From contig NZ_JAGQCW010000002.1 in NCBI RefSeq assembly GCF_024346395.1, forward strand, positions 248,001-312,000: a DNA stretch of 64,000 nucleotides. Direction: 5' to 3'. Shown here in pieces: positions 1-64,000 of this stretch. This stretch comes from Cyanobium sp. AMD-g (GTDB lineage: Bacteria; Cyanobacteriota; Cyanobacteriia; PCC-6307; Cyanobiaceae). How positions within the stretch are numbered: the stretch's first letter is position 1; every line of letters begins with the position of its first letter. Under the pieces are notes generated by a model, which worked only from the letters and a program-made list of their open reading frames with translations, was not told the origin of the DNA and did not search any database. A program made the translations under genes and the position numbers.

Positions 1-684
1 CCGGGCCGGCGGGATTTCGTAGCCCAGGGCGATCGCGAAGCAGTTCCCCACCGGCTCGTGCTGGCTGAACCGCCGCATCGGGTTGTCCGCCACCGTGTTG
101 TTGGGCAGGTTCACGGTGGAGCCGTCCTTGCGGCGCAGGCGGGTGCTCATCAGATGCAGCGATTCCACCACGCCGTTCTCCTCGCCGACGCTGATCCAGT
201 CCCCCTCCCGGAAGGGCGGATCCAGCTGCAGTTCGATGCCGGCGAACAGATCTTTGAGTGTTTCCTGGGCCGCCAGGCCGATGACGGCGGTGAGCACCGC
301 CGAGGTGGTCACCAGTCCCACCAGGTTGAGGTTGGCCAGGCGCTGCAGCACCAGCACCGTGGCCAGCGCCGACAGCCCCAGGCTGAGCAGGTCGCGCAGG
401 ATCTTGGCGGTGGGCCGCCACCAGCCCAGGGCTTCCGGGCACTCCAGGGCCAGCCAGGCGAGAAGGGCGATCAGGGCGTAGGCGGTGGCCAGTTCGTCCA
501 TGGCACCCAGCCACTGCATCCCGGCCGGTCGGGTGATGTTGCCGAGGACGCACCAGAGCAGCACCGCCACCAGGGGCAGGAGCAGCGGTGGCGCCGGCAG
601 GCGGAAGCGACGGGTGGCCAGCCGCAGGCCCAGCAGGACCGCCACCAGGGCCAGGCCGATGAGGATCCGCTCGATCGGTCCCAT
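1..684 (-). CDS. MscS-family mechanosensitive channel (partial)
   Basis: Small-conductance mechanosensitive channel, normally an inner-membrane tension valve that releases solutes on hypo-osmotic shock. Translating the minus strand from ATG at 684 gives several hydrophobic N-terminal helices, then the family's pore helix and beta-domain segment (residues about 130-215), including AAQETLKDLFAGIELQLD, a PPFREGDWI stretch and LPNNTVADN. The reading frame stays open to base 1, so the C-terminus lies outside the window. The start codon overlaps the stop of the upstream phytol-kinase-type gene by 4 bases (ATGA), which implies translational coupling. Family call is firm; conductance class and gating cannot be judged from a partial sequence. 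Confidence 0.85.
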   Translation of the reverse strand, partial: MGPIERILIGLALVAVLLGLRLATRRFRLPAPPLLLPLVAVLLWCVLGNITRPAGMQWLGAMDELATAYALIALLAWLALECPEALGWWRPTAKILRDLLSLGLSALATVLVLQRLANLNLVGLVTTSAVLTAVIGLAAQETLKDLFAGIELQLDPPFREGDWISVGEENGVVESLHLMSTRLRRKDGSTVNLPNNTVADNPMRRFSQHEPVGNCFAIALGYEIPPAR

Positions 685-1361
685 CAGCTCAGCACCTGCC
701 ACAGACCGGCCACCGCCATCGGCACGCTGAAGTTATCAATCCCCAGCAGGGCCCATTGCTCCAGCCCCGTGGCCACCAGAGCGATCAGGGCCATCTCCGC
801 CGCGGCGGGCGAGGGGTCGCCGCCCAGTTGCCCCAGGGCCAGCAGCACGGTGAGGCTGGCCAGGGCCATCGCGCCGGTGCCCGCCAGGGAACGCCGCTCC
901 CCGAACACGTTCCAGGAGGGCGAAGCGATCAACGGCCCCAGCAGGCCGGCCAGGCCGTCACCGAACGCCATCACCAGAACGCCGGCCGCCACCGTGGCGG
1001 GATGGGCGGGCCACCAGAGCCACAGCAGCAGGGTGATGGAGGCGCCGTAGGCGATCGTGCCGTAGCTGCGCCGTTCCACGTCCTCGATCGCCGGCAGCAC
1101 CCGCACCCGGTGATTGAGGGCTGCCAGCAGGGTGATGGCGCCGGCGGCGGGCACCGCGATCAGCTTGTCCACCCCGAAGGCCCAGGCGATCAGCACCACC
1201 GGCCCGGCACCGATGTGCACCAGTTTGCGGCTCCATTCCCGTTGCTCGGGCCAGCGGCGGCGCAGCAGCAGGGCAGCACCGCTGAGCAGGGCCAGCCAAC
1301 CAGCCACCACCAGCACGCCGATGAGCTGGGCAACCCCGCCCTGTTGTGGCGGAAGGACCAA
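684..1361 (-). CDS. Phytol/dolichol kinase-type CTP-dependent membrane kinase
   Basis: Integral membrane protein of 225 residues from the phytol/polyprenol kinase (VTE5/SEC59-like) family, whose members phosphorylate isoprenoid alcohols; in cyanobacteria the homolog recycles chlorophyll-derived phytol for tocopherol or chlorophyll synthesis. Support: the LVHIGAGPVVLIAW segment (about residues 47-60) and the conserved loop MAFGDGLAGLLG followed by a basic stretch around GERRSLAG, with about six hydrophobic helices. It sits 20 bases after the sigma-factor gene on the same strand and overlaps the downstream MscS gene by 4 bases. The family is clear; the exact alcohol substrate is inferred. Confidence 0.8.
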   Translation of the reverse strand: MVLPPQQGGVAQLIGVLVVAGWLALLSGAALLLRRRWPEQREWSRKLVHIGAGPVVLIAWAFGVDKLIAVPAAGAITLLAALNHRVRVLPAIEDVERRSYGTIAYGASITLLLWLWWPAHPATVAAGVLVMAFGDGLAGLLGPLIASPSWNVFGERRSLAGTGAMALASLTVLLALGQLGGDPSPAAAEMALIALVATGLEQWALLGIDNFSVPMAVAGLWQVLS

Positions 1362-1381
1362 CGCCAGCAGGGAAGGTGGGG

Positions 1382-2389
1382 TCAGGCGGCCTGGTGGAGA
1401 TTGCTCATCAAGCGCAGCTTCATGATCGCCTTGGCTTCCAGCTGCCGCACCCGCTCACGGGAGACGTTGATCTGACGGCCGATCTCCGCGAGGGTGAGGG
1501 GTTCGGCGCCCTCCAGGCCGAAGCGCAGCCTGAGGATCTTCTGTTCGCGCTCGTTGAGCTGGGAGAGCCAGGCACCGAGGTGCTCCTTCTGAAGATGGCG
1601 GTCCATCGAATCGAAGTGCTCGTTGCTGGCCGGGTCGGCAATCAGTTCCCCCAGGGTGCTGCGATCTTCCTCGCCCCGGGCATGGGCATCAAGGGAGGCG
1701 CAGGGGGCGCTCTGGGTCATCAGTTCCTCGAGCTCTTCGGGCTGCATGCCCATGGCGTGGGCCAACTCGAGGCGATTGGGCTGGCGCCCCAACCGATGGG
1801 AAAGCTCGCGGGTGATGCGCCGCATCTTCGAGAGCTTCTCGCTGATGTGAATCGGCAGACGGATTGTGCGGGCGCTGTTATCGATGGCCCGGGTCATGCC
1901 CTGGCGGATCCACCAGTAGGCGTAGGTGGAGAACTTGTAGCCCATGGCAGGGTCGAATTTGTCGACGGCCCGCTCAAGGCCGATCGCCCCTTCCTGAACC
2001 AGGTCGAGCAATTCCAGGCCCTGATTCTGATACTTCTTGGCCACACTCACCACCAACCTGAGGTTGGCGGCCATCATGCGGTCGCGGGCCCGCTGGCCCA
2101 TGCGCAGCTGTCGCTTCTGACGGGCCGTGAGCTCCCCATCGACGAGGGCCAGCAGCTTCTTGCCGGCCTGGACATGGTGGGCCAGCTCGATTTCTTCAGC
2201 CGGTGTGAGAAGCGGCACACGGCCAATTGTGCTGAGATACCAACCAATGGAATCCGCGCTCAGGCGTCCTCCCTGGCGGGCTGTTGTCTTGGAACTGGCT
2301 GACCCGCCGCTGGATTTCGTCCTGCTGGACGAAGTCCCGTCTGCACTGCTTTTCAGCAGAGAGAGGGCGGAATGCAGAGGTGTCCCCAT
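1382..2389 (-). CDS. Group 2 RNA polymerase sigma-70 factor
   Basis: Alternative primary-like sigma factor of 335 residues that directs RNA polymerase to promoters; cyanobacterial group 2 sigmas (SigB/C/D/E) handle stress, dark and nitrogen responses. Region 1.2 is at about 45-75 (IGWYLSTIGRVPLLTPAEE), region 2 at about 100-170 (NLRLVVSVAKKY, LDLVQEGAIGL, YKFSTYAYWWIRQ), region 3 follows, and region 4 with its helix-turn-helix is near 270-325 (LTLAEIGRQINVSRERVRQ). There is no long region 1.1, which separates it from RpoD. ATG 2389 is preferred because GGAG lies about 9 bases before it; GTG 2392 is in frame just upstream. An AT-rich 117-base promoter region with a TACAAT-like -10 precedes it. 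Confidence 0.92.
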   Translation of the reverse strand: MGTPLHSALSLLKSSADGTSSSRTKSSGGSASSKTTARQGGRLSADSIGWYLSTIGRVPLLTPAEEIELAHHVQAGKKLLALVDGELTARQKRQLRMGQRARDRMMAANLRLVVSVAKKYQNQGLELLDLVQEGAIGLERAVDKFDPAMGYKFSTYAYWWIRQGMTRAIDNSARTIRLPIHISEKLSKMRRITRELSHRLGRQPNRLELAHAMGMQPEELEELMTQSAPCASLDAHARGEEDRSTLGELIADPASNEHFDSMDRHLQKEHLGAWLSQLNEREQKILRLRFGLEGAEPLTLAEIGRQINVSRERVRQLEAKAIMKLRLMSNLHQAA

Positions 2390-2506
2390 CACCCCAGGCT
2401 CCCGAATGAATTTGGCCGGAATGTAGCACCGCAGGAAGGATGAAACCAGTATGAGCCGGAAGATTGTATGTAGTTTGTCTGAAAAATGTTGCTTATGTCG
2501 TGATGG

Positions 2507-4648
2507 CTACGCTTTGGCTTCGGCCGTGAGCCCGCCGCGCCAACGCTCCATGAGCATCATTTGCGTCAGTTTGGCCTCGCCGGAGTGCTGACGCTGCGAG
2601 AAGTGTCCATCGCTGTGCATGTGCCAGGCGCCCGTATCGGCCAGGTAAAGGTCAAGTAAAGCCTCGATCTGTTTCTGCAGGCGTGGATCCTCGATCGGCG
2701 CCACCGCCTCGACACGTCGGTCCAGGTTGCGGGGCATCCAGTCGGCGCTGCCGAAGAACATCTCCGGCTGGCCGCCGTTGGCGAACCAGAACAGCCGCGA
2801 ATGCTCCAGGAAGCGACCGATGACGCTCACCACGCTGATGCCCTCGCTGACCCCTTCGACCCCCGGGCGCAGGCAGCACATGCCGCGGATGATCAACTCG
2901 ATCCGCACGCCCGCCGCGGAGGCCTCGTACAGCAGGGCAATGATGGCCGGGTCGACCAGGGCATTCATCTTGGCCCGGATGTGTCCTCCCCGACCTTCCC
3001 TGGCATGGTCTATCTCCCGGCGGATCAACCCCTCCATGCCCTTGCGCAGGGTGACGGGCGCCACCAGCAGCTTGCGGAAACTCTGCTGCTTGGAGAACCC
3101 CGTGAGGTAGTTGAACAGCTCCACCAGGTCCTGGCCGAAATCCTCCCGGGCGGTGAGCAGGCCGACGTCGGTGTAAAGCGAAGAGGTCTTGGAGTTGTAG
3201 TTGCCGGTGCCGATGTGCACGTAGCTGCGCAGGGCACCCTTCTCGCGCCGCACCACCAGCAGCACTTTCGTGTGGGTCTTGAGCCCCAGCACCCCGTACA
3301 CCACGTGCACGCCGGAGCGCTCCAGCTGCCGGGCCCACTGGATGTTGTTGTCCTCGTCGAAGCGGGCCTTGAGCTCCACCAGGGCCATCACCTGCTTGCC
3401 GTTCTCGGCGGCCCGGATCAGGGAGGCCACCACCGGCGAGTCCTTCGACGTGCGGTAGAGGGTCATCTTGATGGCCAGAACGGAGGCATCGGCGGCGGCC
3501 TGGCTGAGGAACTCCTCCACCGAGGTGGAGAAGAGGTCGAAGGGATGGTGCAGCAGCACATCGCCGCGGCGCAGCACCGAGAAGATGCTCTCGAACTCCT
3601 CCTGCTTGATCGAGCCGTCCTCCAGCTGGCTGCGCTGGGCCCGCACCAGGGACGGCACGGTGCGCCCCTTGTGGGGGGCGTCCCGCAGCTGGCTGAGGGG
3701 GATCGCCATCAGGCTCATCAGATCGTCAAGGCCGAGGGGGCCGTTGGTGCGATAGACGTCCTGGGGCTCCACGTCGGTGCCCTCCATCAGCAGGTGGACC
3801 ACCTCCTCGGGCATCTCGTCGGCCACCTCCACCCGCACCACCTCACCGCCCACCCGGCGCTTGCGCAGCCCCTCCTGCAGGGCCTCCATCAGGTCGTCGG
3901 CCTCCAGGTCCCGCAGTTCCAGGTCAGCGTCGCGGGTGATCCGGAAGAAGTAGTGCCCCTCGATGGTCATGCCGGGGAACAGCCAGCGCAGGTTGAACGC
4001 CACCAGCTGCTCGAGGGGCACCGCCGTGAAGCCCGGCGTGGGCACGATGCCGCTCAGCTCCGTGGGGATCGGCACGAACCGGGGCAGGATCTTCTGGGGC
4101 ACCTTCACCCGGGCAAACTGCTGCCGGCCGGTGTCCGGGTCGCGGATCAGCGCCGCCACGTTCAGGCTCAGGTTGCTCAGGAACGGGAACGGGTGGGCTG
4201 GATCGACGGCCAGGGGCGTGAGGACAGGAAAGATCGCCTTGCGGAAGTAGTCGTCGGCCCAGGTTTTCTGGGCCTCGTTGAGCCTCAGGTAGTCGAGCAG
4301 TTGGACGCCGTACTCGGCCAGGTGGGTCTTGAGGGAGTGGCGGTAGTGCTGCTGCTGCATCTCCAGCAGGGGCCGCAGCTTGGTGTGGATCGCTTCCAGC
4401 TGTTCCTGGGGTGTCAAGCCGTCGTCACTGCGGCTGGTGACACCAGCCTCCAGCTGGGACTTCAGCGAAGCCACCCGCACCATGAAGAACTCATCGAGGT
4501 TGTTGCTGAAAATGGCGCTGAATTTGGCCTGTTCCAGCAGCGGTGTGTGCTCGTCGAGAGCCGACGAGAGCACCCGATGGTTGAAGTCGATCCAACTCAG
4601 CTCGCGGTTGATGTAGAGATCGGGAGCGACGACCGGCTGCGACGACAT
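2507..4648 (-). CDS. ppk1: Polyphosphate kinase 1
   Basis: Reversible transfer of the ATP gamma-phosphate to polyphosphate, a phosphate and energy store. The 713 residues fit the PPK1 family. Visible are the N-terminal YINRELSWIDFNHRVL segment, a phospholipase D-like HxK element in LGLKTHTKVLLVVRREKG that carries the autophosphorylated histidine, the following YVHIGTGNYNSKTSSLYTD, and the C-terminal RNLDRRVE. ATG 4648 (MSSQPVV) is chosen because the longer open frame to 4747 would overlap the preceding transporter gene and adds a tail not expected in the family. It is followed on the same strand by the sigma factor. Confidence 0.95.
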   Translation of the reverse strand: MSSQPVVAPDLYINRELSWIDFNHRVLSSALDEHTPLLEQAKFSAIFSNNLDEFFMVRVASLKSQLEAGVTSRSDDGLTPQEQLEAIHTKLRPLLEMQQQHYRHSLKTHLAEYGVQLLDYLRLNEAQKTWADDYFRKAIFPVLTPLAVDPAHPFPFLSNLSLNVAALIRDPDTGRQQFARVKVPQKILPRFVPIPTELSGIVPTPGFTAVPLEQLVAFNLRWLFPGMTIEGHYFFRITRDADLELRDLEADDLMEALQEGLRKRRVGGEVVRVEVADEMPEEVVHLLMEGTDVEPQDVYRTNGPLGLDDLMSLMAIPLSQLRDAPHKGRTVPSLVRAQRSQLEDGSIKQEEFESIFSVLRRGDVLLHHPFDLFSTSVEEFLSQAAADASVLAIKMTLYRTSKDSPVVASLIRAAENGKQVMALVELKARFDEDNNIQWARQLERSGVHVVYGVLGLKTHTKVLLVVRREKGALRSYVHIGTGNYNSKTSSLYTDVGLLTAREDFGQDLVELFNYLTGFSKQQSFRKLLVAPVTLRKGMEGLIRREIDHAREGRGGHIRAKMNALVDPAIIALLYEASAAGVRIELIIRGMCCLRPGVEGVSEGISVVSVIGRFLEHSRLFWFANGGQPEMFFGSADWMPRNLDRRVEAVAPIEDPRLQKQIEALLDLYLADTGAWHMHSDGHFSQRQHSGEAKLTQMMLMERWRGGLTAEAKA

Positions 4649-4703
4649 ACGGCGGGGCTCCGCGAGCTTGAGGAAAGGCAACGTAGCAATGGCGATCCCG
4701 CCG

Positions 4704-5951
4704 TCAGGGTGTCGCCTCTGCTTGACGCTGGGATCCAGCCGCCACAAGCCACACCACGACAGCCATCAGCAGAATCCCCAGCCAGAAGGGGCTGCGGCGG
4801 CCGATGGTCTCGTAGGCCAGTCCCGCCAGGGGCGGCCCCAGGAAGCTGGCCAGGCTCTGCAACCCCTGCAGGCTGCCCAGGGCGGCACCCTGGCCGCTGT
4901 CGGCCAGGCGCCGCGACACCAGGCTGCGCAGGCTGGGGGTCACCAGGCCGGTGCCCAGGGCCAGGATCGCCACGGCGGTGAACACCACGGGTACCGCGTT
5001 CTGCCGCTCCGCCAGGGGCACCAGCAGGAAGCCCGCCATGACGCAGCCCAGGCCGATCTGGGTGAGGCGCCATTCCCCCAGCCGCTGCACCAGCGGACCG
5101 ATCAGGCCCCCCTGCACCACCGTGGCCACCACGCCCACCACCAGAAAGGCGCCGGCCGACAGGCCCGGACCCCAGCCGAACACCTGCTTGAAATAGAGCA
5201 CCAGCAGGGCGGTGAAACCGCTGAACCCCAGGAAGAAGAGGAAGAAGGCGGCGCAGAGGCGCCGCACCCGGGGATTGGCGAACACCCGCTGCAGCTGGCC
5301 GAAGGGCTGCAGCTCCCAGTGCCTGGGCAGGGGCAGGCGGGCCTCGGGCGGATGGGTTTCCGGCAGCAGGGTCACCACCACCACCAGGTTCAGCAGCGCG
5401 AAGCCCACGGCGAGCAGCAGCGGCAGGCTCACGTTGATGCGGCCCAGCAGGCCGCCGAGGGCCGGGCCGAGGATGAACCCCAGCCCGAAGGCCACGCCGA
5501 TCAGGCCGAAGGCCCGGGCCCGCCGCTCCGGTGTCGAGATGTCCGCCAGCACGGCGGCTGCCGTGGCGGCGGTGCCGCCGCTGACCCCGTCGATCAGCCG
5601 GGCGGCGAACAGCAGGGCCAGGGGCAGGCCGCTGGCGGCGGCCGCCGGCCAGAGGCGGCCCCAGGGCAGGATCACGGTGAGGGCGAACAGGCCCAGGCCC
5701 AGCACCGAACCGGCCACGCAGGCCGTGATCACGGGCCGGCGTCCGTAGCGGTCACTGAGGGCGCCGATCAGGGGGGTGAAGGCGAACTGGGCGATGGCGT
5801 AGCTGCCGGCCAGCAGACCAAGGGTGCGGCCGTCCGCCGTGAAGTCCGCGAGCAGGAACGGCAGCAGCGGGAACACGATGCTCTCCCCCAGCCGGTCGTT
5901 GAGCAGCGTCAGGAAGGCGCAGAAGAGGGTGGAGGGGCGCGACAGGCGCAC
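4704..5951 (-). CDS. MFS transporter, TetA-like drug/metabolite exporter
   Basis: Major facilitator of 415 residues with about 12 hydrophobic helices. The loop 2-3 motif GALSDRYGRRPVI and the export-type motif near GFILGPALGGLLG point to the drug:H+ antiporter-1 group. The best general match in memory is TetA/multidrug exporters of cyanobacteria; the substrate cannot be read from sequence. The gene lies 48 bases after a glycosyltransferase on the same strand and 55 bases before ppk1. A role in exporting a glycoconjugate is possible from that neighbour but unsupported otherwise. Confidence 0.85.
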   Translation of the reverse strand: MRLSRPSTLFCAFLTLLNDRLGESIVFPLLPFLLADFTADGRTLGLLAGSYAIAQFAFTPLIGALSDRYGRRPVITACVAGSVLGLGLFALTVILPWGRLWPAAAASGLPLALLFAARLIDGVSGGTAATAAAVLADISTPERRARAFGLIGVAFGLGFILGPALGGLLGRINVSLPLLLAVGFALLNLVVVVTLLPETHPPEARLPLPRHWELQPFGQLQRVFANPRVRRLCAAFFLFFLGFSGFTALLVLYFKQVFGWGPGLSAGAFLVVGVVATVVQGGLIGPLVQRLGEWRLTQIGLGCVMAGFLLVPLAERQNAVPVVFTAVAILALGTGLVTPSLRSLVSRRLADSGQGAALGSLQGLQSLASFLGPPLAGLAYETIGRRSPFWLGILLMAVVVWLVAAGSQRQAEATP

Positions 5952-5999
5952 GGCGGTGAGCCGGGGGTCCCTGGCACCCTCCCATGGCGGGGGCTCGGC

Positions 6000-7286
6000 T
6001 CAGGGGTGGCTGCTCAGCAGGCGCTTGATCCGATGCTTGGCCCGGGCGATGGTGGTGCGCAGGGCCTGGCGAAGGGTCGCGGTCCCGGCCTTCGGTTGCT
6101 TGTACTCCTGTGTAAAGGAAGGTGCGAGGCGGTGCAGGCTGTCGATCCGGTGGCTGTCGATCGGATAAGGGTTGGACGGGGCCTCGCTGAACCGACGATC
6201 CAGGTCGCCCAGCAACTGGCGCCACTGCAGGTAACTGCTGTCGGCGCTGTAGTGCTGGGCGACGAGATCCCTGGCCGCCGTTGAGCAACGCCGCCAGAGT
6301 TCGGGATCATCGGCCAGCCGCTGCAGGGCCCCGGCCGCTTCGGCCGGATCCTCCGACACCAGCAATCCCGTGCGCTCATGATCCACAAGCTCGGGAATGC
6401 CGCTGGGAATGCGACGCACCACTGGCACCACCCCGGCCGCCATCGCCTCCAGCAGGGCGATCGGCAGCCCTTCGAAGTCGGACATCAGCAGGATGGCCTG
6501 GGCCTCGAGCAGCCTTGCGTGCACCTGGCTGGGCGGCAGGGGGCCGGTGAAGGTGATCGCCCCGCCAAGGCCAGCCTCCGCCACCTGCTGTTCACAGGCG
6601 GCTCGGGAATAGCCATCGCCGATCAGGGTGGCGTGAACCGACCCGCTGGCCCCGCAGGCTCTGATCAGCGTCTGAATCACCAGGGAGGCCCGCTTCTGGT
6701 GCTCCCAGATCCGGCCACTGAAGACCACCTGGAAGGGATCGGCCCGGAATCTGGTGGTACGGGCGGGAATGGCCACACCACAGGCGATCACGCTGGCGGT
6801 GCCATCGCCCGTTCTGCGATTGAGTTCGTCGCGGATGTGGCGGGACACACAGACCACGGAACGTCCATGGTCGGGTCCCCCGAAGGCTTCGACAGTGGCC
6901 CAGTAATCCGGATCGTCCGAATGCAGGGTGAGCACCCAGGGCAGACCCCGGGAGCCCGCCTGGGCCGCTGCCGCGAAGTGGGCCGGTTTGCATTGGGGCA
7001 GGAACACCGTGGGTTGCCAGGCGTTGAGAAAGGCCAGGGTGTCCTGGACATCCTCTTTGAGGCTGGCGCGGCGCGGCGTGGAGAACACGTCGATGCCCTG
7101 ACGGCGTAAGTCCTCAAACAGCGGTGGCTCAATACACGGATCAGGGCGTGGTTCCGCAGGCGTGACCACGAAATGGATGGCGACAGTCACACCATCGGCA
7201 GACAAACGTCTGGCGAGGCCCAGAACCCAGGTGGTGACGCCGCTGATGTCACCGTCCTGGCTGTAATGGGCAAAGGCGACTCTCAA
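6000..7286 (-). CDS. Glycosyltransferase family 4 (GT-B fold)
   Basis: Retaining nucleotide-sugar glycosyltransferase of 428 residues, probably acting in cell-surface polysaccharide synthesis. The donor-binding C-terminal half shows FSGRIWEHQKRASLVI, LIGDGYSR and the family EX7E region DFEGLPIALLEAMAAG (about 268-283). The N-terminal domain begins VAFAHYSQDGDISGVTTW, the usual GT4 acceptor-side start. The last about 25 residues are strongly basic (AKHRIKRLL), compatible with membrane-surface attachment. Adjacent to a GT2 gene on the same strand, so the two probably act on one glycan. Sugar and acceptor are unknown. Confidence 0.85.
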   Translation of the reverse strand: MRVAFAHYSQDGDISGVTTWVLGLARRLSADGVTVAIHFVVTPAEPRPDPCIEPPLFEDLRRQGIDVFSTPRRASLKEDVQDTLAFLNAWQPTVFLPQCKPAHFAAAAQAGSRGLPWVLTLHSDDPDYWATVEAFGGPDHGRSVVCVSRHIRDELNRRTGDGTASVIACGVAIPARTTRFRADPFQVVFSGRIWEHQKRASLVIQTLIRACGASGSVHATLIGDGYSRAACEQQVAEAGLGGAITFTGPLPPSQVHARLLEAQAILLMSDFEGLPIALLEAMAAGVVPVVRRIPSGIPELVDHERTGLLVSEDPAEAAGALQRLADDPELWRRCSTAARDLVAQHYSADSSYLQWRQLLGDLDRRFSEAPSNPYPIDSHRIDSLHRLAPSFTQEYKQPKAGTATLRQALRTTIARAKHRIKRLLSSHP

Positions 7287-7359
7287 CGAAGGTCCAACTG
7301 TTCCACATCTAACGATACCAACGGCACCGGGCCCCTATCCCGGCACCACCGTGCTCGGT

Positions 7360-8376
7360 TCAGCTGGTGGGCCAGCCCCAGTAACGCCGCCGCAGAATCT
7401 GGGACTGCAGCAGCCGTGTGTAGATCCCCAGGCGCAGGGGGCCGTGGATGATCGAAAGGCAGAGCTTTTCGGCTCGTGATGGGTTGTAGCGCCAGAGGTA
7501 TTCATACAGAATCCAGTCCCAGCCTCCACTGGTGGCCACAGCATGCCAATGGCAGCGGGGCCATGGCCTGGTGATCTTCAGAACCGAGGCGATGGCGGAG
7601 GAGTACTCACCGAAGCGGAGCCTTTCCCGGCGGCGACTGTCGATGCTGCGGGTGCTCTGGTCGTGGCAACGAAAACAGGACAGCGCTTCAGAGTCGAAGC
7701 TCACCGATCCACCCATTCGCATCAGATAGTGTGTCCAGAAGAGCCAGTCACCGGTGCAGCGCCGGCGGGCTGTCAGCGGCCCCAGTGCTCGAAGTATCGC
7801 CTCACCGGGTTTGCGAAAGACAACGCCACTGGCATTGGCGATGACATTGCCCCGATCCATGAAGTCGCGGCATAGGTCCTCAGCCTGGATTCTGAAGGAG
7901 TGCTGCCATCGCTCGGGGTCAACGGCATCTGGCCAGAAGCTTTGGTCGGCGAGTGGTGCGCCTGCGGCGTCGATGGAAATGGTGCGGCAGTAGGCCAGTA
8001 CGTTGCCTTGTTCCAGATGAGACACCATTCGCTCGAGAAACTTCGGCGAACAGCTGTCATCCGACTCCGCGATCCAGATGTAGCGCCCTGAAGCCTTCTT
8101 GATTCCACTCAGCCATTGCGAGCAGGGCTGGCCTGAGTTGGTCGCGTTACAGAACATCTGGTGAGGGTGGTCCTGCAGTTGCTCCCGGATCACCGCCAGG
8201 GAATCATCTGTGGAGGCGTCATCCAGGACGATCAGCTCGAAATTCTGAAATGTCTGGCTGAGAATGGATCGCAGACGTTCGCTGAGAAAGGCAGCATGGT
8301 TGTAGTTGGGTACGATGATGCTGACGAGAGGGGACTGGCTGGACTCCTTCATGGATGCCGTCCATCCAGTGGCCAT
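7360..8376 (-). CDS. Glycosyltransferase family 2 (GT-A fold)
   Basis: Inverting glycosyltransferase of 338 residues. The GT-A nucleotide-binding start VSIIVPNYNHAAFLSERL and ELIVLDDASTDDSLAV are near residues 18-65, and the metal-binding acidic motif lies in WIAESDDSC. ATG 8376 is chosen because AGGAGG lies 8 bases upstream; a second in-frame ATG at 8352 lacks this site. The longer open frame upstream runs through the divergent sdhC gene and is not real. The C-terminal third is rich in W, R and H without a transmembrane helix. Paired with the GT4 gene downstream. Confidence 0.85.
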   Translation of the reverse strand: MATGWTASMKESSQSPLVSIIVPNYNHAAFLSERLRSILSQTFQNFELIVLDDASTDDSLAVIREQLQDHPHQMFCNATNSGQPCSQWLSGIKKASGRYIWIAESDDSCSPKFLERMVSHLEQGNVLAYCRTISIDAAGAPLADQSFWPDAVDPERWQHSFRIQAEDLCRDFMDRGNVIANASGVVFRKPGEAILRALGPLTARRRCTGDWLFWTHYLMRMGGSVSFDSEALSCFRCHDQSTRSIDSRRRERLRFGEYSSAIASVLKITRPWPRCHWHAVATSGGWDWILYEYLWRYNPSRAEKLCLSIIHGPLRLGIYTRLLQSQILRRRYWGWPTS

Positions 8377-8395
8377 CGCCCGATCCTCCTGTTGC
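8366..8395 (-). promoter_or_regulatory. Ribosome binding site deciding the GT2 start
   Basis: On the minus strand a perfect AGGAGG stands 8 bases before ATG 8376. Strong Shine-Dalgarno sites are uncommon in this window, so it is a useful guide to the true start of the GT2 gene. Confidence 0.6.
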
Positions 8396-8436
8396 CTCCT
8401 GTCACCTTGCCTCCAGGGGAGTTCACCTTCAGCTGA

Positions 8437-9084
8437 ATGATCATCGGATTCTGGATCGCCGTCACGGGGCTTGGGCTGGTGCTGTTCCTGGCCGTCCACC
8501 TGGGTGGCGTGGGGATGGCTCTGCTCGATCCGATGGGCTTCGAACGCTTCGCCACAACCCTTCACCAGCAGGCCTGGCTCCCCTGGCTTGAGGTTGCCCT
8601 GCTGGCGGCCGGCCTGGGCCATCCCCTGCTGTCGCTGCAGCGGGCCCGCGCCAATCGCCAGGCCCGGGGACCGGCCTCCGGCCCCCTGCGCAGCCGTCGC
8701 CAGGGGCCATGGGAGCCACTGGCGGCCATGGCGGCTCGGCTGATCCCCTGGAGTGGATCCCTGTTGCTGCTGTTCCTTGCCGTCCACCTGGCCCAGCTGC
8801 GCTGGCACCGGCCGGGGGATGGCGCTGAACTCGCTGCGGTCCTGGCCGTGTTGCAGGCGCCCTGGTGCCTGGCCCTCTATGCGGTCGCCGGGGCCGCGGC
8901 GGGTCTGCACCTGTTGCACGGCGCCGAAAGCGCCGTGCGCCGTCTGGGACTGCTGGAGCCCGCCAATGCGGCCGCCCTGCGCCTGGGGGGGCGGGGGCTG
9001 GCCCTCCTCCTGGGGGCAGGCTTCGCACTGCTGCCGCTCGCCCTGGTGCTGCGGCCCGCCGTCCCGCTGCTGGCCGGCCGATGA
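8437..9084 (+). CDS. sdhC: Succinate dehydrogenase/fumarate reductase cytochrome b subunit
   Basis: Membrane anchor of 215 residues for the SdhA/SdhB catalytic pair, passing electrons between quinone and the iron-sulfur subunit. Five hydrophobic helices carry the histidines expected to ligate haem b ([44 protein letters not shown]), as in Wolinella-type FrdC. The stop overlaps the sdhA start as ATGA. Divergent from the GT2 gene with a 60-base gap. Direction in vivo (succinate oxidation or fumarate reduction) is not set by the sequence; SDH is part of the thylakoid respiratory chain in cyanobacteria. Confidence 0.85.
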
Positions 9085-11006
9085 GCCCGACGCCCCAGCT
9101 GCTCGATCCGCGCCTGCCGGAGGGTCCCGTGGCCACCGCCTGGCAGCGGTGCCGGGAGAGCCTGCCGCTGATCAGCCCCAACCGCAAGCAGGGGCTGCGG
9201 ATCCTGGTGGTGGGCAGCGGCCTGGCGGGGGCCTCGGCGGCCGCCAGCCTGGCTGAACAGGGCTACCGGGTTCAGGTGCTGACCTACCACGACAGCCCGC
9301 GCCGGGCCCACTCGGTGGCGGCCCAGGGGGGCATCAACGCGGCCCGCAACTACGCCAACGACGGCGACAGCATTGAGCGCCTGTTCCGCGACACGGTGAA
9401 GGGGGGTGATTTCCGCGCCCGGGAAGCCGGCTGCCATCGGCTGGCCGAAATCAGCGGCGCGATCATCGACCAGTGCGTGGCCCAGGGGGTGCCCTTCGCG
9501 CGGGAGTACGGCGGCACCCTGGCCAATCGCAGCTTCGGCGGGGCCCTGGTGAGCCGCACCTTCTACGCCCGGGGCCAGACGGGCCAGCAGCTGCTCTATG
9601 GCGCCTACCAGGCGATGCTGCGGCAGGTTGCGGCTGGGCGGGTGGAGCTGCTCTGCCGCCGCGACATGCTCGATCTGATCGTCCACGAGGGTGTGGCCAG
9701 GGGGGTGGTCTGCCGCCACCAGATCAGCGGCGCCCTGGAGGTGATCAGCGCCGATGCGGTGCTGCTGGCCAGCGGCGGCTATTCGAACGTCTTCTATCTC
9801 TCCACCAATGCCCTGAAGTCGAATGCCACGGCGATCTGGCAGGCCCACCGGCGTGGTGCCTGTTTCGCCAACCCCTGCTTCACCCAGATCCACCCCACCT
9901 GCATCCCCAGCGGCGATGTCCACCAGAGCAAGCTCACCTTGATGAGCGAAAGCCTGCGCAACGACGGGCGGATCTGGCTGCCGCTGCGGACGGGCGACGA
10001 CCGGCCGCCGGCGGCGATCCCGGAAGCGGAGCGGGATTACTTCCTGGAGCGGCAATACCCCAGCTACGGCAACCTGGTGCCTCGGGATCTTGCGTCTCGG
10101 CGGGCCCGGCAGCTGTGCCTGGAGGGCCGGGGCGTCGGGCCCGGGGGGCGTTCGGTGTATCTCGACCTGGCCGAGGCCATCAGCCGGGACGGCACGGCGG
10201 CGATCGAGGCCCGCTACGGAAACCTGCTGCAGATGTACGAGCGAATCACCGGCGACGACCCCAGAACCACGCCGATGCGGATCTATCCCGCACCGCATTA
10301 CACGATGGGCGGGCTGTGGGTCGACTACCACCTGATGAGCACCGTGCCAGGGCTGTTCGTGCTCGGGGAGGCCAACTTCTCCGAGCATGGCGCCAACCGG
10401 CTGGGGGCCAGTGCCCTGATGCAGGCTCTGGCGGATGGCTACTTCATCGCCCCGGCGACGGTGACGGGTTGGCTGGCGGGACAGGCTGCGGGAGCGTTGC
10501 CGGCCGACCACCCGGCCTGCCGCGAGGCGCTGGCGTCGGTGGAGGCACGCCTCGAAGCCCTGCGCCGCACGGGTGGTTCCCAGCCCGTGGATGTCTTCCA
10601 CAGAAGCCTCGGCCACCTGATGATCGACGCCTGCGGCATCAGCCGCCGACCGGATCGCCTCACATCGGCGCTGGCTGAACTGGAGGCGCTACGGCTGGAA
10701 TTCCTGCGAGAGGTCCGTATTCCCCAGGAGGATGGCCTACTCGATGCTGAGCTCACCAAGGCCCTGCGGCTGGAGGATTTCTTCGGACTGGCGGATCTGA
10801 TGCTGCGGGATGCCCTGGCACGGGAGGAATCCTGCGGCGCCCATTTCCGCGAGGACCATCAGACCCCGGCTGGGGAAGCCCAGCGGGATGACGAACGCTT
10901 CGCCCACATTGCGGCCTGGGAGCACCGGCCTGGAACCACTCCCGTCCGCCACAGCGAGCCGCTCGTCTTCCGATCGATCACGCCGGGACCGCGCAGCTAC
11001 GGCTGA
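9081..11006 (+). CDS. sdhA: Succinate dehydrogenase/fumarate reductase flavoprotein subunit
   Basis: FAD subunit of 641 residues that oxidizes succinate. The dinucleotide fold is at about 42-65 ([20 protein letters not shown]); the histidine for covalent FAD is in [16 protein letters not shown]; substrate-site segments include [10 protein letters not shown] and [16 protein letters not shown]; the C-terminal FAD element is [21 protein letters not shown] 9081, overlapping the sdhC stop by 4 bases, is preferred over the upstream open frame that runs inside sdhC. The 3' end overlaps the convergent GGDEF-EAL gene by 29 bases. Its iron-sulfur partner sdhB is about 2 kb downstream, beyond that gene. 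Confidence 0.93.
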
Positions 11007-12741
11007 GGGGTTCGGGACGGCCGAATAGATAGCCCTGACCCCGGACGCAACCCATGGCGAGCAGGCCGGCATGTTGCTCGACGGTTTCGATGCCTTCGGC
11101 AATCAGGCCCAGACCGAGGTCGCGGGAGAGGCGAATCATCGCTTCCAGTACCACGGCCTTGCGGTGATCGTGGAGAAAATCGGAGATGAAACTTCGGTCT
11201 ACTTTGATCGTGTCGATTGGCAGTCGTGCCAGCCAGGACATGCTGGAGTACCCCGTTCCGAAGTCATCGAGATGCACTTTGACGCCGGCCTCCCGTAATC
11301 GGCGCAGCTCGGATGTGGCCAGGTCGGGATGTTCGATCAGGATGCTTTCGGTCACCTCGATCACCGTCCAGGAGGGATCCACACCGGAGCGTTCCGCCTG
11401 GCTGAGGAAGAAGTCGCTGAGGCCTGTTTCCTTCAACTGCAAGGGACTCACATTGATCGCCATGGTGACGTCCGAACCCTCGGAGCGAAGTTGACAAAGC
11501 CGCTCGAGCGCCTGGCTGATCACCCAGCGGCCGATCGGCAGGATCAGGGCCGTTCGTTCGGCAAGGGGGATGAATTCCGACGGGGTAGCAATCGGCGAAG
11601 CGATGGCCCCAAGGCGTAGTAACGCTTCCATGCCCACGACCATCCGATCACCCAGCTCAACAATCGGCTGATAAGCCAGAAACATCGACTTGTGCTGGAG
11701 AGCGCCTTCGAGTTGGTGTCGCAGGTGGATGTTCTTCCTTACCTTCTTGTCGATGGAGGAATGGTAGAAAGAGATGTGCTGATCGCCGTTGGTCTTGGCC
11801 TCGTACATGGCAAGATCTGCCCGCCGAATCAGTTCGTTGACGGAGATTTCCGGATCGTCTGAGATCGTGATACCGATGCTCATGGATGGGCGGATCGTAT
11901 GATCTTCGACCGACCATGTCTGGCTTACGGCTTCATTCAGGCGCATGGCTAGCTGGAGGGCGTCGCTCTCATCGAAAATGCCCATTGTGAGCACCACAAA
12001 TTCGTCGCCACCGAGGCGGGACAGGATATCTCCGAATCGCAAGGATCGCTGCAGACGGCGGCCGATCTCGATCAGCAGGTCGTCGCCGATCTGGTGGCCG
12101 TGAAGGTCGTTGATCTCTTTGAAGGAGTTGAGATCGCAGAAAAGAATGCTGATCCGGCCGCCATTCTCCCGCTGGGTCTTGAGGGCGGCACGGATGCTGA
12201 CGTGGAGGCCGCGGCGGTTGGGCAGGCCCGTGACCGGGCACTCCATCACCTTGGTGGCCAGGGCCAGGCGTTCCAGCTCCAGGGCCCGGTTCAGATTCTC
12301 AGTCTGCTGGCGCCGCCGCTCGATCCGGTCGACCTCCACCCGCAGCTGCTCATAGGAGAGCAGGGCACTGACGTCCCGGAAGCAGAAGATCAGGGGCCGC
12401 CGCCGCTCGCTGTGGATGGGCTTCCATTCAATTTCGATGGCGCGCAGCTCGTTGTGATGCAGCACCTTGGTGAATTGCCCGCCGTGGTCGCCGCCGGCCA
12501 GCACCTGCTCGGGGTTCAGCAGGGGGGCGCCGTCGCAGTCGCGGGGGAGTTGGTCGTAGATCGATTCCCCCAGGAGCGCCGGGGGAGTCCGTTCCACCAG
12601 CTGCGCGTAGCTGGCGTTGCACCAGAGCACCCGCCCCTCGGAGCAGGTGATCACCAGGGCATCGCTGATGGTGCCCAGCGCGGCCTCCAGCCGCCCCATC
12701 GACCGGCGCAGCTCAACCACCAGCTTGCGTTGGTCGTTCAC
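10978..12741 (-). CDS. PAS-GGDEF-EAL c-di-GMP enzyme
   Basis: Bifunctional cyclic-di-GMP synthase/phosphodiesterase of about 587 residues. The PAS-like sensor is at about 15-135 ([28 protein letters not shown]), then a short coiled coil, GGDEF at about 165-320 with intact [12 protein letters not shown] and a possible RxxD inhibitory site (RFGD) just before it, and EAL at about 335-580 with [30 protein letters not shown] and AEGIET. Both catalytic sets look complete. GTG 12741 is chosen because an AT-rich palindrome lies 39-66 bases upstream; an in-frame ATG at 12861 is possible. The longer open frame continues antisense through sdhB and is not real. It sits inside the sdh locus. Confidence 0.88.
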
Positions 12742-12779
12742 GCGGCGGCAGGGACCTGGAGGGGCATGGGGTTGGCTAA

Positions 12780-12807
12780 GCAATACTGAAAATTTACTGA
12801 GTATTGC
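12780..12807. promoter_or_regulatory. Inverted repeat in the promoter region between the c-di-GMP gene and sdhB
   Basis: GCAATACT and AGTATTGC form perfect 8-base arms around a 12-base AT-rich centre, in a locally AT-rich patch within GC-rich DNA. It lies 39 bases upstream of the GTG start of the GGDEF-EAL gene and about 130 bases before sdhB on the other strand. It is best read as an operator or promoter element for one or both divergent genes; the binding protein is unknown. Confidence 0.5.
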
Positions 12808-12939
12808 ATCTTTTCCCTCGCCATGGCGTGCCGATGACGCGGAACGACAACATCCCTGCATCAGGACCGGCAGAATCTGAATTGAGCCAGGCGACTTCCG
12901 GGTCCCGTCAACGGTGACACCCATGCCAAAGCCGTACCG

Positions 12940-13683
12940 ATGACCACCGTGTCGCTCACCCTGAGGATCTGGCGTCAGGCGGGTTCCCAGGACAACGGGG
13001 CTTTTGAGGTCCATCGCCTGGACGCGGTCTCCACCGACCTCTCCCTGCTGGAGGCCCTTGACCTGCTCAACGAACGGCTGATTGCCGCCGGAGGGCGTCC
13101 CGTGGGGTTCGAGCACGACTGCCGTGAGGGCATCTGCGGCTCCTGCGGGTTCCTTGTCAATGGCCAGGCCCAGGGGCCCCAGCGGGCCACCAGCGTCTGC
13201 CAGCTCTATCTGCGCCAGTTCCGTGACGGCGAGGTACTGACCCTGGAACCCTTCCGCGCCCGTGCCTTTCCCGTGCTGCAGGACCTGGCCGTGGACCGTT
13301 CCGCCTTGGACCGGATCATCGCCGCCGGTGGCTACTGCTCGATCAACACCGGCAGTGCGCCGGAAGCGAACGCCCTGTTGATCGGGCGCGAGCAGGCGGC
13401 CCAGGCCTTCGACACCGCCGCCTGCATCGGCTGCGGTGCCTGCGTGGCCAGCTGCCGCAACGCCTCCGCCAGCCTGTTCGTGGCCGCCAAGCTGGCGCAC
13501 CTGGGCCAGCTGCCCCAGGGCCAGCCGGAGCGGCAGCACCGGGCCCGGGGGATGCAGGCGCAGATGGTCAGCGAGGGCTTCGGCAGCTGCAGCAGCCACC
13601 TGGAATGCGAGGCCGTCTGCCCCAAGCAGATCTCCGCCGACTGGATCAGCTGGATGCACCGCGAGTCCTGGCGCCGCCCCTGA
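12940..13683 (+). CDS. sdhB: Succinate dehydrogenase/fumarate reductase iron-sulfur subunit
   Basis: Electron-transfer subunit of 247 residues. The plant-ferredoxin-like [2Fe-2S] site is at about 64-90 (CREGICGSCG, then SVCQLYL), and the bacterial-ferredoxin domain provides CIGCGACVASC plus CSSHLECEAVCPKQ for the [3Fe-4S]/[4Fe-4S] centres. Length fits the non-classical family paired with a single cytochrome b anchor. It is separated from sdhCA by the opposing GGDEF-EAL gene, so it needs its own promoter in 12742-12939. Its stop codon lies inside a palindrome shared with the convergent ackA. Confidence 0.92.
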   Translation: MTTVSLTLRIWRQAGSQDNGAFEVHRLDAVSTDLSLLEALDLLNERLIAAGGRPVGFEHDCREGICGSCGFLVNGQAQGPQRATSVCQLYLRQFRDGEVLTLEPFRARAFPVLQDLAVDRSALDRIIAAGGYCSINTGSAPEANALLIGREQAAQAFDTAACIGCGACVASCRNASASLFVAAKLAHLGQLPQGQPERQHRARGMQAQMVSEGFGSCSSHLECEAVCPKQISADWISWMHRESWRRP

Positions 13684-13695
13684 GGCCTCAGGGGC
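13676..13695. terminator. Palindromic bidirectional hairpin covering both stop codons
   Basis: A 20-base perfect palindrome (left arm GCCCCTGAGG) spans the 4-base gap between the convergent sdhB and ackA. Both stop codons (TGA at 13681-13683 on plus, TGA at 13690-13688 on minus) are inside it. As RNA it can fold into an 8-bp GC-rich stem with a GGCC loop on either transcript. No U-tract follows, so intrinsic termination is only a proposal. Confidence 0.45.
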
Positions 13696-14788
13696 CGGCG
13701 GCGCCGCAGTGCCGGGCGATCACCCCCTCCTCGTCGGCGGGGATCCGCAGCAGCTCGAAGGGCTCCAGCCAGGCCAGCGCCGCCTCCAGCTCCTCCCCCA
13801 GGGCCCGGTCGTGTTCACCGATGCCGCCGGTGAGGGCGATCACGTCGACCCCGCCCAGGCTCGCGGCCATGGACCCGATGCCCTGCAGCAGCTGGTGGCG
13901 GAACACCGCGATGGCGAGCTGGGCCCCGCCATGGCCGTCGGCGGCGGCCAGGCGCAGGTCCTTCATGCTCGGACTCAGCTCCGAGAGGCCCAGCAGGCCG
14001 CTCTCCTGCTGCAGGTCGTGGGCGAGTTCCTCCACCGTGGCCCCCCGGCGCAGCTGGTGCAGCAACAGCCCAGGATCCACCGAACCGCTGCGGGTGGCCA
14101 TCACCAGGCCCTCCATTGGGGTGTAGCCCATCGTGGTGGCGATGCTGTAGCCGCCCCGGATGGCGCAGAGGGAGCAGCCGGCGCCGAGGTGGCAGCTGAT
14201 CAGCCGCAGGGCTTCGCCGCCGGGGGCATCGGGGCGGCCCCCGGCTTGAGCGCGGCGGGCCACGGTTTCGGCCACGTTCTGATGGTTGAGGCCGTGGAAT
14301 CCGAAGCGGCGCAGGCCCTCGGCGCGCCAGCGGGCCGGAATCGCGTAGGTGCGGGCCGCCTCCGGCAGGGTGCTGTGGAAGGCCGTGTCGAAGCAGGCCC
14401 ACTGCTCGATCGCGGGCTTCCAGCCGCTCAACCAGCGCATCACCCGCAGGGCCGGACCGTTGTGCAAGGGAGCCAGGGGCACCAGCCCCTCCAGCACCTC
14501 CAGCACCTCCGCATCCAGACGGATGGGGGCGGTGAAGCGCTCGCCACCATGGACCACCCGGTGGCCGGCGCGGATCAGCCCATCCCCCCACGCCGCCAGG
14601 GCTTCTGGCAGCCAGGCGTCCAGGACCGCCTCGGTGTCTTCGGCGGCGGCGACGCTCCAGCTGCGCTGGTCGCTCCAGAGGCGCTCCCCGCCGCGCCCGT
14701 GCACCGACACCTTGAGGCTGGAGCTGCCGGCGTTCAGCACCAGCACCTCCCCCAGGGCCGGCGAGTCCGCGGAGGAGGGGGCTGTCAT
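13688..14788 (-). CDS. ackA: Acetate kinase
   Basis: Converts acetyl phosphate and ADP to acetate and ATP. The 366 residues carry the acetokinase signatures LVLNAGSSSLKVSV at the N-terminus, AGHRVVHGGE, SCHLGAGCSLC and the second signature region GYTPMEGLVMATRSGSVDPG, plus VIALTGGIGEHD in the C-terminal nucleotide fold. Slightly shorter than the roughly 400-residue E. coli enzyme. The start overlaps the stop of xfp by 4 bases, so phosphoketolase product is handed directly to this enzyme. Cytoplasmic. Confidence 0.93.
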   Translation of the reverse strand: MTAPSSADSPALGEVLVLNAGSSSLKVSVHGRGGERLWSDQRSWSVAAAEDTEAVLDAWLPEALAAWGDGLIRAGHRVVHGGERFTAPIRLDAEVLEVLEGLVPLAPLHNGPALRVMRWLSGWKPAIEQWACFDTAFHSTLPEAARTYAIPARWRAEGLRRFGFHGLNHQNVAETVARRAQAGGRPDAPGGEALRLISCHLGAGCSLCAIRGGYSIATTMGYTPMEGLVMATRSGSVDPGLLLHQLRRGATVEELAHDLQQESGLLGLSELSPSMKDLRLAAADGHGGAQLAIAVFRHQLLQGIGSMAASLGGVDVIALTGGIGEHDRALGEELEAALAWLEPFELLRIPADEEGVIARHCGAAGP

Positions 14789-17226
14789 CAGCGCGCGGCG
14801 GCGGGCGGGGTCCAGCGCCAGTCGGTCACTTCCGGGGCATCGGTGCCGTGGGTGTGGGCGTAGGCCCGGTGGGACAGGATCGCGTCCTGCATCCGCTCCT
14901 TGACGTGGGCGGCGCGGGAGCGCAGGAAGGGCACCCGGTTGACGACATCGATGACCAGATTGAAGCGGTCGATCTGGTTGTTCATCGCCAGCTCGAGCGG
15001 CGTGTTGATGTTGCCCTTTTCCTTGTACCCGCGCACATGGATGTTGGCGTGGTTGCTGCGGCGGTAGGTGAGCCGGTGGATCAGCCAGGGGTAGCCGTGG
15101 AAGTTGAAGATCACCGGCCGGTCGGTGGTGAACAGGGTGTCGAAGTCGCGGTCGCTGAGGCCGTGGGGATGTTCGTTCGGCTCGGTGAGGGCGAACAGCT
15201 TGACCACATTGATCACCCGGATCCGCAGGCTGGGGATCTCCCGGCGCAGGATCTCCACCGCCGCCAGCGTCTCCTTTGTGGGGATGTCGCCGGCGCAGGC
15301 CATCACCACATCCGGCTCATCCGGAGTGGCGCCGCAGTCGTCGTTGCTGGCCCAGCCGACGATGCTGACACCCTTGGCCACATGGCGCCGGGCCTGCTCC
15401 AGGGTGAAGTACTGCAGGTGCTTCTGCTTGTCGGAGACGATGATGTTGCAGACATTCGTTTCCTGCAGGGCCTCCTCCGCCACCGCCAGCAGGCAGTTGG
15501 CATCGGCCGGCAGGTACACCCGCACCACATCACCGCTCTTGTTGCCCGCCAGGTCGATGAAGCCGGGGTCCTGGTGGGTGAAGCCGTTGTGGTCCTGCCG
15601 CCATACCGTGGAGGAGATCAGGCAGTTCCAGGGGCCGATCGGGGCCCGCCAGGTGGCATGCAGCAGGCAGGATTCCAACCATTTGGCGTGCTGGTTGAAC
15701 ATCGAGGCGATCACGTGGGCGAAGGCCTCGTAGGTGTGGAAGAAGCCGTAACGCCCGGTGAGCAGATAGCCCTCCATCATTCCCACCAGGGTGTGCTCGC
15801 TGAGCATCTCCACCACCCGTCCGCTGCGGGCCAGTTCGCTGCCGTTGAGGTCTTCAGGCAGGAACTCCTCCATCCACACCTTCTTGCTGACCTCGTAGAT
15901 GGCCTGCAGACGGTTGGAGGCGGTTTCGTCGGGGCCGAACACCCGCATGGACGTGGGATTGGCGCGGATGATGTCGCGCAGCAGTTCGCCGAGGGGGTAG
16001 GTGTTCTCCTCCTCCGTGGCGCCGGGGGCCACCACCTGCACCGCATAGTCCTCCAGGGGCGGGAACTGCAGCTTGCGGCGCAGCAGGCCGCCGTTGGCGT
16101 GGGGGTTGGAGCCCATCCGCCGGTTCCCCTGCGGAGAGAGCGCCTGCAGGTCAGGCCGCAGGGTGCCGTGTGCGTCGAACAGCTCCTCGGGGCGGTAGCT
16201 CCTGAGCCACTCCTCCAGCAACTGCAGCTGCTCGGGATCGGTGTTCGGGGCGGCCAGGGGCACCTGGTGGGCCCGCCAGAAGCCCTCCAGCTTCTTGCCG
16301 TGCAGGGAGGCCGGTCCGGTCCAGCCCTTGGGTGAGCGCAGCACGATCATCGGCCAGGCCGGGCGGACCGCCTCGCCGCTGGCGCGGGCCTCGGCGCGGA
16401 TCTGCAGAATGCGCCCGATCGCCTGGTCCATGGCGGCCGCCATGGCCCGGTGCATGGCCATCGGCTCGTGCCCTTCAACGAAGATCGGCTCCCAGCCGTA
16501 ACCGCGCATCAGGCTGGCCAGCTCCTCGTGGGGAATGCGGGCCAGCAGGGTGGGGTTGGCGATCTTGTAGCCGTTGAGGTGCAGCACCGGCAGCACCGCC
16601 CCGTCGTCGATCGGGTTGAGGAACTTGTTGATGTGCCAGGAGGTGGCCAGGGGGCCGGTCTCGGCCTCGCCATCGCCCACGCAGGCCAGGGCGATCAGGT
16701 CGGGGTTGTCGAACACCGCCCCGCAGGCGTGCGAGAGCACGTACCCCAGTTCGCCGCCCTCGTGGATGGAACCGGGGGTTTCCGGGGTGCAGTGGCTGCC
16801 GATGTGGCCGGGGAAGGAGAACTGCTTGAAGAAGCGCCGCATCCCTTCAGCGTCCTGGCTTTTGTCCGGATAGACCTCGCTGTAGCTGCCATCGAGATAG
16901 GTGGGGCCAAGCACCCCCGGGGCGCCGTGGCCAGGCCCCGACAGGTAGATCATGTCGAGGTCGTGGCGGCGGATCACCCGGTTGGCATGGGCCCAGAGGA
17001 AGGCCTGGCCGGGGGAGGAGCCCCAGTGCCCCAGCAGCCGTGCCTTGACGTGCTCATGGCGCAGCGGCTGGGCGAGCAACGGGTTGTCCCGCAGATAGAT
17101 CATCCCAACGGCCAGATAGTTGGCGGCGCGCCACCAGGCATCGATCAGGGACAGCTCCTGCTCCAGTTCCGGCGTCATGGCCTGGGCCTCGAAGGGGGCC
17201 ATCGTCGAGATGGTCATGGCCGTCAC
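14788..17226 (-). CDS. xfp: Phosphoketolase (xylulose-5-P/fructose-6-P)
   Basis: Thiamine-diphosphate enzyme of 812 residues that splits xylulose 5-phosphate or fructose 6-phosphate with phosphate to acetyl phosphate plus a sugar phosphate. Diagnostic segments are the PP domain [37 protein letters not shown], the TPP-binding [15 protein letters not shown] and the C-terminal INVVKLFAL. Co-transcribed with ackA by a 4-base overlap: together they bypass glycolytic carbon loss and give ATP, useful in the dark. ATG 17226 is used; further in-frame methionines lie within the first 17 residues, so the exact start is uncertain by a few codons. Confidence 0.95.
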
Positions 17227-17264
17227 ATGCAGGGGGCTTTGAGTTCAACTTTCGCCTGCCCGCG

Positions 17265-17289
17265 TTAAAAAGCCGCTGATTCAACGGCT
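17265..17289 (-). terminator. Rho-independent terminator after the histidine phosphatase gene
   Basis: On the minus strand AGCCG...CGGCT flank a nearly self-complementary centre (19-base palindrome with one mismatched pair), followed directly by TTTTT. It lies 15 bases after the phosphatase stop and 39 bases before the xfp start, so it separates the two transcription units. Confidence 0.7.
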
Positions 17290-17303
17290 CTGCTCCGGGG
17301 GGG

Positions 17304-17972
17304 TCAGGAATCCGACATCCACGGCCCGGATGTGGGGGCGTTCCAGCACTTCACGGCCGGCAGGCCGCGGTAGTCGGAGAGGACCGTGAGCGTGGCGGTG
17401 TCGAGCAGGAAGTGGGCGCCGTGGCCGGGCGGCAGCCCGATCCAGCGGGCCACGAACACCCGCAGCAGATGCCCGTGGGCGAACAGGGCCACCCGGCCTC
17501 CGCTCTGCTGCAGGCGCCGGATCACCCGGTCGACCCGTTCCCCCACCTGGGCGGGACTTTCCCCATCGGGACAGCCATCACGGAACACCATCCAGCCCGC
17601 CCGATCCCGCTGGATCTCCGTGTTCGTGAGGCCCTCGTAGGCCCCGTAGTCCCACTCGACCAGATCGGGCTCCAGGCAGGCCTGGCCGGCCAGGCCCGCC
17701 AGTTCGCAGGTGCGCCGCGCCCGCTGCAGCGGGCTGGACAGCACCAGGGAAAATGGGCTCGCCGCCAGGAGCGGGGCCAGCCCTCGGGCGGCCGCCTCCC
17801 CCCGCTCGGTGAGGGGGATGTCGGTGCTGCCGGTGTGCTGGCCCGACAGGCTCCATGCCGTTTCGCCGTGGCGAATCAGGACCACCTCGGCAGGGGCGGT
17901 GGGCGTGGCGGTCGGGACGTTCTGAATCGTTGTCACGGCAGGGCTCTCAAGGAAAAACGTCGTGACGCTCAC
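17304..17972 (-). CDS. Histidine phosphatase (phosphoglycerate mutase-like) family protein
   Basis: Cytoplasmic phosphohydrolase of the branch-1 histidine phosphatase superfamily. The phospho-accepting histidine is in VLIRHGETAWSLSGQHTGST, the second catalytic histidine in VALFAHGHLLRVF, and LSSPLQRARRTCE is the usual middle motif. Closest known groups are GpmB/CobC-like or sugar-phosphate phosphatases; substrate undetermined. GTG 17936 is an alternative start that removes 12 poorly supported residues and would widen the promoter space toward the divergent narB. Ends before an intrinsic terminator. Confidence 0.8.
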   Translation of the reverse strand: MSVTTFFLESPAVTTIQNVPTATPTAPAEVVLIRHGETAWSLSGQHTGSTDIPLTERGEAAARGLAPLLAASPFSLVLSSPLQRARRTCELAGLAGQACLEPDLVEWDYGAYEGLTNTEIQRDRAGWMVFRDGCPDGESPAQVGERVDRVIRRLQQSGGRVALFAHGHLLRVFVARWIGLPPGHGAHFLLDTATLTVLSDYRGLPAVKCWNAPTSGPWMSDS

Positions 17973-18030
17973 TTAAGCTCGTTACACCGGCCTGGGTGGT
18001 GATGGCCGCGGCTGACGCCCGAACGCGATC

Positions 18031-20256
18031 TTGAGTCACCCCGCTACGCCTGTTCCCCCTTCCGATGGCCCGGCCCGGGCCCAGTGCCCCTACTGCGGTG
18101 TGGGCTGCGGCCTCGAGATGAAGCCCCCGGGGGCGGCAGCGGCGGGCGGCGGTGAGGCGATCTGGACGGCCCGCGGCGACCGCCACCACCCTTCTTCCCT
18201 GGGCCAGGTCTGCGTCAAGGGGGCCACCGTGGGCGAGACCCTGCACCGCAACCGGCTCACCACACCGCTCTACCGGCAACGCACCGACCAGCCCTTCGCG
18301 CCGATCAGCTGGGATCGGGCCTTCGATCTGCTGGAGGCCCAGGTGCGCCGCACCCTGGCCGAAAAGGGCCCCTCCGGGATCGCCATGTATGGCTCCGGGC
18401 AGTTCCAGACCGAGGACTATTACGTCGCCAACAAACTGATCAAGGGGGCGCTGGGCAGCAACAACTTTGACGCCAACTCGCGCCTGTGCATGAGTTCGGC
18501 CGTGTCGGGCTATGTCCGCAGTTTCGGCTCCGATGGTCCCCCCTGTTGCTACGACGACCTGGATCAGGCCGACACGGTGCTGCTGATCGGCACCAACACG
18601 GCCGAGTGCCATCCGGTGCTGTTCCAGCGCCTGCTGAAGCGCAAGCGCAGGCAGAAGCAGGACCTTCAGATCGTGGTGGTGGACCCGCGTGCCACCGCCA
18701 CCAGCGACGCGGCCGACCTGCACCTGGCGATCCGGCCCGGCACCGATCTGGCCTTGCTGCATGGCCTCGGCCACCTGCTGCTGGAGCGGGGCGGGGTGGA
18801 TCGGGCCTATGTGCAGGCGTCCACCGAGGGCTTTGATGTCCTGGCCCAGCTGTGGGCGGCCTGGACGCCGGAGAAGGTGAGCCGGTTCTGCGGCATCGAG
18901 GAGCGGCAGCTGCACCAGCTCGCGGACCGCTGGGTGGCAAGCCCCGCGGTGCTGAGTCTCTGGTCGATGGGGGTGAACCAGAGCGTCGAGGGCACCGCCA
19001 CCGTGGCGGGGATCATCAACCTGCATCTGGTCAGCGGCCAGATCGGCCGGCCCGGCGCCGGGCCCTTTTCGCTCACCGGCCAGCCCAATGCCATGGGGGG
19101 CCGGGAAGCGGGTGGCCTGGCCCGGCTGCTGCCGGGCTACCGCTACGTCACCGATGCCGGGCATCGCGCTGAGCTGGAACGCCACTGGGGTCTGGACTCC
19201 GGTGCCATCGCACCGGAATCGGGGCTCACCGTGTGGGAACAGATCGAGGCGATGGAGCGGGACGCACTGGGGCTCTGGTGGGTGGCAGCCACCAATCCGC
19301 TGGTGAGCCTTCCCTGGCTCGATCGGGTGCGGGCCGCCGTGGCCCGCTGCCCGATGGTGGTGCTCAACGAGGCCTATGCCGGCACCGAAACCGCCGCCAT
19401 CTCCCACCTGGTGCTGCCGTCGGCCCAGTGGAGCGAGAAGGCCGGCGTGATGACCAATTCCGAGCGCCGCGTCACCCACTGCCCAGCCTTCCGCGCCCCC
19501 CCGGGCGAGGCCCGAGCCGACTGGGCGATCTTCGCCGAACTGGGCCGACGGCTGGGTTTTGAGGAGCAGTTCCGCTATGGCTCCTCGGCCGAGGTGTTCG
19601 CCGAGTTCGTCGCCATCACCTCCGGACGGTTGTGCGATCTCAGTGGCCTCAGCCATGGGTTCCTGCACGAGCACGGCCCCCAGCAATGGCCGTTCCCAGC
19701 CGGCACGCCGCCCGGTGGCGGTGCCCCGCGTCTGCACACCTCCGGCCGATTCCCCACGGCTTCGGGCCGCGCCCGCCTGATCAGCGAGCAGCCCATGGGC
19801 CTGGGTGAACCCCCCGATGACGACTACCCCCTGGTGCTCACCGTCGGCCGTTACCTGGAGCAGTGGCACACCATGACCCGCACGGCCCACGTCGAGCGGC
19901 TGCTGCGGCCCCATGCTGCGCCGCTGCTGGAGGTGAATCCCGTTGATGCCCGAACGCATGGATTGGTCGATGCGGGCCGGGCGGAGGTGGTCTCCCGCAG
20001 GGGGGCCGTGACGGCCACGGTGCAGATCACCGAGCGCATTCGCCAGGGCACGGTGTTTCTGCCGATGCACTGGGGGGCGTCCCAGGAGCAGGCCTGCGAG
20101 GCCAACCGGCTGATGCATGACCTGGGTTGCCCGATCTCCCAGCAGCCGGAACTCAAGGCTGCGGCTGTGACGCTGAAGCCGATCGCGGCGCCGTCAAGGG
20201 CGAGGCTGTCGAACTCCGGCGACCATCCAGGTCTCCGGTCCGACCTGAAGTCCTGA
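18031..20256 (+). CDS. narB: Ferredoxin-nitrate reductase
   Basis: Molybdo-bis-MGD enzyme reducing nitrate to nitrite with electrons from ferredoxin, in the cytoplasm. About 741 residues. The N-terminal [4Fe-4S] cysteines are in CPYCGVGCGLEMK and LGQVCVKG; then NSRLCMSSAV, a segment expected near the Mo site, and the cofactor segments LLIGTNTAECHPV and LTGQPNAMGGREAGG; the C-terminal MGD barrel has VLTVGRYLEQWHTMTR. The start is TTG 18031; no ATG or GTG lies in frame before the cluster. Convergent with, and overlapping by 63 bases, the Crp-like regulator of the nrt operon. No consensus NtcA box was seen in the short upstream gap. Confidence 0.93.
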   Translation: MSHPATPVPPSDGPARAQCPYCGVGCGLEMKPPGAAAAGGGEAIWTARGDRHHPSSLGQVCVKGATVGETLHRNRLTTPLYRQRTDQPFAPISWDRAFDLLEAQVRRTLAEKGPSGIAMYGSGQFQTEDYYVANKLIKGALGSNNFDANSRLCMSSAVSGYVRSFGSDGPPCCYDDLDQADTVLLIGTNTAECHPVLFQRLLKRKRRQKQDLQIVVVDPRATATSDAADLHLAIRPGTDLALLHGLGHLLLERGGVDRAYVQASTEGFDVLAQLWAAWTPEKVSRFCGIEERQLHQLADRWVASPAVLSLWSMGVNQSVEGTATVAGIINLHLVSGQIGRPGAGPFSLTGQPNAMGGREAGGLARLLPGYRYVTDAGHRAELERHWGLDSGAIAPESGLTVWEQIEAMERDALGLWWVAATNPLVSLPWLDRVRAAVARCPMVVLNEAYAGTETAAISHLVLPSAQWSEKAGVMTNSERRVTHCPAFRAPPGEARADWAIFAELGRRLGFEEQFRYGSSAEVFAEFVAITSGRLCDLSGLSHGFLHEHGPQQWPFPAGTPPGGGAPRLHTSGRFPTASGRARLISEQPMGLGEPPDDDYPLVLTVGRYLEQWHTMTRTAHVERLLRPHAAPLLEVNPVDARTHGLVDAGRAEVVSRRGAVTATVQITERIRQGTVFLPMHWGASQEQACEANRLMHDLGCPISQQPELKAAAVTLKPIAAPSRARLSNSGDHPGLRSDLKS

Positions 20257-20832
20257 GTCGCTTGCCGGCTGCTCCACCAGTCGCGGGGCGAGCCTGAGGT
20301 CTCCGGTCGGGCCGCGGCAGGTTTCGATCAGCCGAGCTCGGCGCAGAATCGAGAAGTTCTGCGTCACGGTCACTCTGGTGTGTCCGATCAGACCGGCGAT
20401 CTGGGCGTGGGTGAGCTGGAAAGGCAACACATACCATTCCTTCTGTCGATAACCGATGCGTTCGGCCAGCAATCGCAACAGGGCTGTCAGGCGTTGTTCA
20501 GCCGTTGTCAGGTGGCGAATCAACAGCAGATCCACGGTCCAGTCGTTGAGGCTGTGCTGCCCTGGTTGCGGCGCGTCGACGTTGGATTCGCTCAGCTGCA
20601 CCGGGGTGATGGCTTCCAGATGCATCGTTGCCCTGCGCTGAAACTCCAGGGGCAACTGATCGCCGGCCTGAAGAAATCCCAGGGTGATGGACTGGTGGTT
20701 GGTGGTTGACAACGAGACCTTCAACAGCCCCTGCTCGATCTGGAAACACCGGACCGCACCTTGATGTTCTGGATCGAGCAGCAGGGTGTGGCCCTCGGCG
20801 ATGTTGATCCCGACACTCTGCTGTGGTGTCAC
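20194..20832 (-). CDS. Crp/Fnr-family (NtcA-like) regulator of the nrt operon
   Basis: Transcription factor of 212 residues: a degenerate cyclic-nucleotide-type beta barrel (GLLKVSLSTTNHQSITLGFL) followed by a winged helix (LTHAQIAGLIGHTRVTVTQN, about 142-161). The recognition helix resembles NtcA's STRVTITRLL but replaces the second half, so it is a paralog, not NtcA itself. The start is GTG 20832 overlapping the nrtD stop (GTGA), making it the last gene of nrtABCD. A nitrate-cluster-specific activator, filling the place LysR-type NtcB has in other cyanobacteria, is my inference. Its 3' end overlaps narB by 63 bases. Confidence 0.78.
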   Translation of the reverse strand: MTPQQSVGINIAEGHTLLLDPEHQGAVRCFQIEQGLLKVSLSTTNHQSITLGFLQAGDQLPLEFQRRATMHLEAITPVQLSESNVDAPQPGQHSLNDWTVDLLLIRHLTTAEQRLTALLRLLAERIGYRQKEWYVLPFQLTHAQIAGLIGHTRVTVTQNFSILRRARLIETCRGPTGDLRLAPRLVEQPASDSGLQVGPETWMVAGVRQPRP

Positions 20833-21662
20833 TGATCGTCATGGGCGAAACGCCGATAGAGAAAGTCGAGCGCGTGGTTGCGGTAGTCGTAATACTCCGG
20901 CATTTCCATCAGCTGGGCCCGCTGACGGGGTCGCGGGAAGGGCAGCTCGAGGATCTCGCCGATCGTCGCCGCCGGGCCATTGGTCATCATCACGACCCGA
21001 TCGGCCAGGAACAGGGCCTCATCGATGGAGTGGGTGATCATCAGCACGGTCACCTTGTGCTCCTGCCAGATCTTGAGCAGCTCCTCCTGCAGCTCCTCCT
21101 TGGTGATCGGATCGAGGGCGCCGAACGGCTCATCAAGGATCAGCACCTTCGGCTGCAAGGCCAGGGCCCGGGCGATCGAGACCCGTTGCTTCATCCCCCC
21201 GGACAGGCTGCCCGGTCGCTTGTCGGCCGCCTCACTCAGCCCCACCATGGCCAGGTGGCTCTCGACGATCCGGCTGGCGTCGCCGTTGCGTTTGAGATGG
21301 GGAAACACGTTGTTCACCGCCAGGGCCACGTTCTCGGCGGCCGACATCCAGGGCAGCAGGGAATAGTTCTGAAACACCACCATCCGGTCGGGGCCGGGTT
21401 CGCGGATCGGCACCGATTCCAGCCGCACCTCTCCACTGGTGGGCTGGCCGAAGCCCGATACCAGGTCGAGCAGGGTGGATTTGCCGCAACCGGAATGGCC
21501 GATGACGCAGATGAATTCGCCTTCCGCCACCTCCAGGCTGATGTTGTCGAGCACGGTGTAAGGCCCCTTCGGGGTGGGATACACCTTGCTGACGCCATCG
21601 ATCACCAGGAACGGTTCATTGGAAACGGCTTGGCTGGACGGGGCCGACGTCAGGGTCTGCAT
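20829..21662 (-). CDS. nrtD: Nitrate/nitrite ABC transporter ATPase NrtD
   Basis: ATPase subunit of 277 residues on the cytoplasmic face of the nitrate importer. Walker A GHSGCGKSTLLDLVSGF (about 56-72), signature GSLSGGMKQRVSIARALA, Walker B VLILDEPFGALDP and the H-loop region MITHSIDEAL are all intact. No receptor-like C-terminal domain, which distinguishes it from NrtC. It overlaps the Crp-like gene by 4 bases and lies 33 bases after nrtC. Confidence 0.93.
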   Translation of the reverse strand: MQTLTSAPSSQAVSNEPFLVIDGVSKVYPTPKGPYTVLDNISLEVAEGEFICVIGHSGCGKSTLLDLVSGFGQPTSGEVRLESVPIREPGPDRMVVFQNYSLLPWMSAAENVALAVNNVFPHLKRNGDASRIVESHLAMVGLSEAADKRPGSLSGGMKQRVSIARALALQPKVLILDEPFGALDPITKEELQEELLKIWQEHKVTVLMITHSIDEALFLADRVVMMTNGPAATIGEILELPFPRPRQRAQLMEMPEYYDYRNHALDFLYRRFAHDDQ

Positions 21663-21695
21663 GCAGGCGAAGGGGGATGGGGAAGCGAAGGGCCG

Positions 21696-23693
21696 TCAGC
21701 GGCTGGCCGGGGCGGGCAGTGGCGCCGGGGCCACCGTCACCTGGCCCTTGACGGCCAAGAGGTTGAGGTAACCCAGGGGATCGACCGGGTCGAGGCGATC
21801 GCCGTTGAACGCCGCCACCGGTGAGGGGGGCTGCGCCGTGGTCGGCAGCCCCAGGGCGGCGGCGGCGCTGCGGAACAGGGCGCGATCCTGCACCCGGTCG
21901 GCCACCTCCTGCCAGTTGCTGGGAAAGCTGGTGAGGCCCCAGCGTCCCAGCTGGCTGAGGATCCAGACCGCCTCGCTCGGGTTGGGCTCGTTGACCTCAG
22001 GGCCGAAGAAGCGGTTGAACGACGGCATGACGGTGGGTGCGCCGGTGCCACGGTCGTAGGCATCGACCAGTCCCGGGCGGATCGTCGCCACATCGGTGCC
22101 CACGTACTGACTCTGGGACAGGAGTTCCGCCAGTTCGTTGCGGTGGGCCGGGTCGTCGCAGTAGCGGCAGGCCTCCAGCAGCGCCTGCACCAGGGCCTGG
22201 TGGGTGCGGGGGTAGGCCGCTGCCCACGCCTCTTTCACCCCCAGCACCTTTTCGCCGTGGCCATTCCAGAGCTCCACATCGGTGGCGATCACCGTGCCGA
22301 GCCCTTCGCTCACGGCGCGGGAGTTCCAGGGCTCACCGACGCAGTAGCCATCGATGGTGCCCGCCTTGAGCGCTGCCAGCATCTGAGGTGGTGGGATCAC
22401 CAGCAGCTCCACGTCACGCTCGGGATGGATCCCCGCTGAGGCCAGCCAGGCCCGCAGGATCAGGTTGTGCATCGAGGCCGGATGCACCACGGCGAGAACC
22501 GGCTTGGTGCCCGGGTGGGCGACGATCCAGGCTTTGAGCTCAGCCAGGGTGGTCACCCCGGCGTCGTGGAAGCGGCGATGCAGGGTGATGGCATTGCCGT
22601 TGCAGCTCAAGGTGAGGGCACTGACCATGGGCATCGGCGGTTGGCCGTTGCAACCGAGGGTCATGGCGATGGGCATGCCAGCCACCATGAGGGCCCCATC
22701 GATCACGCCCTGGCGGACGTGGGTCTCGAGGGTTTTCCAGTTGCTTTCACGCCGCAGCCGCACCTGGTCGAGGCCGTGCTTGGTGAAGAACCCCTTCTCC
22801 TGGGCCACCACCAGCGGCAGGCAGTCGGTGAGGGGAATGAAGCCCAGCTCCAGATTCACCTTCTCCAGGCCGTTGGCGGCGATGGCATCGGCGGGCTTGA
22901 GCCGCTGCTGTCTGGCCCGGCGCTGTTCCGAGAGGAAGTTCACGATCTCGCCGCGGAGCCCGTAGTAGCGCGGGTGCTCCACCGCCCCCAGCTGGGTTCG
23001 GGGCCGGGGCAAGGGCACCTCGAGAATCTGGTCGATGTGGGCCTCAGGCCCGTTGGTCATCAGCACCACCCGGTCGGAGAGCAGCAGGGCCTCATCCACA
23101 TCGTGGGTGACCATCAGGGCGGTGACCTTGGCCTCCTGGCAGATCTGCATGAGCTGTTCCTGCAGGTTGCCCCGGGTGAGCGCATCGAGGGCGCCGAAGG
23201 GCTCATCCAGCAGCAGCAGCTTCGGCCGCAGGGCCAGGGCCCGGGCGATGGCGACCCGTTGTTTCATGCCACCGGAAATTTCCCTGGGATATTTATCGGC
23301 GGCGGCCTTCAGACCCACCAGCTGGATGTGGTGGTCAATGATCGCTTCCCGTTCCTTGTGATCCTTGGCGGCGATCACGTTGTCAACGCCGAGGGCGATG
23401 TTCTGGCGCACCGTGAGCCAGGGCAGCAGTGAATAGTTCTGGAACACCACCATCCGATCAGGACCTGGATCGGTGACCTGCCGGCCGTTCATCAGAATGC
23501 CCCCCTGGGTGGCACTGGTGAGCCCAGCCAGCAAATTCAACAGGGTCGACTTGCCGCAGCCGGAGTGGCCGACGAGCGAGATGAATTCGCCTTCGGCGAT
23601 ATTGAGAAAGATATCTCTGAGGGCCACGTAGTTGCCCCCTCCAGGCAGGGGGAAGACCTGGGTGACGTGGTCAACCGTGAACAGGGTGGCCAT
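21696..23693 (-). CDS. nrtC: Nitrate ABC transporter ATPase-receptor fusion NrtC
   Basis: Two-domain subunit of 665 residues. Residues 1-255 are an ABC ATPase (GHSGCGKSTLLNLLAGL, EISGGMKQRVAIARALA, LLLLDEPFGALD). From about 285 to 640 is a domain homologous to NrtA (LELGFIPLTDCLPLVVAQEK matches NrtA's LGFIALTDAAPLIIAKEK). In Synechococcus elongatus this domain mediates ammonium/nitrogen inhibition of uptake; that role is taken from the family. The fusion is a hallmark of cyanobacterial Nrt and NrtC-type systems. Two bases separate it from nrtB. Confidence 0.95.
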   Translation of the reverse strand: MATLFTVDHVTQVFPLPGGGNYVALRDIFLNIAEGEFISLVGHSGCGKSTLLNLLAGLTSATQGGILMNGRQVTDPGPDRMVVFQNYSLLPWLTVRQNIALGVDNVIAAKDHKEREAIIDHHIQLVGLKAAADKYPREISGGMKQRVAIARALALRPKLLLLDEPFGALDALTRGNLQEQLMQICQEAKVTALMVTHDVDEALLLSDRVVLMTNGPEAHIDQILEVPLPRPRTQLGAVEHPRYYGLRGEIVNFLSEQRRARQQRLKPADAIAANGLEKVNLELGFIPLTDCLPLVVAQEKGFFTKHGLDQVRLRRESNWKTLETHVRQGVIDGALMVAGMPIAMTLGCNGQPPMPMVSALTLSCNGNAITLHRRFHDAGVTTLAELKAWIVAHPGTKPVLAVVHPASMHNLILRAWLASAGIHPERDVELLVIPPPQMLAALKAGTIDGYCVGEPWNSRAVSEGLGTVIATDVELWNGHGEKVLGVKEAWAAAYPRTHQALVQALLEACRYCDDPAHRNELAELLSQSQYVGTDVATIRPGLVDAYDRGTGAPTVMPSFNRFFGPEVNEPNPSEAVWILSQLGRWGLTSFPSNWQEVADRVQDRALFRSAAAALGLPTTAQPPSPVAAFNGDRLDPVDPLGYLNLLAVKGQVTVAPAPLPAPASR

Positions 23694-23695
23694 GG

Positions 23696-24529
23696 TCAGG
23701 CGGCTCCTTTGCTGAGCTTGCGCCCGGCGAAGGCGACAAGGCGATCAAGGAGCAGACCGACAATTCCCACATAGATGATGGCCAGAATGATCTGACTGGA
23801 GCTGGCATCGCCTCCGGCGTTGTAGGCATCCCAGATGAAATAACCAATGCCGCCATCAGCCTTCAGCATTTCGGCGGCGACGATGGCCAGCCAGGCCAGG
23901 CCGACGGCGATGCGAAGACCAGCGAAAACGTAGGGGATGGTGGCAGGAATGACAATATCTTTAATGTAGGCATTTTTGGGAAGTTTCAGAACCCTGGCGA
24001 CATTGATGTAATCTTCGGGGATTTCTCGAATGCCAATCGCTGTGTTGATGATGATCGGCCAGATCGCCGTGATGAAAATCACAAAGATGGCCGATGTGGT
24101 GGAATCCTGGAACACCATCAGCGTGATGGGAAACCAGGCCAGAGGTGGCACGGTTCGCAACACCTGAATCACAGGATCGAAGCCTTTGCCGAGGAATCGA
24201 TTCATCCCCAGGATGCCGCCAAGGGTGATTCCGACAATGGCGGCAAGTCCGTATCCCATGGCCACCCGCTGCAGCGAGATCAGGATCTGCCAAGCCAGGC
24301 CCTTGCTGGTGCCCCCATCATCGAAGAAGGGATGGATGATGTAGGGATCCCAGGTGTCGACGATGACATTGATGGGGCCTGGCAGTCGGCCGACGCCCAG
24401 GACCAGGGAAACAAGCTGCCACACCACAAGAAAGGTGCCGATGCAGATCAGATAGGGGGACACCCGGGAGACCCAGATCGGCGTGATCCTCTTGGACTGG
24501 TTGTGTGGTGCTACTGCGCTGAGGGCCAT
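23696..24529 (-). CDS. nrtB: Nitrate/nitrite ABC transporter permease NrtB
   Basis: Inner-membrane permease of 277 residues with about six helices of the BPD_transp_1 fold. The cytoplasmic EAA-type loop is around INVARVLKLPKNAYIKDIVI (about 170-190), which contacts the NrtC/NrtD ATPases. Start, SD region and spacing fit the operon: 57 bases after nrtA and 2 bases before nrtC. Base composition is more AT-rich than the flanking genes in the first half, which may only reflect membrane-protein codon use. Confidence 0.93.
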   Translation of the reverse strand: MALSAVAPHNQSKRITPIWVSRVSPYLICIGTFLVVWQLVSLVLGVGRLPGPINVIVDTWDPYIIHPFFDDGGTSKGLAWQILISLQRVAMGYGLAAIVGITLGGILGMNRFLGKGFDPVIQVLRTVPPLAWFPITLMVFQDSTTSAIFVIFITAIWPIIINTAIGIREIPEDYINVARVLKLPKNAYIKDIVIPATIPYVFAGLRIAVGLAWLAIVAAEMLKADGGIGYFIWDAYNAGGDASSSQIILAIIYVGIVGLLLDRLVAFAGRKLSKGAA

Positions 24530-24586
24530 GGGGGAACGGTTGGAGGTGGCAGGGTGAAGAGGTCTTGGTGGGAAACCTCTTCAGCT

Positions 24587-25900
24587 TCAGGACATGGCCT
24601 TGATCTTCAGCCCATCGAGATAGGCCTTGGGATTTTCCGGGTCGAAGACGACGCCGTCAAAGAAGGTTTCCTTGCCGCGCGAGTCACTGGCCGGAATGGC
24701 CTTGTCCTGCCCTATCGCCTTGGCCGCCTCCTTCCAGAGATCGGCGCGGTTGACCTGGTTCACCAGGGCGTCGATGTCGGTGCTGGCGGGGAGATAGCCC
24801 CAGCGCATGTCCTCGACGACGAACCACTGGTCGTGGCTCTTGAACGGGAAGGAGGCGTTTTCGCTCCAGAAGCGCATGCGATAAGGGCTGTCGGTCACGA
24901 CACGGCCGTCGCCGTAGTCGAAGTTGCCGGCCAGGCGTGGTTTGATGTCGGCCACCGAGGCCTTGAAGTACTTGTCCTTCGAGGTGATTTCGCAGAGTTC
25001 GTCGAGGTTGGCGGGGTCTTCACACCACATCTGGGCTTCCAGGACCGCCTTCAGCAGGGCCTGGGTGGCCTTGGGGTTCTTCTCCACCCAGTCGGCGCGC
25101 ATCGAGAAGGATTTCTCGGGGTGGAACTTCCAGAGTTCCCCGGTGACCGCAGCGGTGTAGCCGAGCTTTTTGTTGACGAGGCGCTGGTTCCAGGGCTCGC
25201 CGACGCAGAAGGTGTCCATGGTGCCGGTCTGCATGTTGGCCACCATCTGGGGCGGGGGGACCACCACCAGGTCGGCGTCCTTGTTGGGGTCGATGCCGTT
25301 GGCGGCCAGCCAGTAGCGCATCCACAGGTCGTGGGTGCCGCCCGGGAAGGTGACGGCGGCCTTGAACTTCCTGCCGGTCTTGGCCGTGGACGCCACGGCA
25401 TCGGCGAGCCCGGCCTTGTTGTCGATGGTGAGCTTGTTGGCCAGGAAGTCTTTCGAGACCGACAGGCCCTGTCCCTGGAGATTCAGCCGGGCCAGGGTGG
25501 CCATCGGCAGCGGCTGTTTGCTCTTGGTGATCTTGCCTGCCGCCAGCAGCAGCGGCATCGGCGTGAGGATGTGGGCGCCCGCAATGCCGCCGCCGGCTTC
25601 ACCCAGCTCCAGGTTGTCGCGGGTGACGGCCCAGGAGGTCTGCTTCATCACCTTCACCTCCGGCATGCCGTGCTTGGCGAAGAAGCCCTTCTCCTTGGCG
25701 ATGATCAGCGGGGCGGCGTCGGTGAGGGCGATGAAGCCGAGGGTCACCCCGGGAACTTCAGGCGCATCGGCGCCACCACCGGCCGGGGCGGGGGTGGGGG
25801 CGGCCGCCTCCTTGGTGCCGCCACAGGCACTGAGCCAGATGGCGCCTGCCGTGGTGCCGGCGGCGGTGATCAGAAACTTGCGACGGGAAAGATTCGACAT
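24587..25900 (-). CDS. nrtA: Nitrate/nitrite-binding lipoprotein NrtA
   Basis: Periplasmic, membrane-anchored receptor of 437 residues that captures nitrate and nitrite. The N-terminus has a twin-arginine-type motif (SRRKFLITAAG) and a lipobox (WLSACGG, cysteine near 26), then a P/A/G-rich linker and the CmpA/NrtA solute-binding fold (GFIALTDAAPLIIAKEKGFF, WMRYWLAANGIDPNKDADLV, VGEPWNQRLV). It is the first gene of nrtABCD-crp. The leader 25901-26077 holds a small hairpin but no clear GTA-N8-TAC NtcA box that I could find. Confidence 0.93.
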   Translation of the reverse strand: MSNLSRRKFLITAAGTTAGAIWLSACGGTKEAAAPTPAPAGGGADAPEVPGVTLGFIALTDAAPLIIAKEKGFFAKHGMPEVKVMKQTSWAVTRDNLELGEAGGGIAGAHILTPMPLLLAAGKITKSKQPLPMATLARLNLQGQGLSVSKDFLANKLTIDNKAGLADAVASTAKTGRKFKAAVTFPGGTHDLWMRYWLAANGIDPNKDADLVVVPPPQMVANMQTGTMDTFCVGEPWNQRLVNKKLGYTAAVTGELWKFHPEKSFSMRADWVEKNPKATQALLKAVLEAQMWCEDPANLDELCEITSKDKYFKASVADIKPRLAGNFDYGDGRVVTDSPYRMRFWSENASFPFKSHDQWFVVEDMRWGYLPASTDIDALVNQVNRADLWKEAAKAIGQDKAIPASDSRGKETFFDGVVFDPENPKAYLDGLKIKAMS

Positions 25901-25936
25901 GGAGCCGGAGGGAGAGCCAGAGAGGACCGGAGGAAG

Positions 25937-25950
25937 GCACCTTCGGGTGC
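25937..25950 (-). promoter_or_regulatory. Tetraloop hairpin in the nrtA leader
   Basis: GCACC and GGTGC are perfect arms around a 4-base loop (TTCG on plus, CGAA on minus), 36 bases upstream of the nrtA ATG. In the mRNA it would form a compact stem in the 5' leader. A regulatory role is unproven. Confidence 0.3.
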
Positions 25951-26077
25951 AGTTGTTCTCAGGACGGGCCTCACAACAAAGGGCACCGTGCTGGTGAAGA
26001 TTGGTTGGGCTGGCGCGCAGGCTGACCAGACACGACTAAAGAGACCACGGCGATGGTCCCCTTAAGAGTCGCGACGG

Positions 26078-27211
26078 TTACCGATTCAGAAGTTGCCGGC
26101 GCAGCCGTTCGCCGCTGCGGGCCAGAAGCAGGCCCGTGGCGCGTTCAAGGGCCTCCTCAAGTCGCTCGAAGCGCCCGGCGAACCACAGGTAGGCGGCCAC
26201 GTTCCAGCGCAGCGCCGGCATCAGGGCGCCTTCGCCACAAAGGGCCGCCAGGGCCTGCGAACGCCACAGTTCCAGGCTTTGCCAGGGCACCTCGGCGCTG
26301 GTGATGCCGTGGTCGCGGGGGTGGAGCAGGATCCGCTCGGGCACTCCCTGGCGCACCCGGGCCGTGATGCCGGCACGTGAGGTGGGCAGGTCGGTGGAGC
26401 CCTCGAGCCCCTTCACCGTCAGCAGGTCGGTTTCCCCGCAGTCCTGCAGGGCCTGCCAGGCACGGGTCTCCGTGGGGGGATGGACGAAGCCGCTCACCAG
26501 CAGGTGCTGCCCACGGTGCGGCGTCCACAGCAACTCCAGACTCGCCACCGGCGGTCGTTTGCCGATGGCATCGCGCACCGGCACCAGCCTTTCGGCCAGG
26601 GGGAAGTGGTCGGGCTGGTGGGTGAGGGCCAGCCCGTGGCGGTCGAGGCGCTGTTGGACGTCGCTGAGCGACAGCCCGGTCGAGGGGATGCCGATCGACT
26701 CGAACAGCTCGGCCAGGGTGACACCGAATTTGACCGGCATCGGGTCGCCGCCGTGCAGCACCACCGGCAGGTCGTCGCTGGCCAGCACCAGGGCCACCAA
26801 TGGCAGCAGGGGGGCGGTGCGGCTGCGGCCGTCGTAGGGCACGCCGAAGCAGAGCGGTCGTCGGCCGGGTGTTTCCAGGACCGGGCCCCAGCGGCGGTAG
26901 CTGTCGAGCATCCCGGAGAGCTCGATCGGGTGGGGGCGGCGGATGCGATGCGCGATCAGGAAGGCCCCCATCTGGGCGTCATCGACCTGGCCCTGGAGCA
27001 TCAGGTCCATCGCCACACCGGCCTCCTGCCGATCCAGGCCGGTGCTGGTGTGTTCGCCGCTGCCCACCTTGCCGATCAACTCGCGGAAGTGGGACCGCTC
27101 GGGGCCGAGCGCCCGCAGGCGGACCAGGCGCCGATCCTCTGCTGGCGGCACCGTTGTCTGCAAGGTGGCGTCGGGCCCCAGGCTGGCCGGTTCTGGTAAC
27201 AGTGGCGACAT
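26078..27211 (-). CDS. TrpD2-like (anthranilate phosphoribosyltransferase-related) protein
   Basis: Protein of 377 residues with the anthranilate/nucleoside phosphorylase fold: helical N-terminal part (DLMLQGQVDDAQMGAFLIAH) and a glycosyltransferase-3 domain (FGVPYDGRSRTAPLLPLVAL, VVLHGGDPMPVKFGVT). The PRPP-binding GTGGD signature of true TrpD is not seen, so a role in tryptophan synthesis is doubtful; this matches the TrpD2/YbiB group, some of which bind nucleic acid. Located between nrtA and nirA, divergent from nirA. A broken second copy of the gene lies at about 35.9-36.2 kb. Confidence 0.75.
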   Translation of the reverse strand: MSPLLPEPASLGPDATLQTTVPPAEDRRLVRLRALGPERSHFRELIGKVGSGEHTSTGLDRQEAGVAMDLMLQGQVDDAQMGAFLIAHRIRRPHPIELSGMLDSYRRWGPVLETPGRRPLCFGVPYDGRSRTAPLLPLVALVLASDDLPVVLHGGDPMPVKFGVTLAELFESIGIPSTGLSLSDVQQRLDRHGLALTHQPDHFPLAERLVPVRDAIGKRPPVASLELLWTPHRGQHLLVSGFVHPPTETRAWQALQDCGETDLLTVKGLEGSTDLPTSRAGITARVRQGVPERILLHPRDHGITSAEVPWQSLELWRSQALAALCGEGALMPALRWNVAAYLWFAGRFERLEEALERATGLLLARSGERLRRQLLNR

Positions 27212-27383
27212 GGGAGGACGGCTCCATGCCGGAAACTAAACCCTTCTTGATCGGTGGGTCTGCGCAGCTTTCTCTGGCGCTCCCCGACAAACGATCCTTC
27301 CGGTCGACGCAGCTCTCACCGGCGTCCCGGCATCCGCCGACCCCTCCACGGGTTGCTTGCGTCCTCCTGCCAGGCAGGGATCC

Positions 27384-27405
27384 TCCGCATGGCCGGCCAT
27401 GCGGA
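27384..27405. promoter_or_regulatory. 22-bp perfect palindrome at the nirA start
   Basis: A 22-base perfect palindrome with left arm TCCGCATGGCC lies 13 bases before the ATG at 27419 and contains the in-frame ATG at 27389. It is placed where a repressor or a translation-blocking hairpin would act. It does not match the NtcA consensus. Confidence 0.5.
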
Positions 27406-28996
27406 CCACCGTTTTCGCATGAACAGCACCGACACCAGCACCGAGCTCACCACGCCGCCAGCGCCCAGCCTCAGCAAGGTGGAACAGGCCAAGGCCGAAC
27501 TCTGCGGCCTGGATCTGGCCCCCCGGCTGGCGGAGCTGGCGGCGGCGGGCTGGGACAGCCTGGATGAGGCCACCCTGACGATCCGGTTGAAGTGGCTGGG
27601 GATCTTCTTCCGCCCCGTCACCCCCGGCCGCTTCATGGTGCGCCTGCGGCTGCCCAACGGCGTGATCCGGGCCGAACAGCTGGACGTGCTGGCCGATGCG
27701 GTCGACCGCTGCGGCGAGCACGGCAGCGCCGACATCACCACCCGCCAGAACCTGCAGCTGCGGGGCCTGTTGCTGGAGGACATGCCACCGCTGCTGGCGG
27801 AATTGGAGCGGGTTGGTCTCACCAGCCGCCAGTCGGGCCACGACAACCCCCGCAACATCACCGGCAACCCCCTGGCCGGCCTTGACCCGGAGGAGCTGAT
27901 CGACACCCGGCCGCTGGTGGACGCCATCCAGGCCCGGCTGCTGGCCGAAGGCGGCCCCCGCAACCTGCCGCGCAAGTTCAACGTGGCGGTGGGCGGCGCC
28001 CCCGACAGCTTTCTGCTGCACAACGATCTCGCCTTCCTGCCGGCGCCCCACCCGCAGGATCCGGCCGCGCCGCTCGGTTTCACGGTGATGGTGGGCGGCT
28101 TCTTCTCGGCCCAGCGCAACGAGCTGGCCGTTCCCCTGGGCCTGTGGCTGCGGCCCGACCAGCTGCCCGATTTCACCCTGGCCCTGCTGCGGCATTACGA
28201 CGCCCACGGCAACCGGGTCCAGCGCAACAAAAGCCGGCTGATGTATCTCATCGATGGCCTGGGGCTGGAGGCCTACCGAGCCGCCGTTGTGGCGGCCGAT
28301 CAGGAGCTGGCCGGGGATTCAGCGCCGGCGCCCCTGCCCCACGATGGCCGCCATCTCGTGGTGCGGGCCCCGCGCGACGGGCTGGGCCTCCAGGCCCAGA
28401 AACAGGCGGGCCTGCATTGGGCAGGGCTGCACGTGCCGATGGGGCGCCTCGACGCCGCCTCCATGTTCGAGCTGGCCCGACTGGCCGGCTCCTACGGCAG
28501 CGGTGAGCTGCGCCTCACCGAGGCCCAGAACGTGCTCCTCGTGAATGTGCCGACCGACCGCCTCGGGGCCCTGCAAGCCGAACCGCTGCTGGAACGGTTC
28601 CGCCTGGAGCCCGGCGCCCTGCAGGCCGAAGCGGTGAGCTGCACGGGCAGCCGCTACTGCAGCTTTGCCCTGATCCCCACCAAGCGCACCGCCCAGGCGG
28701 TGATCGAGGAGCTGGAGCGGCGGCTGGAGCTGCCCGAGGCGGTGCGCAGCCACTGGACCGGCTGCCCCAACGCCTGCGGCCAGCCCTACATGGGCCAGAT
28801 CGGCCTGATGGGGGCCAAGGCCCGCCAGGACGGCCAGATGGTGGAGGCGGCCAAGATTTTCCTGGGGGGCCGCCTGGATCAGGACCCGCAGCTGGCCGCG
28901 TTGCATGAGAAGGCGGTGCCCCTCTCCGAGCTCGCTGACGTGCTGGAAGGGTTGCTGGTGGAACGGTTCGGCGCCCGGCGCCGGGCCGCGTCGTGA
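27389..28996 (+). CDS. nirA: Ferredoxin-nitrite reductase
   Basis: Cytoplasmic siroheme/[4Fe-4S] enzyme reducing nitrite to ammonium. The cluster cysteines are in SCTGSRYCSFALIPTKR and HWTGCPNACGQPYMGQIG (near residues 425-470); RNLPRKFNVAVGG is the substrate-side arginine/lysine segment. ATG 27389 has AGGGA 8 bases upstream and gives 535 residues; ATG 27419 (MNSTDTST, 525 residues) has no such site but fits usual family length equally well. Siroheme is supplied by the chelatase and CobA genes at 36-37.6 kb. Confidence 0.94.
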   Translation: MAGHADHRFRMNSTDTSTELTTPPAPSLSKVEQAKAELCGLDLAPRLAELAAAGWDSLDEATLTIRLKWLGIFFRPVTPGRFMVRLRLPNGVIRAEQLDVLADAVDRCGEHGSADITTRQNLQLRGLLLEDMPPLLAELERVGLTSRQSGHDNPRNITGNPLAGLDPEELIDTRPLVDAIQARLLAEGGPRNLPRKFNVAVGGAPDSFLLHNDLAFLPAPHPQDPAAPLGFTVMVGGFFSAQRNELAVPLGLWLRPDQLPDFTLALLRHYDAHGNRVQRNKSRLMYLIDGLGLEAYRAAVVAADQELAGDSAPAPLPHDGRHLVVRAPRDGLGLQAQKQAGLHWAGLHVPMGRLDAASMFELARLAGSYGSGELRLTEAQNVLLVNVPTDRLGALQAEPLLERFRLEPGALQAEAVSCTGSRYCSFALIPTKRTAQAVIEELERRLELPEAVRSHWTGCPNACGQPYMGQIGLMGAKARQDGQMVEAAKIFLGGRLDQDPQLAALHEKAVPLSELADVLEGLLVERFGARRRAAS

Positions 28997-29003
28997 CGGG
29001 CTC

Positions 29004-29717
29004 GTGACCGCCGCTCTCGCCGCCTGGGATCCCCTGCAGTTGCCCGCCAGCGGCACTCCCGAACGCTGGCCCTGGCTGCAGGGTCTGCGGCGGTCGCAGG
29101 ACGTCGACCTGGAGCCCTGGCTGCAGGCGCTGGAGGGCGGCCGGCTGGTGCCCGCCCCGGATCTGCTGGGCGCCCTGGCGGAGCGGCTCGACGGCCCCGC
29201 GGCGGCGCGGCTGCTGGCCTGGTGGCTGGACGGGCCCGCCTCCGACCCCGCCCTGCTGGCCGTGATCGGCCGCCACCGCCACCCCCGCTCCCGGGCCCTG
29301 CTGCGGCAGGCCCTCGAGGGAGCCGGCGCCGGCGCCGGCCGGAGCGAGCTGTTGCTGCCGCTGCTGGGCCACCAGCGCGATCCCGACGATTTCGCGTTGC
29401 TGCGGCAGCGGGCCCTGGACCCCCTGCCCCTGCTGCAGCGCCGCGCCGCCCTCGAGGGCCTGGCGGTGGGGCTGGCGGCCTGGCCGGCGGCGCCCCTGCG
29501 GCAGACCCTGCGCCATCTCATCGGGGATCTCGATCCCGCCCTGGCGGCGACCGCCGTGGACCTGCTGGCCCGCCTGCCGGAGGGCCGTGGGGACCTGGCC
29601 GGCCTCGATCGGGGCCGGTTGGCCCCGGAGCTGGCCAGGCGGGTGGAACGGCGCCTCGCCGGGGCGGGTGTGGTCATGGCTGCCGGGCGATCATGGAGGT
29701 CACCCCAGCGCCCATGA
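29004..29717 (+). CDS. HEAT-like repeat protein downstream of nirA
   Basis: Protein of 237 residues starting at GTG 29004, 7 bases after the nirA stop, so certainly in the same transcript. The sequence is almost wholly alpha-helical, with repeated L/A-rich helical pairs (LLPLLGHQRDPDDFALLRQR, AALEGLAVGLAAWPAAPLR) that look like divergent HEAT repeats. No catalytic motif is visible. In other cyanobacteria a small gene next to nirA (nirB) is needed for full nitrite reductase activity; whether this is a counterpart is conjecture. Possible scaffold or assembly factor. Confidence 0.6.
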   Translation: MTAALAAWDPLQLPASGTPERWPWLQGLRRSQDVDLEPWLQALEGGRLVPAPDLLGALAERLDGPAAARLLAWWLDGPASDPALLAVIGRHRHPRSRALLRQALEGAGAGAGRSELLLPLLGHQRDPDDFALLRQRALDPLPLLQRRAALEGLAVGLAAWPAAPLRQTLRHLIGDLDPALAATAVDLLARLPEGRGDLAGLDRGRLAPELARRVERRLAGAGVVMAAGRSWRSPQRP

Positions 29718-29727
29718 GGCGAGGCCG

Positions 29728-30246
29728 ATGTTCCGTCACCTGCTGGTGCCCACCGACGGCTCCGATCTCTCCGATGGCACCATCCGCCGGGCGGTGAGCT
29801 ACGCCCGCGAGACAGGGGCCACCATCACCTTCTTCCACGCCCTCGCCAACCTGGCGATGCCGCCCCAGGCGTCGATCTACGGCGATCCGGTGTTGCTCGA
29901 CCCCGCGGTGGTGGAGCGGTTCGGCAAGGCGGAGCGGGGCTACGCGGCCGCGCTGCTGGAGCGGGCTCGGGAGATGGCCGAGGAGGCCGGCGTCGATTGC
30001 GACACGGCTGTCGGCGACCACCCGGTCGTCTACGAGGCGATCATCGAGGCCGCCAACCGCCACGGCTGCGACCTGATCTTCATGGCCTCCCACGGCCGCC
30101 GCGGCCTGGCCGGGCTGCTGCTGGGCAGCGAGACCCAGCAGGTGCTGACCCACACCGACCTTCCCGTGCTGGTGTTTCGGCGCCCCGAGCCCGCCGCCGG
30201 CAACGATCAGGAGGTTCAGCCGGCCCCGGTCGCCCCGACCTGCTGA
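29728..30246 (+). CDS. Universal stress protein (UspA family)
   Basis: Cytoplasmic ATP-binding stress protein of 172 residues. The first strand MFRHLLVPTDGSDLSDGTIR, the DLIFMASHGRRGLAGLLLGS nucleotide-binding loop (G-2X-G-9X-G pattern) and VLTHTDLPVLVFR at the end are typical. An insert of about 20 residues after the first helix (MPPQASIYGDPVLLDP) is common in two-beta-strand variants. ATG 29728 is used; the open frame upstream belongs to the previous gene's alternative frame. The 3' end overlaps the convergent transporter by 31 bases. Confidence 0.85.
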   Translation: MFRHLLVPTDGSDLSDGTIRRAVSYARETGATITFFHALANLAMPPQASIYGDPVLLDPAVVERFGKAERGYAAALLERAREMAEEAGVDCDTAVGDHPVVYEAIIEAANRHGCDLIFMASHGRRGLAGLLLGSETQQVLTHTDLPVLVFRRPEPAAGNDQEVQPAPVAPTC

Positions 30247-31811
30247 AGCCGCCAGCGGAGCACCACCTCGGCGACGCCCAGGCCGTCGAGGTCAACCTGG
30301 GCATTGAGGCGCTGCATCGTGGCGGCGGAGATCCGGCCGGCCAGGGCGTCGATCACGGGCACCAGCTCCGGGCGCCGCCGCAGGCTGGCGGCGTTGAACA
30401 CCGGCACCGCGTCGTAGGGCGGGAAGTAGTGGCGGTCGTCCAGGAGCTGCTGCAGGTCGAGGGCGGGGATCAGACCGTTGGTGGTGTCGCCGGCGATCAG
30501 GTCGACGCGCCCTTCGGCCAGGGCCCGGTAGGTGAGGCCGAGATCCATGGCCTCGGGCGGCTGGGCGAAGCGCAGCCCATAGCGCCGGGCCAGGCCGCTG
30601 AAGCCATCCGGCCGGTTGAGGAATTCGTAGCCGAAGCCCGCCCGCCAGCTGGGGGTGTGGGGGGCCGCTTCACTGATCGTGGTGATCCCCAGCCGCCGGG
30701 CTTCGGCGCGGCGCACCAGGATCGCGAAGCTGTTCTCGAACCCCAGCGAGGGGAACACGGTGAGCCCGAAGCGCTCGCCATAGAGCCGGCGCGTTTCCTC
30801 AAACACCCGCCGCGCCGGATCGGGCGTGTCCGGTGGTGGCGACGGCTGGTCCAGCAGGGTGGTCCAGGCGGTGCCGGTGTACTCCACATAGCCGTCGATG
30901 CGGCCGCTGCGCACGGCGGCGTGGATCAGGCCGGTGCCCCCGAGCCCGAAGTCGCGCTGCACCTTCAACGGGGTGGCGGCCTCGATCTGCTGGGCCAGCA
31001 GTTCCCCCAGGATCAGCTGCTCGGTGAAGCTCTTGCTGCCGATCCGCACCGTGCCGTCGCCGGCGGGAGGCAGCAGCCGCAGCGCCAGCACGGCCCCCAG
31101 GGCCAGGCCCGCCAGACCCCAGGCGACGCGCAGCCCCCGCCGCCGCCCCGCGGTGGTGCCCCGGGCACGGGGCTCGGCCAGCCGTCGTTCCAGCCGCCCC
31201 AGGCCGGCATCGGCGAGCAGGGCGATGGCGGCCGCCGGCAGGGCCCCGGCCAGGATCAGGCCGTTGTTCACCGTGGCGATGCCCCGGAAGATGAACACCC
31301 CCAGGCCGCCGGCGCCGATGGCGGCGGCGATCGTGGCCACCCCGACGCCGATCACCGTGGCCACCCTGAGGCCGGCCATCAGGGTGGGCAGGGCCAGGGG
31401 CAACTCCACCCGCAGCAGCACCTGGCGGCCGCTGAGTCCGAGGGCTTGCCCGGCCTGCTTCAGCCCAGGAGGTACCTGGGCCAGGCCGGTGACCAGACCC
31501 CGCAGCAGGGGCAGCAGGGCGTAGAGGGTGAGGGCCACGATCGCCGGTGTGGTGCCGATGCCCCCCAGCAGCGGCACGGTGAGCAGCAGGCCGAAGATCG
31601 CCAGGCTCGGGACGGTCTGCACCGTGCTGGCCAGGGCCAGCACCGGCCCGGCCCAGCGGGGCCGGCGGCTGATCCACAGGCCCAGCGGCAGGCTGATTGC
31701 CAGGGCCAGGCCGATGGCGGTGCCCACCAGCAGCAGGTGTTCGCCGCTGCGCTGCAGGATCTCCCCGGCCAGGGCGCCGTCCCACCAGGCCGGCGGCCAC
31801 CGCGCGGTCAT
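30216..31811 (-). CDS. Osmoprotectant-type ABC permease fused to substrate-binding domain (ProW-ProX/OpuC-like)
   Basis: Fusion of 531 residues. Residues 1-210 are a BPD-type permease (IGLALAISLPLGLWISRR; EAA-like loop near LGLSGRQVLLRVELPLALPT); a single helix at about 230-250 leads to a glycine-betaine/choline-type binding domain (VRIGSKSFTEQLILGELLAQ, GYVEYTGTAWTTLL, IAGDTTNGLIPALDLQQL). Imports compatible solutes in known relatives. No ATPase gene is adjacent; a ProV-like partner must be elsewhere. The start overlaps the amino-acid permease stop by 4 bases (ATGA). Confidence 0.88.
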   Translation of the reverse strand: MTARWPPAWWDGALAGEILQRSGEHLLLVGTAIGLALAISLPLGLWISRRPRWAGPVLALASTVQTVPSLAIFGLLLTVPLLGGIGTTPAIVALTLYALLPLLRGLVTGLAQVPPGLKQAGQALGLSGRQVLLRVELPLALPTLMAGLRVATVIGVGVATIAAAIGAGGLGVFIFRGIATVNNGLILAGALPAAAIALLADAGLGRLERRLAEPRARGTTAGRRRGLRVAWGLAGLALGAVLALRLLPPAGDGTVRIGSKSFTEQLILGELLAQQIEAATPLKVQRDFGLGGTGLIHAAVRSGRIDGYVEYTGTAWTTLLDQPSPPPDTPDPARRVFEETRRLYGERFGLTVFPSLGFENSFAILVRRAEARRLGITTISEAAPHTPSWRAGFGYEFLNRPDGFSGLARRYGLRFAQPPEAMDLGLTYRALAEGRVDLIAGDTTNGLIPALDLQQLLDDRHYFPPYDAVPVFNAASLRRRPELVPVIDALAGRISAATMQRLNAQVDLDGLGVAEVVLRWRLQQVGATGAG

Positions 31812-33133
31812 GGTGCATCGGCCGGCGTCAGGGCCCGGGTGGCCTGGAACACCGGCACGCTGACGCCGATCAGCAGCAGGGCCCAGCCGCTGTTGGCGGT
31901 GTCGTTGAGCAGGGCGCCTACCAGGAAAGCGATCGACCCCACCAGCACGATGGCGGTGCTCCACGGGTGGCCCCAGGCCTTGAACGGCCGCGGGCGCTCC
32001 GGCTCCCGCCGGCGCAGCACGAACAGGCAGACGATCCCCACCAGGTAGAGGCTCACGTAGAGAAACGCCGCCAGTCCGAGCAGGATGGTGAAGTCGCCGC
32101 AGAGCACCAGCAGGGCCGAGGCCAGGCTGGTGAGCACCAGGGCCACGGTGGGGGTGCCGCCCTTGTTGACCCGGTCGACCAGGGGGCTGAACAGCTTGTC
32201 GCGGCTGAGGCCGTAAAGGATCCGGGGGGCGCCCATGATCGACGCGTTGATCAGGCCCGCCAGGGACACCAGCGCCAGCACGGTGATCGCCTGGCCGCCG
32301 AAGGCGCCGAACAGCAGGGCAGCCGCGTCCGCCACCGGCAGGCTGGAGACGGCGATCACCTTCAGGGGCAGCACCCGCAGCAGGGCCAGGTTGAACAGGG
32401 TGTAAATGGCGATCACGGCCAGCACCCCGCCGATCAGGGAGCGGGGCAGGTCCTCCTGGGGCTCGCTGAACTCCTCGGAAAAGTAGATGGGGCTGTGCCA
32501 GCCGTCGTAGGTGGTGACGATCGCCTGCAGGGAGAACACCAGCGCCACCGCCATCCCCGTCCAGCCCGCCGGGGTGGCCAGGGCCGTCGCCGTGGTGGGG
32601 ATCGCTGCGCTGGCGGCGGCGCGGCTGTCAGGGCCGCCCAGCAGAAAGCAGGCCGCCACCACCGCCAGGAAGGCCGTCGCCTTGGCCAGGCTCAGCAACT
32701 TCTGGCTGCCGCTGCCGGCCTCCACCCCCAGCAGCTGGATGAGGGTGAACAGGGCCACCACCCCCAGCCCCAGCAGCTTTCCAGGCAGCTCCAGGCCCGG
32801 CAGCAGGAACAGCGCGTAGTCGCCGATCGTGACCGCCACCCAGGCGATGCCGGTGCAGTGGCCGATCCAGTCCATCCAGCCCACGGTGAAGCCGGCGGCA
32901 TCCCCGAAGCAGCGGCGGGCGTAGACGTACCAGCCGCCGGCCAGGGGCAGGCTGGCCCCCAGCTCCGCCACGGCGATGGCGCCGAGCAGGGCATAGAGGC
33001 CGCCGGCCAGCCAGGCCGCCACCACCCAGGGGCCGCTGCCCATCTGGGCAGCCACCAGGCCAGGGGTGCGCAGGATGCCGGCGCCGATGGTGCCGCCCAC
33101 GGCGCCGGCGATGCCGAAGGTCACCCCCAGCAC
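31808..33133 (-). CDS. APC-superfamily amino acid permease
   Basis: Secondary transporter of 441 residues with about 12 helices. The first helix LGVTFGIAGAVGGTIGAGIL carries the APC substrate-binding GxG motif, and the cytoplasmic IMGAPRILYGLSRDKLF segment is characteristic. GTG 33133 gives a very short cytoplasmic N-terminus; the frame is open further upstream, so a few more residues from a non-ATG start are possible. Translationally coupled to the ProW-ProX-like gene. Substrate unknown; amino acid, polyamine or related osmolyte. Confidence 0.85.
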   Translation of the reverse strand: MLGVTFGIAGAVGGTIGAGILRTPGLVAAQMGSGPWVVAAWLAGGLYALLGAIAVAELGASLPLAGGWYVYARRCFGDAAGFTVGWMDWIGHCTGIAWVAVTIGDYALFLLPGLELPGKLLGLGVVALFTLIQLLGVEAGSGSQKLLSLAKATAFLAVVAACFLLGGPDSRAAASAAIPTTATALATPAGWTGMAVALVFSLQAIVTTYDGWHSPIYFSEEFSEPQEDLPRSLIGGVLAVIAIYTLFNLALLRVLPLKVIAVSSLPVADAAALLFGAFGGQAITVLALVSLAGLINASIMGAPRILYGLSRDKLFSPLVDRVNKGGTPTVALVLTSLASALLVLCGDFTILLGLAAFLYVSLYLVGIVCLFVLRRREPERPRPFKAWGHPWSTAIVLVGSIAFLVGALLNDTANSGWALLLIGVSVPVFQATRALTPADAP

Positions 33134-33195
33134 GTTGAGCAGGCGGCCCGGCGACTCCAGCTCCGGGGTCAGCGGATCGGGGGGAGCGGAGCGGG

Positions 33196-34260
33196 TCAGG
33201 AGGCGATCACCCGTTCCAGCAGGGCCTGGAGCTCCTCCAGTTCGTGGCGGCTCAGCAGCCAGTCGCCCTGCTGATCCTTGGTGACGCGGGCCTCGATGAT
33301 CCAGCCGTCCTCCGTGCGCGCGACGGCGAAGTGGGGGGACTGGAAGGGGGCGACCATGGGCTGGGGGGAAGGAAGCATTACCTCCTGCTTAGCCAGATCC
33401 GCCAGCAGCGGCGGTGGGCCCAGCTGCTCGAGCCGGAACGTGGCGCCGTAGCTGGGGGTGGGCTGCTGGGAATAGAAGCGGGCGGCGGCGGGTCTGCCCA
33501 GGCGGCGGCGGCTGCTGGCCACCAGGGCGGCGGCCCGGCTGCGGGTCCGCAGGGCCTGCAACACCAGCGTCTGCAGCCAGTCGGGCGACGTGCTCCAGCC
33601 CAGGGCCTCGCAGGTCTGGCGATCGAGCAGACCCAGCAGAGCTCGCCGCAGGGCAGGGCGCAGGGGAGCGGGCCAGTCGGCCAGGAGCATGGCCAGGGTG
33701 GCCTCGGCGATGCGCCGGTTGGTGGCCGCCGGGGCGAAGGCCTGCCGCTCCACCCGTTCGTTCAGGGCCAGCAGCGCCTCGAGGCTGACCGGCAGGGCCG
33801 CGATGCCCATCCGCTCGCCCACCCCGCACCAGAAGCGGAACAGGTGCTCCTGCTCCAGGGACGTCAGCGGCCGCCACCCGTAGCGGGCCAGCCAGCGGAT
33901 CGGCTCGGCCACGAAGGTGGAGAGCACATAGAGGAAATCGTCGTTGCTGATCGCGTAGTGGCCATGGATGCGGTTCATGCGCTCGATCACCGCAGCCCCG
34001 GCCGGGCTGTCTGGGCCATGGCGCAGCAGTTCGGCCACCATCAGCCCGGTGTCGTCGTAGCGCTTGCGGGGCCGGCGCTCGAACTCCCCGGTGCGGGCCA
34101 GCAGTCCGGAGATGGAGGGCACGCAGAAGGTCTTGAGCAGGGCCAGCTCCAGGGCCCGGGTGAGGTCCCAGGAGAACAGCTCCCCCGCGAGGCGATGGGC
34201 GGTGGCTGCGGCGGCCCGCAGGGACGCAGCGGCGGCGGCACGGTCGGTGGGGGGGCGCAT
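33196..34260 (-). CDS. MpaB/Lcp-like oxygenase (DUF2236)
   Basis: Protein of 354 residues of the oxygenase MpaB family, related to haem-dependent latex-clearing oxygenases. The family block RMNRIHGHYAISNDDFLYVL (about 93-112) with the histidines is clear, followed by a helical domain. Substrate in cyanobacteria is unknown. The C-terminal about 60 residues (EVMLPSPQPMVAPFQSP onward) look like an added small beta domain. No signal peptide. Neighbours on the same strand are a DUF924 gene and a small membrane protein. Confidence 0.7.
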   Translation of the reverse strand: MRPPTDRAAAAASLRAAAATAHRLAGELFSWDLTRALELALLKTFCVPSISGLLARTGEFERRPRKRYDDTGLMVAELLRHGPDSPAGAAVIERMNRIHGHYAISNDDFLYVLSTFVAEPIRWLARYGWRPLTSLEQEHLFRFWCGVGERMGIAALPVSLEALLALNERVERQAFAPAATNRRIAEATLAMLLADWPAPLRPALRRALLGLLDRQTCEALGWSTSPDWLQTLVLQALRTRSRAAALVASSRRRLGRPAAARFYSQQPTPSYGATFRLEQLGPPPLLADLAKQEVMLPSPQPMVAPFQSPHFAVARTEDGWIIEARVTKDQQGDWLLSRHELEELQALLERVIAS

Positions 34261-34268
34261 CGGGGGCC

Positions 34269-34814
34269 TCAGAAGCGGGAGCCGGGCTGCAACAGGAACG
34301 CCAGTTCCTCTGGGCTGCTCGGTCGCCCGAGGGTCTGGTTGCGATGGGGAAAGCGACCGAAGCGGGCGATCACCGCATGGTGGCGGCGGGCGAACTCGGC
34401 GGTGCGGGCGTCGGTGTGGCGCTCGAACAGGGGCAGGCCCAGCTCCTGCAGCGCCAGTTCCTCGCTGTGCATCAGGGGCATCAGCCAGAACGGTCGCCGT
34501 TCCGGAGCCGGCTCCGCCTCAATCCAGCCGGCCTCCAGGGCCCGCAGGGTGAGGGCCTGGGCCTGGCCATCGCCGGCAAAGGCCCTGGCCTGGTCGCGCC
34601 AGATCTGACGGGGGAACTGGTCGAGCACCAGCAGCAGGGCGAGGGCGTCCGGGGCGGCCTCGCCCCAGGCCTCCAGGCCGCCTGCCAGGGCCTGCTCGGT
34701 GAGCTCCCCGAAGCGTTCCCGCACGGCCCTGTCGCCCTCAGCACCGGGTCTGAACCAGGCGGCGGCGGGCGTCTCCTCGAACCAGAAGTGCAGCACTTCC
34801 TGCGGGCTCGGCAT
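34269..34814 (-). CDS. DUF924 family protein
   Basis: Helical protein of 181 residues. The family landmarks VLHFWFEETPAAAWF, LVLDQFPRQIWRDQARAF, PFWLMPLMHSEELALQE and ARFGRFPHRNQTLGR are all present and in the usual order, and the length is typical. Family function is not established; TPR-like architecture has been described. Four bases separate it from the next small membrane protein upstream. Confidence 0.85.
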   Translation of the reverse strand: MPSPQEVLHFWFEETPAAAWFRPGAEGDRAVRERFGELTEQALAGGLEAWGEAAPDALALLLVLDQFPRQIWRDQARAFAGDGQAQALTLRALEAGWIEAEPAPERRPFWLMPLMHSEELALQELGLPLFERHTDARTAEFARRHHAVIARFGRFPHRNQTLGRPSSPEELAFLLQPGSRF

Positions 34815-34817
34815 GGT

Positions 34818-35039
34818 TCAGGCGAGGAAGCGGTAGAGAAAGAAAGGAAGAACCATCAGCACCAGGGCCACGGCCACAAGGGCGGGCAGGTGGCTGAAGC
34901 TGAAGGGGATCACCAGCAGCAGCACCCCACAACCCAGGGACACGGCATGGGTCTGCCGCTTGCCATGGAGCATGTAGCCCAATCCGATCGATCCGATCAA
35001 CAGCGCCAGCAGTTGGCGGAGGCTGGGATCACTTCCCAT
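34818..35039 (-). CDS. Small membrane protein, unknown function
   Basis: 73-residue protein with three hydrophobic stretches (LLALLIGSIGLGYMLHG, AVSLGCGVLLLVIPFSF, LVAVALVLMVLPFFLYRFL), ending in a short polar tail. No family recognized. Same strand as, and 3 bases before, the DUF924 gene. Codon use matches its neighbours, so it is probably real. Confidence 0.6.
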   Translation of the reverse strand: MGSDPSLRQLLALLIGSIGLGYMLHGKRQTHAVSLGCGVLLLVIPFSFSHLPALVAVALVLMVLPFFLYRFLA

Positions 35040-35101
35040 GGATCCTGGCCCGGAGCGGCAGACGCCCCCATGCTGGGGCTCCCTTCGCCTCCTGCCAACC
35101 C

Positions 35102-35860
35102 ATGAGCCACCTGGTGGTGCTGCAGCACCTGGAGCGGGAGGGCCCGGGCCGCTTCGCCGAGGAGGCGCTACGTCGGGGCTGGTTGGTGACGGTGTGCCGT
35201 CCCGACCGGGGGGAGCCCATGCCCCGCCTCGGCCCCGACCAGGCCCTGCTGGTGCTGGGTGGACCGATGGGTGTCGCTGACATCGGGTCGCCGTCGTTCC
35301 CCTGGCTGGAAGGGGAGGTGGCCCTTCTGCGGGAGTGCCTGGAGTGCGAGCGCCCGGTGATCGGCCTGTGCCTGGGGGCCCAGCTGCTGGCCTTCGCCGC
35401 CGGGGGCCAGGTGGTGCCGCTGATGGCGGGGGAGCCGCCCGTGCGGGCCTACGAGGTGGGCTGGGGGCCGGTGGCCTGGACCCCGCCCCAGGGGCAGGAA
35501 CCGGTGCTCGCCGGGCTCGGAGAGGCCATGCCGGCGCTGCACTGGCACGGGGACCGGATCCAATTGCCAGCCGCCGCCACCCTGCTGGGGTCGACGCCCC
35601 TCTGCGCCGAGCAATTGTTCCGCATCGGGCACCACGCCCATGGGCTCCAGTTCCACGCGGAGGTGACGGACGCCGCCCTGGAGGTCTGGCTCGATGAGGA
35701 CGGCGACTACGTGCGCCAGGCCCTCGGACCCGACGGGGTGGAGCAGATCAGGGCCGGACGGGAGCGCTGGGGCGATGCGGGGGAGCGCCAGGGGCGCCGG
35801 CTGATCAACAACCTGCTGGATCGGGTCGCTGTCCTGCTGGGGGGCTATCCCCTGCTGTGA
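35102..35860 (+). CDS. Class I glutamine amidotransferase family protein
   Basis: Stand-alone glutaminase-like domain of 252 residues related to GuaA-type and gamma-glutamyl hydrolases. The nucleophile elbow is VIGLCLGAQLLAFAAGGQ (cysteine near 86), the oxyanion turn is LVLGGPMGV, and the histidine/glutamate pair is in GLQFHAEVTDAAL. Typical cyanobacterial GMP-synthase-like protein of unknown substrate. ATG 35102 is used. The 3' end abuts a broken TrpD2-like copy. Confidence 0.85.
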   Translation: MSHLVVLQHLEREGPGRFAEEALRRGWLVTVCRPDRGEPMPRLGPDQALLVLGGPMGVADIGSPSFPWLEGEVALLRECLECERPVIGLCLGAQLLAFAAGGQVVPLMAGEPPVRAYEVGWGPVAWTPPQGQEPVLAGLGEAMPALHWHGDRIQLPAAATLLGSTPLCAEQLFRIGHHAHGLQFHAEVTDAALEVWLDEDGDYVRQALGPDGVEQIRAGRERWGDAGERQGRRLINNLLDRVAVLLGGYPLL

Positions 35861-35863
35861 GGG

Positions 35864-36174
35864 CCAGCCCCTCCTGGGTGAAGTGGTGGTTCACCGCGCT
35901 CCAGGGAAGGTCGCGGCGGTCGAGGTTGAGGGCGGCCAGGGCCTCGGCCGTGGTGAAGCCGTGCTTCACCGGCATCGGGCCACCGCCATGCAGCACCACC
36001 CCGATGCCGGTAGCCGTCCAAGAGGCCGGCCAGCTCCTGGGGTTCCGGACGCCGCAGGCGGTGGGCGATCAGGAAGGCCCCGGCCTGGGCGTCGCTGCAG
36101 CGACCACCGAGCAGGAGATCGAGGGCTTCGCCGGCCTCGGCCCCCAGGGCGTCGCCAGGCGCGGCGGCCTCCAT
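35864..36174 (-). pseudogene. Broken second copy of the TrpD2-like gene
   Basis: Two minus-strand fragments match the intact protein at 26.1-27.2 kb. Fragment 1 (ATG 36174) reads ALDLLLGGRCSDAQAGAFLI and RLRRPEPQELAGLLDGYR. Fragment 2, in another frame, reads VVLHGGGPMPVKHGFTTAEA and on to FTQEGLALTA. About 50 residues between DGYR and VVLHGG are missing and the frame shifts there; everything beyond GLALTA is lost where the amidotransferase gene begins. An internal deletion plus truncation of a duplicated gene is the simplest reading. Confidence 0.75.
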
Positions 36175-36198
36175 AGGGTGATCCCTAGGGTGAGGGGT

Positions 36199-36834
36199 AT
36201 GCGCCGGATCATCGCAAGCCCCCTGCTGCTGGTGGTGCATGGCCGTGCCGGCGGGGTGATTCCCGCCGAACTGCAGGTCCTGGCCCGCCATGTGGAAGCG
36301 GGCCGTGGGGCGCCCGTGGTTCTGGAGGCTCTCACCGCAGCGGAACCCCCGGCCCTGCCGGCCAGCAGCAGCGCGGCCCCCTTGCTGCTGGTGCCCCTCT
36401 TTCTCCTGCCCGGCAGCCATGTGCGCCGGGATGTGCCGCAGATCGCCGCGCGTTGCCGACGGAGCGGGCCGCTGCGGCGCCTGCCGTTCCTGGGATCCTG
36501 GCCCGCCTGGCAGGGGGCCCTGGCCGCCGAACTGGCGGCCCTGAAGGCCGAGACGGCGGTAGGGCCCTGGCTGCTGCATCACCCCCTGGAGGGTCCCTTG
36601 GGGGCGGCCTTTCTGGCCCACCTGGAGGCTGTCACCGGTGGCCGCTGCCGCGCCACTCCATACAGTGCCCCCAACCCCGCGGATGCTCCGCTGCCCCTGC
36701 CTGGCTCCGCCCTGCCCCTGGCCCTGGCGGCCAACCGGCTCACCGACGCCCTGCCGTCGCCGCTGGGCGTGCCGCTGCTGCAGCGGCCCCGGTTCCGGGC
36801 GGTGCTGGTGGACACGCTGATGGCCTTGCCATGA
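36199..36834 (+). CDS. CbiX/SirB-like sirohydrochlorin chelatase
   Basis: Protein of 211 residues resembling single-domain cobalto-/ferrochelatases that insert metal into sirohydrochlorin. The first strand with the metal-site histidine is LLLVVHGRAGG; a second conserved strand is PLLLVPLFLLPGSHVRRDVP, with the family's H-V-x2-D pattern. It ends 7 bases before cobA, so siroheme synthesis for NirA is the likely job. ATG 36199 is used; GTG 36190 is in frame three codons upstream. Confidence 0.7.
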   Translation: MRRIIASPLLLVVHGRAGGVIPAELQVLARHVEAGRGAPVVLEALTAAEPPALPASSSAAPLLLVPLFLLPGSHVRRDVPQIAARCRRSGPLRRLPFLGSWPAWQGALAAELAALKAETAVGPWLLHHPLEGPLGAAFLAHLEAVTGGRCRATPYSAPNPADAPLPLPGSALPLALAANRLTDALPSPLGVPLLQRPRFRAVLVDTLMALP

Positions 36835-36841
36835 CGGAGCC

Positions 36842-37651
36842 ATGACGGACGAGACCCTGGCCCCCACGGCGAACGCTGGCCCCGGCACGGTGTACCTGGT
36901 CGGGGCCGGCCCCGGTGATCCTGACCTGCTCACCCTGCGGGCCCACCGGCTGCTGCAGCAGTGCGATGCCCTCGTCTACGACTCGCTGGTGCCCACCGCC
37001 CTGCTGGATCTGGTGCCCCAGGGGTGCGAGCGGCACTTCGTCGGCAAGCGCCGCGGCCACCACTCGGTGCCCCAGCCCAGCACCAACGCCGTGCTGCGCG
37101 AACTGGCCGGCCGCCGGCGTCTGATCGTGCGCCTCAAGGGCGGCGATCCGTTCCTGTTCGGCCGCGGCGGCGAGGAAGCGGCCCACCTGGCCGCCCATGG
37201 CATCCCGGTGCAGGTGGTGCCCGGGGTCACCGCTGGCATCGCCGCCCCCGCCTACGCCGGCATTCCCGTCACCCACCGGCGGGCGGGTTCGAGCGTCACC
37301 TTCGTGACCGGCCACGAGGAGATCGACAAGCGCCGTCCCGGCGTCGACTGGCGCGGCCTGGCCCGCAGCAGCGATGGCCTGGTGATCTACATGGGCCTGC
37401 ACAACCTGCGCCACATCGTCGCGGAGCTGATCGCGGGGGGCCTGGCCCCCACCACGCCCGCTGCCGTGATCCAGCAGGGCACCGTGCGGGGCCAGCGGCA
37501 GCTGGTGGCCACGCTGGAGGTGCTGGCCGACCGGGTGGAGGCCGAGGCGTTCGCCTCGCCGTCGATCGTGGTGGTGGGGGCAGTGGTGGAGGAGCGGGTG
37601 GCCTCCTGTGCGCCGTCGCCTGCCGATGTGGCGATGCCGATCCCCTTCTGA
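36842..37651 (+). CDS. cobA: Uroporphyrinogen-III C-methyltransferase
   Basis: SAM-dependent enzyme of 269 residues that methylates uroporphyrinogen III at C-2 and C-7 to precorrin-2, the committed step to siroheme (and cobalamin). Signatures: [39 protein letters not shown] and [19 protein letters not shown]. No fused CysG oxidase/chelatase domain, which the neighbouring CbiX-like protein may complement. Cytoplasmic. Confidence 0.93.
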
Positions 37652-37710
37652 GCCCCGCCCACCGGCAGGGGCGCCATGCTGGGCCCCAGTCCGATCCCAT
37701 CAGCTCCGGC

Positions 37711-38226
37711 ATGAGCCAGCCCGGCCTCTCCCACCTCAACGCCGCCGGTCAGGTGCACATGGTGGAGGTGGGCGACCGGCCCGCCAGCGACCGCCGTGCC
37801 GTGGCCGAAGGCCACATCACCATGGCGCCCGACGTGCTGGCCCTGGTGCTGGAGGGCCGGGCGGCCAAGGGCGACGTGCTGGCGGTGGCCCGGGTGGCGG
37901 CGATCCAGGGCGCCAAGCGCACCTGGGAGCTGATTCCCCTGTGCCATCCGATCGCCTTGACGGGCCTGGAGGTGCTGATCGAGCCGACCGCCGACGGCAG
38001 CGGGCTGCGGCTGCAGGCCAGCGCCCGCACCAACGGCGCCACCGGGGTGGAGATGGAGGCGCTGACGGCGGTGCAGGTGGGCCTGCTCACCCTCTACGAC
38101 ATGGTCAAGTCGGCCGATCCGGCCATGACCATCGGCCCGGTGCGGCTGCTGCGCAAGGAGGGGGGGCGCCGCGGCCCCTGGGTGCATCCTGCTGTCCAGG
38201 CCCTGGCTGGGGAGTCCGATGGCTGA
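37711..38226 (+). CDS. moaC: Cyclic pyranopterin monophosphate synthase MoaC
   Basis: Second step of molybdenum cofactor synthesis, rearranging the MoaA product to cPMP. 171 residues, family length. Motifs: [17 protein letters not shown] at the start, [19 protein letters not shown] and [20 protein letters not shown] containing the active-site residues. ATG 37711 is chosen; the longer open frame upstream is an alternative-frame extension through cobA. Overlaps moeA by 8 bases. MoaA is not in the window. Confidence 0.93.
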
Positions 38227-39466
38227 GCCGTTTCCCCGCGAAGGCCTGCCCCTGGAGGAGGCGCGCCGCCGGGTGCTGGCGGCGATCACGCCGCTGCAGG
38301 GTGCCGAGCGACTGCCTCTGGGGCTGTGCCTGGGCCGGGTGAGTGCTGAGCCGGTGCTGGCCCCCGAAGCGGTGCCGGGCTTCCGGGCCTCGATCATGGA
38401 TGGCTACGCCATTGCCGACACCGAGGCCCCCGGTGCGGGCTGCCGCTGGCGCCTGGTGGGCCGCTCCTCCCCGGGCGCGCCCTACGGCGCGGAGCTGAGC
38501 GAGGGGGAGGCGATCCGGATCCTCACCGGCGCCCCCCTGCCGGAGGGGGCCCGGCGGGTGCTGCCCCAGGAGCTGGTGGCGGTGGCGTCCGATCCCGCCG
38601 CCGACAGCCTGCTGCTCACCGGCGAGGCGGGCCCCAACCCCTGGATCCGCGCTCCTGAGGAGGAGGCCGCCGCCGGCGATGAACTGCTGCCGGCGGGCGT
38701 GCGCCTGGGGCCAGCCGCCCTGGGGCGGCTGGCCAGCTGCGGCGTGGCGACGCTGCTGGTGAGCCCCCAGCCGCGGGTGGGGTTGCTGATCAGCGGCGAT
38801 GAGTTGGTGGCGGCCGGCGCGGCGCGGGGGCCGGGCCAGATCTGGGAGAGCAACGGCACCCTGCTGCGGGCCCTGCTGGAGCGGCTGGGCTACGGGGTCA
38901 GCGAGCAGCGGGTGGTGGCCGACGATCCGCATGCCCTGCGCCGGGCGCTGCTGGAGCTGGCCAGCGGCTGCGACGTGGTGGTGAGCACCGGCGGCGTGTC
39001 GGCCGGCGACAGTGACTGGATCCGGCCCCTGCTGGCCGAACTGGGGGAGGTGGGCTTCTGGAAGCTGTTCCTCAAGCCCGGCCGGCCCTTCGCCTTCGGC
39101 CGGCTGGGGATGCGGCCCTTCTTCGGCCTGCCCGGCAACCCGGTGGCCGCGGCGGTCACGGCCCTGCAGCTGCTGTGGCCTGCTCTGCAACAGCTGGAGG
39201 GGGGCGACGTGGTGCCGCTGCCGCGGCTGAAGGTGCGCCTGGCCTCGGCCCTGAAACGGGGCGCCGGCCGGCCCGAGCTGGCCCGGGCCCAGCTGGCGGT
39301 GGACAGTGACGGCGCCCTGCTGGCCCAGGTGGAGGGCAGCCAGGCCTCCTCCCGCATCGGCTCGCTGCAGGGGGCCGACCTGCTCCTGGAGATCCCCGCT
39401 GAGATGGGCGGCCTGGAGGCCGGCGCGGAGCTGTGGGCCCAGCTGCTGCGGCTGCCGCTGCTCTGA
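38219..39466 (+). CDS. moeA: Molybdopterin molybdenumtransferase MoeA
   Basis: Inserts molybdate into adenylated molybdopterin. 415 residues with the MoeA domain order: [13 protein letters not shown] (domain III start), [19 protein letters not shown], the central beta domain, then the MoCF-binding [13 protein letters not shown] and [16 protein letters not shown] with [11 protein letters not shown]. Cofactor made here serves NarB. Start overlaps moaC by 8 bases. Confidence 0.93.
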
Positions 39467-39467
39467 G

Positions 39468-40037
39468 TCAGGTTGCCCCGTCGCCGGTTGGCCGGGGGGC
39501 AGGGATCGGGGCGGGGAGGCCGTCGATGCTGCGGCGGTTCTTGCGCTGCCAGTAGCGCTCCAGCCCTTCGGTCCCCTTGCGGCGGGCCCAGCTGTCGAGG
39601 GCGGTGCGATCGCCGCCGTAGGTGTACGTGGGCACCGCCATGCCGCAGGACGTCTGGACCCTGTCGATGGCCAGATCGAAGATCTGACGGGCGCCGGCCA
39701 GGGGCTCGAAGTGGCTGAACAACCCATCCCAGCCGTCTTCCCCCCGCTGGATGGTGCGGGCGGTGCCGTAGAGCCGCAGGATCTGGGGCGGGCCCTCGAA
39801 GGCGCAGAACATCAGGGTCATGCGCGGGCAGGCCTGCACGTGGGCGGCGGTTTCGTTGCCGCTGCCGGTGAGGTTGAGCCAGATCACGCGGCGCTCGTCG
39901 AGCACCCGCAGGGCATCCCGTCCCTTGGGGGACACGTTCACCGTGCTGTCCGCGGCGGCGGTGCCGACGAAGAACAGCTTCTGGGCGGCGATGAAGGCGA
40001 TGTGGTCGGCGCTGAGGGCGCCGCAGGACTGGCCCAT
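39468..40037 (-). CDS. Pyridoxamine 5'-phosphate oxidase-related flavoprotein
   Basis: Protein of 189 residues with the split-barrel FMN-binding fold: DHIAFIAAQKLFFVGTAA, VNVSPKGRDALRVLDERR, NETAAHVQACPRMTLMFCAF. The TYTYGGDRTALDSWARRKG tail is seen in the cyanobacterial subfamily. Reaction unknown (F420/FMN/haem-binding relatives exist). ATG 40037 (MGQSCGAL) fits the fold; the open frame extends to 40124 without support. Convergent with moeA, 1 base apart. Confidence 0.82.
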   Translation of the reverse strand: MGQSCGALSADHIAFIAAQKLFFVGTAAADSTVNVSPKGRDALRVLDERRVIWLNLTGSGNETAAHVQACPRMTLMFCAFEGPPQILRLYGTARTIQRGEDGWDGLFSHFEPLAGARQIFDLAIDRVQTSCGMAVPTYTYGGDRTALDSWARRKGTEGLERYWQRKNRRSIDGLPAPIPAPRPTGDGAT

Positions 40038-40075
40038 GGAAGGGGGGCGAAGGGAGGGGAGTGAGGGGGAAAGGT

Positions 40076-40537
40076 TCAGAGGGGGGTGTTGCCGGCCACC
40101 CAGGTGCCGCTGCCGCCGCTCCACTCCCGTTTCCAGAAGGGGGCGTGGTGCTTGAGATCCTCCAGCAGTTCCTGGACGCAGCGCAACGCCGGGCCGCGGC
40201 GGTCGGCCTGGACGGCCACCAGCACGATCGCCTCCCCCGGCTGCACCCGTCCCACCCGGTGCGCCACCAGCACCGCGCCCGCGCCGTGGCGCGCCGCGCA
40301 GGCCTCGGCGAGGGCCCGCAGCTGGGTCTCGCTCATGCCGGGGTAATGCTCGAGTTCCAGGGCCTCCAGGGGGGCGCCGCTGGCGGTGGTGGGGCGGACG
40401 CGGCCGATGAAGTGGCTGTCGGCGGCCGTCCCTGCGGCGCCAAGGCTCCGCTGCCAGGTGGCCAGCAGCTCCAGCGGCTGGAAGGGTGCTTCCAGGAGCT
40501 GGACCACGATCGGCTGTCCTGGGCTGGGGGTCGGCAT
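40076..40537 (-). CDS. moaE: Molybdopterin synthase catalytic subunit MoaE
   Basis: Large subunit (153 residues) that converts cPMP to molybdopterin using MoaD thiocarboxylate. Motifs: ADSHFIGRVRPTTASGAPL (MoaE usually has FxGxVR), LELEHYPGMSETQLRALAE, VLVAHRVGRVQPGEAIVLVA and the catalytic lysine segment HHAPFWKREWSGG. Three bases downstream of moaD. Confidence 0.92.
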   Translation of the reverse strand: MPTPSPGQPIVVQLLEAPFQPLELLATWQRSLGAAGTAADSHFIGRVRPTTASGAPLEALELEHYPGMSETQLRALAEACAARHGAGAVLVAHRVGRVQPGEAIVLVAVQADRRGPALRCVQELLEDLKHHAPFWKREWSGGSGTWVAGNTPL

Positions 40538-40540
40538 CGC

Positions 40541-40795
40541 TCAGCCTCCGGTGATCGGGGGCAGGAACGCCACTTCGTCGCCGGGGCGCAGGGGGGTGTC
40601 GGCGTTGGCGAAGGCCTGGTTGATGGCGACGCGGATGGTTGGCGGGAGGCCAGCGGCGCCGGCGGCCGAGCCCTCGTCGAGGGCCAACCGATGCCAGAGA
40701 TCGGCGGCGCTGGTGAGGCTCGCCTCAAGGGGAACCAGGCGCTCACCCCAGCCAGCCCGCTCCCGCAGGGCGGCGAACAGCCGCACCCGCACCAC
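40541..40795 (-). CDS. moaD: Molybdopterin synthase sulfur carrier subunit MoaD
   Basis: Ubiquitin-like sulfur carrier; ends in the required GG (FLPPITGG) and begins VRVRLFAALRERAG. GTG 40795 gives 84 residues, the family length; TTG 40840 is in frame but adds an unconserved tail. Forms the MoaD2E2 complex with the adjacent MoaE. Confidence 0.88.
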   Translation of the reverse strand: MVRVRLFAALRERAGWGERLVPLEASLTSAADLWHRLALDEGSAAGAAGLPPTIRVAINQAFANADTPLRPGDEVAFLPPITGG

Positions 40796-40872
40796 GGCGG
40801 CGAGGTCAGGAGAGGGGGCGACCAAGGCAGGTCTGCGCAACGATCACCGGGTGACTCTGGGCCATGGGGTCC

Positions 40873-41712
40873 TCAGGCCTCGTCTGGCCTCAGCAGCCGC
40901 ACCGGATCCCCCACGGCCACCGGGCCAGGGGTCAGCACACTGAGGCGGATGCCGGCCACCACGCTGTTGTGGCGGGCGGTGGCGCGCAGGATCTCCAGGT
41001 CTTCAGCCAGCGCGCCCTGGGCCAGGGTGGTGACCACGCAGCGGGGGCAGCCGCCGTCAACCCGCAACACCAGTTGCTCGCCGATCTTCAGGCAGAAACC
41101 GCTCCAGTCTTCTTCCACGAAGCCTTCGGCCCCTTCCGGCGTGCGGATCAGCAGGTTGGGGCGGAACCGTTCGACGGCGAAATCCAGCTGGGGTTCGAGC
41201 TGCCGCAGCCGCTCCAGGGTGGCGGTGGTGATGGCGTGGATGGGGCAGGCATCGAAGAAGGTGCCGGCGGGCAATTCCAGGGCGTTGGTTTCGTCCTGGA
41301 AGGCGCGGCCTTCCACCGGCGGCCAGTACTGGTCGAGGCTGGCGCCTTCGGGTGGGGTGTCGAGCAGGCTCAGCCGGCGCCCGAACAGGGCGCTGAAGAA
41401 GGCGCCGACATCGGTGTCGCTGCTGCAGAGCTCGGCGACCCCATCCCCCTGGCGTGGGCCGATCAGCACCGGAGGCAGGGGCGCCGACGGCGCCGGCTCC
41501 TCCCGGAAGCGGGCGCGGTAGTCGAGCAGATCCCTCCAGAGGCGTGGGTTCTTGGCGCTGGCCACCCGGCCGCTGGCGTGGTCCCACAGGGCGTAGGCCC
41601 GATCGCCCCGGATGCCGCGGGCCTCCACCTCCAGACGCTGGGGCGAGTCCCCGAGCATCGATTTGACCGGGTAGCGCCAGAGCGTCTGCACCGTCCCCAC
41701 CAGCTCCTGCAC
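40873..41712 (-). CDS. MOSC domain-containing protein
   Basis: Protein of about 279 residues: N-terminal MOSC beta-barrel (TVQTLWRYPVKSMLGDSPQR) and C-terminal MOSC domain with the conserved cysteine in GGCPRCVVTTLAQGAL. Relatives (YcbX, mARC) bind Moco and reduce N-hydroxylated compounds, which fits the Moco neighbourhood. Start uncertain: GTG 41712 preferred, TTG 41718 two codons upstream. Confidence 0.82.
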   Translation of the reverse strand: MQELVGTVQTLWRYPVKSMLGDSPQRLEVEARGIRGDRAYALWDHASGRVASAKNPRLWRDLLDYRARFREEPAPSAPLPPVLIGPRQGDGVAELCSSDTDVGAFFSALFGRRLSLLDTPPEGASLDQYWPPVEGRAFQDETNALELPAGTFFDACPIHAITTATLERLRQLEPQLDFAVERFRPNLLIRTPEGAEGFVEEDWSGFCLKIGEQLVLRVDGGCPRCVVTTLAQGALAEDLEILRATARHNSVVAGIRLSVLTPGPVAVGDPVRLLRPDEA

Positions 41713-41818
41713 GCCCAAGACCCTTGTTGCCGGTCCACTCTGCGGGCCGGAGCGGGCCAGCTCCGGTAGCAGGACCTACCGTCCGCCCAGGGTTCGCCTG
41801 GATTCGGCTGCCGGGGCC

Positions 41819-42002
41819 ATGAAGGAATTCATCCACCTGCGGTCGGCCCGGTTCCCGTTGCTGCCCGGCGAAGCCGAGGAGATGGTGAACGGGGGCCTGG
41901 TGGGCCAAGCCCAGGGCGGAGACCCTGCACGGTGAGCTGCTGGCCATCTTCCGGGACGATCCGGAGGTGGAGCTGTTGGGCAGCGGTCCTACGTTCCCCT
42001 GA
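41819..42002 (+). pseudogene. Frameshifted remnant of a small conserved protein
   Basis: ATG 41819 opens a plausible protein start (KEFIHLRSARFPLLPGEAEE) that stops after 38 codons. A different frame then reads ETLHGELLAIFRDDPEVELL and ends at TGA 42002. Both halves look coding, together too short for a domain, so an internal deletion plus frameshift is likely. Parent family only vaguely recognized. Confidence 0.4.
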
Positions 42003-42004
42003 GC

Positions 42005-42178
42005 TCAGGGTCTGCCGAAGAAGCCGCGGGAGTTGAGCCAGAGGCTCAGCACCAGCAGCGGCAACAGGAACCCCGCCAGGATCTGCAGGCGCTGGCGCAG
42101 ACCGCCGGTCTCATCGGCGAGGTTGGCGGGCCTGGACTGGCCGGGCTTGGGCGGCTGGCGGCGGGATCGCGGGGGCAT
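42005..42178 (-). CDS. Small basic single-pass membrane protein
   Basis: 57-residue protein: basic, proline-rich N-terminus (MPPRSRRQPPKPGQSRPANL), one hydrophobic helix (LQILAGFLLPLLVLSLWL, about 31-48) and a short tail. Starts 4 bases after the stop of the Mrr-like gene, so probably co-transcribed. No family recognized. Confidence 0.5.
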   Translation of the reverse strand: MPPRSRRQPPKPGQSRPANLADETGGLRQRLQILAGFLLPLLVLSLWLNSRGFFGRP

Positions 42179-42182
42179 GGCT

Positions 42183-43202
42183 TCAGTTCCTCACCAGCGC
42201 CTGTTCGAGCGAAAGACGATCCCTGAGCTCACCGGGGAGGTGGGTCCAGTGGCGGGCGATCAGGTCGGCGAGCTGCTGGCCATTGACCAGGCTGATCCTG
42301 GCGAAGCCCTCCTCTGCTGCCGCCGCCGCCGCCGCCGGCTGGAAATCGGCGGTGGTGATGTAGACGCCATGGCCGCCGAAGGGGATGAACTGACGCAGTT
42401 CCCGCACGGCGTCGGCACCGATGCGCGCCCCGAGGTTGCCACGGTGAAACCGGGCATGGAGGTGGATGCGTGCCAGGAGCGGCAGTCTGATCTCGCCGAA
42501 GGCATCGAAGACATCACGCAGCGCCCCGTGGTGCTCGGCGCGCTCCCAGTCCTCGAAGCCGAGGGCATCGAGCAGATGAACCACGAGCCGCTCGAAGTCG
42601 GGTGGGGTCAGCTGCATCAACTGTTCCAGCACGATGCGGTGTGACTCCTCCCTGGCGGTCGGCTGGGCAGAGGCCGCCATCTCGGGCAGGCCGATGGCCC
42701 GGATGAATTCCGCCTTGTGTTCCACCATGAAGACGGTCAGCAGTGACCGCATCCGGGTGTGCGCCGGGACGGTGAGGAGGGTACGGATCGAATCCCGGAA
42801 CGGCGCGGAGAAAAGGTCCAGCCGGATCGGTTCTGCCGCCCAGGTGACGGGACGCCGGTGCCTCAGGGGGCAGCCGTCGTCTCCGCTGGCGTCGTAATAC
42901 GGCGTGCCAGCGTCCACGACGCCATGGATCAGAAGGTCGGTGTCCGCCGACGGAACGATGACGTGGTCGTTGGGCTGGATCTCGAACAGAAAGCGATGGA
43001 CCTCATTGACGTAATTGGAGAGTTGGATCGCGCTCTGGATGTCCGGGAAGTAGCGACGCACCACCGCGTAGAGCTGATCCCGGGTCTTGACGGGGCCGAG
43101 ATCCTCGCTGATCTCCCGCCAGCCGATGGCGACGAAACCGCCCCTGAGGAAATTGTCCGCATACATGCCTCCTCCCTCGCGCACGCACCAGACGTTGGTC
43201 AT
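42183..43202 (-). CDS. Mrr-like restriction endonuclease homolog, active site degenerate
   Basis: Protein of 339 residues. The N-terminal part (VWCVREGGGMYADNFLRGGF, DHVIVPSAD) resembles the PUA/EVE-like module found before Mrr domains. The C-terminal part has the Mrr landmarks FERLVVHLLDALGFEDWERA and HGVYITTADFQPAA. Between them the usual G-x-D-G ... Q-x-K residues are not recognizable: the positions read GALRDVFDAFGE and RIHLHARFH. So nuclease activity is doubtful or altered. ATG 43202 overlaps the stop of a 56-codon upstream ORF. Function, if any, in defence is inference. Confidence 0.65.
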   Translation of the reverse strand: MTNVWCVREGGGMYADNFLRGGFVAIGWREISEDLGPVKTRDQLYAVVRRYFPDIQSAIQLSNYVNEVHRFLFEIQPNDHVIVPSADTDLLIHGVVDAGTPYYDASGDDGCPLRHRRPVTWAAEPIRLDLFSAPFRDSIRTLLTVPAHTRMRSLLTVFMVEHKAEFIRAIGLPEMAASAQPTAREESHRIVLEQLMQLTPPDFERLVVHLLDALGFEDWERAEHHGALRDVFDAFGEIRLPLLARIHLHARFHRGNLGARIGADAVRELRQFIPFGGHGVYITTADFQPAAAAAAAEEGFARISLVNGQQLADLIARHWTHLPGELRDRLSLEQALVRN

Positions 43203-43369
43203 CGCTGCACCCCGGGGGGCCCCTTCAAGGCGCGGCTCATGGGAGGAAATCGGGTCGGGAGGGCATCCCTGAAGGCCGCCATGGAGATCGGGATGCTGTT
43301 AAAGCCTCTGAGCGAGACCTCCGCGGAATTGTCGCGAATCTTGCCGGGAAGCGCATCCTCATCAACCAT
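43199..43369 (-). CDS. Small ORF coupled to the Mrr-like gene
   Basis: 56-codon frame from ATG 43369 whose TGA overlaps the Mrr-like ATG (ATGA). The start MVDEDALPGKIRDNSAEVSL resembles the first strand of DUF5615/PIN-like proteins, but the rest does not follow that fold. Could be a remnant or a leader peptide. Low certainty. Confidence 0.35.
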   Translation of the reverse strand: MVDEDALPGKIRDNSAEVSLRGFNSIPISMAAFRDALPTRFPPMSRALKGPPGVQR

Positions 43370-43424
43370 GAGACGAAGGAGAGCCGTCTGACGCCTCGAA
43401 TCTTAAGGCATCACTCACCAATTC

Positions 43425-43844
43425 TTAGTTCTTCTTCCCCAGTCGCCGCACGGCCCGTTCCAGGGAGGGCGCTAGCCCGCGCCACTCCCGCCGCCGGGGA
43501 CTCCAGATCTGGCCGCTCTGCAGCGCCTCAAGGCCGGCCAGCACCATGTCCTGTCCTTCGTTCAGCTGCAGCGCCTCCAGGGGCACCGTGAGCGGGCCAC
43601 GGAAGTAGTAGGCGCTGAGCTGGGTGTCGTGGTGCTCGAACCAGAGCGGCAGCGACGGTGCCCCCCAGCCGATCTCCTCCTGCAGCTCCCGCAGAACCGC
43701 CTGCTCCGGCCGCTCCCCCGGATCCAGGTGGCCGCCGAACAGCCCCCAGCAGCCCGGATGGACGATCCCCTCGATGTCGTCCCGCAGCTGCAGCAGCCAC
43801 TGGCCATCCCGCTCCAGCATCCCCAGCGCCACCGCGAAGGTCAT
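43425..43844 (-). CDS. NUDIX hydrolase
   Basis: 139 residues with a complete Nudix box: GHLDPGERPEQAVL followed by RELQEEIGW (about 38-60), i.e. G-x5-E-x7-R-E-x2-E-E-x-G. Hydrolyses nucleoside diphosphate-linked substrates; specificity unknown. The intergenic stretch 43845-44015 toward the divergent diguanylate cyclase holds no recognizable element. Confidence 0.88.
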   Translation of the reverse strand: MTFAVALGMLERDGQWLLQLRDDIEGIVHPGCWGLFGGHLDPGERPEQAVLRELQEEIGWGAPSLPLWFEHHDTQLSAYYFRGPLTVPLEALQLNEGQDMVLAGLEALQSGQIWSPRRREWRGLAPSLERAVRRLGKKN

Positions 43845-44015
43845 GGGCGGAAGAACGCCATCGAGCGACTGGACTGCGTTGCGGGAGTCTGGCTGGGGAT
43901 CGACGCCCTGGGAGCGCCGGGGGCCGCCGCTGATGGCGCTAGATCACTGCTTCCCTAGCGTCATGCCAAGCGTCCTCCGAGCACCGGTCCTCGGGGCGAT
44001 CGAGATCCTGACCCT

Positions 44016-44840
44016 GTGACCACCGCCGATCTCGCTTTCCTGTTGCTGCGTGGCGCGACGGCCATCCTCTGCGCCCTGGCCGCGCGAGGCGCGCTGCATC
44101 GGTCCCGATTGCCTGGCCAGCCTCGGCAGCGACGCTGGCGGGCCGGCCTTGCGGCGGTGGTGATGCTGGCTCTTGGGGTGTTTGCCTTCGAGGACGGGCT
44201 GCACGTGGCGCTGGGCCAGCCGGGTGAACCGATCGGCTGGCGCAGCTGGGTGTGGGTGCTGCTGGATCTGTTCATCCCCGCCCAGGTGATCGCGGCGCTG
44301 GCCACCCTGCGCCAGCGCGACCGGCTGGAGGCGGAGCTGGCCGCCGCCGCCCACCGTGACCCGCTGACCGGCCTGCCCAACCGCACCGGCTTCACCGAGG
44401 CGGCCAGCGCGGCCCTCGCCGCCGTGTCGCGCGACGGCCGGCCGGTGGTGGGCGCCATGCTCGACATCGACCACTTCAAGGCCATCAACGACGGCTGGGG
44501 CCACGCGGCGGGTGATGCGGTGCTGCGGGAGGTGGCCAAGGCCATGCGTGGTGCGCTGCGCCCAGGCGATGTGCTGGCCCGCGTCGGCGGCGAGGAGTTC
44601 GCGCTGCTGCTGCTCGGCGTGGATACCGAGGCTGCCCGATCCCTGCTTGAGCGGCTGCAGGCGGCGGCGGCGATGGTGCCCCACCCCGGGGCACCGGCAC
44701 GGTGCGTCACCCTTTCGGCCGGCCTGGCGCCGGTGCAGGGGCTGGGTCTGGCCGCGCTGGAGAACGGCCTGCGCAGCGCCGACGGCGCCCTCTATGCCGC
44801 CAAGGCCGCCGGGCGCAACCGGGTGATGGTGGCGGGCTGA
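44016..44840 (+). CDS. Membrane-bound diguanylate cyclase (GGDEF)
   Basis: 274 residues. Three hydrophobic helices in the first 100 residues, then a GGDEF domain from about 115 (HRDPLTGLPNRTGFTEAA, LDIDHFKAINDGWGHAAGD) with the active variant RVGGEEFALLLLG and a possible RPGD inhibitory I-site before it. Makes c-di-GMP. Start GTG 44016. Second c-di-GMP enzyme of the window. Confidence 0.88.
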   Translation: MTTADLAFLLLRGATAILCALAARGALHRSRLPGQPRQRRWRAGLAAVVMLALGVFAFEDGLHVALGQPGEPIGWRSWVWVLLDLFIPAQVIAALATLRQRDRLEAELAAAAHRDPLTGLPNRTGFTEAASAALAAVSRDGRPVVGAMLDIDHFKAINDGWGHAAGDAVLREVAKAMRGALRPGDVLARVGGEEFALLLLGVDTEAARSLLERLQAAAAMVPHPGAPARCVTLSAGLAPVQGLGLAALENGLRSADGALYAAKAAGRNRVMVAG

Positions 44841-44871
44841 GCGTCGCGACCACGACGGAGCAGATGGCCGC

Positions 44872-46224
44872 TCAGCCGATCCCCCCCACCAGCGGCCACC
44901 ACGCCGCCGCGGCCACCAGCTCCGCCTCACTGCAGCCCTCCGCGCGGCGCACCTCCTCCGCCTGGCTGTCGCACAGGGAGCCGTGCAGCGCTTCCCCCAG
45001 GGCCTGGCGCAGCAGGTCGCTGGCGGCGAAGGCGGCCGAGGCCTCCGCCAGGCTGGCCGGCAGGTGCGGCACCACCCCAGCGGGCAACCCGGCTGGATCA
45101 CCAACCACCGGCGGCGGCAGGGGGCGGTCTCGCGCCAGGCCATCGCCCACCACGGCCGCCGCCGCCCCCAGCAGCAGGTAGGGGTTGGCGGCCAGGTCCG
45201 CCACCTTCAGTTCCAGGTGGGCCGGGGCACCATCGGCCGCGGCGGGCACCAGTCGCAGGGCCGCCTCCCGGTTCTCCACTCCCCACACCTGAAACGGGGC
45301 CGACCAGGAGCCCGGGGCCAGCCGCCGGTAGGACACCGGCAGGGGACAGGCCAGGGCCAGCAGGGCCGGTAGTTCCTCCAGCAGCGCCGCCAGCACCCCG
45401 GCGCCCGCGTCGCTGAGGCCGGCCTCGCCGTCGCCGCCCTCCAGCAGCGCCGCCCCGCCTTGCCGCAGGCTCAGGTGCAGGTGGCCGCCGTTGCCCACCC
45501 GCTCCAGGCTGGGCTTGGGGCTGAAGCTGCAGCGCCAGCCGAAGCGCCGCGTCAGCCGCTGGATCAGCAACTTGGCGTGCACCAGGCGGTCGGCGGCCTC
45601 CAGGGGCGTGCCCGGCGCCAGCGACAGCTCGAACTGGCTGGCGCCGTACTCAGGGTGGAACTGCAGCCAGGGCAGGCCGGCGGCCTCCAGAGCCTCGAGC
45701 AGGGCGGTGGCGTAGTCGAGGCTCTCCACCAGCCGATCGGCCCCATAGGGCCCCCCGGGGATCGCCGGTGCTGGTGTGCCATCGGCAGCGGGGCTGGCCA
45801 CCAGCCATTCCAGTTCGAAACCGGCCCGCAGCTCCACCCCGGCGCGTTGCAGCTGCTCCATCTGGCGGCGGCACAGGTGGCGCTGGTCGCCGGCGTAGGG
45901 GGCGCCGCTGCGCTCGAAGCGCTCCCCCGGCGCCCAGGCCCAGCCGCTGGCCGGCTCCAGCGGCGCCAGGGCCGCCCCATCCGCCCGCAGGCGCAGGTCG
46001 CCGTCCGGCCGGGCCAGGCGATGGGCAGCAGCGATGCCGCCGTCGGCGCCGAAGGCATCGGCCACCGGCGAGAAGCCCACTCCCACTGCCGCGGCCGCCT
46101 CGAAACCGGCCAGGGGCACCACCTTCACCAACGGCGCCCCGGCATGGTTCACCCAGGTGATCGCCACCCAGCGGATCCCCTGGTCAGCCAGCGCCGCGGC
46201 CATGGGGGCGGAGGGATTGGACAC
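44872..46224 (-). CDS. Glutamine-synthetase-like enzyme (type III/gamma-glutamyl ligase group)
   Basis: About 450 residues of the GS fold: beta-grasp start (GIRWVAITWVNHAGAPLVKV), first metal-glutamate segment AGFELEWLV, GNGGHLHLSL with the ammonia/metal-site residues, NREAALRLVPAA and LELKVADLAANPYLLLG near the second metal/glutamate site. Shorter and more divergent than GlnA; it matches the type III glutamate-ammonia-ligase or gamma-glutamylamide synthetase group. The usual E-x-R of the C-terminal site appears as E-x-K. Start: GTG 46224 or ATG 46203; the frame beyond is inside the divergent hydrolase. Confidence 0.78.
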   Translation of the reverse strand: MSNPSAPMAAALADQGIRWVAITWVNHAGAPLVKVVPLAGFEAAAAVGVGFSPVADAFGADGGIAAAHRLARPDGDLRLRADGAALAPLEPASGWAWAPGERFERSGAPYAGDQRHLCRRQMEQLQRAGVELRAGFELEWLVASPAADGTPAPAIPGGPYGADRLVESLDYATALLEALEAAGLPWLQFHPEYGASQFELSLAPGTPLEAADRLVHAKLLIQRLTRRFGWRCSFSPKPSLERVGNGGHLHLSLRQGGAALLEGGDGEAGLSDAGAGVLAALLEELPALLALACPLPVSYRRLAPGSWSAPFQVWGVENREAALRLVPAAADGAPAHLELKVADLAANPYLLLGAAAAVVGDGLARDRPLPPPVVGDPAGLPAGVVPHLPASLAEASAAFAASDLLRQALGEALHGSLCDSQAEEVRRAEGCSEAELVAAAAWWPLVGGIG

Positions 46225-46247
46225 GGGCCCAGCGAGCGTCTGCCGCC

Positions 46248-46916
46248 ATGATTGGGCGGATCGCCGCCGCCCGCATGCCGTCGTGCTCACCCGCCGATTG
46301 GCTCCAGCCCGGCGGCACCGCGCTGCTGCTGGTGGATCTGCAGCAGGGCACCTGCGGCGACGCCCAGCCCCGGTCGGATGCGGACTTTGATCGCCGCTTC
46401 CGCGCCACCACCCTGCCGAACGCCCAGCGGGTGCTGGCGGCGGCCCGGCTGGGCGGGCTGGAGGTGATCCACACCGTGATCGCCAACCTCACCGCCGACG
46501 GGCGCGACCGCAGCTTTGACTACAAGCGCTGCGGCATGGGCTTCCCGCCCGGCAGCCGCGCCGCCGAGGTGATCGCCGAGCTGGCGCCGCTGGCCGATGA
46601 GCTGGTGCTCCCCAAGAGCTCCTCCTCGCCCTTCAGCTCCACCAGCCTCGACTACCTGCTGCGCAACCTGGAGGTCCGCACCCTGGTGGTGATCGGCCTG
46701 CTCACCGACCAGTGCATCGACCACACCGTCAAGGACGCCGCCGACCGCGGCTACCGGGTGGTGTGCGTCCACGACGCCTGCCAGGCGGTGACCCCGGAGC
46801 GCCATGTCGCGGCCCTGGCGTGCTTTGCCGGCTATGGCGAGCAGATCAGCACCGGGGAGTTCCTGGCGGCACTCAGCGCAGCACCCCGCCCTCAGGCGCT
46901 CGGCTCCGGGTCGTAG
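46248..46916 (+). CDS. Isochorismatase-family cysteine hydrolase
   Basis: 222 residues with the complete catalytic triad of the family: Asp in ALLLVDLQQGTC, Lys in LVLPKSSSSPFSS and Cys in GLLTDQCIDHTVKDAADRG. Known members hydrolyse isochorismate, nicotinamide, biuret or ureido compounds. Divergent from the GS-like gene with 23 bases between starts, so both may serve one amide/nitrogen pathway. Overlaps the following convergent gene by 25 bases. Confidence 0.87.
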   Translation: MIGRIAAARMPSCSPADWLQPGGTALLLVDLQQGTCGDAQPRSDADFDRRFRATTLPNAQRVLAAARLGGLEVIHTVIANLTADGRDRSFDYKRCGMGFPPGSRAAEVIAELAPLADELVLPKSSSSPFSSTSLDYLLRNLEVRTLVVIGLLTDQCIDHTVKDAADRGYRVVCVHDACQAVTPERHVAALACFAGYGEQISTGEFLAALSAAPRPQALGSGS

Positions 46917-47239
46917 TACACGCCGGAGGCGTTGAACGGGGGCAGAGTGGTGACGTATTCCGTCGTCAGGGTGGCGGGGTCGAAGGCGATGATCGTCCGC
47001 GTCCGGTCGAGCCACTGCACCCGGTGGGCGGCGGTGACCGTCAGGGTGGCCACCCAGGGGCCCACGACGCTGTCATTGAGACCGAAATCGCCGCCCTCGG
47101 GGTGGCGCTCGTACAGCTTGACCACGCCATGGGCCAGGACCCGGTCCGGGTCGCACAGCCAGTAGCCGGTGCGGCCGGCCAGGATGACCTCGGACACCCG
47201 GGAGTGGCCGGCCGCGGCGAAGCAGAGGTGGACGGCCAT
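46892..47239 (-). CDS. Conserved hypothetical protein
   Basis: 115 residues from ATG 47239 (MAVHLCFAAAGHSRVSEVIL). Predominantly beta, no signal peptide or membrane helix, no recognized domain. The longer open frame upstream has R/P/G-rich composition and is not supported. Interval 47240-47427 upstream shows no clear element. Confidence 0.55.
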   Translation of the reverse strand: MAVHLCFAAAGHSRVSEVILAGRTGYWLCDPDRVLAHGVVKLYERHPEGGDFGLNDSVVGPWVATLTVTAAHRVQWLDRTRTIIAFDPATLTTEYVTTLPPFNASGVYYDPEPSA

Positions 47240-47427
47240 GGTGCGCGGAGCTGCTGCTGAAGTCGGGCGGGGTGCCACGTGGTGCCGGGGGGCACGGCGT
47301 GGCGATGTGCCGGCGTCCCGGCTTGGTATCGGGAGGCCGCTCGGGTCACGCCCGGACCTGTCCACCTTCCCCTGGAGCACCCTCCGCCCGCATCCCCAGA
47401 ACGGGGGATTGGCCCGGCCAGGCCGGT

Positions 47428-48138
47428 TCAGCCGGTGACAGGGGTGCGGCCCTCCAGGGCCGATTCCAGGTTGATCAGCCCGGCGGCGATCGACTTGACG
47501 ACGGCCTTGGTGCGGTTGTCCACCTGGAGCTTCTGGAAGATGTGCTTCACGTGGGTCCTGACGGTCTCGGGGCTGACCACCAGCTCCTGGCTGATCCGCT
47601 GGTCGGTCAGGCCCAGCATCAGGTGGTTCAGCACCACCCGCTCGCGCTCGGTCAGCGGTTCGATCAGAGCCGGTGGCGGCTGCTGCCGCAGCACCGATGC
47701 CACCGGCTCGGGGTAGTAGATGCCGCCGCCGGCCACCACCCGCAAGGCCGGCATGAACAGGCCCGACGCGAAGCAGATGCCGTTGCAGCCCCGGGCCAGG
47801 GCCTCCCGCACCAGGGCCTCGTTGGCGTCGTCGGCGATCAGCAGGGTGCGGATGGCGGGATCGAGCGCTTTCGTGTGCTCCACCAGCGAGAGGCCTGTCC
47901 CCTCCTGCAGCCTCTGGCTGACCACCACCAGCGACGGCCGCTGCCGCTCCACGAGCCGGAAACCCTCCTCCTCCGTCGTGGCGGCCCCCACCAGGCTCCT
48001 CTGGACCGGGGTGATGCACATGAAGGCCCCCAGCCATTTCATGTGCTCCAGACAGGCCACCGTGGTGAGCCCTGCCAGGATCCCCTCCAGCTCCTCCAGC
48101 AGGGAGGGGATCCCCGGGATGAGATCCGTGAGGTCCAC
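47428..48138 (-). CDS. LuxR/NarL-type regulator with atypical receiver
   Basis: 236 residues: receiver-like N-terminal domain and a C-terminal LuxR helix-turn-helix (LTERERVVLNHLMLGLTDQR, VSPETVRTHVKHIFQKLQV). In the receiver, the strand that normally ends with the phospho-accepting Asp reads SLVVVSQRLQ, so it probably does not work by Asp phosphorylation. The start is GTG 48138. No histidine kinase neighbour is present. Confidence 0.8.
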   Translation of the reverse strand: MDLTDLIPGIPSLLEELEGILAGLTTVACLEHMKWLGAFMCITPVQRSLVGAATTEEEGFRLVERQRPSLVVVSQRLQEGTGLSLVEHTKALDPAIRTLLIADDANEALVREALARGCNGICFASGLFMPALRVVAGGGIYYPEPVASVLRQQPPPALIEPLTERERVVLNHLMLGLTDQRISQELVVSPETVRTHVKHIFQKLQVDNRTKAVVKSIAAGLINLESALEGRTPVTG

Positions 48139-48230
48139 AGCCGGCGGAACGAGCGGTGTGCATGATGCCCGGGTCGCGGGGGGTCTGGGGCTGCTGGGTC
48201 TTCGCCGCGGAGCTCGCCGCCTGAGACTTG

Positions 48231-48590
48231 TCAGTCAGCCCCGATCAGCTGGGCCTCGAGCCCCAGTTGCCGGGCGGCCCTCACGAACGGCTCATCCAGG
48301 CTGCAGCGGGTGGCGCCCCGTCCGGCGGCGATGGCCAGGTGCAGTGCATCGGCCGCCCTCAGCGTCGTGGTCCAACCACGCAGACAGGCGTCGGCATTGC
48401 GGCAGTCCTGGGGTTCCACCTCCAGCACCAGAAAACCTGGAGCCAGAGTGCGTTCAATGCCGTGCAGCACCGCCTCGGCCTGCGCGGGGCCCAGGGCCCC
48501 GGTGCGCACCTTGAGCCCGAGAGCGGAATGGAGCTCGGTGGCACCCCAGGCGCTGATCGCCAGCGGCACGCTGGTGTCCAGCTACAGCAT
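48231..48590 (-). pseudogene. vapC: VapC PIN-domain toxin interrupted by an amber codon at position 3
   Basis: ATG 48590 follows directly on the antitoxin stop (TGATG). Codon 3 is TAG (48584-48582), where VapC proteins usually have Tyr in MLYLDTSV; the frame then continues LDTSVPLAISAWGATELHSA to the C-terminal DALHLAIAAGRG and a normal stop. The remaining open frame starting at GTG (48569) would lack the first catalytic Asp (LDTS). PIN RNase activity should therefore be lost unless the stop is suppressed or is a sequencing error. Confidence 0.85.
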
Positions 48591-48838
48591 CAGGAGCCGA
48601 TGTCATCCCGCAGGGTGCGCATCGTCTCCACGCCGCTGGTGGCCTGATGGGGCAGGGAGTCCCGCAGGGCCTGGAGCTGGGGCAGGAGATCCCGCACCGT
48701 CTGCTGGGGAACCAGCTCAGCGATGGCTTTGCCGCGGCGGGTGATCACCACCGGCTGGCCTTGCTCCACGGCGTCGAGCAGGCTCGACAGCCGGGCCTTG
48801 GCCTCCGCCACCGTGTCCTGTCGCAAGGTGTTGGTCAT
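48590..48838 (-). CDS. vapB: VapB/Phd-type antitoxin
   Basis: 82 residues. Phd/YefM-like DNA-binding N-terminus (AEAKARLSSLLDAVEQGQPV, VITRRGKAIAELVP) and a toxin-binding helical tail. Would neutralize the PIN toxin and autorepress. ATG 48838 used; TTG 48850 is in frame. The start codon lies within a near-perfect palindrome, a likely autoregulatory operator. The antitoxin frame is intact though the toxin is not. Confidence 0.85.
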   Translation of the reverse strand: MTNTLRQDTVAEAKARLSSLLDAVEQGQPVVITRRGKAIAELVPQQTVRDLLPQLQALRDSLPHQATSGVETMRTLRDDIGS

Positions 48839-48851
48839 CACGATGACCAAC
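48830..48851. promoter_or_regulatory. Palindromic operator over the vapB start
   Basis: Ten-base perfect arms GTTGGTCATC and GATGACCAAC separated by 2 bases, covering the vapB ATG (48838-48836). Typical size and position for toxin-antitoxin autorepression. Confidence 0.6.
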
Positions 48852-48998
48852 GTTAGGGCGGCTCATTGGGCGGCCCCCCCCCTGCAGTAGTGGCCAAGGC
48901 GCGCCGTCTGTTCATGACCCCTCAGGCCACCAGCCGCGTCGGCGGCAGGGCCGGAGGGGAGATGCTGCCCTTGCAACTGCCAGCGAAAAAAGGCGAGA

Positions 48999-49432
48999 TC
49001 AGCTAAACAACGGCGTGCAGCTTTGCCGTATCCAGATCGAGAGTTCTTCAAGCACCTGATCACGCTGTGGAGGGGAGGTTTCTGCGAGCCGCCACAGGCG
49101 CTGCTCCGCCTCTTCATGGCGGGGCTTCCACTCAAACCCATTCGCCCGCAGCACCATCTTCACAGAGAAAAACGCCACCCGCTTGTTGCCATCGGGTAAG
49201 GGGTGGCCCTTGGCGAAGGCGTAGGCCACAACAGCAGCCAGAAGAGCGATGTCCGCCTCAGGCCTGAAGGTGTGGAATGCCAGGACTTCCGCCAGAGCGG
49301 TTTCGATCTTGCGTTGATCAGGCGTTGATCAGGCGTTACCTGGAGACCACCATGCCTGTTGATCGTCGCCGAATGGACCCGTGCAATCTCAACAGGGCCT
49401 GGGAGGATCAGGGCCCCAGGCGCAATCCTCAC
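48999..49432 (-). pseudogene. doc: Doc/Fic-type toxin frameshifted by an 11-bp tandem duplication
   Basis: GTG 49432 overlaps the antitoxin stop (GTGA). The frame reads RIAPGALILPGPVEIARVHS ... VTPDQ, then shifts. The unit GGCGTTGATCA occurs twice in tandem at about 49310-49332 (plus-strand view). Removing one copy restores a continuous Doc protein running through KIETALAEVLAFHTFRPEAD to the Fic-core motif HPLPDGNKRVAFFSVKM. In relatives Doc phosphorylates EF-Tu. The allele is inactive as read, but reversible by slippage. Confidence 0.85.
49310..49332. repeat. 11-bp tandem duplication inside doc
   Basis: Two adjacent copies of an 11-base unit (GCGTTGATCAG) followed by a partial third (GCGTT). 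Eleven is not a multiple of three, so copy number decides the reading frame of doc. Confidence 0.85.
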
Positions 49433-49620
49433 TGAGCCAGCGAACGGAACACGTCGTCGTACTCGTCCATGAACGCCAGAGCGTCATCGATGAGTTCCTG
49501 GCGCACTCCATGCCGCGTCGTCAGGGGCGGGAGAGCGCCTGGCCGGGGAGGCTCAGCAGAGGGCTCGCTGCTCTGACCGGCAACCTTGCTCTTCCAGATG
49601 GTGGAGGCATCAGTAGCCAC
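49429..49620 (-). CDS. Antitoxin partner of the Doc-type toxin
   Basis: 63 residues from GTG 49620, polar N-terminus (ATDASTIWKSKVAGQSSEPS) and a C-terminal helix (RQELIDDALAFMDEYDDVFR) of the kind that wraps a Fic/Doc toxin. Stop overlaps the doc start by 4 bases. The open frame upstream runs into the att repeat and is not real. Family assigned from context. Confidence 0.6.
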   Translation of the reverse strand: MATDASTIWKSKVAGQSSEPSAEPPRPGALPPLTTRHGVRQELIDDALAFMDEYDDVFRSLAQ

Positions 49621-49690
49621 GGCTGGCAGCTCAGGTTCAAGTGAATTGACACTAGCCCTGATGGTCAACCTTCCGGATGGCCGGAGTGAC

Positions 49691-49713
49691 ATGGATCCCC
49701 GCCTTTGCTGGGA
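49691..49713. repeat. Hairpin next to the left att site
   Basis: GATCCC and GGGATC arms with an inner GC/GC pair, 10-30 bases beyond the displaced tRNA fragment. Before integration this would have been just 3' of tRNA-Val on the minus strand, where a tRNA terminator is expected; no T-run follows. Confidence 0.3.
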
Positions 49714-49722
49714 TCTGAGAGA

Positions 49723-49766
49723 TGCCCGATGCCGGTTTCGAACCAGCGACATCCTGCTTGTAAGGC
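49723..49766. repeat. attL: displaced 3' part of tRNA-Val (44 bp)
   Basis: Identical over 44 bases to 59700-59743, the anticodon-to-3'-end part of tRNA-Val. Identity stops at 49767. This is the direct repeat created by site-specific integration. Confidence 0.92.
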
Positions 49767-49816
49767 GTGGAAATATGCCAGTGACCACAAGGACTCTTGG
49801 AGAATCCTTCAAATTG

Positions 49817-49836
49817 TTGCGCAGGAGTGTGCGCAA
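49817..49836. promoter_or_regulatory. Island motif TGCGCA-N6-TGCGCA, left copy
   Basis: TTGCGCA and TGCGCAA flank GGAGTG, 51 bases inside attL. The same spaced motif recurs at 56.37 and 59.60 kb. Candidate binding site for the island's integrase, Xis or repressor. Confidence 0.5.
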
Positions 49837-49919
49837 AACTGCCTGAGCATGCATGAGGCCAGCCCTGAGTGCCTGTCTTGTGGGCAGGTTGTCGGTGGAA
49901 CCAGTCCGTCGGGTTGACG

Positions 49920-50099
49920 TCAGCCCTTCAGTTCCTCGGCCAAGGCGAGCACGCAGCCCAGCACTTCCCCGAACTGTTAAGCCAGGTTGTCCCGCTCCGG
50001 GGATCCGACCGGGGTAGCGTTCACGCTGAGGCCCATGGCCTCTAGCCGCTGGCGCAGCTCAGCTTGGCGGGCACGGCGCGGGTCAGGCTCAGGCTCAGG
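49920..50099 (-). pseudogene. Decayed member of the MPEPDPRR small-protein family
   Basis: Minus strand reads PEPEPDPRRARQAELRQRLE, then NATPVGSPERDNLA, a TAA codon (49979-49977), and QFGEVLGCVLALAEELKG ending at 49920. It aligns end to end with the four other copies at 51.3-53.1 kb. No start codon remains and the internal stop replaces what is probably a Gln codon. Opposite strand to the others. Confidence 0.7.
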
Positions 50100-50116
50100 C
50101 CACCGTTAAGGGCCTC

Positions 50117-50296
50117 GACATTGCTGCTGAGCTGGGCGCCTGGCTTAGTTCTGCTGAGCTGGCAGCAGTGGCTGGCAGCAGTGACAGAACCATAAGGGGG
50201 TGGAAGGACGGCCACCAGCTCCGCCCTGGCTTGGTGCTGCAGCGCCGGAAGGTGGGAAAGCTGGTCTGGTGGCGGATTGTGCGCGAGGCGGACTGA
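50117..50296 (+). pseudogene. Remnant of a small helix-turn-helix protein
   Basis: Open frame without ATG/GTG/TTG start reading DIAAELGAWLSSAELAAVAG then SSDRTIRGWKDGHQLRPGLV and a basic tail ending READ. Looks like an excisionase-type DNA-binding protein whose start has been lost next to the decayed PEPDPRR copy. Confidence 0.4.
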
Positions 50297-50331
50297 CGGC
50301 AGCCGGTGCCAGCAGTTGCTAATGCGCAACG

Positions 50332-50347
50332 GCAACAATGTTGTTGC
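50332..50347. promoter_or_regulatory. Palindrome in an AT-rich promoter region
   Basis: GCAACAA-tg-TTGTTGC, perfect 7-base arms, followed by an AT-rich stretch with TATTTT- and TATGAAT-like elements before ATG 50420. Likely promoter/operator of the 50420 gene. Confidence 0.4.
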
Positions 50348-50419
50348 AATTTGGATAATGCAATACCCCCTATTTTACGTCGGTTGATGTTATGAATAGG
50401 TGGCCCCTGCATCCCGCCC

Positions 50420-50674
50420 ATGAACCCCGACACCCTCGCCGAGCTGCTGGCCGAACTCGGCCCCCCGTCTGACATCGCCGCCGGCTTGGCCTGGCAGCAA
50501 GTCGAAATGATCGAGGACTGCCTTGTCGCTGTCGCCGACCTGCGCCTCTTCGATGGCGTGGTTGCCCCAAAGGTCACCGAGACCGTTTCCAGAATCACCT
50601 GGCACCTGACCACGGCGCTGCGGGAGATCGAAACCCTCCCGGCGTTGCTGGCACTCACTGGTGAGGTGGCCTGA
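50420..50674 (+). CDS. Island hypothetical protein, 84 aa
   Basis: Acidic helical protein (MNPDTLAELLAELGPPSDIA ... ETLPALLALTGEVA). No family recognized. Preceded by a promoter-like AT-rich region and overlapping the next small ORF by one base (TGATG), so the two form an operon. Confidence 0.6.
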   Translation: MNPDTLAELLAELGPPSDIAAGLAWQQVEMIEDCLVAVADLRLFDGVVAPKVTETVSRITWHLTTALREIETLPALLALTGEVA

Positions 50675-50817
50675 TGGAGCCCACCGCCAGCACCATCGGC
50701 GCCATCGTCCAGGCGATCACTGCCCGCTACGACATCGCCATGGCCACGGGCGAGTGGCCCGACCGCCCCCTCTGGCTGCAGCCAAAGCAACAGGCGCCCC
50801 AGCCCCCGCCGGGCTAG
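50674..50817 (+). CDS. Island small protein, 47 aa
   Basis: ATG 50674 shares a base with the previous stop. MEPTASTIGAIVQAITARYD then a proline/glutamine-rich tail. Too short for family assignment; coupling to the upstream gene is the main support. Confidence 0.45.
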   Translation: MEPTASTIGAIVQAITARYDIAMATGEWPDRPLWLQPKQQAPQPPPG

Positions 50818-50996
50818 GGCCCGGGCAGACACCGCTAGCAGCACTGCCAGGCCCACCCTGCATCGACGCCCAACCCTCTCGGGTCGCCCTGCGGATCGGG
50901 AAGGCGAAGCGCCGCCGCAATTGAGACAAATAGCTAAATGCCTCACGTCTGCAGCATGTTCGTTCCAGATTGAAGGTGGCTCCTGCCTTCAACGCC

Positions 50997-51479
50997 ATGG
51001 ACACTAAGCACAGCCGGTTCTTGGCCTTGGCTGAGCTGCTTCTCGATGAGATCCATGCCACTACCGAAGTCCCTGCTACGGCTGAAGATGTGGCGGAGCT
51101 ACTTAGCAGAATGATTCTCACCATTGATGCCTTTCGTGTAGCTGGTGGCGATGTTCCAAGTTTTCTGGAAAAGACTGTCAGATTTATGGATGCCTATCAG
51201 GAAGTCGGCCAGGCCGTCTTGGCGTCACCCGTTACTCCGTCCAGTCCTGGCTGGTCTAAACCTGCCGGAGACACTGGGGACCATCCTCCCTTTCCCATGC
51301 CAGAACCAGATCCGCGCCGTATCCGCTTGGAGGAGCTTCGCCACCAGCTAGAAACTCTGGCCCGGCAGGTGCTGACATCACCGGTTGACTCGCTGGAGCG
51401 GGGCACCCTGAGTGAGCAGTTCCGTGAGCTTATGGATCATGTGCTGGTTCTGCGCAGGGAGCTTGAGGCTGACCCTTAG
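50997..51479 (+). CDS. Helical protein fused to a PEPDPRR-family domain
   Basis: 160 residues. Residues 1-75 are a helical region (SRFLALAELLLDEIHATTEV, SRMILTIDAFRVAGGD), then a P/S/G linker, then from about residue 101 a complete PEPDPRR unit (MPEPDPRRIRLEELRHQLET, SPVDSLERGTLSEQFRELMD, VLVLRRELEADP). An internal start at the MPEPDPRR methionine (51298) could also produce the short form. Start ATG 50997; TTG 50970 in frame. Confidence 0.6.
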   Translation: MDTKHSRFLALAELLLDEIHATTEVPATAEDVAELLSRMILTIDAFRVAGGDVPSFLEKTVRFMDAYQEVGQAVLASPVTPSSPGWSKPAGDTGDHPPFPMPEPDPRRIRLEELRHQLETLARQVLTSPVDSLERGTLSEQFRELMDHVLVLRRELEADP

Positions 51480-51632
51480 TCCGCCGGCTTCTGCCATCCA
51501 TCCCCTGAGCTAGCTAACTGAGCCGATTCTTCGCAGTAAGCCACCTTCCTGAGACGCAACTAAGCCGGCTTCGGCTAAGCCCGAGGCCCTGCAATGCTTC
51601 CGACCAGTCACCGCAAGCGATTTCAGCCCTAC

Positions 51633-51656
51633 TTGACGTCTAGTTGGAAACGTCAA
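51633..51656. promoter_or_regulatory. Inverted repeat upstream of the compact recombinase
   Basis: TTGACGT and ACGTCAA, 7-base perfect arms with a 10-base spacer, 31 bases before ATG 51688. A purine-rich GGAGGGAGG ribosome site follows. Likely operator/promoter. Confidence 0.4.
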
Positions 51657-51687
51657 CAGAGTGGAGGGAGGCAGAACGCTTCTTACC

Positions 51688-52278
51688 ATGCCGAAGACCG
51701 CCGGATCCGGCCAAGCCCGCACCCTCACCCCGGAGGAGCTGGACGCCCTGCTGGATGCTGCCCCCTCCCACACCTACCGGGCGTTGTGGTCGGTCATGCG
51801 CTTCACCGGCAGCCGTGTGAGCGAGACGTTGGCCCTGCGGTGGGGCGTCATCCACAGCGACCGGATCGTGTTCCGTGCTGCCGACACCAAGACACAGGGC
51901 AGCCGCGAGCCGATGGTGGGGGCCTCCCTGCGCGAGGAGCTGGGCGCCTACCGAGAATTCTGGACTAACAGACGTGGCAAAGCCCCCCAGGCTGCCGATC
52001 TAGTGTTCCCTTCCCCGAGGCTGCCCGGCCAACCGCTGACCCGTGCGGCTGCTGATCTGGCCCTGAGGACCGCGCTCAAGACCTTGGGTGATGCGTTCCC
52101 TTCCGGCGTAAGCCTGCACACCTTCCGCCGAAGTCTGGCCACGACGATGAGCCAGAGGGGGGCCAGCCTTAAGACCGTGGCGCGGTTCACCGGCCACGCC
52201 AACCTGGGCCAGCTCCAGAACTACATCGATGTCAGCCATGCAACTGAGGCCGCTGCCTTGGCCGTGATCGACGGATGA
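51688..52278 (+). CDS. Compact tyrosine recombinase
   Basis: 196 residues consisting almost only of the catalytic domain: Arg I in MRFTGSRVSETLALRWG, HTFRRSLATTM (HxxR), FTGHANLGQLQNYIDVSH with the second His and the nucleophile Tyr. The N-terminal core-binding and arm-binding domains are absent, as in some small phage, integron-like or transposon recombinases. Strong ribosome site (GGAGGGAGG). Not adjacent to either att site, so it is not the obvious integrase of the island. Confidence 0.82.
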   Translation: MPKTAGSGQARTLTPEELDALLDAAPSHTYRALWSVMRFTGSRVSETLALRWGVIHSDRIVFRAADTKTQGSREPMVGASLREELGAYREFWTNRRGKAPQAADLVFPSPRLPGQPLTRAAADLALRTALKTLGDAFPSGVSLHTFRRSLATTMSQRGASLKTVARFTGHANLGQLQNYIDVSHATEAAALAVIDG

Positions 52279-52335
52279 AGCCGTCTTCGATCACTCCCTT
52301 TAAGCTCCTTGGCGCTGACGACAAAAAGCGCATAG

Positions 52336-52479
52336 ATGGCTGAGCTGGAAAACGATCAGGCCCTCGCCCTCGCTGTCTGGCTGACCAGCTCTATCCACGT
52401 GGATGGCATTGATGCAGCCGAGAAGCTCGCAGAGGTGCTCGGCGTTGAGGGCTTGCTGGGCTTTGAGCCCGAGCCCTGA
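52336..52479 (+). CDS. Island small acidic protein, 47 aa
   Basis: MAELENDQALALAVWLTSSI then HVDGIDAAEKLAEVLGVEGL and FEPEP. Acidic, helical, unknown. Between the recombinase and the PEPDPRR tandem array, all in one direction. Confidence 0.45.
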   Translation: MAELENDQALALAVWLTSSIHVDGIDAAEKLAEVLGVEGLLGFEPEP

Positions 52480-52510
52480 TCACCCCTTGTGCCAATCCGC
52501 CTAAGGCCAC

Positions 52511-52771
52511 CTGCCATCGTTGGTAAAACGCGAGCCAGCGATGCCGGAGCCTGACCCCCGCCGTGTCCGCATGGTGGAGCTTCGGCGGCAGCTGGAAGTC
52601 CTCGCAGTGCAGGTGCTGGCCACCCCGATCGATTCGCTGGAGCGGGCTGCCTTGGATGAACTGTTTGTGGAGCGCCTGAAGCAGGTGCTGGATCTGCGGC
52701 TTGAACTCGAAAACTGACCCTCAGGCCGCTCTCCCACCCTGCTGCCATTGTTGGTACAACGCGAGTCAGCG
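52511..52771. repeat. Repeated 30-bp leader before two PEPDPRR genes
   Basis: 52511-52540 and 52742-52771 match at 27 of 30 positions (core GTTGGTA, then AACGCGAG, CAGCG) and each ends exactly at the ATG of a family member. They show that the array grew by tandem duplication of leader plus gene. Confidence 0.75.
52541..52717 (+). CDS. PEPDPRR-family small protein, copy C
   Basis: 58 residues: MPEPDPRRVRMVELRRQLEV, LATPIDSLERAALDELFVER, LKQVLDLRLELEN. Two amphipathic helices separated by a TP-x-DSLER turn; probably a helical hairpin or coiled-coil oligomer. No described family comes to mind. The gene follows a 30-bp repeated leader. Small size, repeated retention and conserved pattern argue that it is translated. 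Confidence 0.65.
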   Translation: MPEPDPRRVRMVELRRQLEVLAVQVLATPIDSLERAALDELFVERLKQVLDLRLELEN

Positions 52772-52948
52772 ATGCCGGAGCCCGACCCCCGCCGCACCCG
52801 TCTGGTCGAGCTCCAGGGGCAGCTCAATGAGCTGGCCCGGCTGGTGCTGGAAACACCGGTCGACTCGCCGGATCGGCCTGCCCTGGATCAGCATCTACTT
52901 CAGCGGTTGGAGCAGGTGCTGGCCCTGCGAGGAGATTTGGAAAGCTGA
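52772..52948 (+). CDS. PEPDPRR-family small protein, copy D
   Basis: 58 residues: MPEPDPRRTRLVELQGQLNE, LETPVDSPDRPALDQHLLQR, LEQVLALRGDLES. Same leader and same start context as copy C; 5 bases separate its stop from copy E. Confidence 0.65.
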   Translation: MPEPDPRRTRLVELQGQLNELARLVLETPVDSPDRPALDQHLLQRLEQVLALRGDLES

Positions 52949-52953
52949 GCCGC

Positions 52954-53130
52954 ATGCCCGAACCAGACTTCCGACGCACCCGCCTACAGGCCCTGCGCCT
53001 GCAACTGGAGCCCTTGACGCGGCAGGCCCTAGCGGCACCGGCCCATTCGCTGCAGCGGGCCGCCTTGAACTACCGGTTGATCGAAGTGATGTTGGCGGTC
53101 GTAGCCCTGCGCCAAGAACTAGAAGGCTGA
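52954..53130 (+). CDS. PEPDPRR-family small protein, copy E
   Basis: 58 residues: MPEPDFRRTRLQALRLQLEP, AAPAHSLQRAALNYRLIEVM, VALRQELEG. More divergent than C and D (PDF for PDP, AHSLQR for DSLER). It follows copy D with a 5-base gap, so it shares its transcript. Its end overlaps the convergent HTH gene by 12 bases. Confidence 0.6.
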   Translation: MPEPDFRRTRLQALRLQLEPLTRQALAAPAHSLQRAALNYRLIEVMLAVVALRQELEG

Positions 53131-53361
53131 TCCTGAGGCCGTGTGCTTCCGCGCCTCCCGCTTCGTCACCTTGCTCAGCTCTGCCGAACTGAGGAACCAC
53201 TGGGCCGGCGGCAAACCGCGCGATATTCTCGCCAGAACCGTGTCGCAGCTCAGTCCGTACGTCTCCGCCAGGCGGTTGAGGCTCACCGGCCGGCCGTCCA
53301 GCGCGAAGCGGGGAAGCCCATGCCCGCGCCACCAGATCGAGATCCGCACGGTCGAGGCCAT
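53119..53361 (-). CDS. Small helix-turn-helix-like island protein
   Basis: 80 residues. A beta-strand start (VRISIWWRGHGLPRFALDGR) then an HTH-like segment VSLNRLAETYGLSCDTVLAR, ending in basic KVTKREARKHTA. Resembles phage homeodomain-like regulators. ATG 53361 is 2 bases after the stop of the clamp-like gene, so co-transcribed. Confidence 0.6.
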   Translation of the reverse strand: MASTVRISIWWRGHGLPRFALDGRPVSLNRLAETYGLSCDTVLARISRGLPPAQWFLSSAELSKVTKREARKHTASGSAF

Positions 53362-53363
53362 AA

Positions 53364-53978
53364 CTACCGCTCCCTGCAGCGCATGGTAAGTACCCGCGCT
53401 GACCATCCCTCTTTCGGATGCGCCGCGTCGATCACCAACGGGCCTTCCCCTGCCATCACCCGCACCTGGACCAGGTTGATCGCCCCGCTGGCCGCCAAGA
53501 GCGCCCGAAGCGGCTGCAGCGCCAACACAGACATGGTGGCCGACCCTCCCGCTTCCCCATCGCCCATCGACTCGATTCGGTCGATGGCAGCGGCATCGGC
53601 AAAGCACTTCACAGCCGCCGCCTCGATCGCGAGAGTCATGCCAGTGCTGAAAGATCGCACCCTCAAGAACGGCTCATCTTCGCGGGCCACGATCGACACC
53701 AGCTCCGCATCACGGTGTGAGTTCAATAGGCGCCGCAGGATCGGCATCTCTAGGGCCATAGGCCGCTGGCAGTGGCCTTCTGCCTTGACGATTACGGCAG
53801 AAACACCATCGGCACTAAAGGCCCGCACCCGGCCATCAGGAAGGGGATCGAGGATGCAGACCCTTGGGACTGTCTTGTATGCCGAGTTGGCAGGCACCAG
53901 GCTGGCGAACGCCCGAAGAACTGAGGCAGATAGTTCTAGCGCCGGTGTACTACGCACTGTGGCCAATGTTGCAGTCAT
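53364..53978 (-). CDS. Sliding-clamp-like (DnaN-related) island protein
   Basis: 204 residues. The start (LELSASVLRAFASLVPANSA, then GRVRAFSADGVSAVIV) resembles the first domain of the DNA polymerase III beta clamp, and the end (GPLVIDAAHPKEGWSARVLT MRCRER) resembles the clamp C-terminus. At about 200 residues it has room for only two of the three clamp domains, so a ring would need a different oligomer. Assignment is by eye; an unrelated beta-rich protein is possible. Start codon is 14 bases from a divergent gene. Confidence 0.45.
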   Translation of the reverse strand: MTATLATVRSTPALELSASVLRAFASLVPANSAYKTVPRVCILDPLPDGRVRAFSADGVSAVIVKAEGHCQRPMALEMPILRRLLNSHRDAELVSIVAREDEPFLRVRSFSTGMTLAIEAAAVKCFADAAAIDRIESMGDGEAGGSATMSVLALQPLRALLAASGAINLVQVRVMAGEGPLVIDAAHPKEGWSARVLTMRCRER

Positions 53979-53992
53979 GCGACAATGCAGTG

Positions 53993-54184
53993 ATGAACCA
54001 CTTTATCTCCCCGGTCATCACCGTCATCCCTGACGACGATCTGCCCCGCTATCCCCACCCTGGGGATGATGCCCTGGCCAGCCCTCAGTCCCGCCGCTAC
54101 ATCCGTTCTGGCGATGATGGTCACCTGTCCTACAGTGTGAGCACTGAAAGCACCCGCCGCCGCGAGGTTGTCATCCATGCCTGA
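53993..54184 (+). CDS. Island hypothetical protein, 63 aa
   Basis: MNHFISPVITVIPDDDLPRY then SPQSRRYIRSGDDGHLSYSV. Unknown. Divergent from the clamp-like gene with only 14 bases between the start codons; overlaps the next gene by 8 bases. Confidence 0.5.
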   Translation: MNHFISPVITVIPDDDLPRYPHPGDDALASPQSRRYIRSGDDGHLSYSVSTESTRRREVVIHA

Positions 54185-54791
54185 GCAATCCGCGCCAGCT
54201 CAAGATCCGATCACTGTCACGGTCCAACAGGGCAAGCAAGGCGAACCGACCGAGGCTGAAACCCCAGCTATCGAGGCCCTTCCCCTCATCCCTTTGCCTG
54301 CAGAGGATGACGCCCGCCGGGTCGCGGTGGAAAGTATTACCGCAGAGATCGAAGACTCTCTGATCTACTCTCTCGCCGACGAACAGAAGGCCCGCGAGAT
54401 CGACCGGCTTTTTGAGGAGCTGCCGAACGTGCCTAAGGGCTGGCTGGAGAAGGAAAGGAAGTCGGGAGAGATCCGCTCGCCCTGGTCGTCCAAGTTCAGC
54501 AACGGAACGGTAGGCATGGCCCTGCAGGCCGCTGCCCTCACCGATGACCGCTTCAACGGCGTTATCGCGTTCCTACAACGTGTCGCCGGATACGTGCCGG
54601 CAGCCCCCGACTACAAGGCCATTGAAGCGAAGCAGCGCCAGGACGCGGCACGGCAGCGGATTCTCGATGAGCTGAATCACTACGCCTCAGCCCCTCAGAA
54701 AATGCAGCCCTGGGGCGCCGGTGCTTCCATCGTTCCCCGCCGCTCGCCCGGGATCCCTGAGCCCGGCAGCCGGACCATCTATCGCGGCTGA
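54177..54791 (+). CDS. Island hypothetical protein, 204 aa
   Basis: Acidic, disordered-looking N-terminus (TVQQGKQGEPTEAETPAIEA), helical middle (EIDRLFEELPNVPKGWLEKE) and KQRQDAARQRILDELNHYAS near the end. No family recognized. Overlaps the previous ORF and is followed by the transposase-like gene 29 bases on. Confidence 0.6.
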   Translation: MPEQSAPAQDPITVTVQQGKQGEPTEAETPAIEALPLIPLPAEDDARRVAVESITAEIEDSLIYSLADEQKAREIDRLFEELPNVPKGWLEKERKSGEIRSPWSSKFSNGTVGMALQAAALTDDRFNGVIAFLQRVAGYVPAAPDYKAIEAKQRQDAARQRILDELNHYASAPQKMQPWGAGASIVPRRSPGIPEPGSRTIYRG

Positions 54792-54820
54792 GCACACCCT
54801 TCGCCCACTGACCTACAGCC

Positions 54821-55189
54821 ATGCAAGTTCAACAACTCCGCCGCTGCCCTGACAGCGTTTCCCGCCTGACTGTTCGCCTGGCTCTCCCCTTCAACGATGG
54901 CAGTAACGGCCTGCACGATGCCGAACTAGAGCAAGCCCTAGAGGCCTGCCAGACCATGGCCCAGAAGCTCGATTGCGACCTGCTGGAGATCAGCGGCGAG
55001 GCCGACCATTTCCACCTGCTGGTGGAGATCCCGCCCAACCAGTCTGTGGGAGGCATCGCGTACGCCATGAAAAAGGCTGTTGACTCGATGTTGCGAAAGC
55101 AGTTCCCCATGCACCCGCTTGGGAAGCAGCTCTGGAGCCCCACCTACACCGCGTTCACCACCGCCGGAGAGACGCCGGAGATCCAGTGA
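54821..55189 (+). CDS. Truncated IS200/TnpA-like (Y1) transposase
   Basis: 122 residues of the HUH Y1 fold: EISGEADHFHLLVEIPPNQS has the HxH metal site, then YAMKKAVDSMLRKQFP and LWSPTYTAFTTAGETPEIQ. It stops there, before the helix that carries the catalytic tyrosine, so transposition should not be possible. The atypical N-terminus and operon placement suggest a captured or domesticated copy. No flanking hairpin ends were identified. Confidence 0.7.
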   Translation: MQVQQLRRCPDSVSRLTVRLALPFNDGSNGLHDAELEQALEACQTMAQKLDCDLLEISGEADHFHLLVEIPPNQSVGGIAYAMKKAVDSMLRKQFPMHPLGKQLWSPTYTAFTTAGETPEIQ

Positions 55190-55310
55190 GGCGTCCCGGC
55201 TGTCCTCTACGTCCGCCGCCGCCCACTAAGGCCGCACCTGTAAGGGTTACCCCGCCGCGCAAGGGTTCCCCGATCCGCCCTTCAAGCCCTCGCGGAGAGA
55301 CCTAATCACC

Positions 55311-55442
55311 ATGAACGATGCCGCTACTGACAAGGCCAAAGGCACCATCCTGAAGGGCAAGGGCTGCATCTTGAAAGGCGGCAAACGCAGCATCCTGACC
55401 CCCAGAGCAAAGAAGGAGGCCGTCCTGACCGAGGAACCATGA
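55311..55442 (+). CDS. Island lysine/glycine-rich microprotein, 43 aa
   Basis: Imperfect repeats of K-G-x-I-L-K-G (AKGTILKGKGCILKGGKRSI) in a strongly basic protein; stop overlaps the next ATG (ATGA). Could bind nucleic acid or be a scaffold-like peptide; function unknown. Confidence 0.5.
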   Translation: MNDAATDKAKGTILKGKGCILKGGKRSILTPRAKKEAVLTEEP

Positions 55443-55897
55443 GCGCCGACGACTACGCCCAGTTCAGCGACTACAAAAAAGCGGAGCACCTGGCGGCCTA
55501 CTGCAAGATGCACGGCATCAGGCAGCGGAGGGACAGTGGCTCCGTCCTCGACTTCGTCGGAGGCGGTGATGAGCACTCCAAACGGGAGAAGGAGCTTCTC
55601 AGCCGTTACGAGAAATACGGTGCGAGCTGGAGGCTCTGGTCGAATCCCGCGTGGTGGGATTACAAGCTCAAGCAGGAGCTGCTGGAGCTGGGCAGGGCCG
55701 GTCGTACCCGTCCGCTCTGGGCCATCCTGTTACGGCGAGAAGTCCTGCATGGCGCCGAATACCGCCAGGAGCTGGAGGACCACCTACGCGCCCACGATGC
55801 CTGGCTCCCGCTGCCCGACATCGACCGCGAGTGGCTGGCCGATCAGGAGGTGCGCCATCCCGGCGAATACGCCCCGCCGCCGCCGCCGGAGGCCTGA
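55439..55897 (+). CDS. Island hypothetical protein, 152 aa
   Basis: Helical, W/Y-rich (YGASWRLWSNPAWWDYKLKQ; LPDIDREWLADQEVRHPGEY) ending in a poly-proline tail. No family recognized. Translationally coupled on both sides of the small basic protein and 2 bases before the next gene. Confidence 0.6.
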   Translation: MSADDYAQFSDYKKAEHLAAYCKMHGIRQRRDSGSVLDFVGGGDEHSKREKELLSRYEKYGASWRLWSNPAWWDYKLKQELLELGRAGRTRPLWAILLRREVLHGAEYRQELEDHLRAHDAWLPLPDIDREWLADQEVRHPGEYAPPPPPEA

Positions 55898-55899
55898 CC

Positions 55900-56274
55900 A
55901 TGGCCGGCCGTCCCTGCTCTGCCATCGAGATGCGCAGCCGCATCGACTGGGTTCTCCAGCAGATGGCACAGGGTCGCCCTCGCATGGACTTGGTGAGAGA
56001 GGTGAGGGACCGCTACCAGCTATCCGAGGCCCAGGCGTACAAGGTGCTCCAGCACGCCGACGCCGCCCGCGCGGCCGTGTTCGGGCAGATCAACCGGGCC
56101 GCCATGCTCACCGCCGCCGTGGATGCCCTGCAGCGGGCCTCTGAGATCGCCCTGAAGAATCAGCAGCCCATGGCGGTGATCGCAGCCGTCAACGCCCTGG
56201 ATCGCCTGCTCCACTTCGGTGCGCAGTGGGGGCCGAACGGGCAGCGCGACTACGGCAACGGCTGGGACCGATGA
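55900..56274 (+). CDS. HTH protein, terminase-small-subunit-like
   Basis: 124 residues with an N-terminal helix-turn-helix (RSRIDWVLQQMAQGRPRMDL, RDRYQLSEAQAYKVLQHADA) and two further helices (NRAAMLTAAVDALQRASEIA; AVIAAVNALDRLLHFGAQWG). The order recalls phage terminase small subunits, which would let a satellite redirect packaging, but no large subunit is here. A general phage regulator is equally possible. Confidence 0.45.
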   Translation: MAGRPCSAIEMRSRIDWVLQQMAQGRPRMDLVREVRDRYQLSEAQAYKVLQHADAARAAVFGQINRAAMLTAAVDALQRASEIALKNQQPMAVIAAVNALDRLLHFGAQWGPNGQRDYGNGWDR

Positions 56275-56368
56275 GCCTCGACCTGACCAGCAAACACCGA
56301 TTGCCTGCTCTCAAAGCAGTATGTTCCTTCAGTGATGGCAAGGGCTTCGAGGCATAAACTTGATTCTG

Positions 56369-56388
56369 TTGCGCAGACCGGTGCGCGT
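56369..56388. promoter_or_regulatory. Island motif TGCGCA-N6-TGCGCA, middle copy
   Basis: TTGCGCA-GACCGG-TGCGCG, one mismatch to the left copy, located between the two convergent operons of the island. Confidence 0.45.
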
Positions 56389-56423
56389 TGGCGGCCTTGG
56401 AGCGTGGCTCACGCCACAGGAGA

Positions 56424-56477
56424 TGTAGGAAAAGTGGATGGGGTGAAAGCTGACGCCTCACCCCGTGTAGGAAAAGT
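56424..56477. repeat. Iteron-hairpin-iteron element
   Basis: Two identical 12-base repeats TGTAGGAAAAGT at 56424-56435 and 56466-56477 (42 bases apart) enclose a stem with arms GGGGTGA (56440-56446) and TCACCCC (56458-56464). Two more GTAGGAAAAGT cores lie inverted inside the RepA-like gene. Looks like an iteron/origin region or a protein-bound terminator. Confidence 0.6.
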
Positions 56478-56521
56478 CAAGCCCTCATGAACTTGCCAGT
56501 ACATACCTATGCAAAGGCAGA

Positions 56522-57646
56522 TCAGAGAGGCAGGTGGTAGAGGCAGATTGGGCGGCCGACTGGAGTGGGCTGTTTTTTCCGGCCGAGGTCCCCAGTCAGA
56601 AAGAGTTCAATGCAAACCCTTCTGACATGTTCAGCGTTGTGTCCAAGGGATTGAGCCAGATCCTTGGCGGATCTTGGGTAAGGCTCGGACGCCAGGTGCT
56701 CGAGGAGCTTGCCCTTGAGCTGTTGGCGTTTTGTGGGTAGCAGATCCCCATCACCGACGGACTTGAGCGTCCAGGAGAAGTCCTCGGGATTGCCTTGGAG
56801 GTTCCAGCGAGTGCCCTCCCTGCAGTTGCGTTTACCGAGACAGCCAAGTACGTAGTGATCCTCATGCTGTGGCTGTGCTGGCCGCCACATGCCCCAGATG
56901 TCCGAGACTGCGCCTCCTTGGGTGCCAGTGCCAGTGATGTCATGGACGGTGACACTGGAGCGGCTGCCGGATTCCGGTTTCTTGAGATGAGCGGCGATGA
57001 CCGCAAGAAGGTTGTTCCTGCTGGCGAGGGCGTTTAGTTCGTAGAGAGGATGCGAAAACTCTGCGTCTTTCATGCTGTGGGAGCCATGCGTCAGAAGGGT
57101 TGTGATGGAGTCCAGGAACACTGCTGCGTAGCCTTGGCCCTTGATCTGGGCCTTCAGGCGATCCATCTCAAGCCCATTCCAGCCTTGTTCGTCGGGAAAG
57201 AGGAATTCGATACCCTCTGTCTGAATGTCCATGATCTCCAGCTTTTCCGTCGCGTTCCGCCTGGATTCGTCGGCCTGAATGAACAGGACGCGACCTTTCT
57301 TCGTAGGCAGCTGGCCCATCAGGGGGAAGCCTTGGGCGATGGCTTCCGCAGCTCGATACATGAAGCTGGTTTTGCCGACGCCAAGCTCAGCAGCCAGCAT
57401 CACGGCATTGCCCTGGGCACCGAACTGGCTGATGGTCCAGGCCGTCGGGCTCCGATTCTGGCGAAGCTCAGCAACGGACTGGACTTTTCCTACTTCCGGT
57501 ATGGCGTCGACCTGCGGGGGCGTTCTTCGGTAGGGGACTTTTCCTACTTCCGATGTGGCGTGGGGGATTGGGCGCGGGTGTTGCCGCTGCCGCGCCTCCC
57601 ATGCCATCTGCTCCTCATACGTATCAAAGATGGGGACACCGTTCAT
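56522..57646 (-). CDS. RepA/RecA-fold replicative ATPase
   Basis: 374 residues. RecA-like core with Walker A AAELGVGKTSFMYRAAEAIA, LFIQADESRRNATEKLEI, Walker B AAVFLDSITTLL and AVIAAHLKKPESGSR, as in RSF1010 RepA-type and DnaB-like helicases encoded by plasmids and phages. A C-terminal winged-helix-like region (SAKDLAQSLGHNAEHVRRVC) may bind DNA. N-terminal codons contain two inverted GTAGGAAAAGT repeats encoding EVGKV. Start ATG 57646 (MNGVPIFD). Downstream of a 67-residue gene by 2 bases. Confidence 0.75.
   Translation of the reverse strand: MNGVPIFDTYEEQMAWEARQRQHPRPIPHATSEVGKVPYRRTPPQVDAIPEVGKVQSVAELRQNRSPTAWTISQFGAQGNAVMLAAELGVGKTSFMYRAAEAIAQGFPLMGQLPTKKGRVLFIQADESRRNATEKLEIMDIQTEGIEFLFPDEQGWNGLEMDRLKAQIKGQGYAAVFLDSITTLLTHGSHSMKDAEFSHPLYELNALASRNNLLAVIAAHLKKPESGSRSSVTVHDITGTGTQGGAVSDIWGMWRPAQPQHEDHYVLGCLGKRNCREGTRWNLQGNPEDFSWTLKSVGDGDLLPTKRQQLKGKLLEHLASEPYPRSAKDLAQSLGHNAEHVRRVCIELFLTGDLGRKKQPTPVGRPICLYHLPL
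57483..57547. repeat. Two further GTAGGAAAAGT repeats inside the RepA-like gene
   Basis: Minus-strand copies at 57493-57483 and 57547-57537, 54 bases apart, each preceded by GAA so that both encode EVGKV. Same core as the intergenic repeats 1 kb away. Confidence 0.6.
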
Positions 57647-57648
57647 CC

Positions 57649-57852
57649 CTAGACGCCTCCGTTGGCGAACGCAAGCCCGCGCCAAAGACTGACGATGTCA
57701 TCGTCAAGGCAATAGGTTTCGAACCACTGGAGGATGGTCGCGTAGTCTTGGCAGGGCCAGCCCCGACGACTGGCAGCCTTATGCATCTGCAGCAATTCCC
57801 AGGTGGGAACAGTGCCCTCCCTGAATCGGGGAGAATTCGGTAAGGTGTTCAT
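57649..57852 (-). CDS. Island hypothetical protein, 67 aa
   Basis: MNTLPNSPRFREGTVPTWEL then AASRRGWPCQDYATILQWFE. Helical; unknown. Same operon as the ATPase (2-base gap). May be a replication accessory by position. Confidence 0.5.
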   Translation of the reverse strand: MNTLPNSPRFREGTVPTWELLQMHKAASRRGWPCQDYATILQWFETYCLDDDIVSLWRGLAFANGGV

Positions 57853-57899
57853 TGTTGTTGTTTGGTTTTGGGGGCTGGCGGCACACCATCCCCTTTTCC

Positions 57900-58130
57900 T
57901 CAGACAGCCTCCGCTAGCTTCTTTCGCTGCAAGCGACCTCTATAGGCCAATGCCTCGGCGCAGGCAGGAACGTTCCAAACCCGAGCAGAGTTCTTGTATG
58001 GGCCAAAGCGAAAGTGAGTCCCTTCGACAAGAAAGCAGTCGCGGTCGGCGTAGCGCTTGAGCGTGTCTGCGCTCAAGCCCAAGGCAGCAGTGGCGTGCCC
58101 CGTGGGCAGCCAACGGTCATCAGTAGTCAT
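57900..58130 (-). CDS. Excisionase-like helix-turn-helix protein
   Basis: 76 residues: WLPTGHATAALGLSADTLKR is a MerR/Xis-type HTH, followed by FRFGPYKNSARVWNVPACAE with the typical wing. In integrative elements such proteins (AlpA/Xis) steer the integrase toward excision or regulate the element. Start ATG 58130. Interval 58131-58330 toward the integrase has no convincing gene. Confidence 0.7.
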   Translation of the reverse strand: MTTDDRWLPTGHATAALGLSADTLKRYADRDCFLVEGTHFRFGPYKNSARVWNVPACAEALAYRGRLQRKKLAEAV

Positions 58131-58330
58131 GGGGAAAAAGCACCCAGTGGTTTGCTGCGGCCATGAGAAGCCGTGTCGTGAACCAGCAAAGGGACAATGG
58201 GGTGTACGGCTCAGCAGAGCTTTGCCGAGAGCCGGCCCGTCGTGGGCCATTCAATGGCGGCGATGGTGCTGTCCGCGCATCAAATCTTGCTAATGCCACT
58301 TTGAGGGACTCTTCCCTTTCTGTCAAGCAC

Positions 58331-59626
58331 TCAAGCCCCGGAATGCTGGGGCAAAGTCACAGCCTTTGCCCGTACCATTCCTCGGCTGACAGCCTCATCA
58401 AGCGTTGCACTGTCGGTCCAATGGCCATAGTGAGCTGAGTGGGTCACCAGCGAGTGACGCATCAGTGCAGCTGTGGTCCTGGGGCTCAGGCCGTAGATCT
58501 CATGTGCCCGCAACGCATAGCCATGCCGGAAGGAGTAGGGCGATAGCTTCCCACCACAGGCAGCTGCCTCCTCCTTTAGCACTCTCCACGCAAGACGCCG
58601 CTCGAGGTATTGCCTGACGGCCAGTGCTGAACCCTTGTCGGTGTTCCCCAGAGGCGGGAGTTCGATCAAGCCGCTTTCAAGAAGGCGCAGCAGCCGGAGG
58701 CTTTCATCCGGCAGGCCCACAGGGTCAAGCCCGCTCACATCACCGGGCTTCGAGCAGCCCCTTGCCGTGCGTTTTTGGTAGTTGACCTGCAGCTTGTTTC
58801 CACTGACGCGGCAGTACTTCAGCTCCACCGGCCTCAACCCAAAGCATGCGAGAAGCCCCACGGCTAGCCGCCAGCGGGGATCGGGAATGCCCTCCAGTAG
58901 CCGAAGAAGCTGATGGTCTTTAACGGGTGTGGCTGGTTGCCTGGCGCTGCCCTTGGGCCTTTTCCCGACAAACGCCACCAGATCATCTGGAGGCAGCCAC
59001 CGGTCTGGGTGCCCGAGCTCGTTGACCGCATGCCTCAGGAGCTGAGCTGCGTGTTGGATGCGGATCTGCCGGCCTCGGCTCCCAGGTTCGCCCCCGTAGC
59101 GATCACACAGAGCAGCCAGCAGGGCCCGCCCATCGCGTGGGATGGGTCTGGTTCCCATTACGCCCTGCACCTGCCACATGATCGGCCGGTAGACCGCCTC
59201 AAACGTCGCGGCAGAAACGTCGCCAGTGTCCTCGACCTTGTGCTTCCTGAACCGCTCCACTAAGCCGGGCCAGTCGATCGCTCCCTGAACCGCAGCAGCT
59301 GGCGCTTGAAGCAGATCAGCCGCCTCCTTAAGCCCCAGACCCTGGCTCTCCATGCGGCTTCGGATCTCTTGCACCCTGACCGCTACCGCTGTCGCGGCCT
59401 CCGGGCTCCATGGCAGATCCAGCACCGCCGAAGACCTTGAGCCATCCGGGTAGCGGTGGGTCAGCTGGACGTGCCCATGGATCTCGCGAACGGTCCACCC
59501 GAAGCCATGCGACGTCTTCAGGAGCGCTCGCAGGCTGGCGACCCAGGGAGGAGGCATAGCGCCCATGAGGCAGTTGATCGCGTTCCTGCCCCCATTCTGC
59601 GCAGAACCGTGCGCATATTGCCCCAT
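58331..59626 (-). CDS. int: Tyrosine integrase of the island
   Basis: Up to 431 residues. N-terminal arm-binding-like strands (GWTVREIHGHVQLTHRYPDG), helical core-binding domain and catalytic domain with Arg I in LLACFGLRPVELKYCRV, HxxR as YSFRHGYALRAHEIYG, and ALMRHSLVTHSAHYGHW with the final His and Tyr. Position (74 bases from att inside the tRNA) marks it as the integrase. ATG 59626 would place a regulatory-looking TGCGCA repeat inside the gene, so ATG 59566 (MGAMPPPW) may be the true start. Confidence 0.9.
   Translation of the reverse strand: MGQYAHGSAQNGGRNAINCLMGAMPPPWVASLRALLKTSHGFGWTVREIHGHVQLTHRYPDGSRSSAVLDLPWSPEAATAVAVRVQEIRSRMESQGLGLKEAADLLQAPAAAVQGAIDWPGLVERFRKHKVEDTGDVSAATFEAVYRPIMWQVQGVMGTRPIPRDGRALLAALCDRYGGEPGSRGRQIRIQHAAQLLRHAVNELGHPDRWLPPDDLVAFVGKRPKGSARQPATPVKDHQLLRLLEGIPDPRWRLAVGLLACFGLRPVELKYCRVSGNKLQVNYQKRTARGCSKPGDVSGLDPVGLPDESLRLLRLLESGLIELPPLGNTDKGSALAVRQYLERRLAWRVLKEEAAACGGKLSPYSFRHGYALRAHEIYGLSPRTTAALMRHSLVTHSAHYGHWTDSATLDEAVSRGMVRAKAVTLPQHSGA
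59598..59615. promoter_or_regulatory. Island motif TGCGCA-N6-TGCGCA, right copy
   Basis: TGCGCA-GAACCG-TGCGCA, 85 bases inside attR and at the integrase 5' end. Also part of a 12-base palindrome (TTCTGCGCAGAA, 59595-59606). Confidence 0.5.
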
Positions 59627-59699
59627 TCATGCCTCAGCACGCCTGGGCAATCTCTGGTGTCAAGCCTGAGAAGCCCTGTGCTGGAGCGGGTTTTGCAAG

Positions 59700-59771
<72 letters not shown>

Positions 59772-59846
59772 GATGGGGGCATTCTGGCGGAAGGGGCGCT
59801 CCGCACCGTTGGCCGGTACCTTGCCGGCAGCGTCCGGAGCCCGGCC

Positions 59847-60413
59847 ATGGCCAGCGGCCGCAGCCACGATCGCGCCACCCGACAGTTGGCTCTGCCGTTC
59901 GGGCTGCTCTGGTGGCCGGCCCTGGGGCCGGTGGGAGTGGCCGTCGCCAGCGGCGCCTTCCTGCTCGGCGGCCTCTGGCTCTCCCCCGACCTCGACACCC
60001 GCTCCAACGCCACCCGCCGCTGGGGTCCCCTGCGGCTGCTGTGGTGGCCCTACCGGCGCCTGCTCAGCCACCGCTCCCTGCTCTCCCACAGCCCCCTGCT
60101 GGGCACCAGCCTTCGATTGCTGTGGCTGGCGGTGCTGGTGCTGCTCGCCTGCGCCGCCCTCGGCCCCTTGGGCGCCCCACCGCCCGGCGAGCTTCTGCAG
60201 CGGGGCCGGGAGCTCTGGGGCTCCCAGCGCCCCCTGTTGCTGGCGGCCTTCGTGGGCCTGGAGGCCAGCAGCTGGCTGCACCTGCTGCAGGACGGCGATC
60301 CGATCCCGCGGCTGCCGCGGCCCCTGCGCGCCCTGGGGCGGCGCCTCAGCCGCCTCAGCAGCAGGAGCCGCCGCTGGCGGGGGTCGGCGCGGCTGCGGGG
60401 GCGGCGGCGGTAG
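59847..60413 (+). CDS. DUF2227 putative metal-binding membrane protein
   Basis: 188 residues. N-terminal GRSHDRATRQLALPFGLLWW, then GGLWLSPDLDTRSNATRRWG and YRRLLSHRSLLSHSPLLGTS, the His/Asp pattern of the cyanobacterial DUF2227 family (predicted metal-dependent, membrane-associated). Several hydrophobic stretches. The basic tail overlaps the convergent arsM gene by 59 bases. Confidence 0.8.
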   Translation: MASGRSHDRATRQLALPFGLLWWPALGPVGVAVASGAFLLGGLWLSPDLDTRSNATRRWGPLRLLWWPYRRLLSHRSLLSHSPLLGTSLRLLWLAVLVLLACAALGPLGAPPPGELLQRGRELWGSQRPLLLAAFVGLEASSWLHLLQDGDPIPRLPRPLRALGRRLSRLSSRSRRWRGSARLRGRRR

Positions 60414-61446
60414 GGGCGACCCCCAGGTCGAAGGGGATGGCGCTGCCGCAGCCCTCGAACAGGCCGTAGTGGCGGCTGAAATCGCCGATGAACTCGAAGT
60501 GGGGCGCCAGCCGGCTCTCGGCCAGCATGCGGAAGGTGTTGCCGCAGACCGGAAACACCCGGCCGGCCTCGATGTGGTGGTGCTTGTCGAAGGGCAGGGC
60601 GTCGGGGTGGCCGGCGATGCTGCCGCGGTAGATCACCGCCTGGCCGTGGTCCTCACAGGCGTCCTCCAGGGCCTCGATGTTGAACAGCCGGTAGGTGGCG
60701 GAGAAGAAGCGGATCGCGCCGGTGCGGGCGGCCAGCTCCGGGTCGGTGATCTCCAGGGGCCGGTCGGCCACCAGGCGGGGATCGGCGAAGCCGGCCTGGC
60801 GCGCCAGCCGCAGGAAGTCGTTCCAGTAGAGGGCGCCGCTGAGGCATTCGCCGTGCAGCACCGGGTCGTGGCGCAGGGCCTCGGGCACGCGACGGTCGGC
60901 GTAGACGTCGGCGAAGAAGAACTCCCCGCCGGGCTTCAGCAGCCGCCGCACGCCGCCCAGCACCGCCAGCTTGTCGGCCGAGAGGTTCACCACACAGTTG
61001 GAGATCACCAGATCGAAGCTGCCGGGCTCCAGGGGCAGGGCCTCCAGCTGCTCGATGCGGCCCTCCAGGACCTGCACATTGCCGTAGCCGAACACCTCGG
61101 CGTGGTGGTCGACATGGCGCCGGGCCACCGCCAGCTGCTCCGGCGTCATGTCGATGCCCACCACCGCGCCGCCGGCCCCCACCAGCTGGGCAAGCAGGTA
61201 CACGTCACGGCCGCTGCCGCAGCCCAGGTCGAGCACCCGCAGGCCCTCCAGCAGCGGCGGCGCCACCAGGCCGCAGCCGTAGTAGCGGCTCAGCACCTCG
61301 GGGTGGATCCGGGCCAGCAGGGGCCGCAGCGCCGGCGGCACGCTGCTGGCGTCGCAGCAGGCGCTGGTGCGCAGGTCGTCGCTGCTGCTGAGGGTGGAGC
61401 CGTAATACTCCTGAACGCTGCGGTGCAGATCGGCGGCGCTGGTCAT
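60355..61446 (-). CDS. arsM: Arsenite S-adenosylmethionine methyltransferase
   Basis: 363 residues. SAM-binding LRVLDLGCGSGRDVYLLAQL and GIDMTPEQLAVARRHVDHH; arsenic-binding cysteines expected in LVISNCVVNLS and HGECLSGALYWNDF, plus a CC pair near residue 30. The C-terminal extension (about 280-363) ends in GGSCC, which may also bind As(III). Converts arsenite to methylated species; first step toward volatilization or arsenosugars. Confidence 0.92.
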   Translation of the reverse strand: MTSAADLHRSVQEYYGSTLSSSDDLRTSACCDASSVPPALRPLLARIHPEVLSRYYGCGLVAPPLLEGLRVLDLGCGSGRDVYLLAQLVGAGGAVVGIDMTPEQLAVARRHVDHHAEVFGYGNVQVLEGRIEQLEALPLEPGSFDLVISNCVVNLSADKLAVLGGVRRLLKPGGEFFFADVYADRRVPEALRHDPVLHGECLSGALYWNDFLRLARQAGFADPRLVADRPLEITDPELAARTGAIRFFSATYRLFNIEALEDACEDHGQAVIYRGSIAGHPDALPFDKHHHIEAGRVFPVCGNTFRMLAESRLAPHFEFIGDFSRHYGLFEGCGSAIPFDLGVAPTAAAPAAAPTPASGGSCC

Positions 61447-61489
61447 CGGGGAGGGGTCGCAGGGGGGGTGTAAGGGGGCGGTGTCGGGC

Positions 61490-63679
61490 TCAGCCGCGGC
61501 GCCGCCAGGTGTGGTAGCGGCGCAGCCAGGGCAGCAGGTGCTGGGGCACCCGTTGCTTCTTCCAGGCGGCGGCGGTGTACTTGTTGGCCTCGGCCAGGGT
61601 GGGGTAGGCGTGGATCGTCCCGAAGATCCTGCCCAGTCCCAGGCCCCATTTCATGGCCAGCACGAACTCGGCCAGCAGTTCGCCGGCGTGCTCGGCCACG
61701 ATCGTGACGCCCAGGATCCGGTCGCTGCCCGGTGGGGTGAGCACTTTCACGAACCCCCGCTCGGCGCTCTCGACGATGGCACGGTCGAGCTCGTGCAGGG
61801 GGAAGCGCGTCACCTCCACCGCCACCCCCCGGGCCGCCGCCTCGGCTTCGGTGAATCCCACCGTGGCCACCTCCGGATCGGTGAAGGTGGTGCGCGGGAT
61901 GACGCGGTTGTCCACCTGGAAGGAGCGCAGCTGCCCGAACAGGGCATTCACCGCCGCATACCAGGCCTGGTGGGCGGCGGTGTGGGTGAACTGGAACGGC
62001 CCGGCCACATCGCCGGCGGCGTAGATGTTGGGGTAGAGCGTCTGCAGGAAGGCGTTGGTGTTGATCGTGGCGCCGGTGGGAATGCCCAGCTCCTCGAGGC
62101 CGTAGCCCTGCAGCCGGGCGCGGCGGCCCAGGGCGCAAAGCACGGCGTCACAGGCGATCCGCCCCTGCCGCTCCCCCTGCCGAACCAGCACCGTCACCGC
62201 CCCGCCGGGGGCCGGATCCCGCTCGAAGCCGAGCACCTCGGTGTCCATGTGCAAGGTCACGCCGTCCTCCTCCAGGGCCTGGCGCACCTCGGCGGCCACA
62301 TCGGCGTCCTCCTTGCGCAGCAGGCGGTCGCTGCGCTGGATCTGGGTGATCGGCAGGCCCAGCTGGGCCAGGGCCTGGGCCAGTTCGCAGGCGATCGGCC
62401 CGCCCCCCAGCACCGCCAGCCGCGGCCGCTCCAGCGGACACTGGGCCAGCCAGCCCCAGACGGTCTCACTGGTCAGCAGGGGCACCGCCTCGCTGCCCGG
62501 CCAGTCGGGCCGCACCGGTTCGGCGCCGGTGGCCAGCACGATCGCCCGGGCCGTGAGCCGCTGCTCGCTGCCCGCATCGCTGCGGATCGCCACCGTCCAG
62601 GGATCGAGCAGACGGGCCTGGCCGCGCAGCACCTCCACCCCCAGGCCCTCGTAGCGCGCGACGCTGTCGTGGGGGGCCACGGCCGCCACCTTGGCGGCCA
62701 CCCGCTCCAGCACCCGGCGCAGGTTCAGCCGCGGCTCCATCGGTTCGAGTCCGTAGCGGTCGGCCCGGCGCAGGCGAGCCGCCAGCCGGGCCGAGCTGAT
62801 CAGGGCCTTGCTGGGCACGCAGCCGGTGTTGAGGCAGTCGCCGCCCATGGCGCCGCGCTCCACCAGGGTCACCCGCGCCTTGACGGTGGCGGCGATGTAG
62901 GCGGTCACCAGCCCCGCCGCTCCGGCGCCGATCACGATCAGGTTGCGGTCAAAGCGGCGCGGCCGGGTCCAGCGGCGGTAGAGCCGCCAGGTCTGCCAGC
63001 GGCCCAGGGCCGCCTTGGCCAGCCAGGGGAACAGGGCCAGCAGCAGCAGTGACCCCAGCAGCGGAGGGCTGAGGATGCCGCCGATCCCGCGCAGCTGGGC
63101 CAGCTGGGTGCCGGCGTTCACGTAGACGAAGGTGCCGGGCAGCATGCCGATCTGGCTGGTGAGGTAGAAGCTGGCGGCCCGGATCGGCGTCAGCGCCATC
63201 AGCAGGTTCACCAGGACGAAGGGGAACACCGGCGCCAGCCGCAGGCTGAGCAGGTAGAGCACCCCGTCGCGGGCCACCCCGGCCTCGATCGGCGCCAGCT
63301 GGCGGGCGAACCGCCTCCGCACCGGTTCCCGCAGCAGGGTGCGGGCCACCAGGAAGGCCAGCAGGGCGCCGATGCTGGAGGCGAACGACACCAGCAGGGT
63401 GCCCAGCCCGACCCCGAAGAGCGCCCCGCCGGCCAGGGTGAGCACCGCGGCCCCCGGCAGCGACAGGGCCGCCACCAGCACGTAGAGCAGCAGGTAGGCG
63501 CCCGCCACCAGCAGGGGGGCCTGGCGGCGCTGCTCCAGCAGGGCGCCATGGGCCGCCTGCAGGGCCTCCAGGGTGAGCTGGCGGTGCAGGCCCAGCGCGA
63601 AGAACAGGACCACCACCAGGGCGATGGCGGCGAGCAGCAGCAGCTGGCGCCAGCGGGAAGGCGAGAGCGGTGGGTCCAT
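61490..63679 (-). CDS. TVP38/TMEM64-FAD disulfide oxidoreductase (MerA-like) fusion
   Basis: 729 residues. The N-terminal 235 residues form a VTT/TVP38 membrane domain (LPGAAVLTLAGGALFGVGLG). The rest is a pyridine nucleotide-disulfide oxidoreductase: FAD fold LIVIGAGAAGLVTAYIAATV, redox pair GGDCLNTGCVPSKALISSA, NAD fold LAVLGGGPIACELAQALAQL, GDVAGPFQFTHTAAHQAWYA, dimer domain TTFTDPEVATVGFTEAE. The C-terminal Cys pair of mercuric reductases is absent. 43 bases upstream of arsM on the same strand, so likely one operon. Substrate unknown. Confidence 0.9.
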   Translation of the reverse strand: MDPPLSPSRWRQLLLLAAIALVVVLFFALGLHRQLTLEALQAAHGALLEQRRQAPLLVAGAYLLLYVLVAALSLPGAAVLTLAGGALFGVGLGTLLVSFASSIGALLAFLVARTLLREPVRRRFARQLAPIEAGVARDGVLYLLSLRLAPVFPFVLVNLLMALTPIRAASFYLTSQIGMLPGTFVYVNAGTQLAQLRGIGGILSPPLLGSLLLLALFPWLAKAALGRWQTWRLYRRWTRPRRFDRNLIVIGAGAAGLVTAYIAATVKARVTLVERGAMGGDCLNTGCVPSKALISSARLAARLRRADRYGLEPMEPRLNLRRVLERVAAKVAAVAPHDSVARYEGLGVEVLRGQARLLDPWTVAIRSDAGSEQRLTARAIVLATGAEPVRPDWPGSEAVPLLTSETVWGWLAQCPLERPRLAVLGGGPIACELAQALAQLGLPITQIQRSDRLLRKEDADVAAEVRQALEEDGVTLHMDTEVLGFERDPAPGGAVTVLVRQGERQGRIACDAVLCALGRRARLQGYGLEELGIPTGATINTNAFLQTLYPNIYAAGDVAGPFQFTHTAAHQAWYAAVNALFGQLRSFQVDNRVIPRTTFTDPEVATVGFTEAEAAARGVAVEVTRFPLHELDRAIVESAERGFVKVLTPPGSDRILGVTIVAEHAGELLAEFVLAMKWGLGLGRIFGTIHAYPTLAEANKYTAAAWKKQRVPQHLLPWLRRYHTWRRRG

Positions 63680-63701
63680 GGGGAAAGCCGTTCCCCCCTC
63701 C

Positions 63702-63773
63702 TACCGGCGAACCGGCGTTTCGGATGGCCCCGGCGCCGGACGGGCGGCCATCCATTCGCTCGATTCGCCGGTA
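63702..63773. promoter_or_regulatory. 72-bp interrupted palindrome in the divergent promoter
   Basis: Two nested perfect inverted repeats share one centre (63737.5): outer TACCGGCGAA/TTCGCCGGTA (10 bp) and inner GGATGGCC/GGCCATCC (8 bp). It fills most of the 116 bases between the divergent TVP38-MerA and glycosyltransferase genes. Candidate operator for a metalloregulator, or a long hairpin. Confidence 0.55.
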
Positions 63774-63795
63774 CGTTCATCAGCAAAGGGATTCC

Positions 63796-64000
63796 ATGCC
63801 CAACCCGGGATCGGCCATGGCGATGGGGGCCATCCAGGTGGTGATTCCGGCGCGCGACGAACGCCGGACGATCGGCCACGTGATCGGCCAGCTGCGCCGC
63901 CAGGGACTCGAGCGCATCCGGGTGGTCGACAACGGCAGCCGCGACGGCACCGCCGCCCTCGCCCGGCAGCTGGGGGCGGAGGTGCTCAGCGAACCCCGTC
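63796..64000 (+). CDS. Glycosyltransferase family 2 (partial)
   Basis: The first 68 residues of a GT-A enzyme: IQVVIPARDERRTIGHVIGQ, IRVVDNGSRDGTAALARQLG. Cut by the window end. Position beside arsM invites a role in arsenosugar synthesis, where GT2 enzymes occur, but the sequence itself does not prove it. Confidence 0.8.
   Translation, partial: MPNPGSAMAMGAIQVVIPARDERRTIGHVIGQLRRQGLERIRVVDNGSRDGTAALARQLGAEVLSEPR

Follow-up and report, generated by a model that had tools for sequence, protein, structure and literature searches.

Five related copies of a gene for a protein of about 58 residues lie packed into 3.2 kb of a 64,000-nucleotide stretch of the Cyanobium sp. AMD-g genome (hereafter the window), and this raises the questions of whether the copies represent a genuine protein family, whether they arose by amplification in this strain and what advantage such a protein might confer.

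Five hairpin gene copies in the window

The initial annotation described five copies, A to E, of which A was decayed, B was fused to a helical domain and C, D and E formed a tandem array. When the whole genome was searched with copy C as query, exactly five places and no more were found, with E-values of 2.6e-16 for B, 7.9e-15 for D, 4.5e-10 for E and 1.9e-9 for A, and at such values chance similarity is excluded. All five copies were thus recovered in the states described, intact, fused and dying. Copies C (52541-52717), D (52772-52948) and E (52954-53130), all on the forward strand, each encode an intact 58-aa protein. Copy A (49920-50096, reverse strand) is a pseudogene in which the Met codon is replaced and a single in-frame TAA occupies a position that is Glu in relatives; its closest relative is an intact copy in locus L034 (contig G004:C1), with 82% DNA identity. 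Copy B forms the end of an ORF at 50970-51479 (forward strand) that comprises, in one frame, an N-terminal helical domain, a linker and a hairpin beginning at a Met codon at 51297, and the AlphaFold2 model of its product contains three low-confidence helices and a low-confidence linker without predicted helix ahead of the hairpin. The N-terminal domain occurs as a free-standing ORF in two other elements (L030 and L036) and the ortholog of copy B in genome G004 (B', locus L028) is itself free-standing behind a 47-aa gene, indicating that copy B is either a chimera or a gene with an internal start.

A 47-aa helical ORF (52336-52479, forward strand) lies just upstream of copy C, and its counterpart is kept directly 5' of a hairpin gene at L028, L029 and L030, so that the arrangement occurs in four loci. 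Comparison of the 47-aa ORF with that of L030 gave dN.06 and dS.58, consistent with purifying selection on this gene too. The constant position and the selection would fit a two-gene module in which the 47-aa and hairpin proteins act as a toxin-antitoxin or addiction pair, but a 47-aa neighbour is missing beside most family members, no likeness to a known toxin or antitoxin was seen in either protein, and we regard such a pairing as improbable. On the other side of the array, a gene for an 80-aa protein (53119-53361, reverse strand) is convergent with copy E and overlaps its end; it has the same place in an element of genome G006.

An undescribed family of small helical proteins

AlphaFold2 predicted copy C to be a helical hairpin (helices 6-27 and 33-57) with a mean pLDDT of 94, in agreement with the fold proposed earlier. 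When PDB and BFVD were searched for folds similar to this monomer, nothing matched at E < 0.001, a bare hairpin being too simple a fold to discriminate. With a profile built from the copies and their relatives, the family was detected in 27 of 400 Cyanobiaceae genomes and 8 of 59 genera, with carriers including Synechococcus sp. BO 8801, Cyanobium sp. N5-Cardenillas and Synechococcus sp. CCY 0621, and was almost absent from the rest of the phylum. Members are 55-63 residues long and have in common a core of two helices and a joining loop, SPER marking the beginning of helix 2. The MPEPDPRR N-terminus that had drawn attention to these proteins is typical of a close group, and distant members begin MDxRxxRLAELRxQL.

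As had been suspected, no described family carries this signature, since Pfam, NCBIfam, PHROGs, PADLOC and PDB sequences returned no credible match; in particular, no described anti-phage or anti-defence family in PADLOC-DB or PHROGs was matched. No relative was found in IMG/VR or in phage or plasmid collections, which may hold few phages of such hosts, and two element genes searched in IMG/VR also returned nothing. Judged by sequence, the hairpin copies belong to a real and so far undescribed protein family.

Three known small helical proteins were compared with the family. Rop (Rom) is the RNA-binding four-helix-bundle protein of ColE1; it shares with the hairpin protein a length of ~60 residues, two antiparallel helices and a location on a mobile replicon, but it was not matched in the PDB sequence search and is not among the top Foldseek matches listed, and we use it as a structural analogy only. 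NblA (PF04485) is likewise helical, cyanobacterial and ~50-60 residues long; identity with NblA was rejected, as hhalign gave a probability of 0.1% and no NblA match was returned when 34 members were compared with Pfam, and NblA is absent from the window genome. The Exonuclease VII small subunit (XseB, PF02609) is also a small helical hairpin, and one family member matched it in NCBIfam at E 0.06, but the Pfam comparison of the members did not support this and the hhalign probability of 7.5% over 19 columns led us to reject it; a genuine XseB is encoded elsewhere in the window genome.

The most conserved residues are R7, R10, L11, L14, L18, L21, V49, L52 and E55, which lie mostly on a hydrophobic face and at the charged hairpin ends, and no feature of the protein looks catalytic. 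Most members are acidic, with pI values of 4.1-5.5 and one at 7.2, whereas copy E and its ortholog E' (L030 8142-8312) are strongly basic at pI 10.5. The earlier guess of a DNA-bridging factor is consequently not favored, nearly all members being acidic although E and E' are basic. An anti-defence or superinfection factor, guessed at alongside it, is possible.

Selection on the hairpin genes and age of the array

Nei-Gojobori estimates of dN and dS were obtained for pairs of related copies. Copy E differs from its ortholog E' in genome G006 (locus L030) by 20 synonymous changes and 6 nonsynonymous ones (dN.05, dS.64), and values for C and C' (dN.16, dS 1.0) and for B and B' (dN.07, dS.25) show the same dominance of synonymous change, indicating that the hairpin frames are translated and constrained. 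Substitution ratios are thus far from random, homologs are present in other islands and no known named family was matched, so that neither of the outcomes named in the initial annotation as refuting was seen. That the ORFs might instead be non-functional remnants persisting by hitchhiking is scarcely credible: copy A is dead, the start codon of a relative in genome G014 has changed from ATG to AGG and a relative in G236 carries stops, but synonymous changes dominate in all three ortholog pairs and intact copies are kept in several genera.

The family had also been described as expanding, with C and D as products of a recent tandem duplication. Such a recent, local and still continuing amplification in this strain would account for five copies within 3.2 kb and for the near-identity of the leaders of C and D, of which 27 of 30 bases were indeed counted as identical. 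However, the coding DNA of C and D is only 71% identical with dS 0.70, and dS between D and E is 1.28, so that C, D and E are old paralogs. In a tree based on a short alignment, E groups with E' (98/92; UFBoot 98) and B with B' (99/96; UFBoot 99), both pairs joining copies from different species, whilst copy A falls outside the B-E group beside L034 of G004, in a part where the short alignment leaves the deep forks open; the lineage of copy A is best represented in another species. Furthermore, the gene order of 47-aa gene, C, D, E and convergent 80-aa gene is repeated in the G006 element, which occupies a tmRNA site, and an array shared with a differently placed element of another species is not a recent expansion in the window genome. 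Neither the expansion nor the recent duplication is upheld by these data, and local amplification in this strain must be considered very improbable.

The similarity of the leaders has a different explanation. The 30 nt immediately before the start codon of copy C (52511-52540, forward strand, with a dyad CGTT-N5-AACG) and of copy D (52742-52771, forward strand, dyad GTTG-N3-CAAC) differ at three positions, and the leader of C is 28/30 identical to that of the G014 relative, although synonymous divergence is high for both pairs (dS.7 and.9, respectively). Among C, D and the G014 relative, DNA further upstream of the leader is similar at chance level only and synonymous sites have pS values of.45-.52; leader and synonymous sites differed significantly by Fisher test (p 5e-5 for C/L029, p 2e-3 for C/D). 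Because the G014 relative has the same box behind unrelated DNA, the near-identity is attributed to constraint, which removes it as an argument for recent duplication. Among 42 genomes of the genus the box occurs in three places only, before copies C and D and the G014 relative, all hairpin family genes. A coding role from a TTG start was rejected, as the frame is broken in D' and the differences among C, D and L029 do not fall at third positions of the would-be codons. The natural reading is that the box represents a cis-regulatory site, and the constrained leader with its small dyad probably governs transcription or translation.

The copies lie in the cargo block of a tRNA-Val element

All five copies are contained in a 10.0-kb element integrated in a tRNA-Val gene and bounded by 44-bp att repeats. 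The attL repeat (49723-49766), at the distal end, duplicates 44 bp from the 3' end of tRNA-Val and is an exact direct repeat of attR (59700-59743), which lies inside the intact tRNA-Val gene (59699-59771, reverse strand). A tyrosine integrase gene (58334-59626, reverse strand; PHROG integrase, 2.3e-14) adjoins attR, and with a tyrosine integrase beside a tRNA gene and a duplicated tRNA 3' end the element has the features of a tRNA-integrated genomic island. Next to the integrase are a small helix-turn-helix-looking ORF (57903-58130, reverse strand) and a gene for a RepA/primase-helicase-like AAA_25 ATPase (56522-57685, reverse strand; Pfam, 3.3e-13). No AlpA or DUF3987 match was found in the element, nor any Rfam RNA except the tRNA.

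Tycheposons are flanked by a tRNA, carry cargo and encode a tyrosine recombinase (PMC10872708), a general description that fits the window element. Together with PICMI-type satellites (PMC10803314), they resemble it in having a tRNA-associated site, a tyrosine recombinase, a replication-type ATPase and swappable cargo (PMC10872708, PMC10803314). Minimal satellites (PICMI; PMC10803314) share the integrase and replication-ATPase parts with the window element; of a PICMI-like set, the integrase and AAA_25 ATPase are present and the helix-turn-helix ORF is excisionase/AlpA-like by its position beside the integrase, matching a PHROG excisionase at only E 0.29.

The same tRNA-Val gene is occupied in the closed genome G002 too, by an element that matches the window at 86-90% identity in its flanks and its integrase-ATPase end, with 89% identity for the integrase and an 86%-identical block containing the ATPase gene as shared core. 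The window segment 49834-56288, which includes all five hairpin copies, is replaced in G002 by other genes (L147 4338-10448), with no hairpin gene among them; on reading, several of these appear to be distant relatives of the window genes outside the array. With the same element present in two species, this is a clear case of modular cargo replacement.

Further elements and the family as optional cargo

Five further att-bounded elements carrying the family, with repeats of 22-50 bp, were identified: in G004:C5 (11.5 kb), G004:C1 (12.0 kb, tRNA-Val), G010:C9 (9.5 kb, tRNA-Pro), G012:C15 (12.8 kb, tRNA-Val) and G006:C27 (11.3 kb, 18433-29689, an element situated between repeats at a permuted tmRNA gene). 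As had been anticipated, the family therefore has homologs in other islands, although these elements were found via the family and its presence in them is no statistic. Relatives of the integrase were found in 39 of 42 genomes of the genus; about 80 such relatives score E < 1e-20, and only four of these lie in family-carrying elements. As most integrase relatives reside in elements without it, the hairpin family is optional cargo.

This distribution bears on whether the hairpin protein regulates the element itself, acting on integrase, excision or replication, for instance as a Rop-like modulator of copy number or excision. The hairpin gene adjoins the integrase in G004:C5 and lies ~65 bp from an att repeat in G010:C9, a separate small integrase-like ORF adjoins it in three loci, the length of the protein is Rop-like, and the constrained leader with its dyad suggests tight regulation. 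Against this, the closest relative of the window element, at the same site and with the 89% identical integrase, has no hairpin gene, the same is true of most integrase relatives, and many members of the family occur where no element is recognised. We therefore view a regulator of the element as rather unlikely, whilst giving it more weight than the paired module considered above.

Copies outside elements adjoin genes for staphylococcal-nuclease-type (SNase) proteins, LuxR-type and AbrB-like regulators, resolvases, toxin-antitoxin systems and defence proteins. Defence genes found within 2.5 kb encode BrxL (L072, L076), PglZ (L084), type I restriction subunits (L070, L071), a type IIG enzyme (L039), AbiEii (L081) and a DUF499 protein, the last placed at L040 by reading of a tally. 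Such neighbours were present at about 8 of 37 non-element loci and at 1 of 26 random control loci from the same genomes, which gives a one-sided Fisher p of.048 with 8 loci and.079 with 7, the loci being partly related and the controls mostly core genome; the enrichment is weak and serves as a hint only. The SNase, LuxR-type, AbrB-like and toxin-antitoxin neighbours are also frequent and give no indication of a defence role.

A proposed role for the hairpin protein

The family is real and under purifying selection, its members in the window occupy a replaceable cargo block of an att-bounded element, and it recurs in several independent elements. As the best explanation we propose that it is an undescribed hairpin family carried as optional cargo by tRNA- or tmRNA-integrated elements of 9.5-13 kb and by other variable loci of Cyanobiaceae, and that its products self-associate, bind a partner protein and probably act in conflict; we put the probability of this reading as a whole at about one half. 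Two helices alone would hardly be stable, so the hairpin presumably self-associates, a Rop-like four-helix bundle being the simplest form, and the acidic C and D proteins may form mixed bundles with the basic E protein. Because the conserved residues fall mostly on the hydrophobic face and at the charged ends, the protein would bind a partner protein and not act as a catalyst. Its function probably lies in phage, element or defence conflict: since several non-element copies lie beside BREX, restriction-modification and abortive-infection genes, we infer that its benefit arises where host, phages and rival elements are in conflict. The absence of relatives from IMG/VR and from phage and plasmid collections would be unexpected for a phage-conflict factor and counts against this part of the proposal. 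A more specific version is doubtful: the diverged, oppositely charged paralogs (acidic C and D, basic E) might co-assemble into mixed helical bundles and block or retune a host defence complex (BREX or restriction enzymes) or a competing phage. They would then form a new class of counter-defence or exclusion factors that tRNA-integrated elements disseminate among picocyanobacteria.

Satellite-like elements of picocyanobacteria are little described, and the hairpin proteins provide, within such elements, a small-protein family that is defined, testable and measured to be under selection. Should a role in phage or element conflict be correct, the hairpin would represent a compact new factor; if not, the family would still serve well to mark some tRNA-integrated elements and the replacement of their cargo.

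Other genes of the elements

The G004:C5 element encodes a 1043-aa tail tape-measure protein (251468-254599; L028 9468-12599; PHROG, 4.6e-34). Elements of ~10-11 kb thus carry a tape-measure gene (G004:C5) and a tail-completion-like ORF (L147 5304-5726), with other obvious phage structural genes absent, and tail remodelling by a satellite is possible. Weak matches (E 0.01-0.03) of the hairpin protein to tail assembly chaperones were rejected, as the hairpin gene is downstream and not upstream of the tape-measure gene in the sole element that has one.

Within the window element, a 190-aa tyrosine recombinase with no domain other than the catalytic one is encoded at 51688-52278 and also beside hairpin genes at L033 7430-7996 and L087 7160-7729. 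A short repeat protein (ILDRFQGN / KGNILD) is encoded at 55311-55442 and in the same place at L147 9586-9750 and G004:C1 158641-158805. A single-ORF Y1 (IS200-like) transposase domain (54821-55189; Pfam, 1.3e-15) has the same place in G004:C1 (158935-159312), and because of this shared position in two elements it is perhaps domesticated rather than an insertion sequence. Just outside attL, at 48231-49229, are a PIN-like toxin with a Phd-like partner and a Doc/Fic-like ORF, a toxin-antitoxin-like set, and the Doc/Fic-like ORF has a larger relative in G002.
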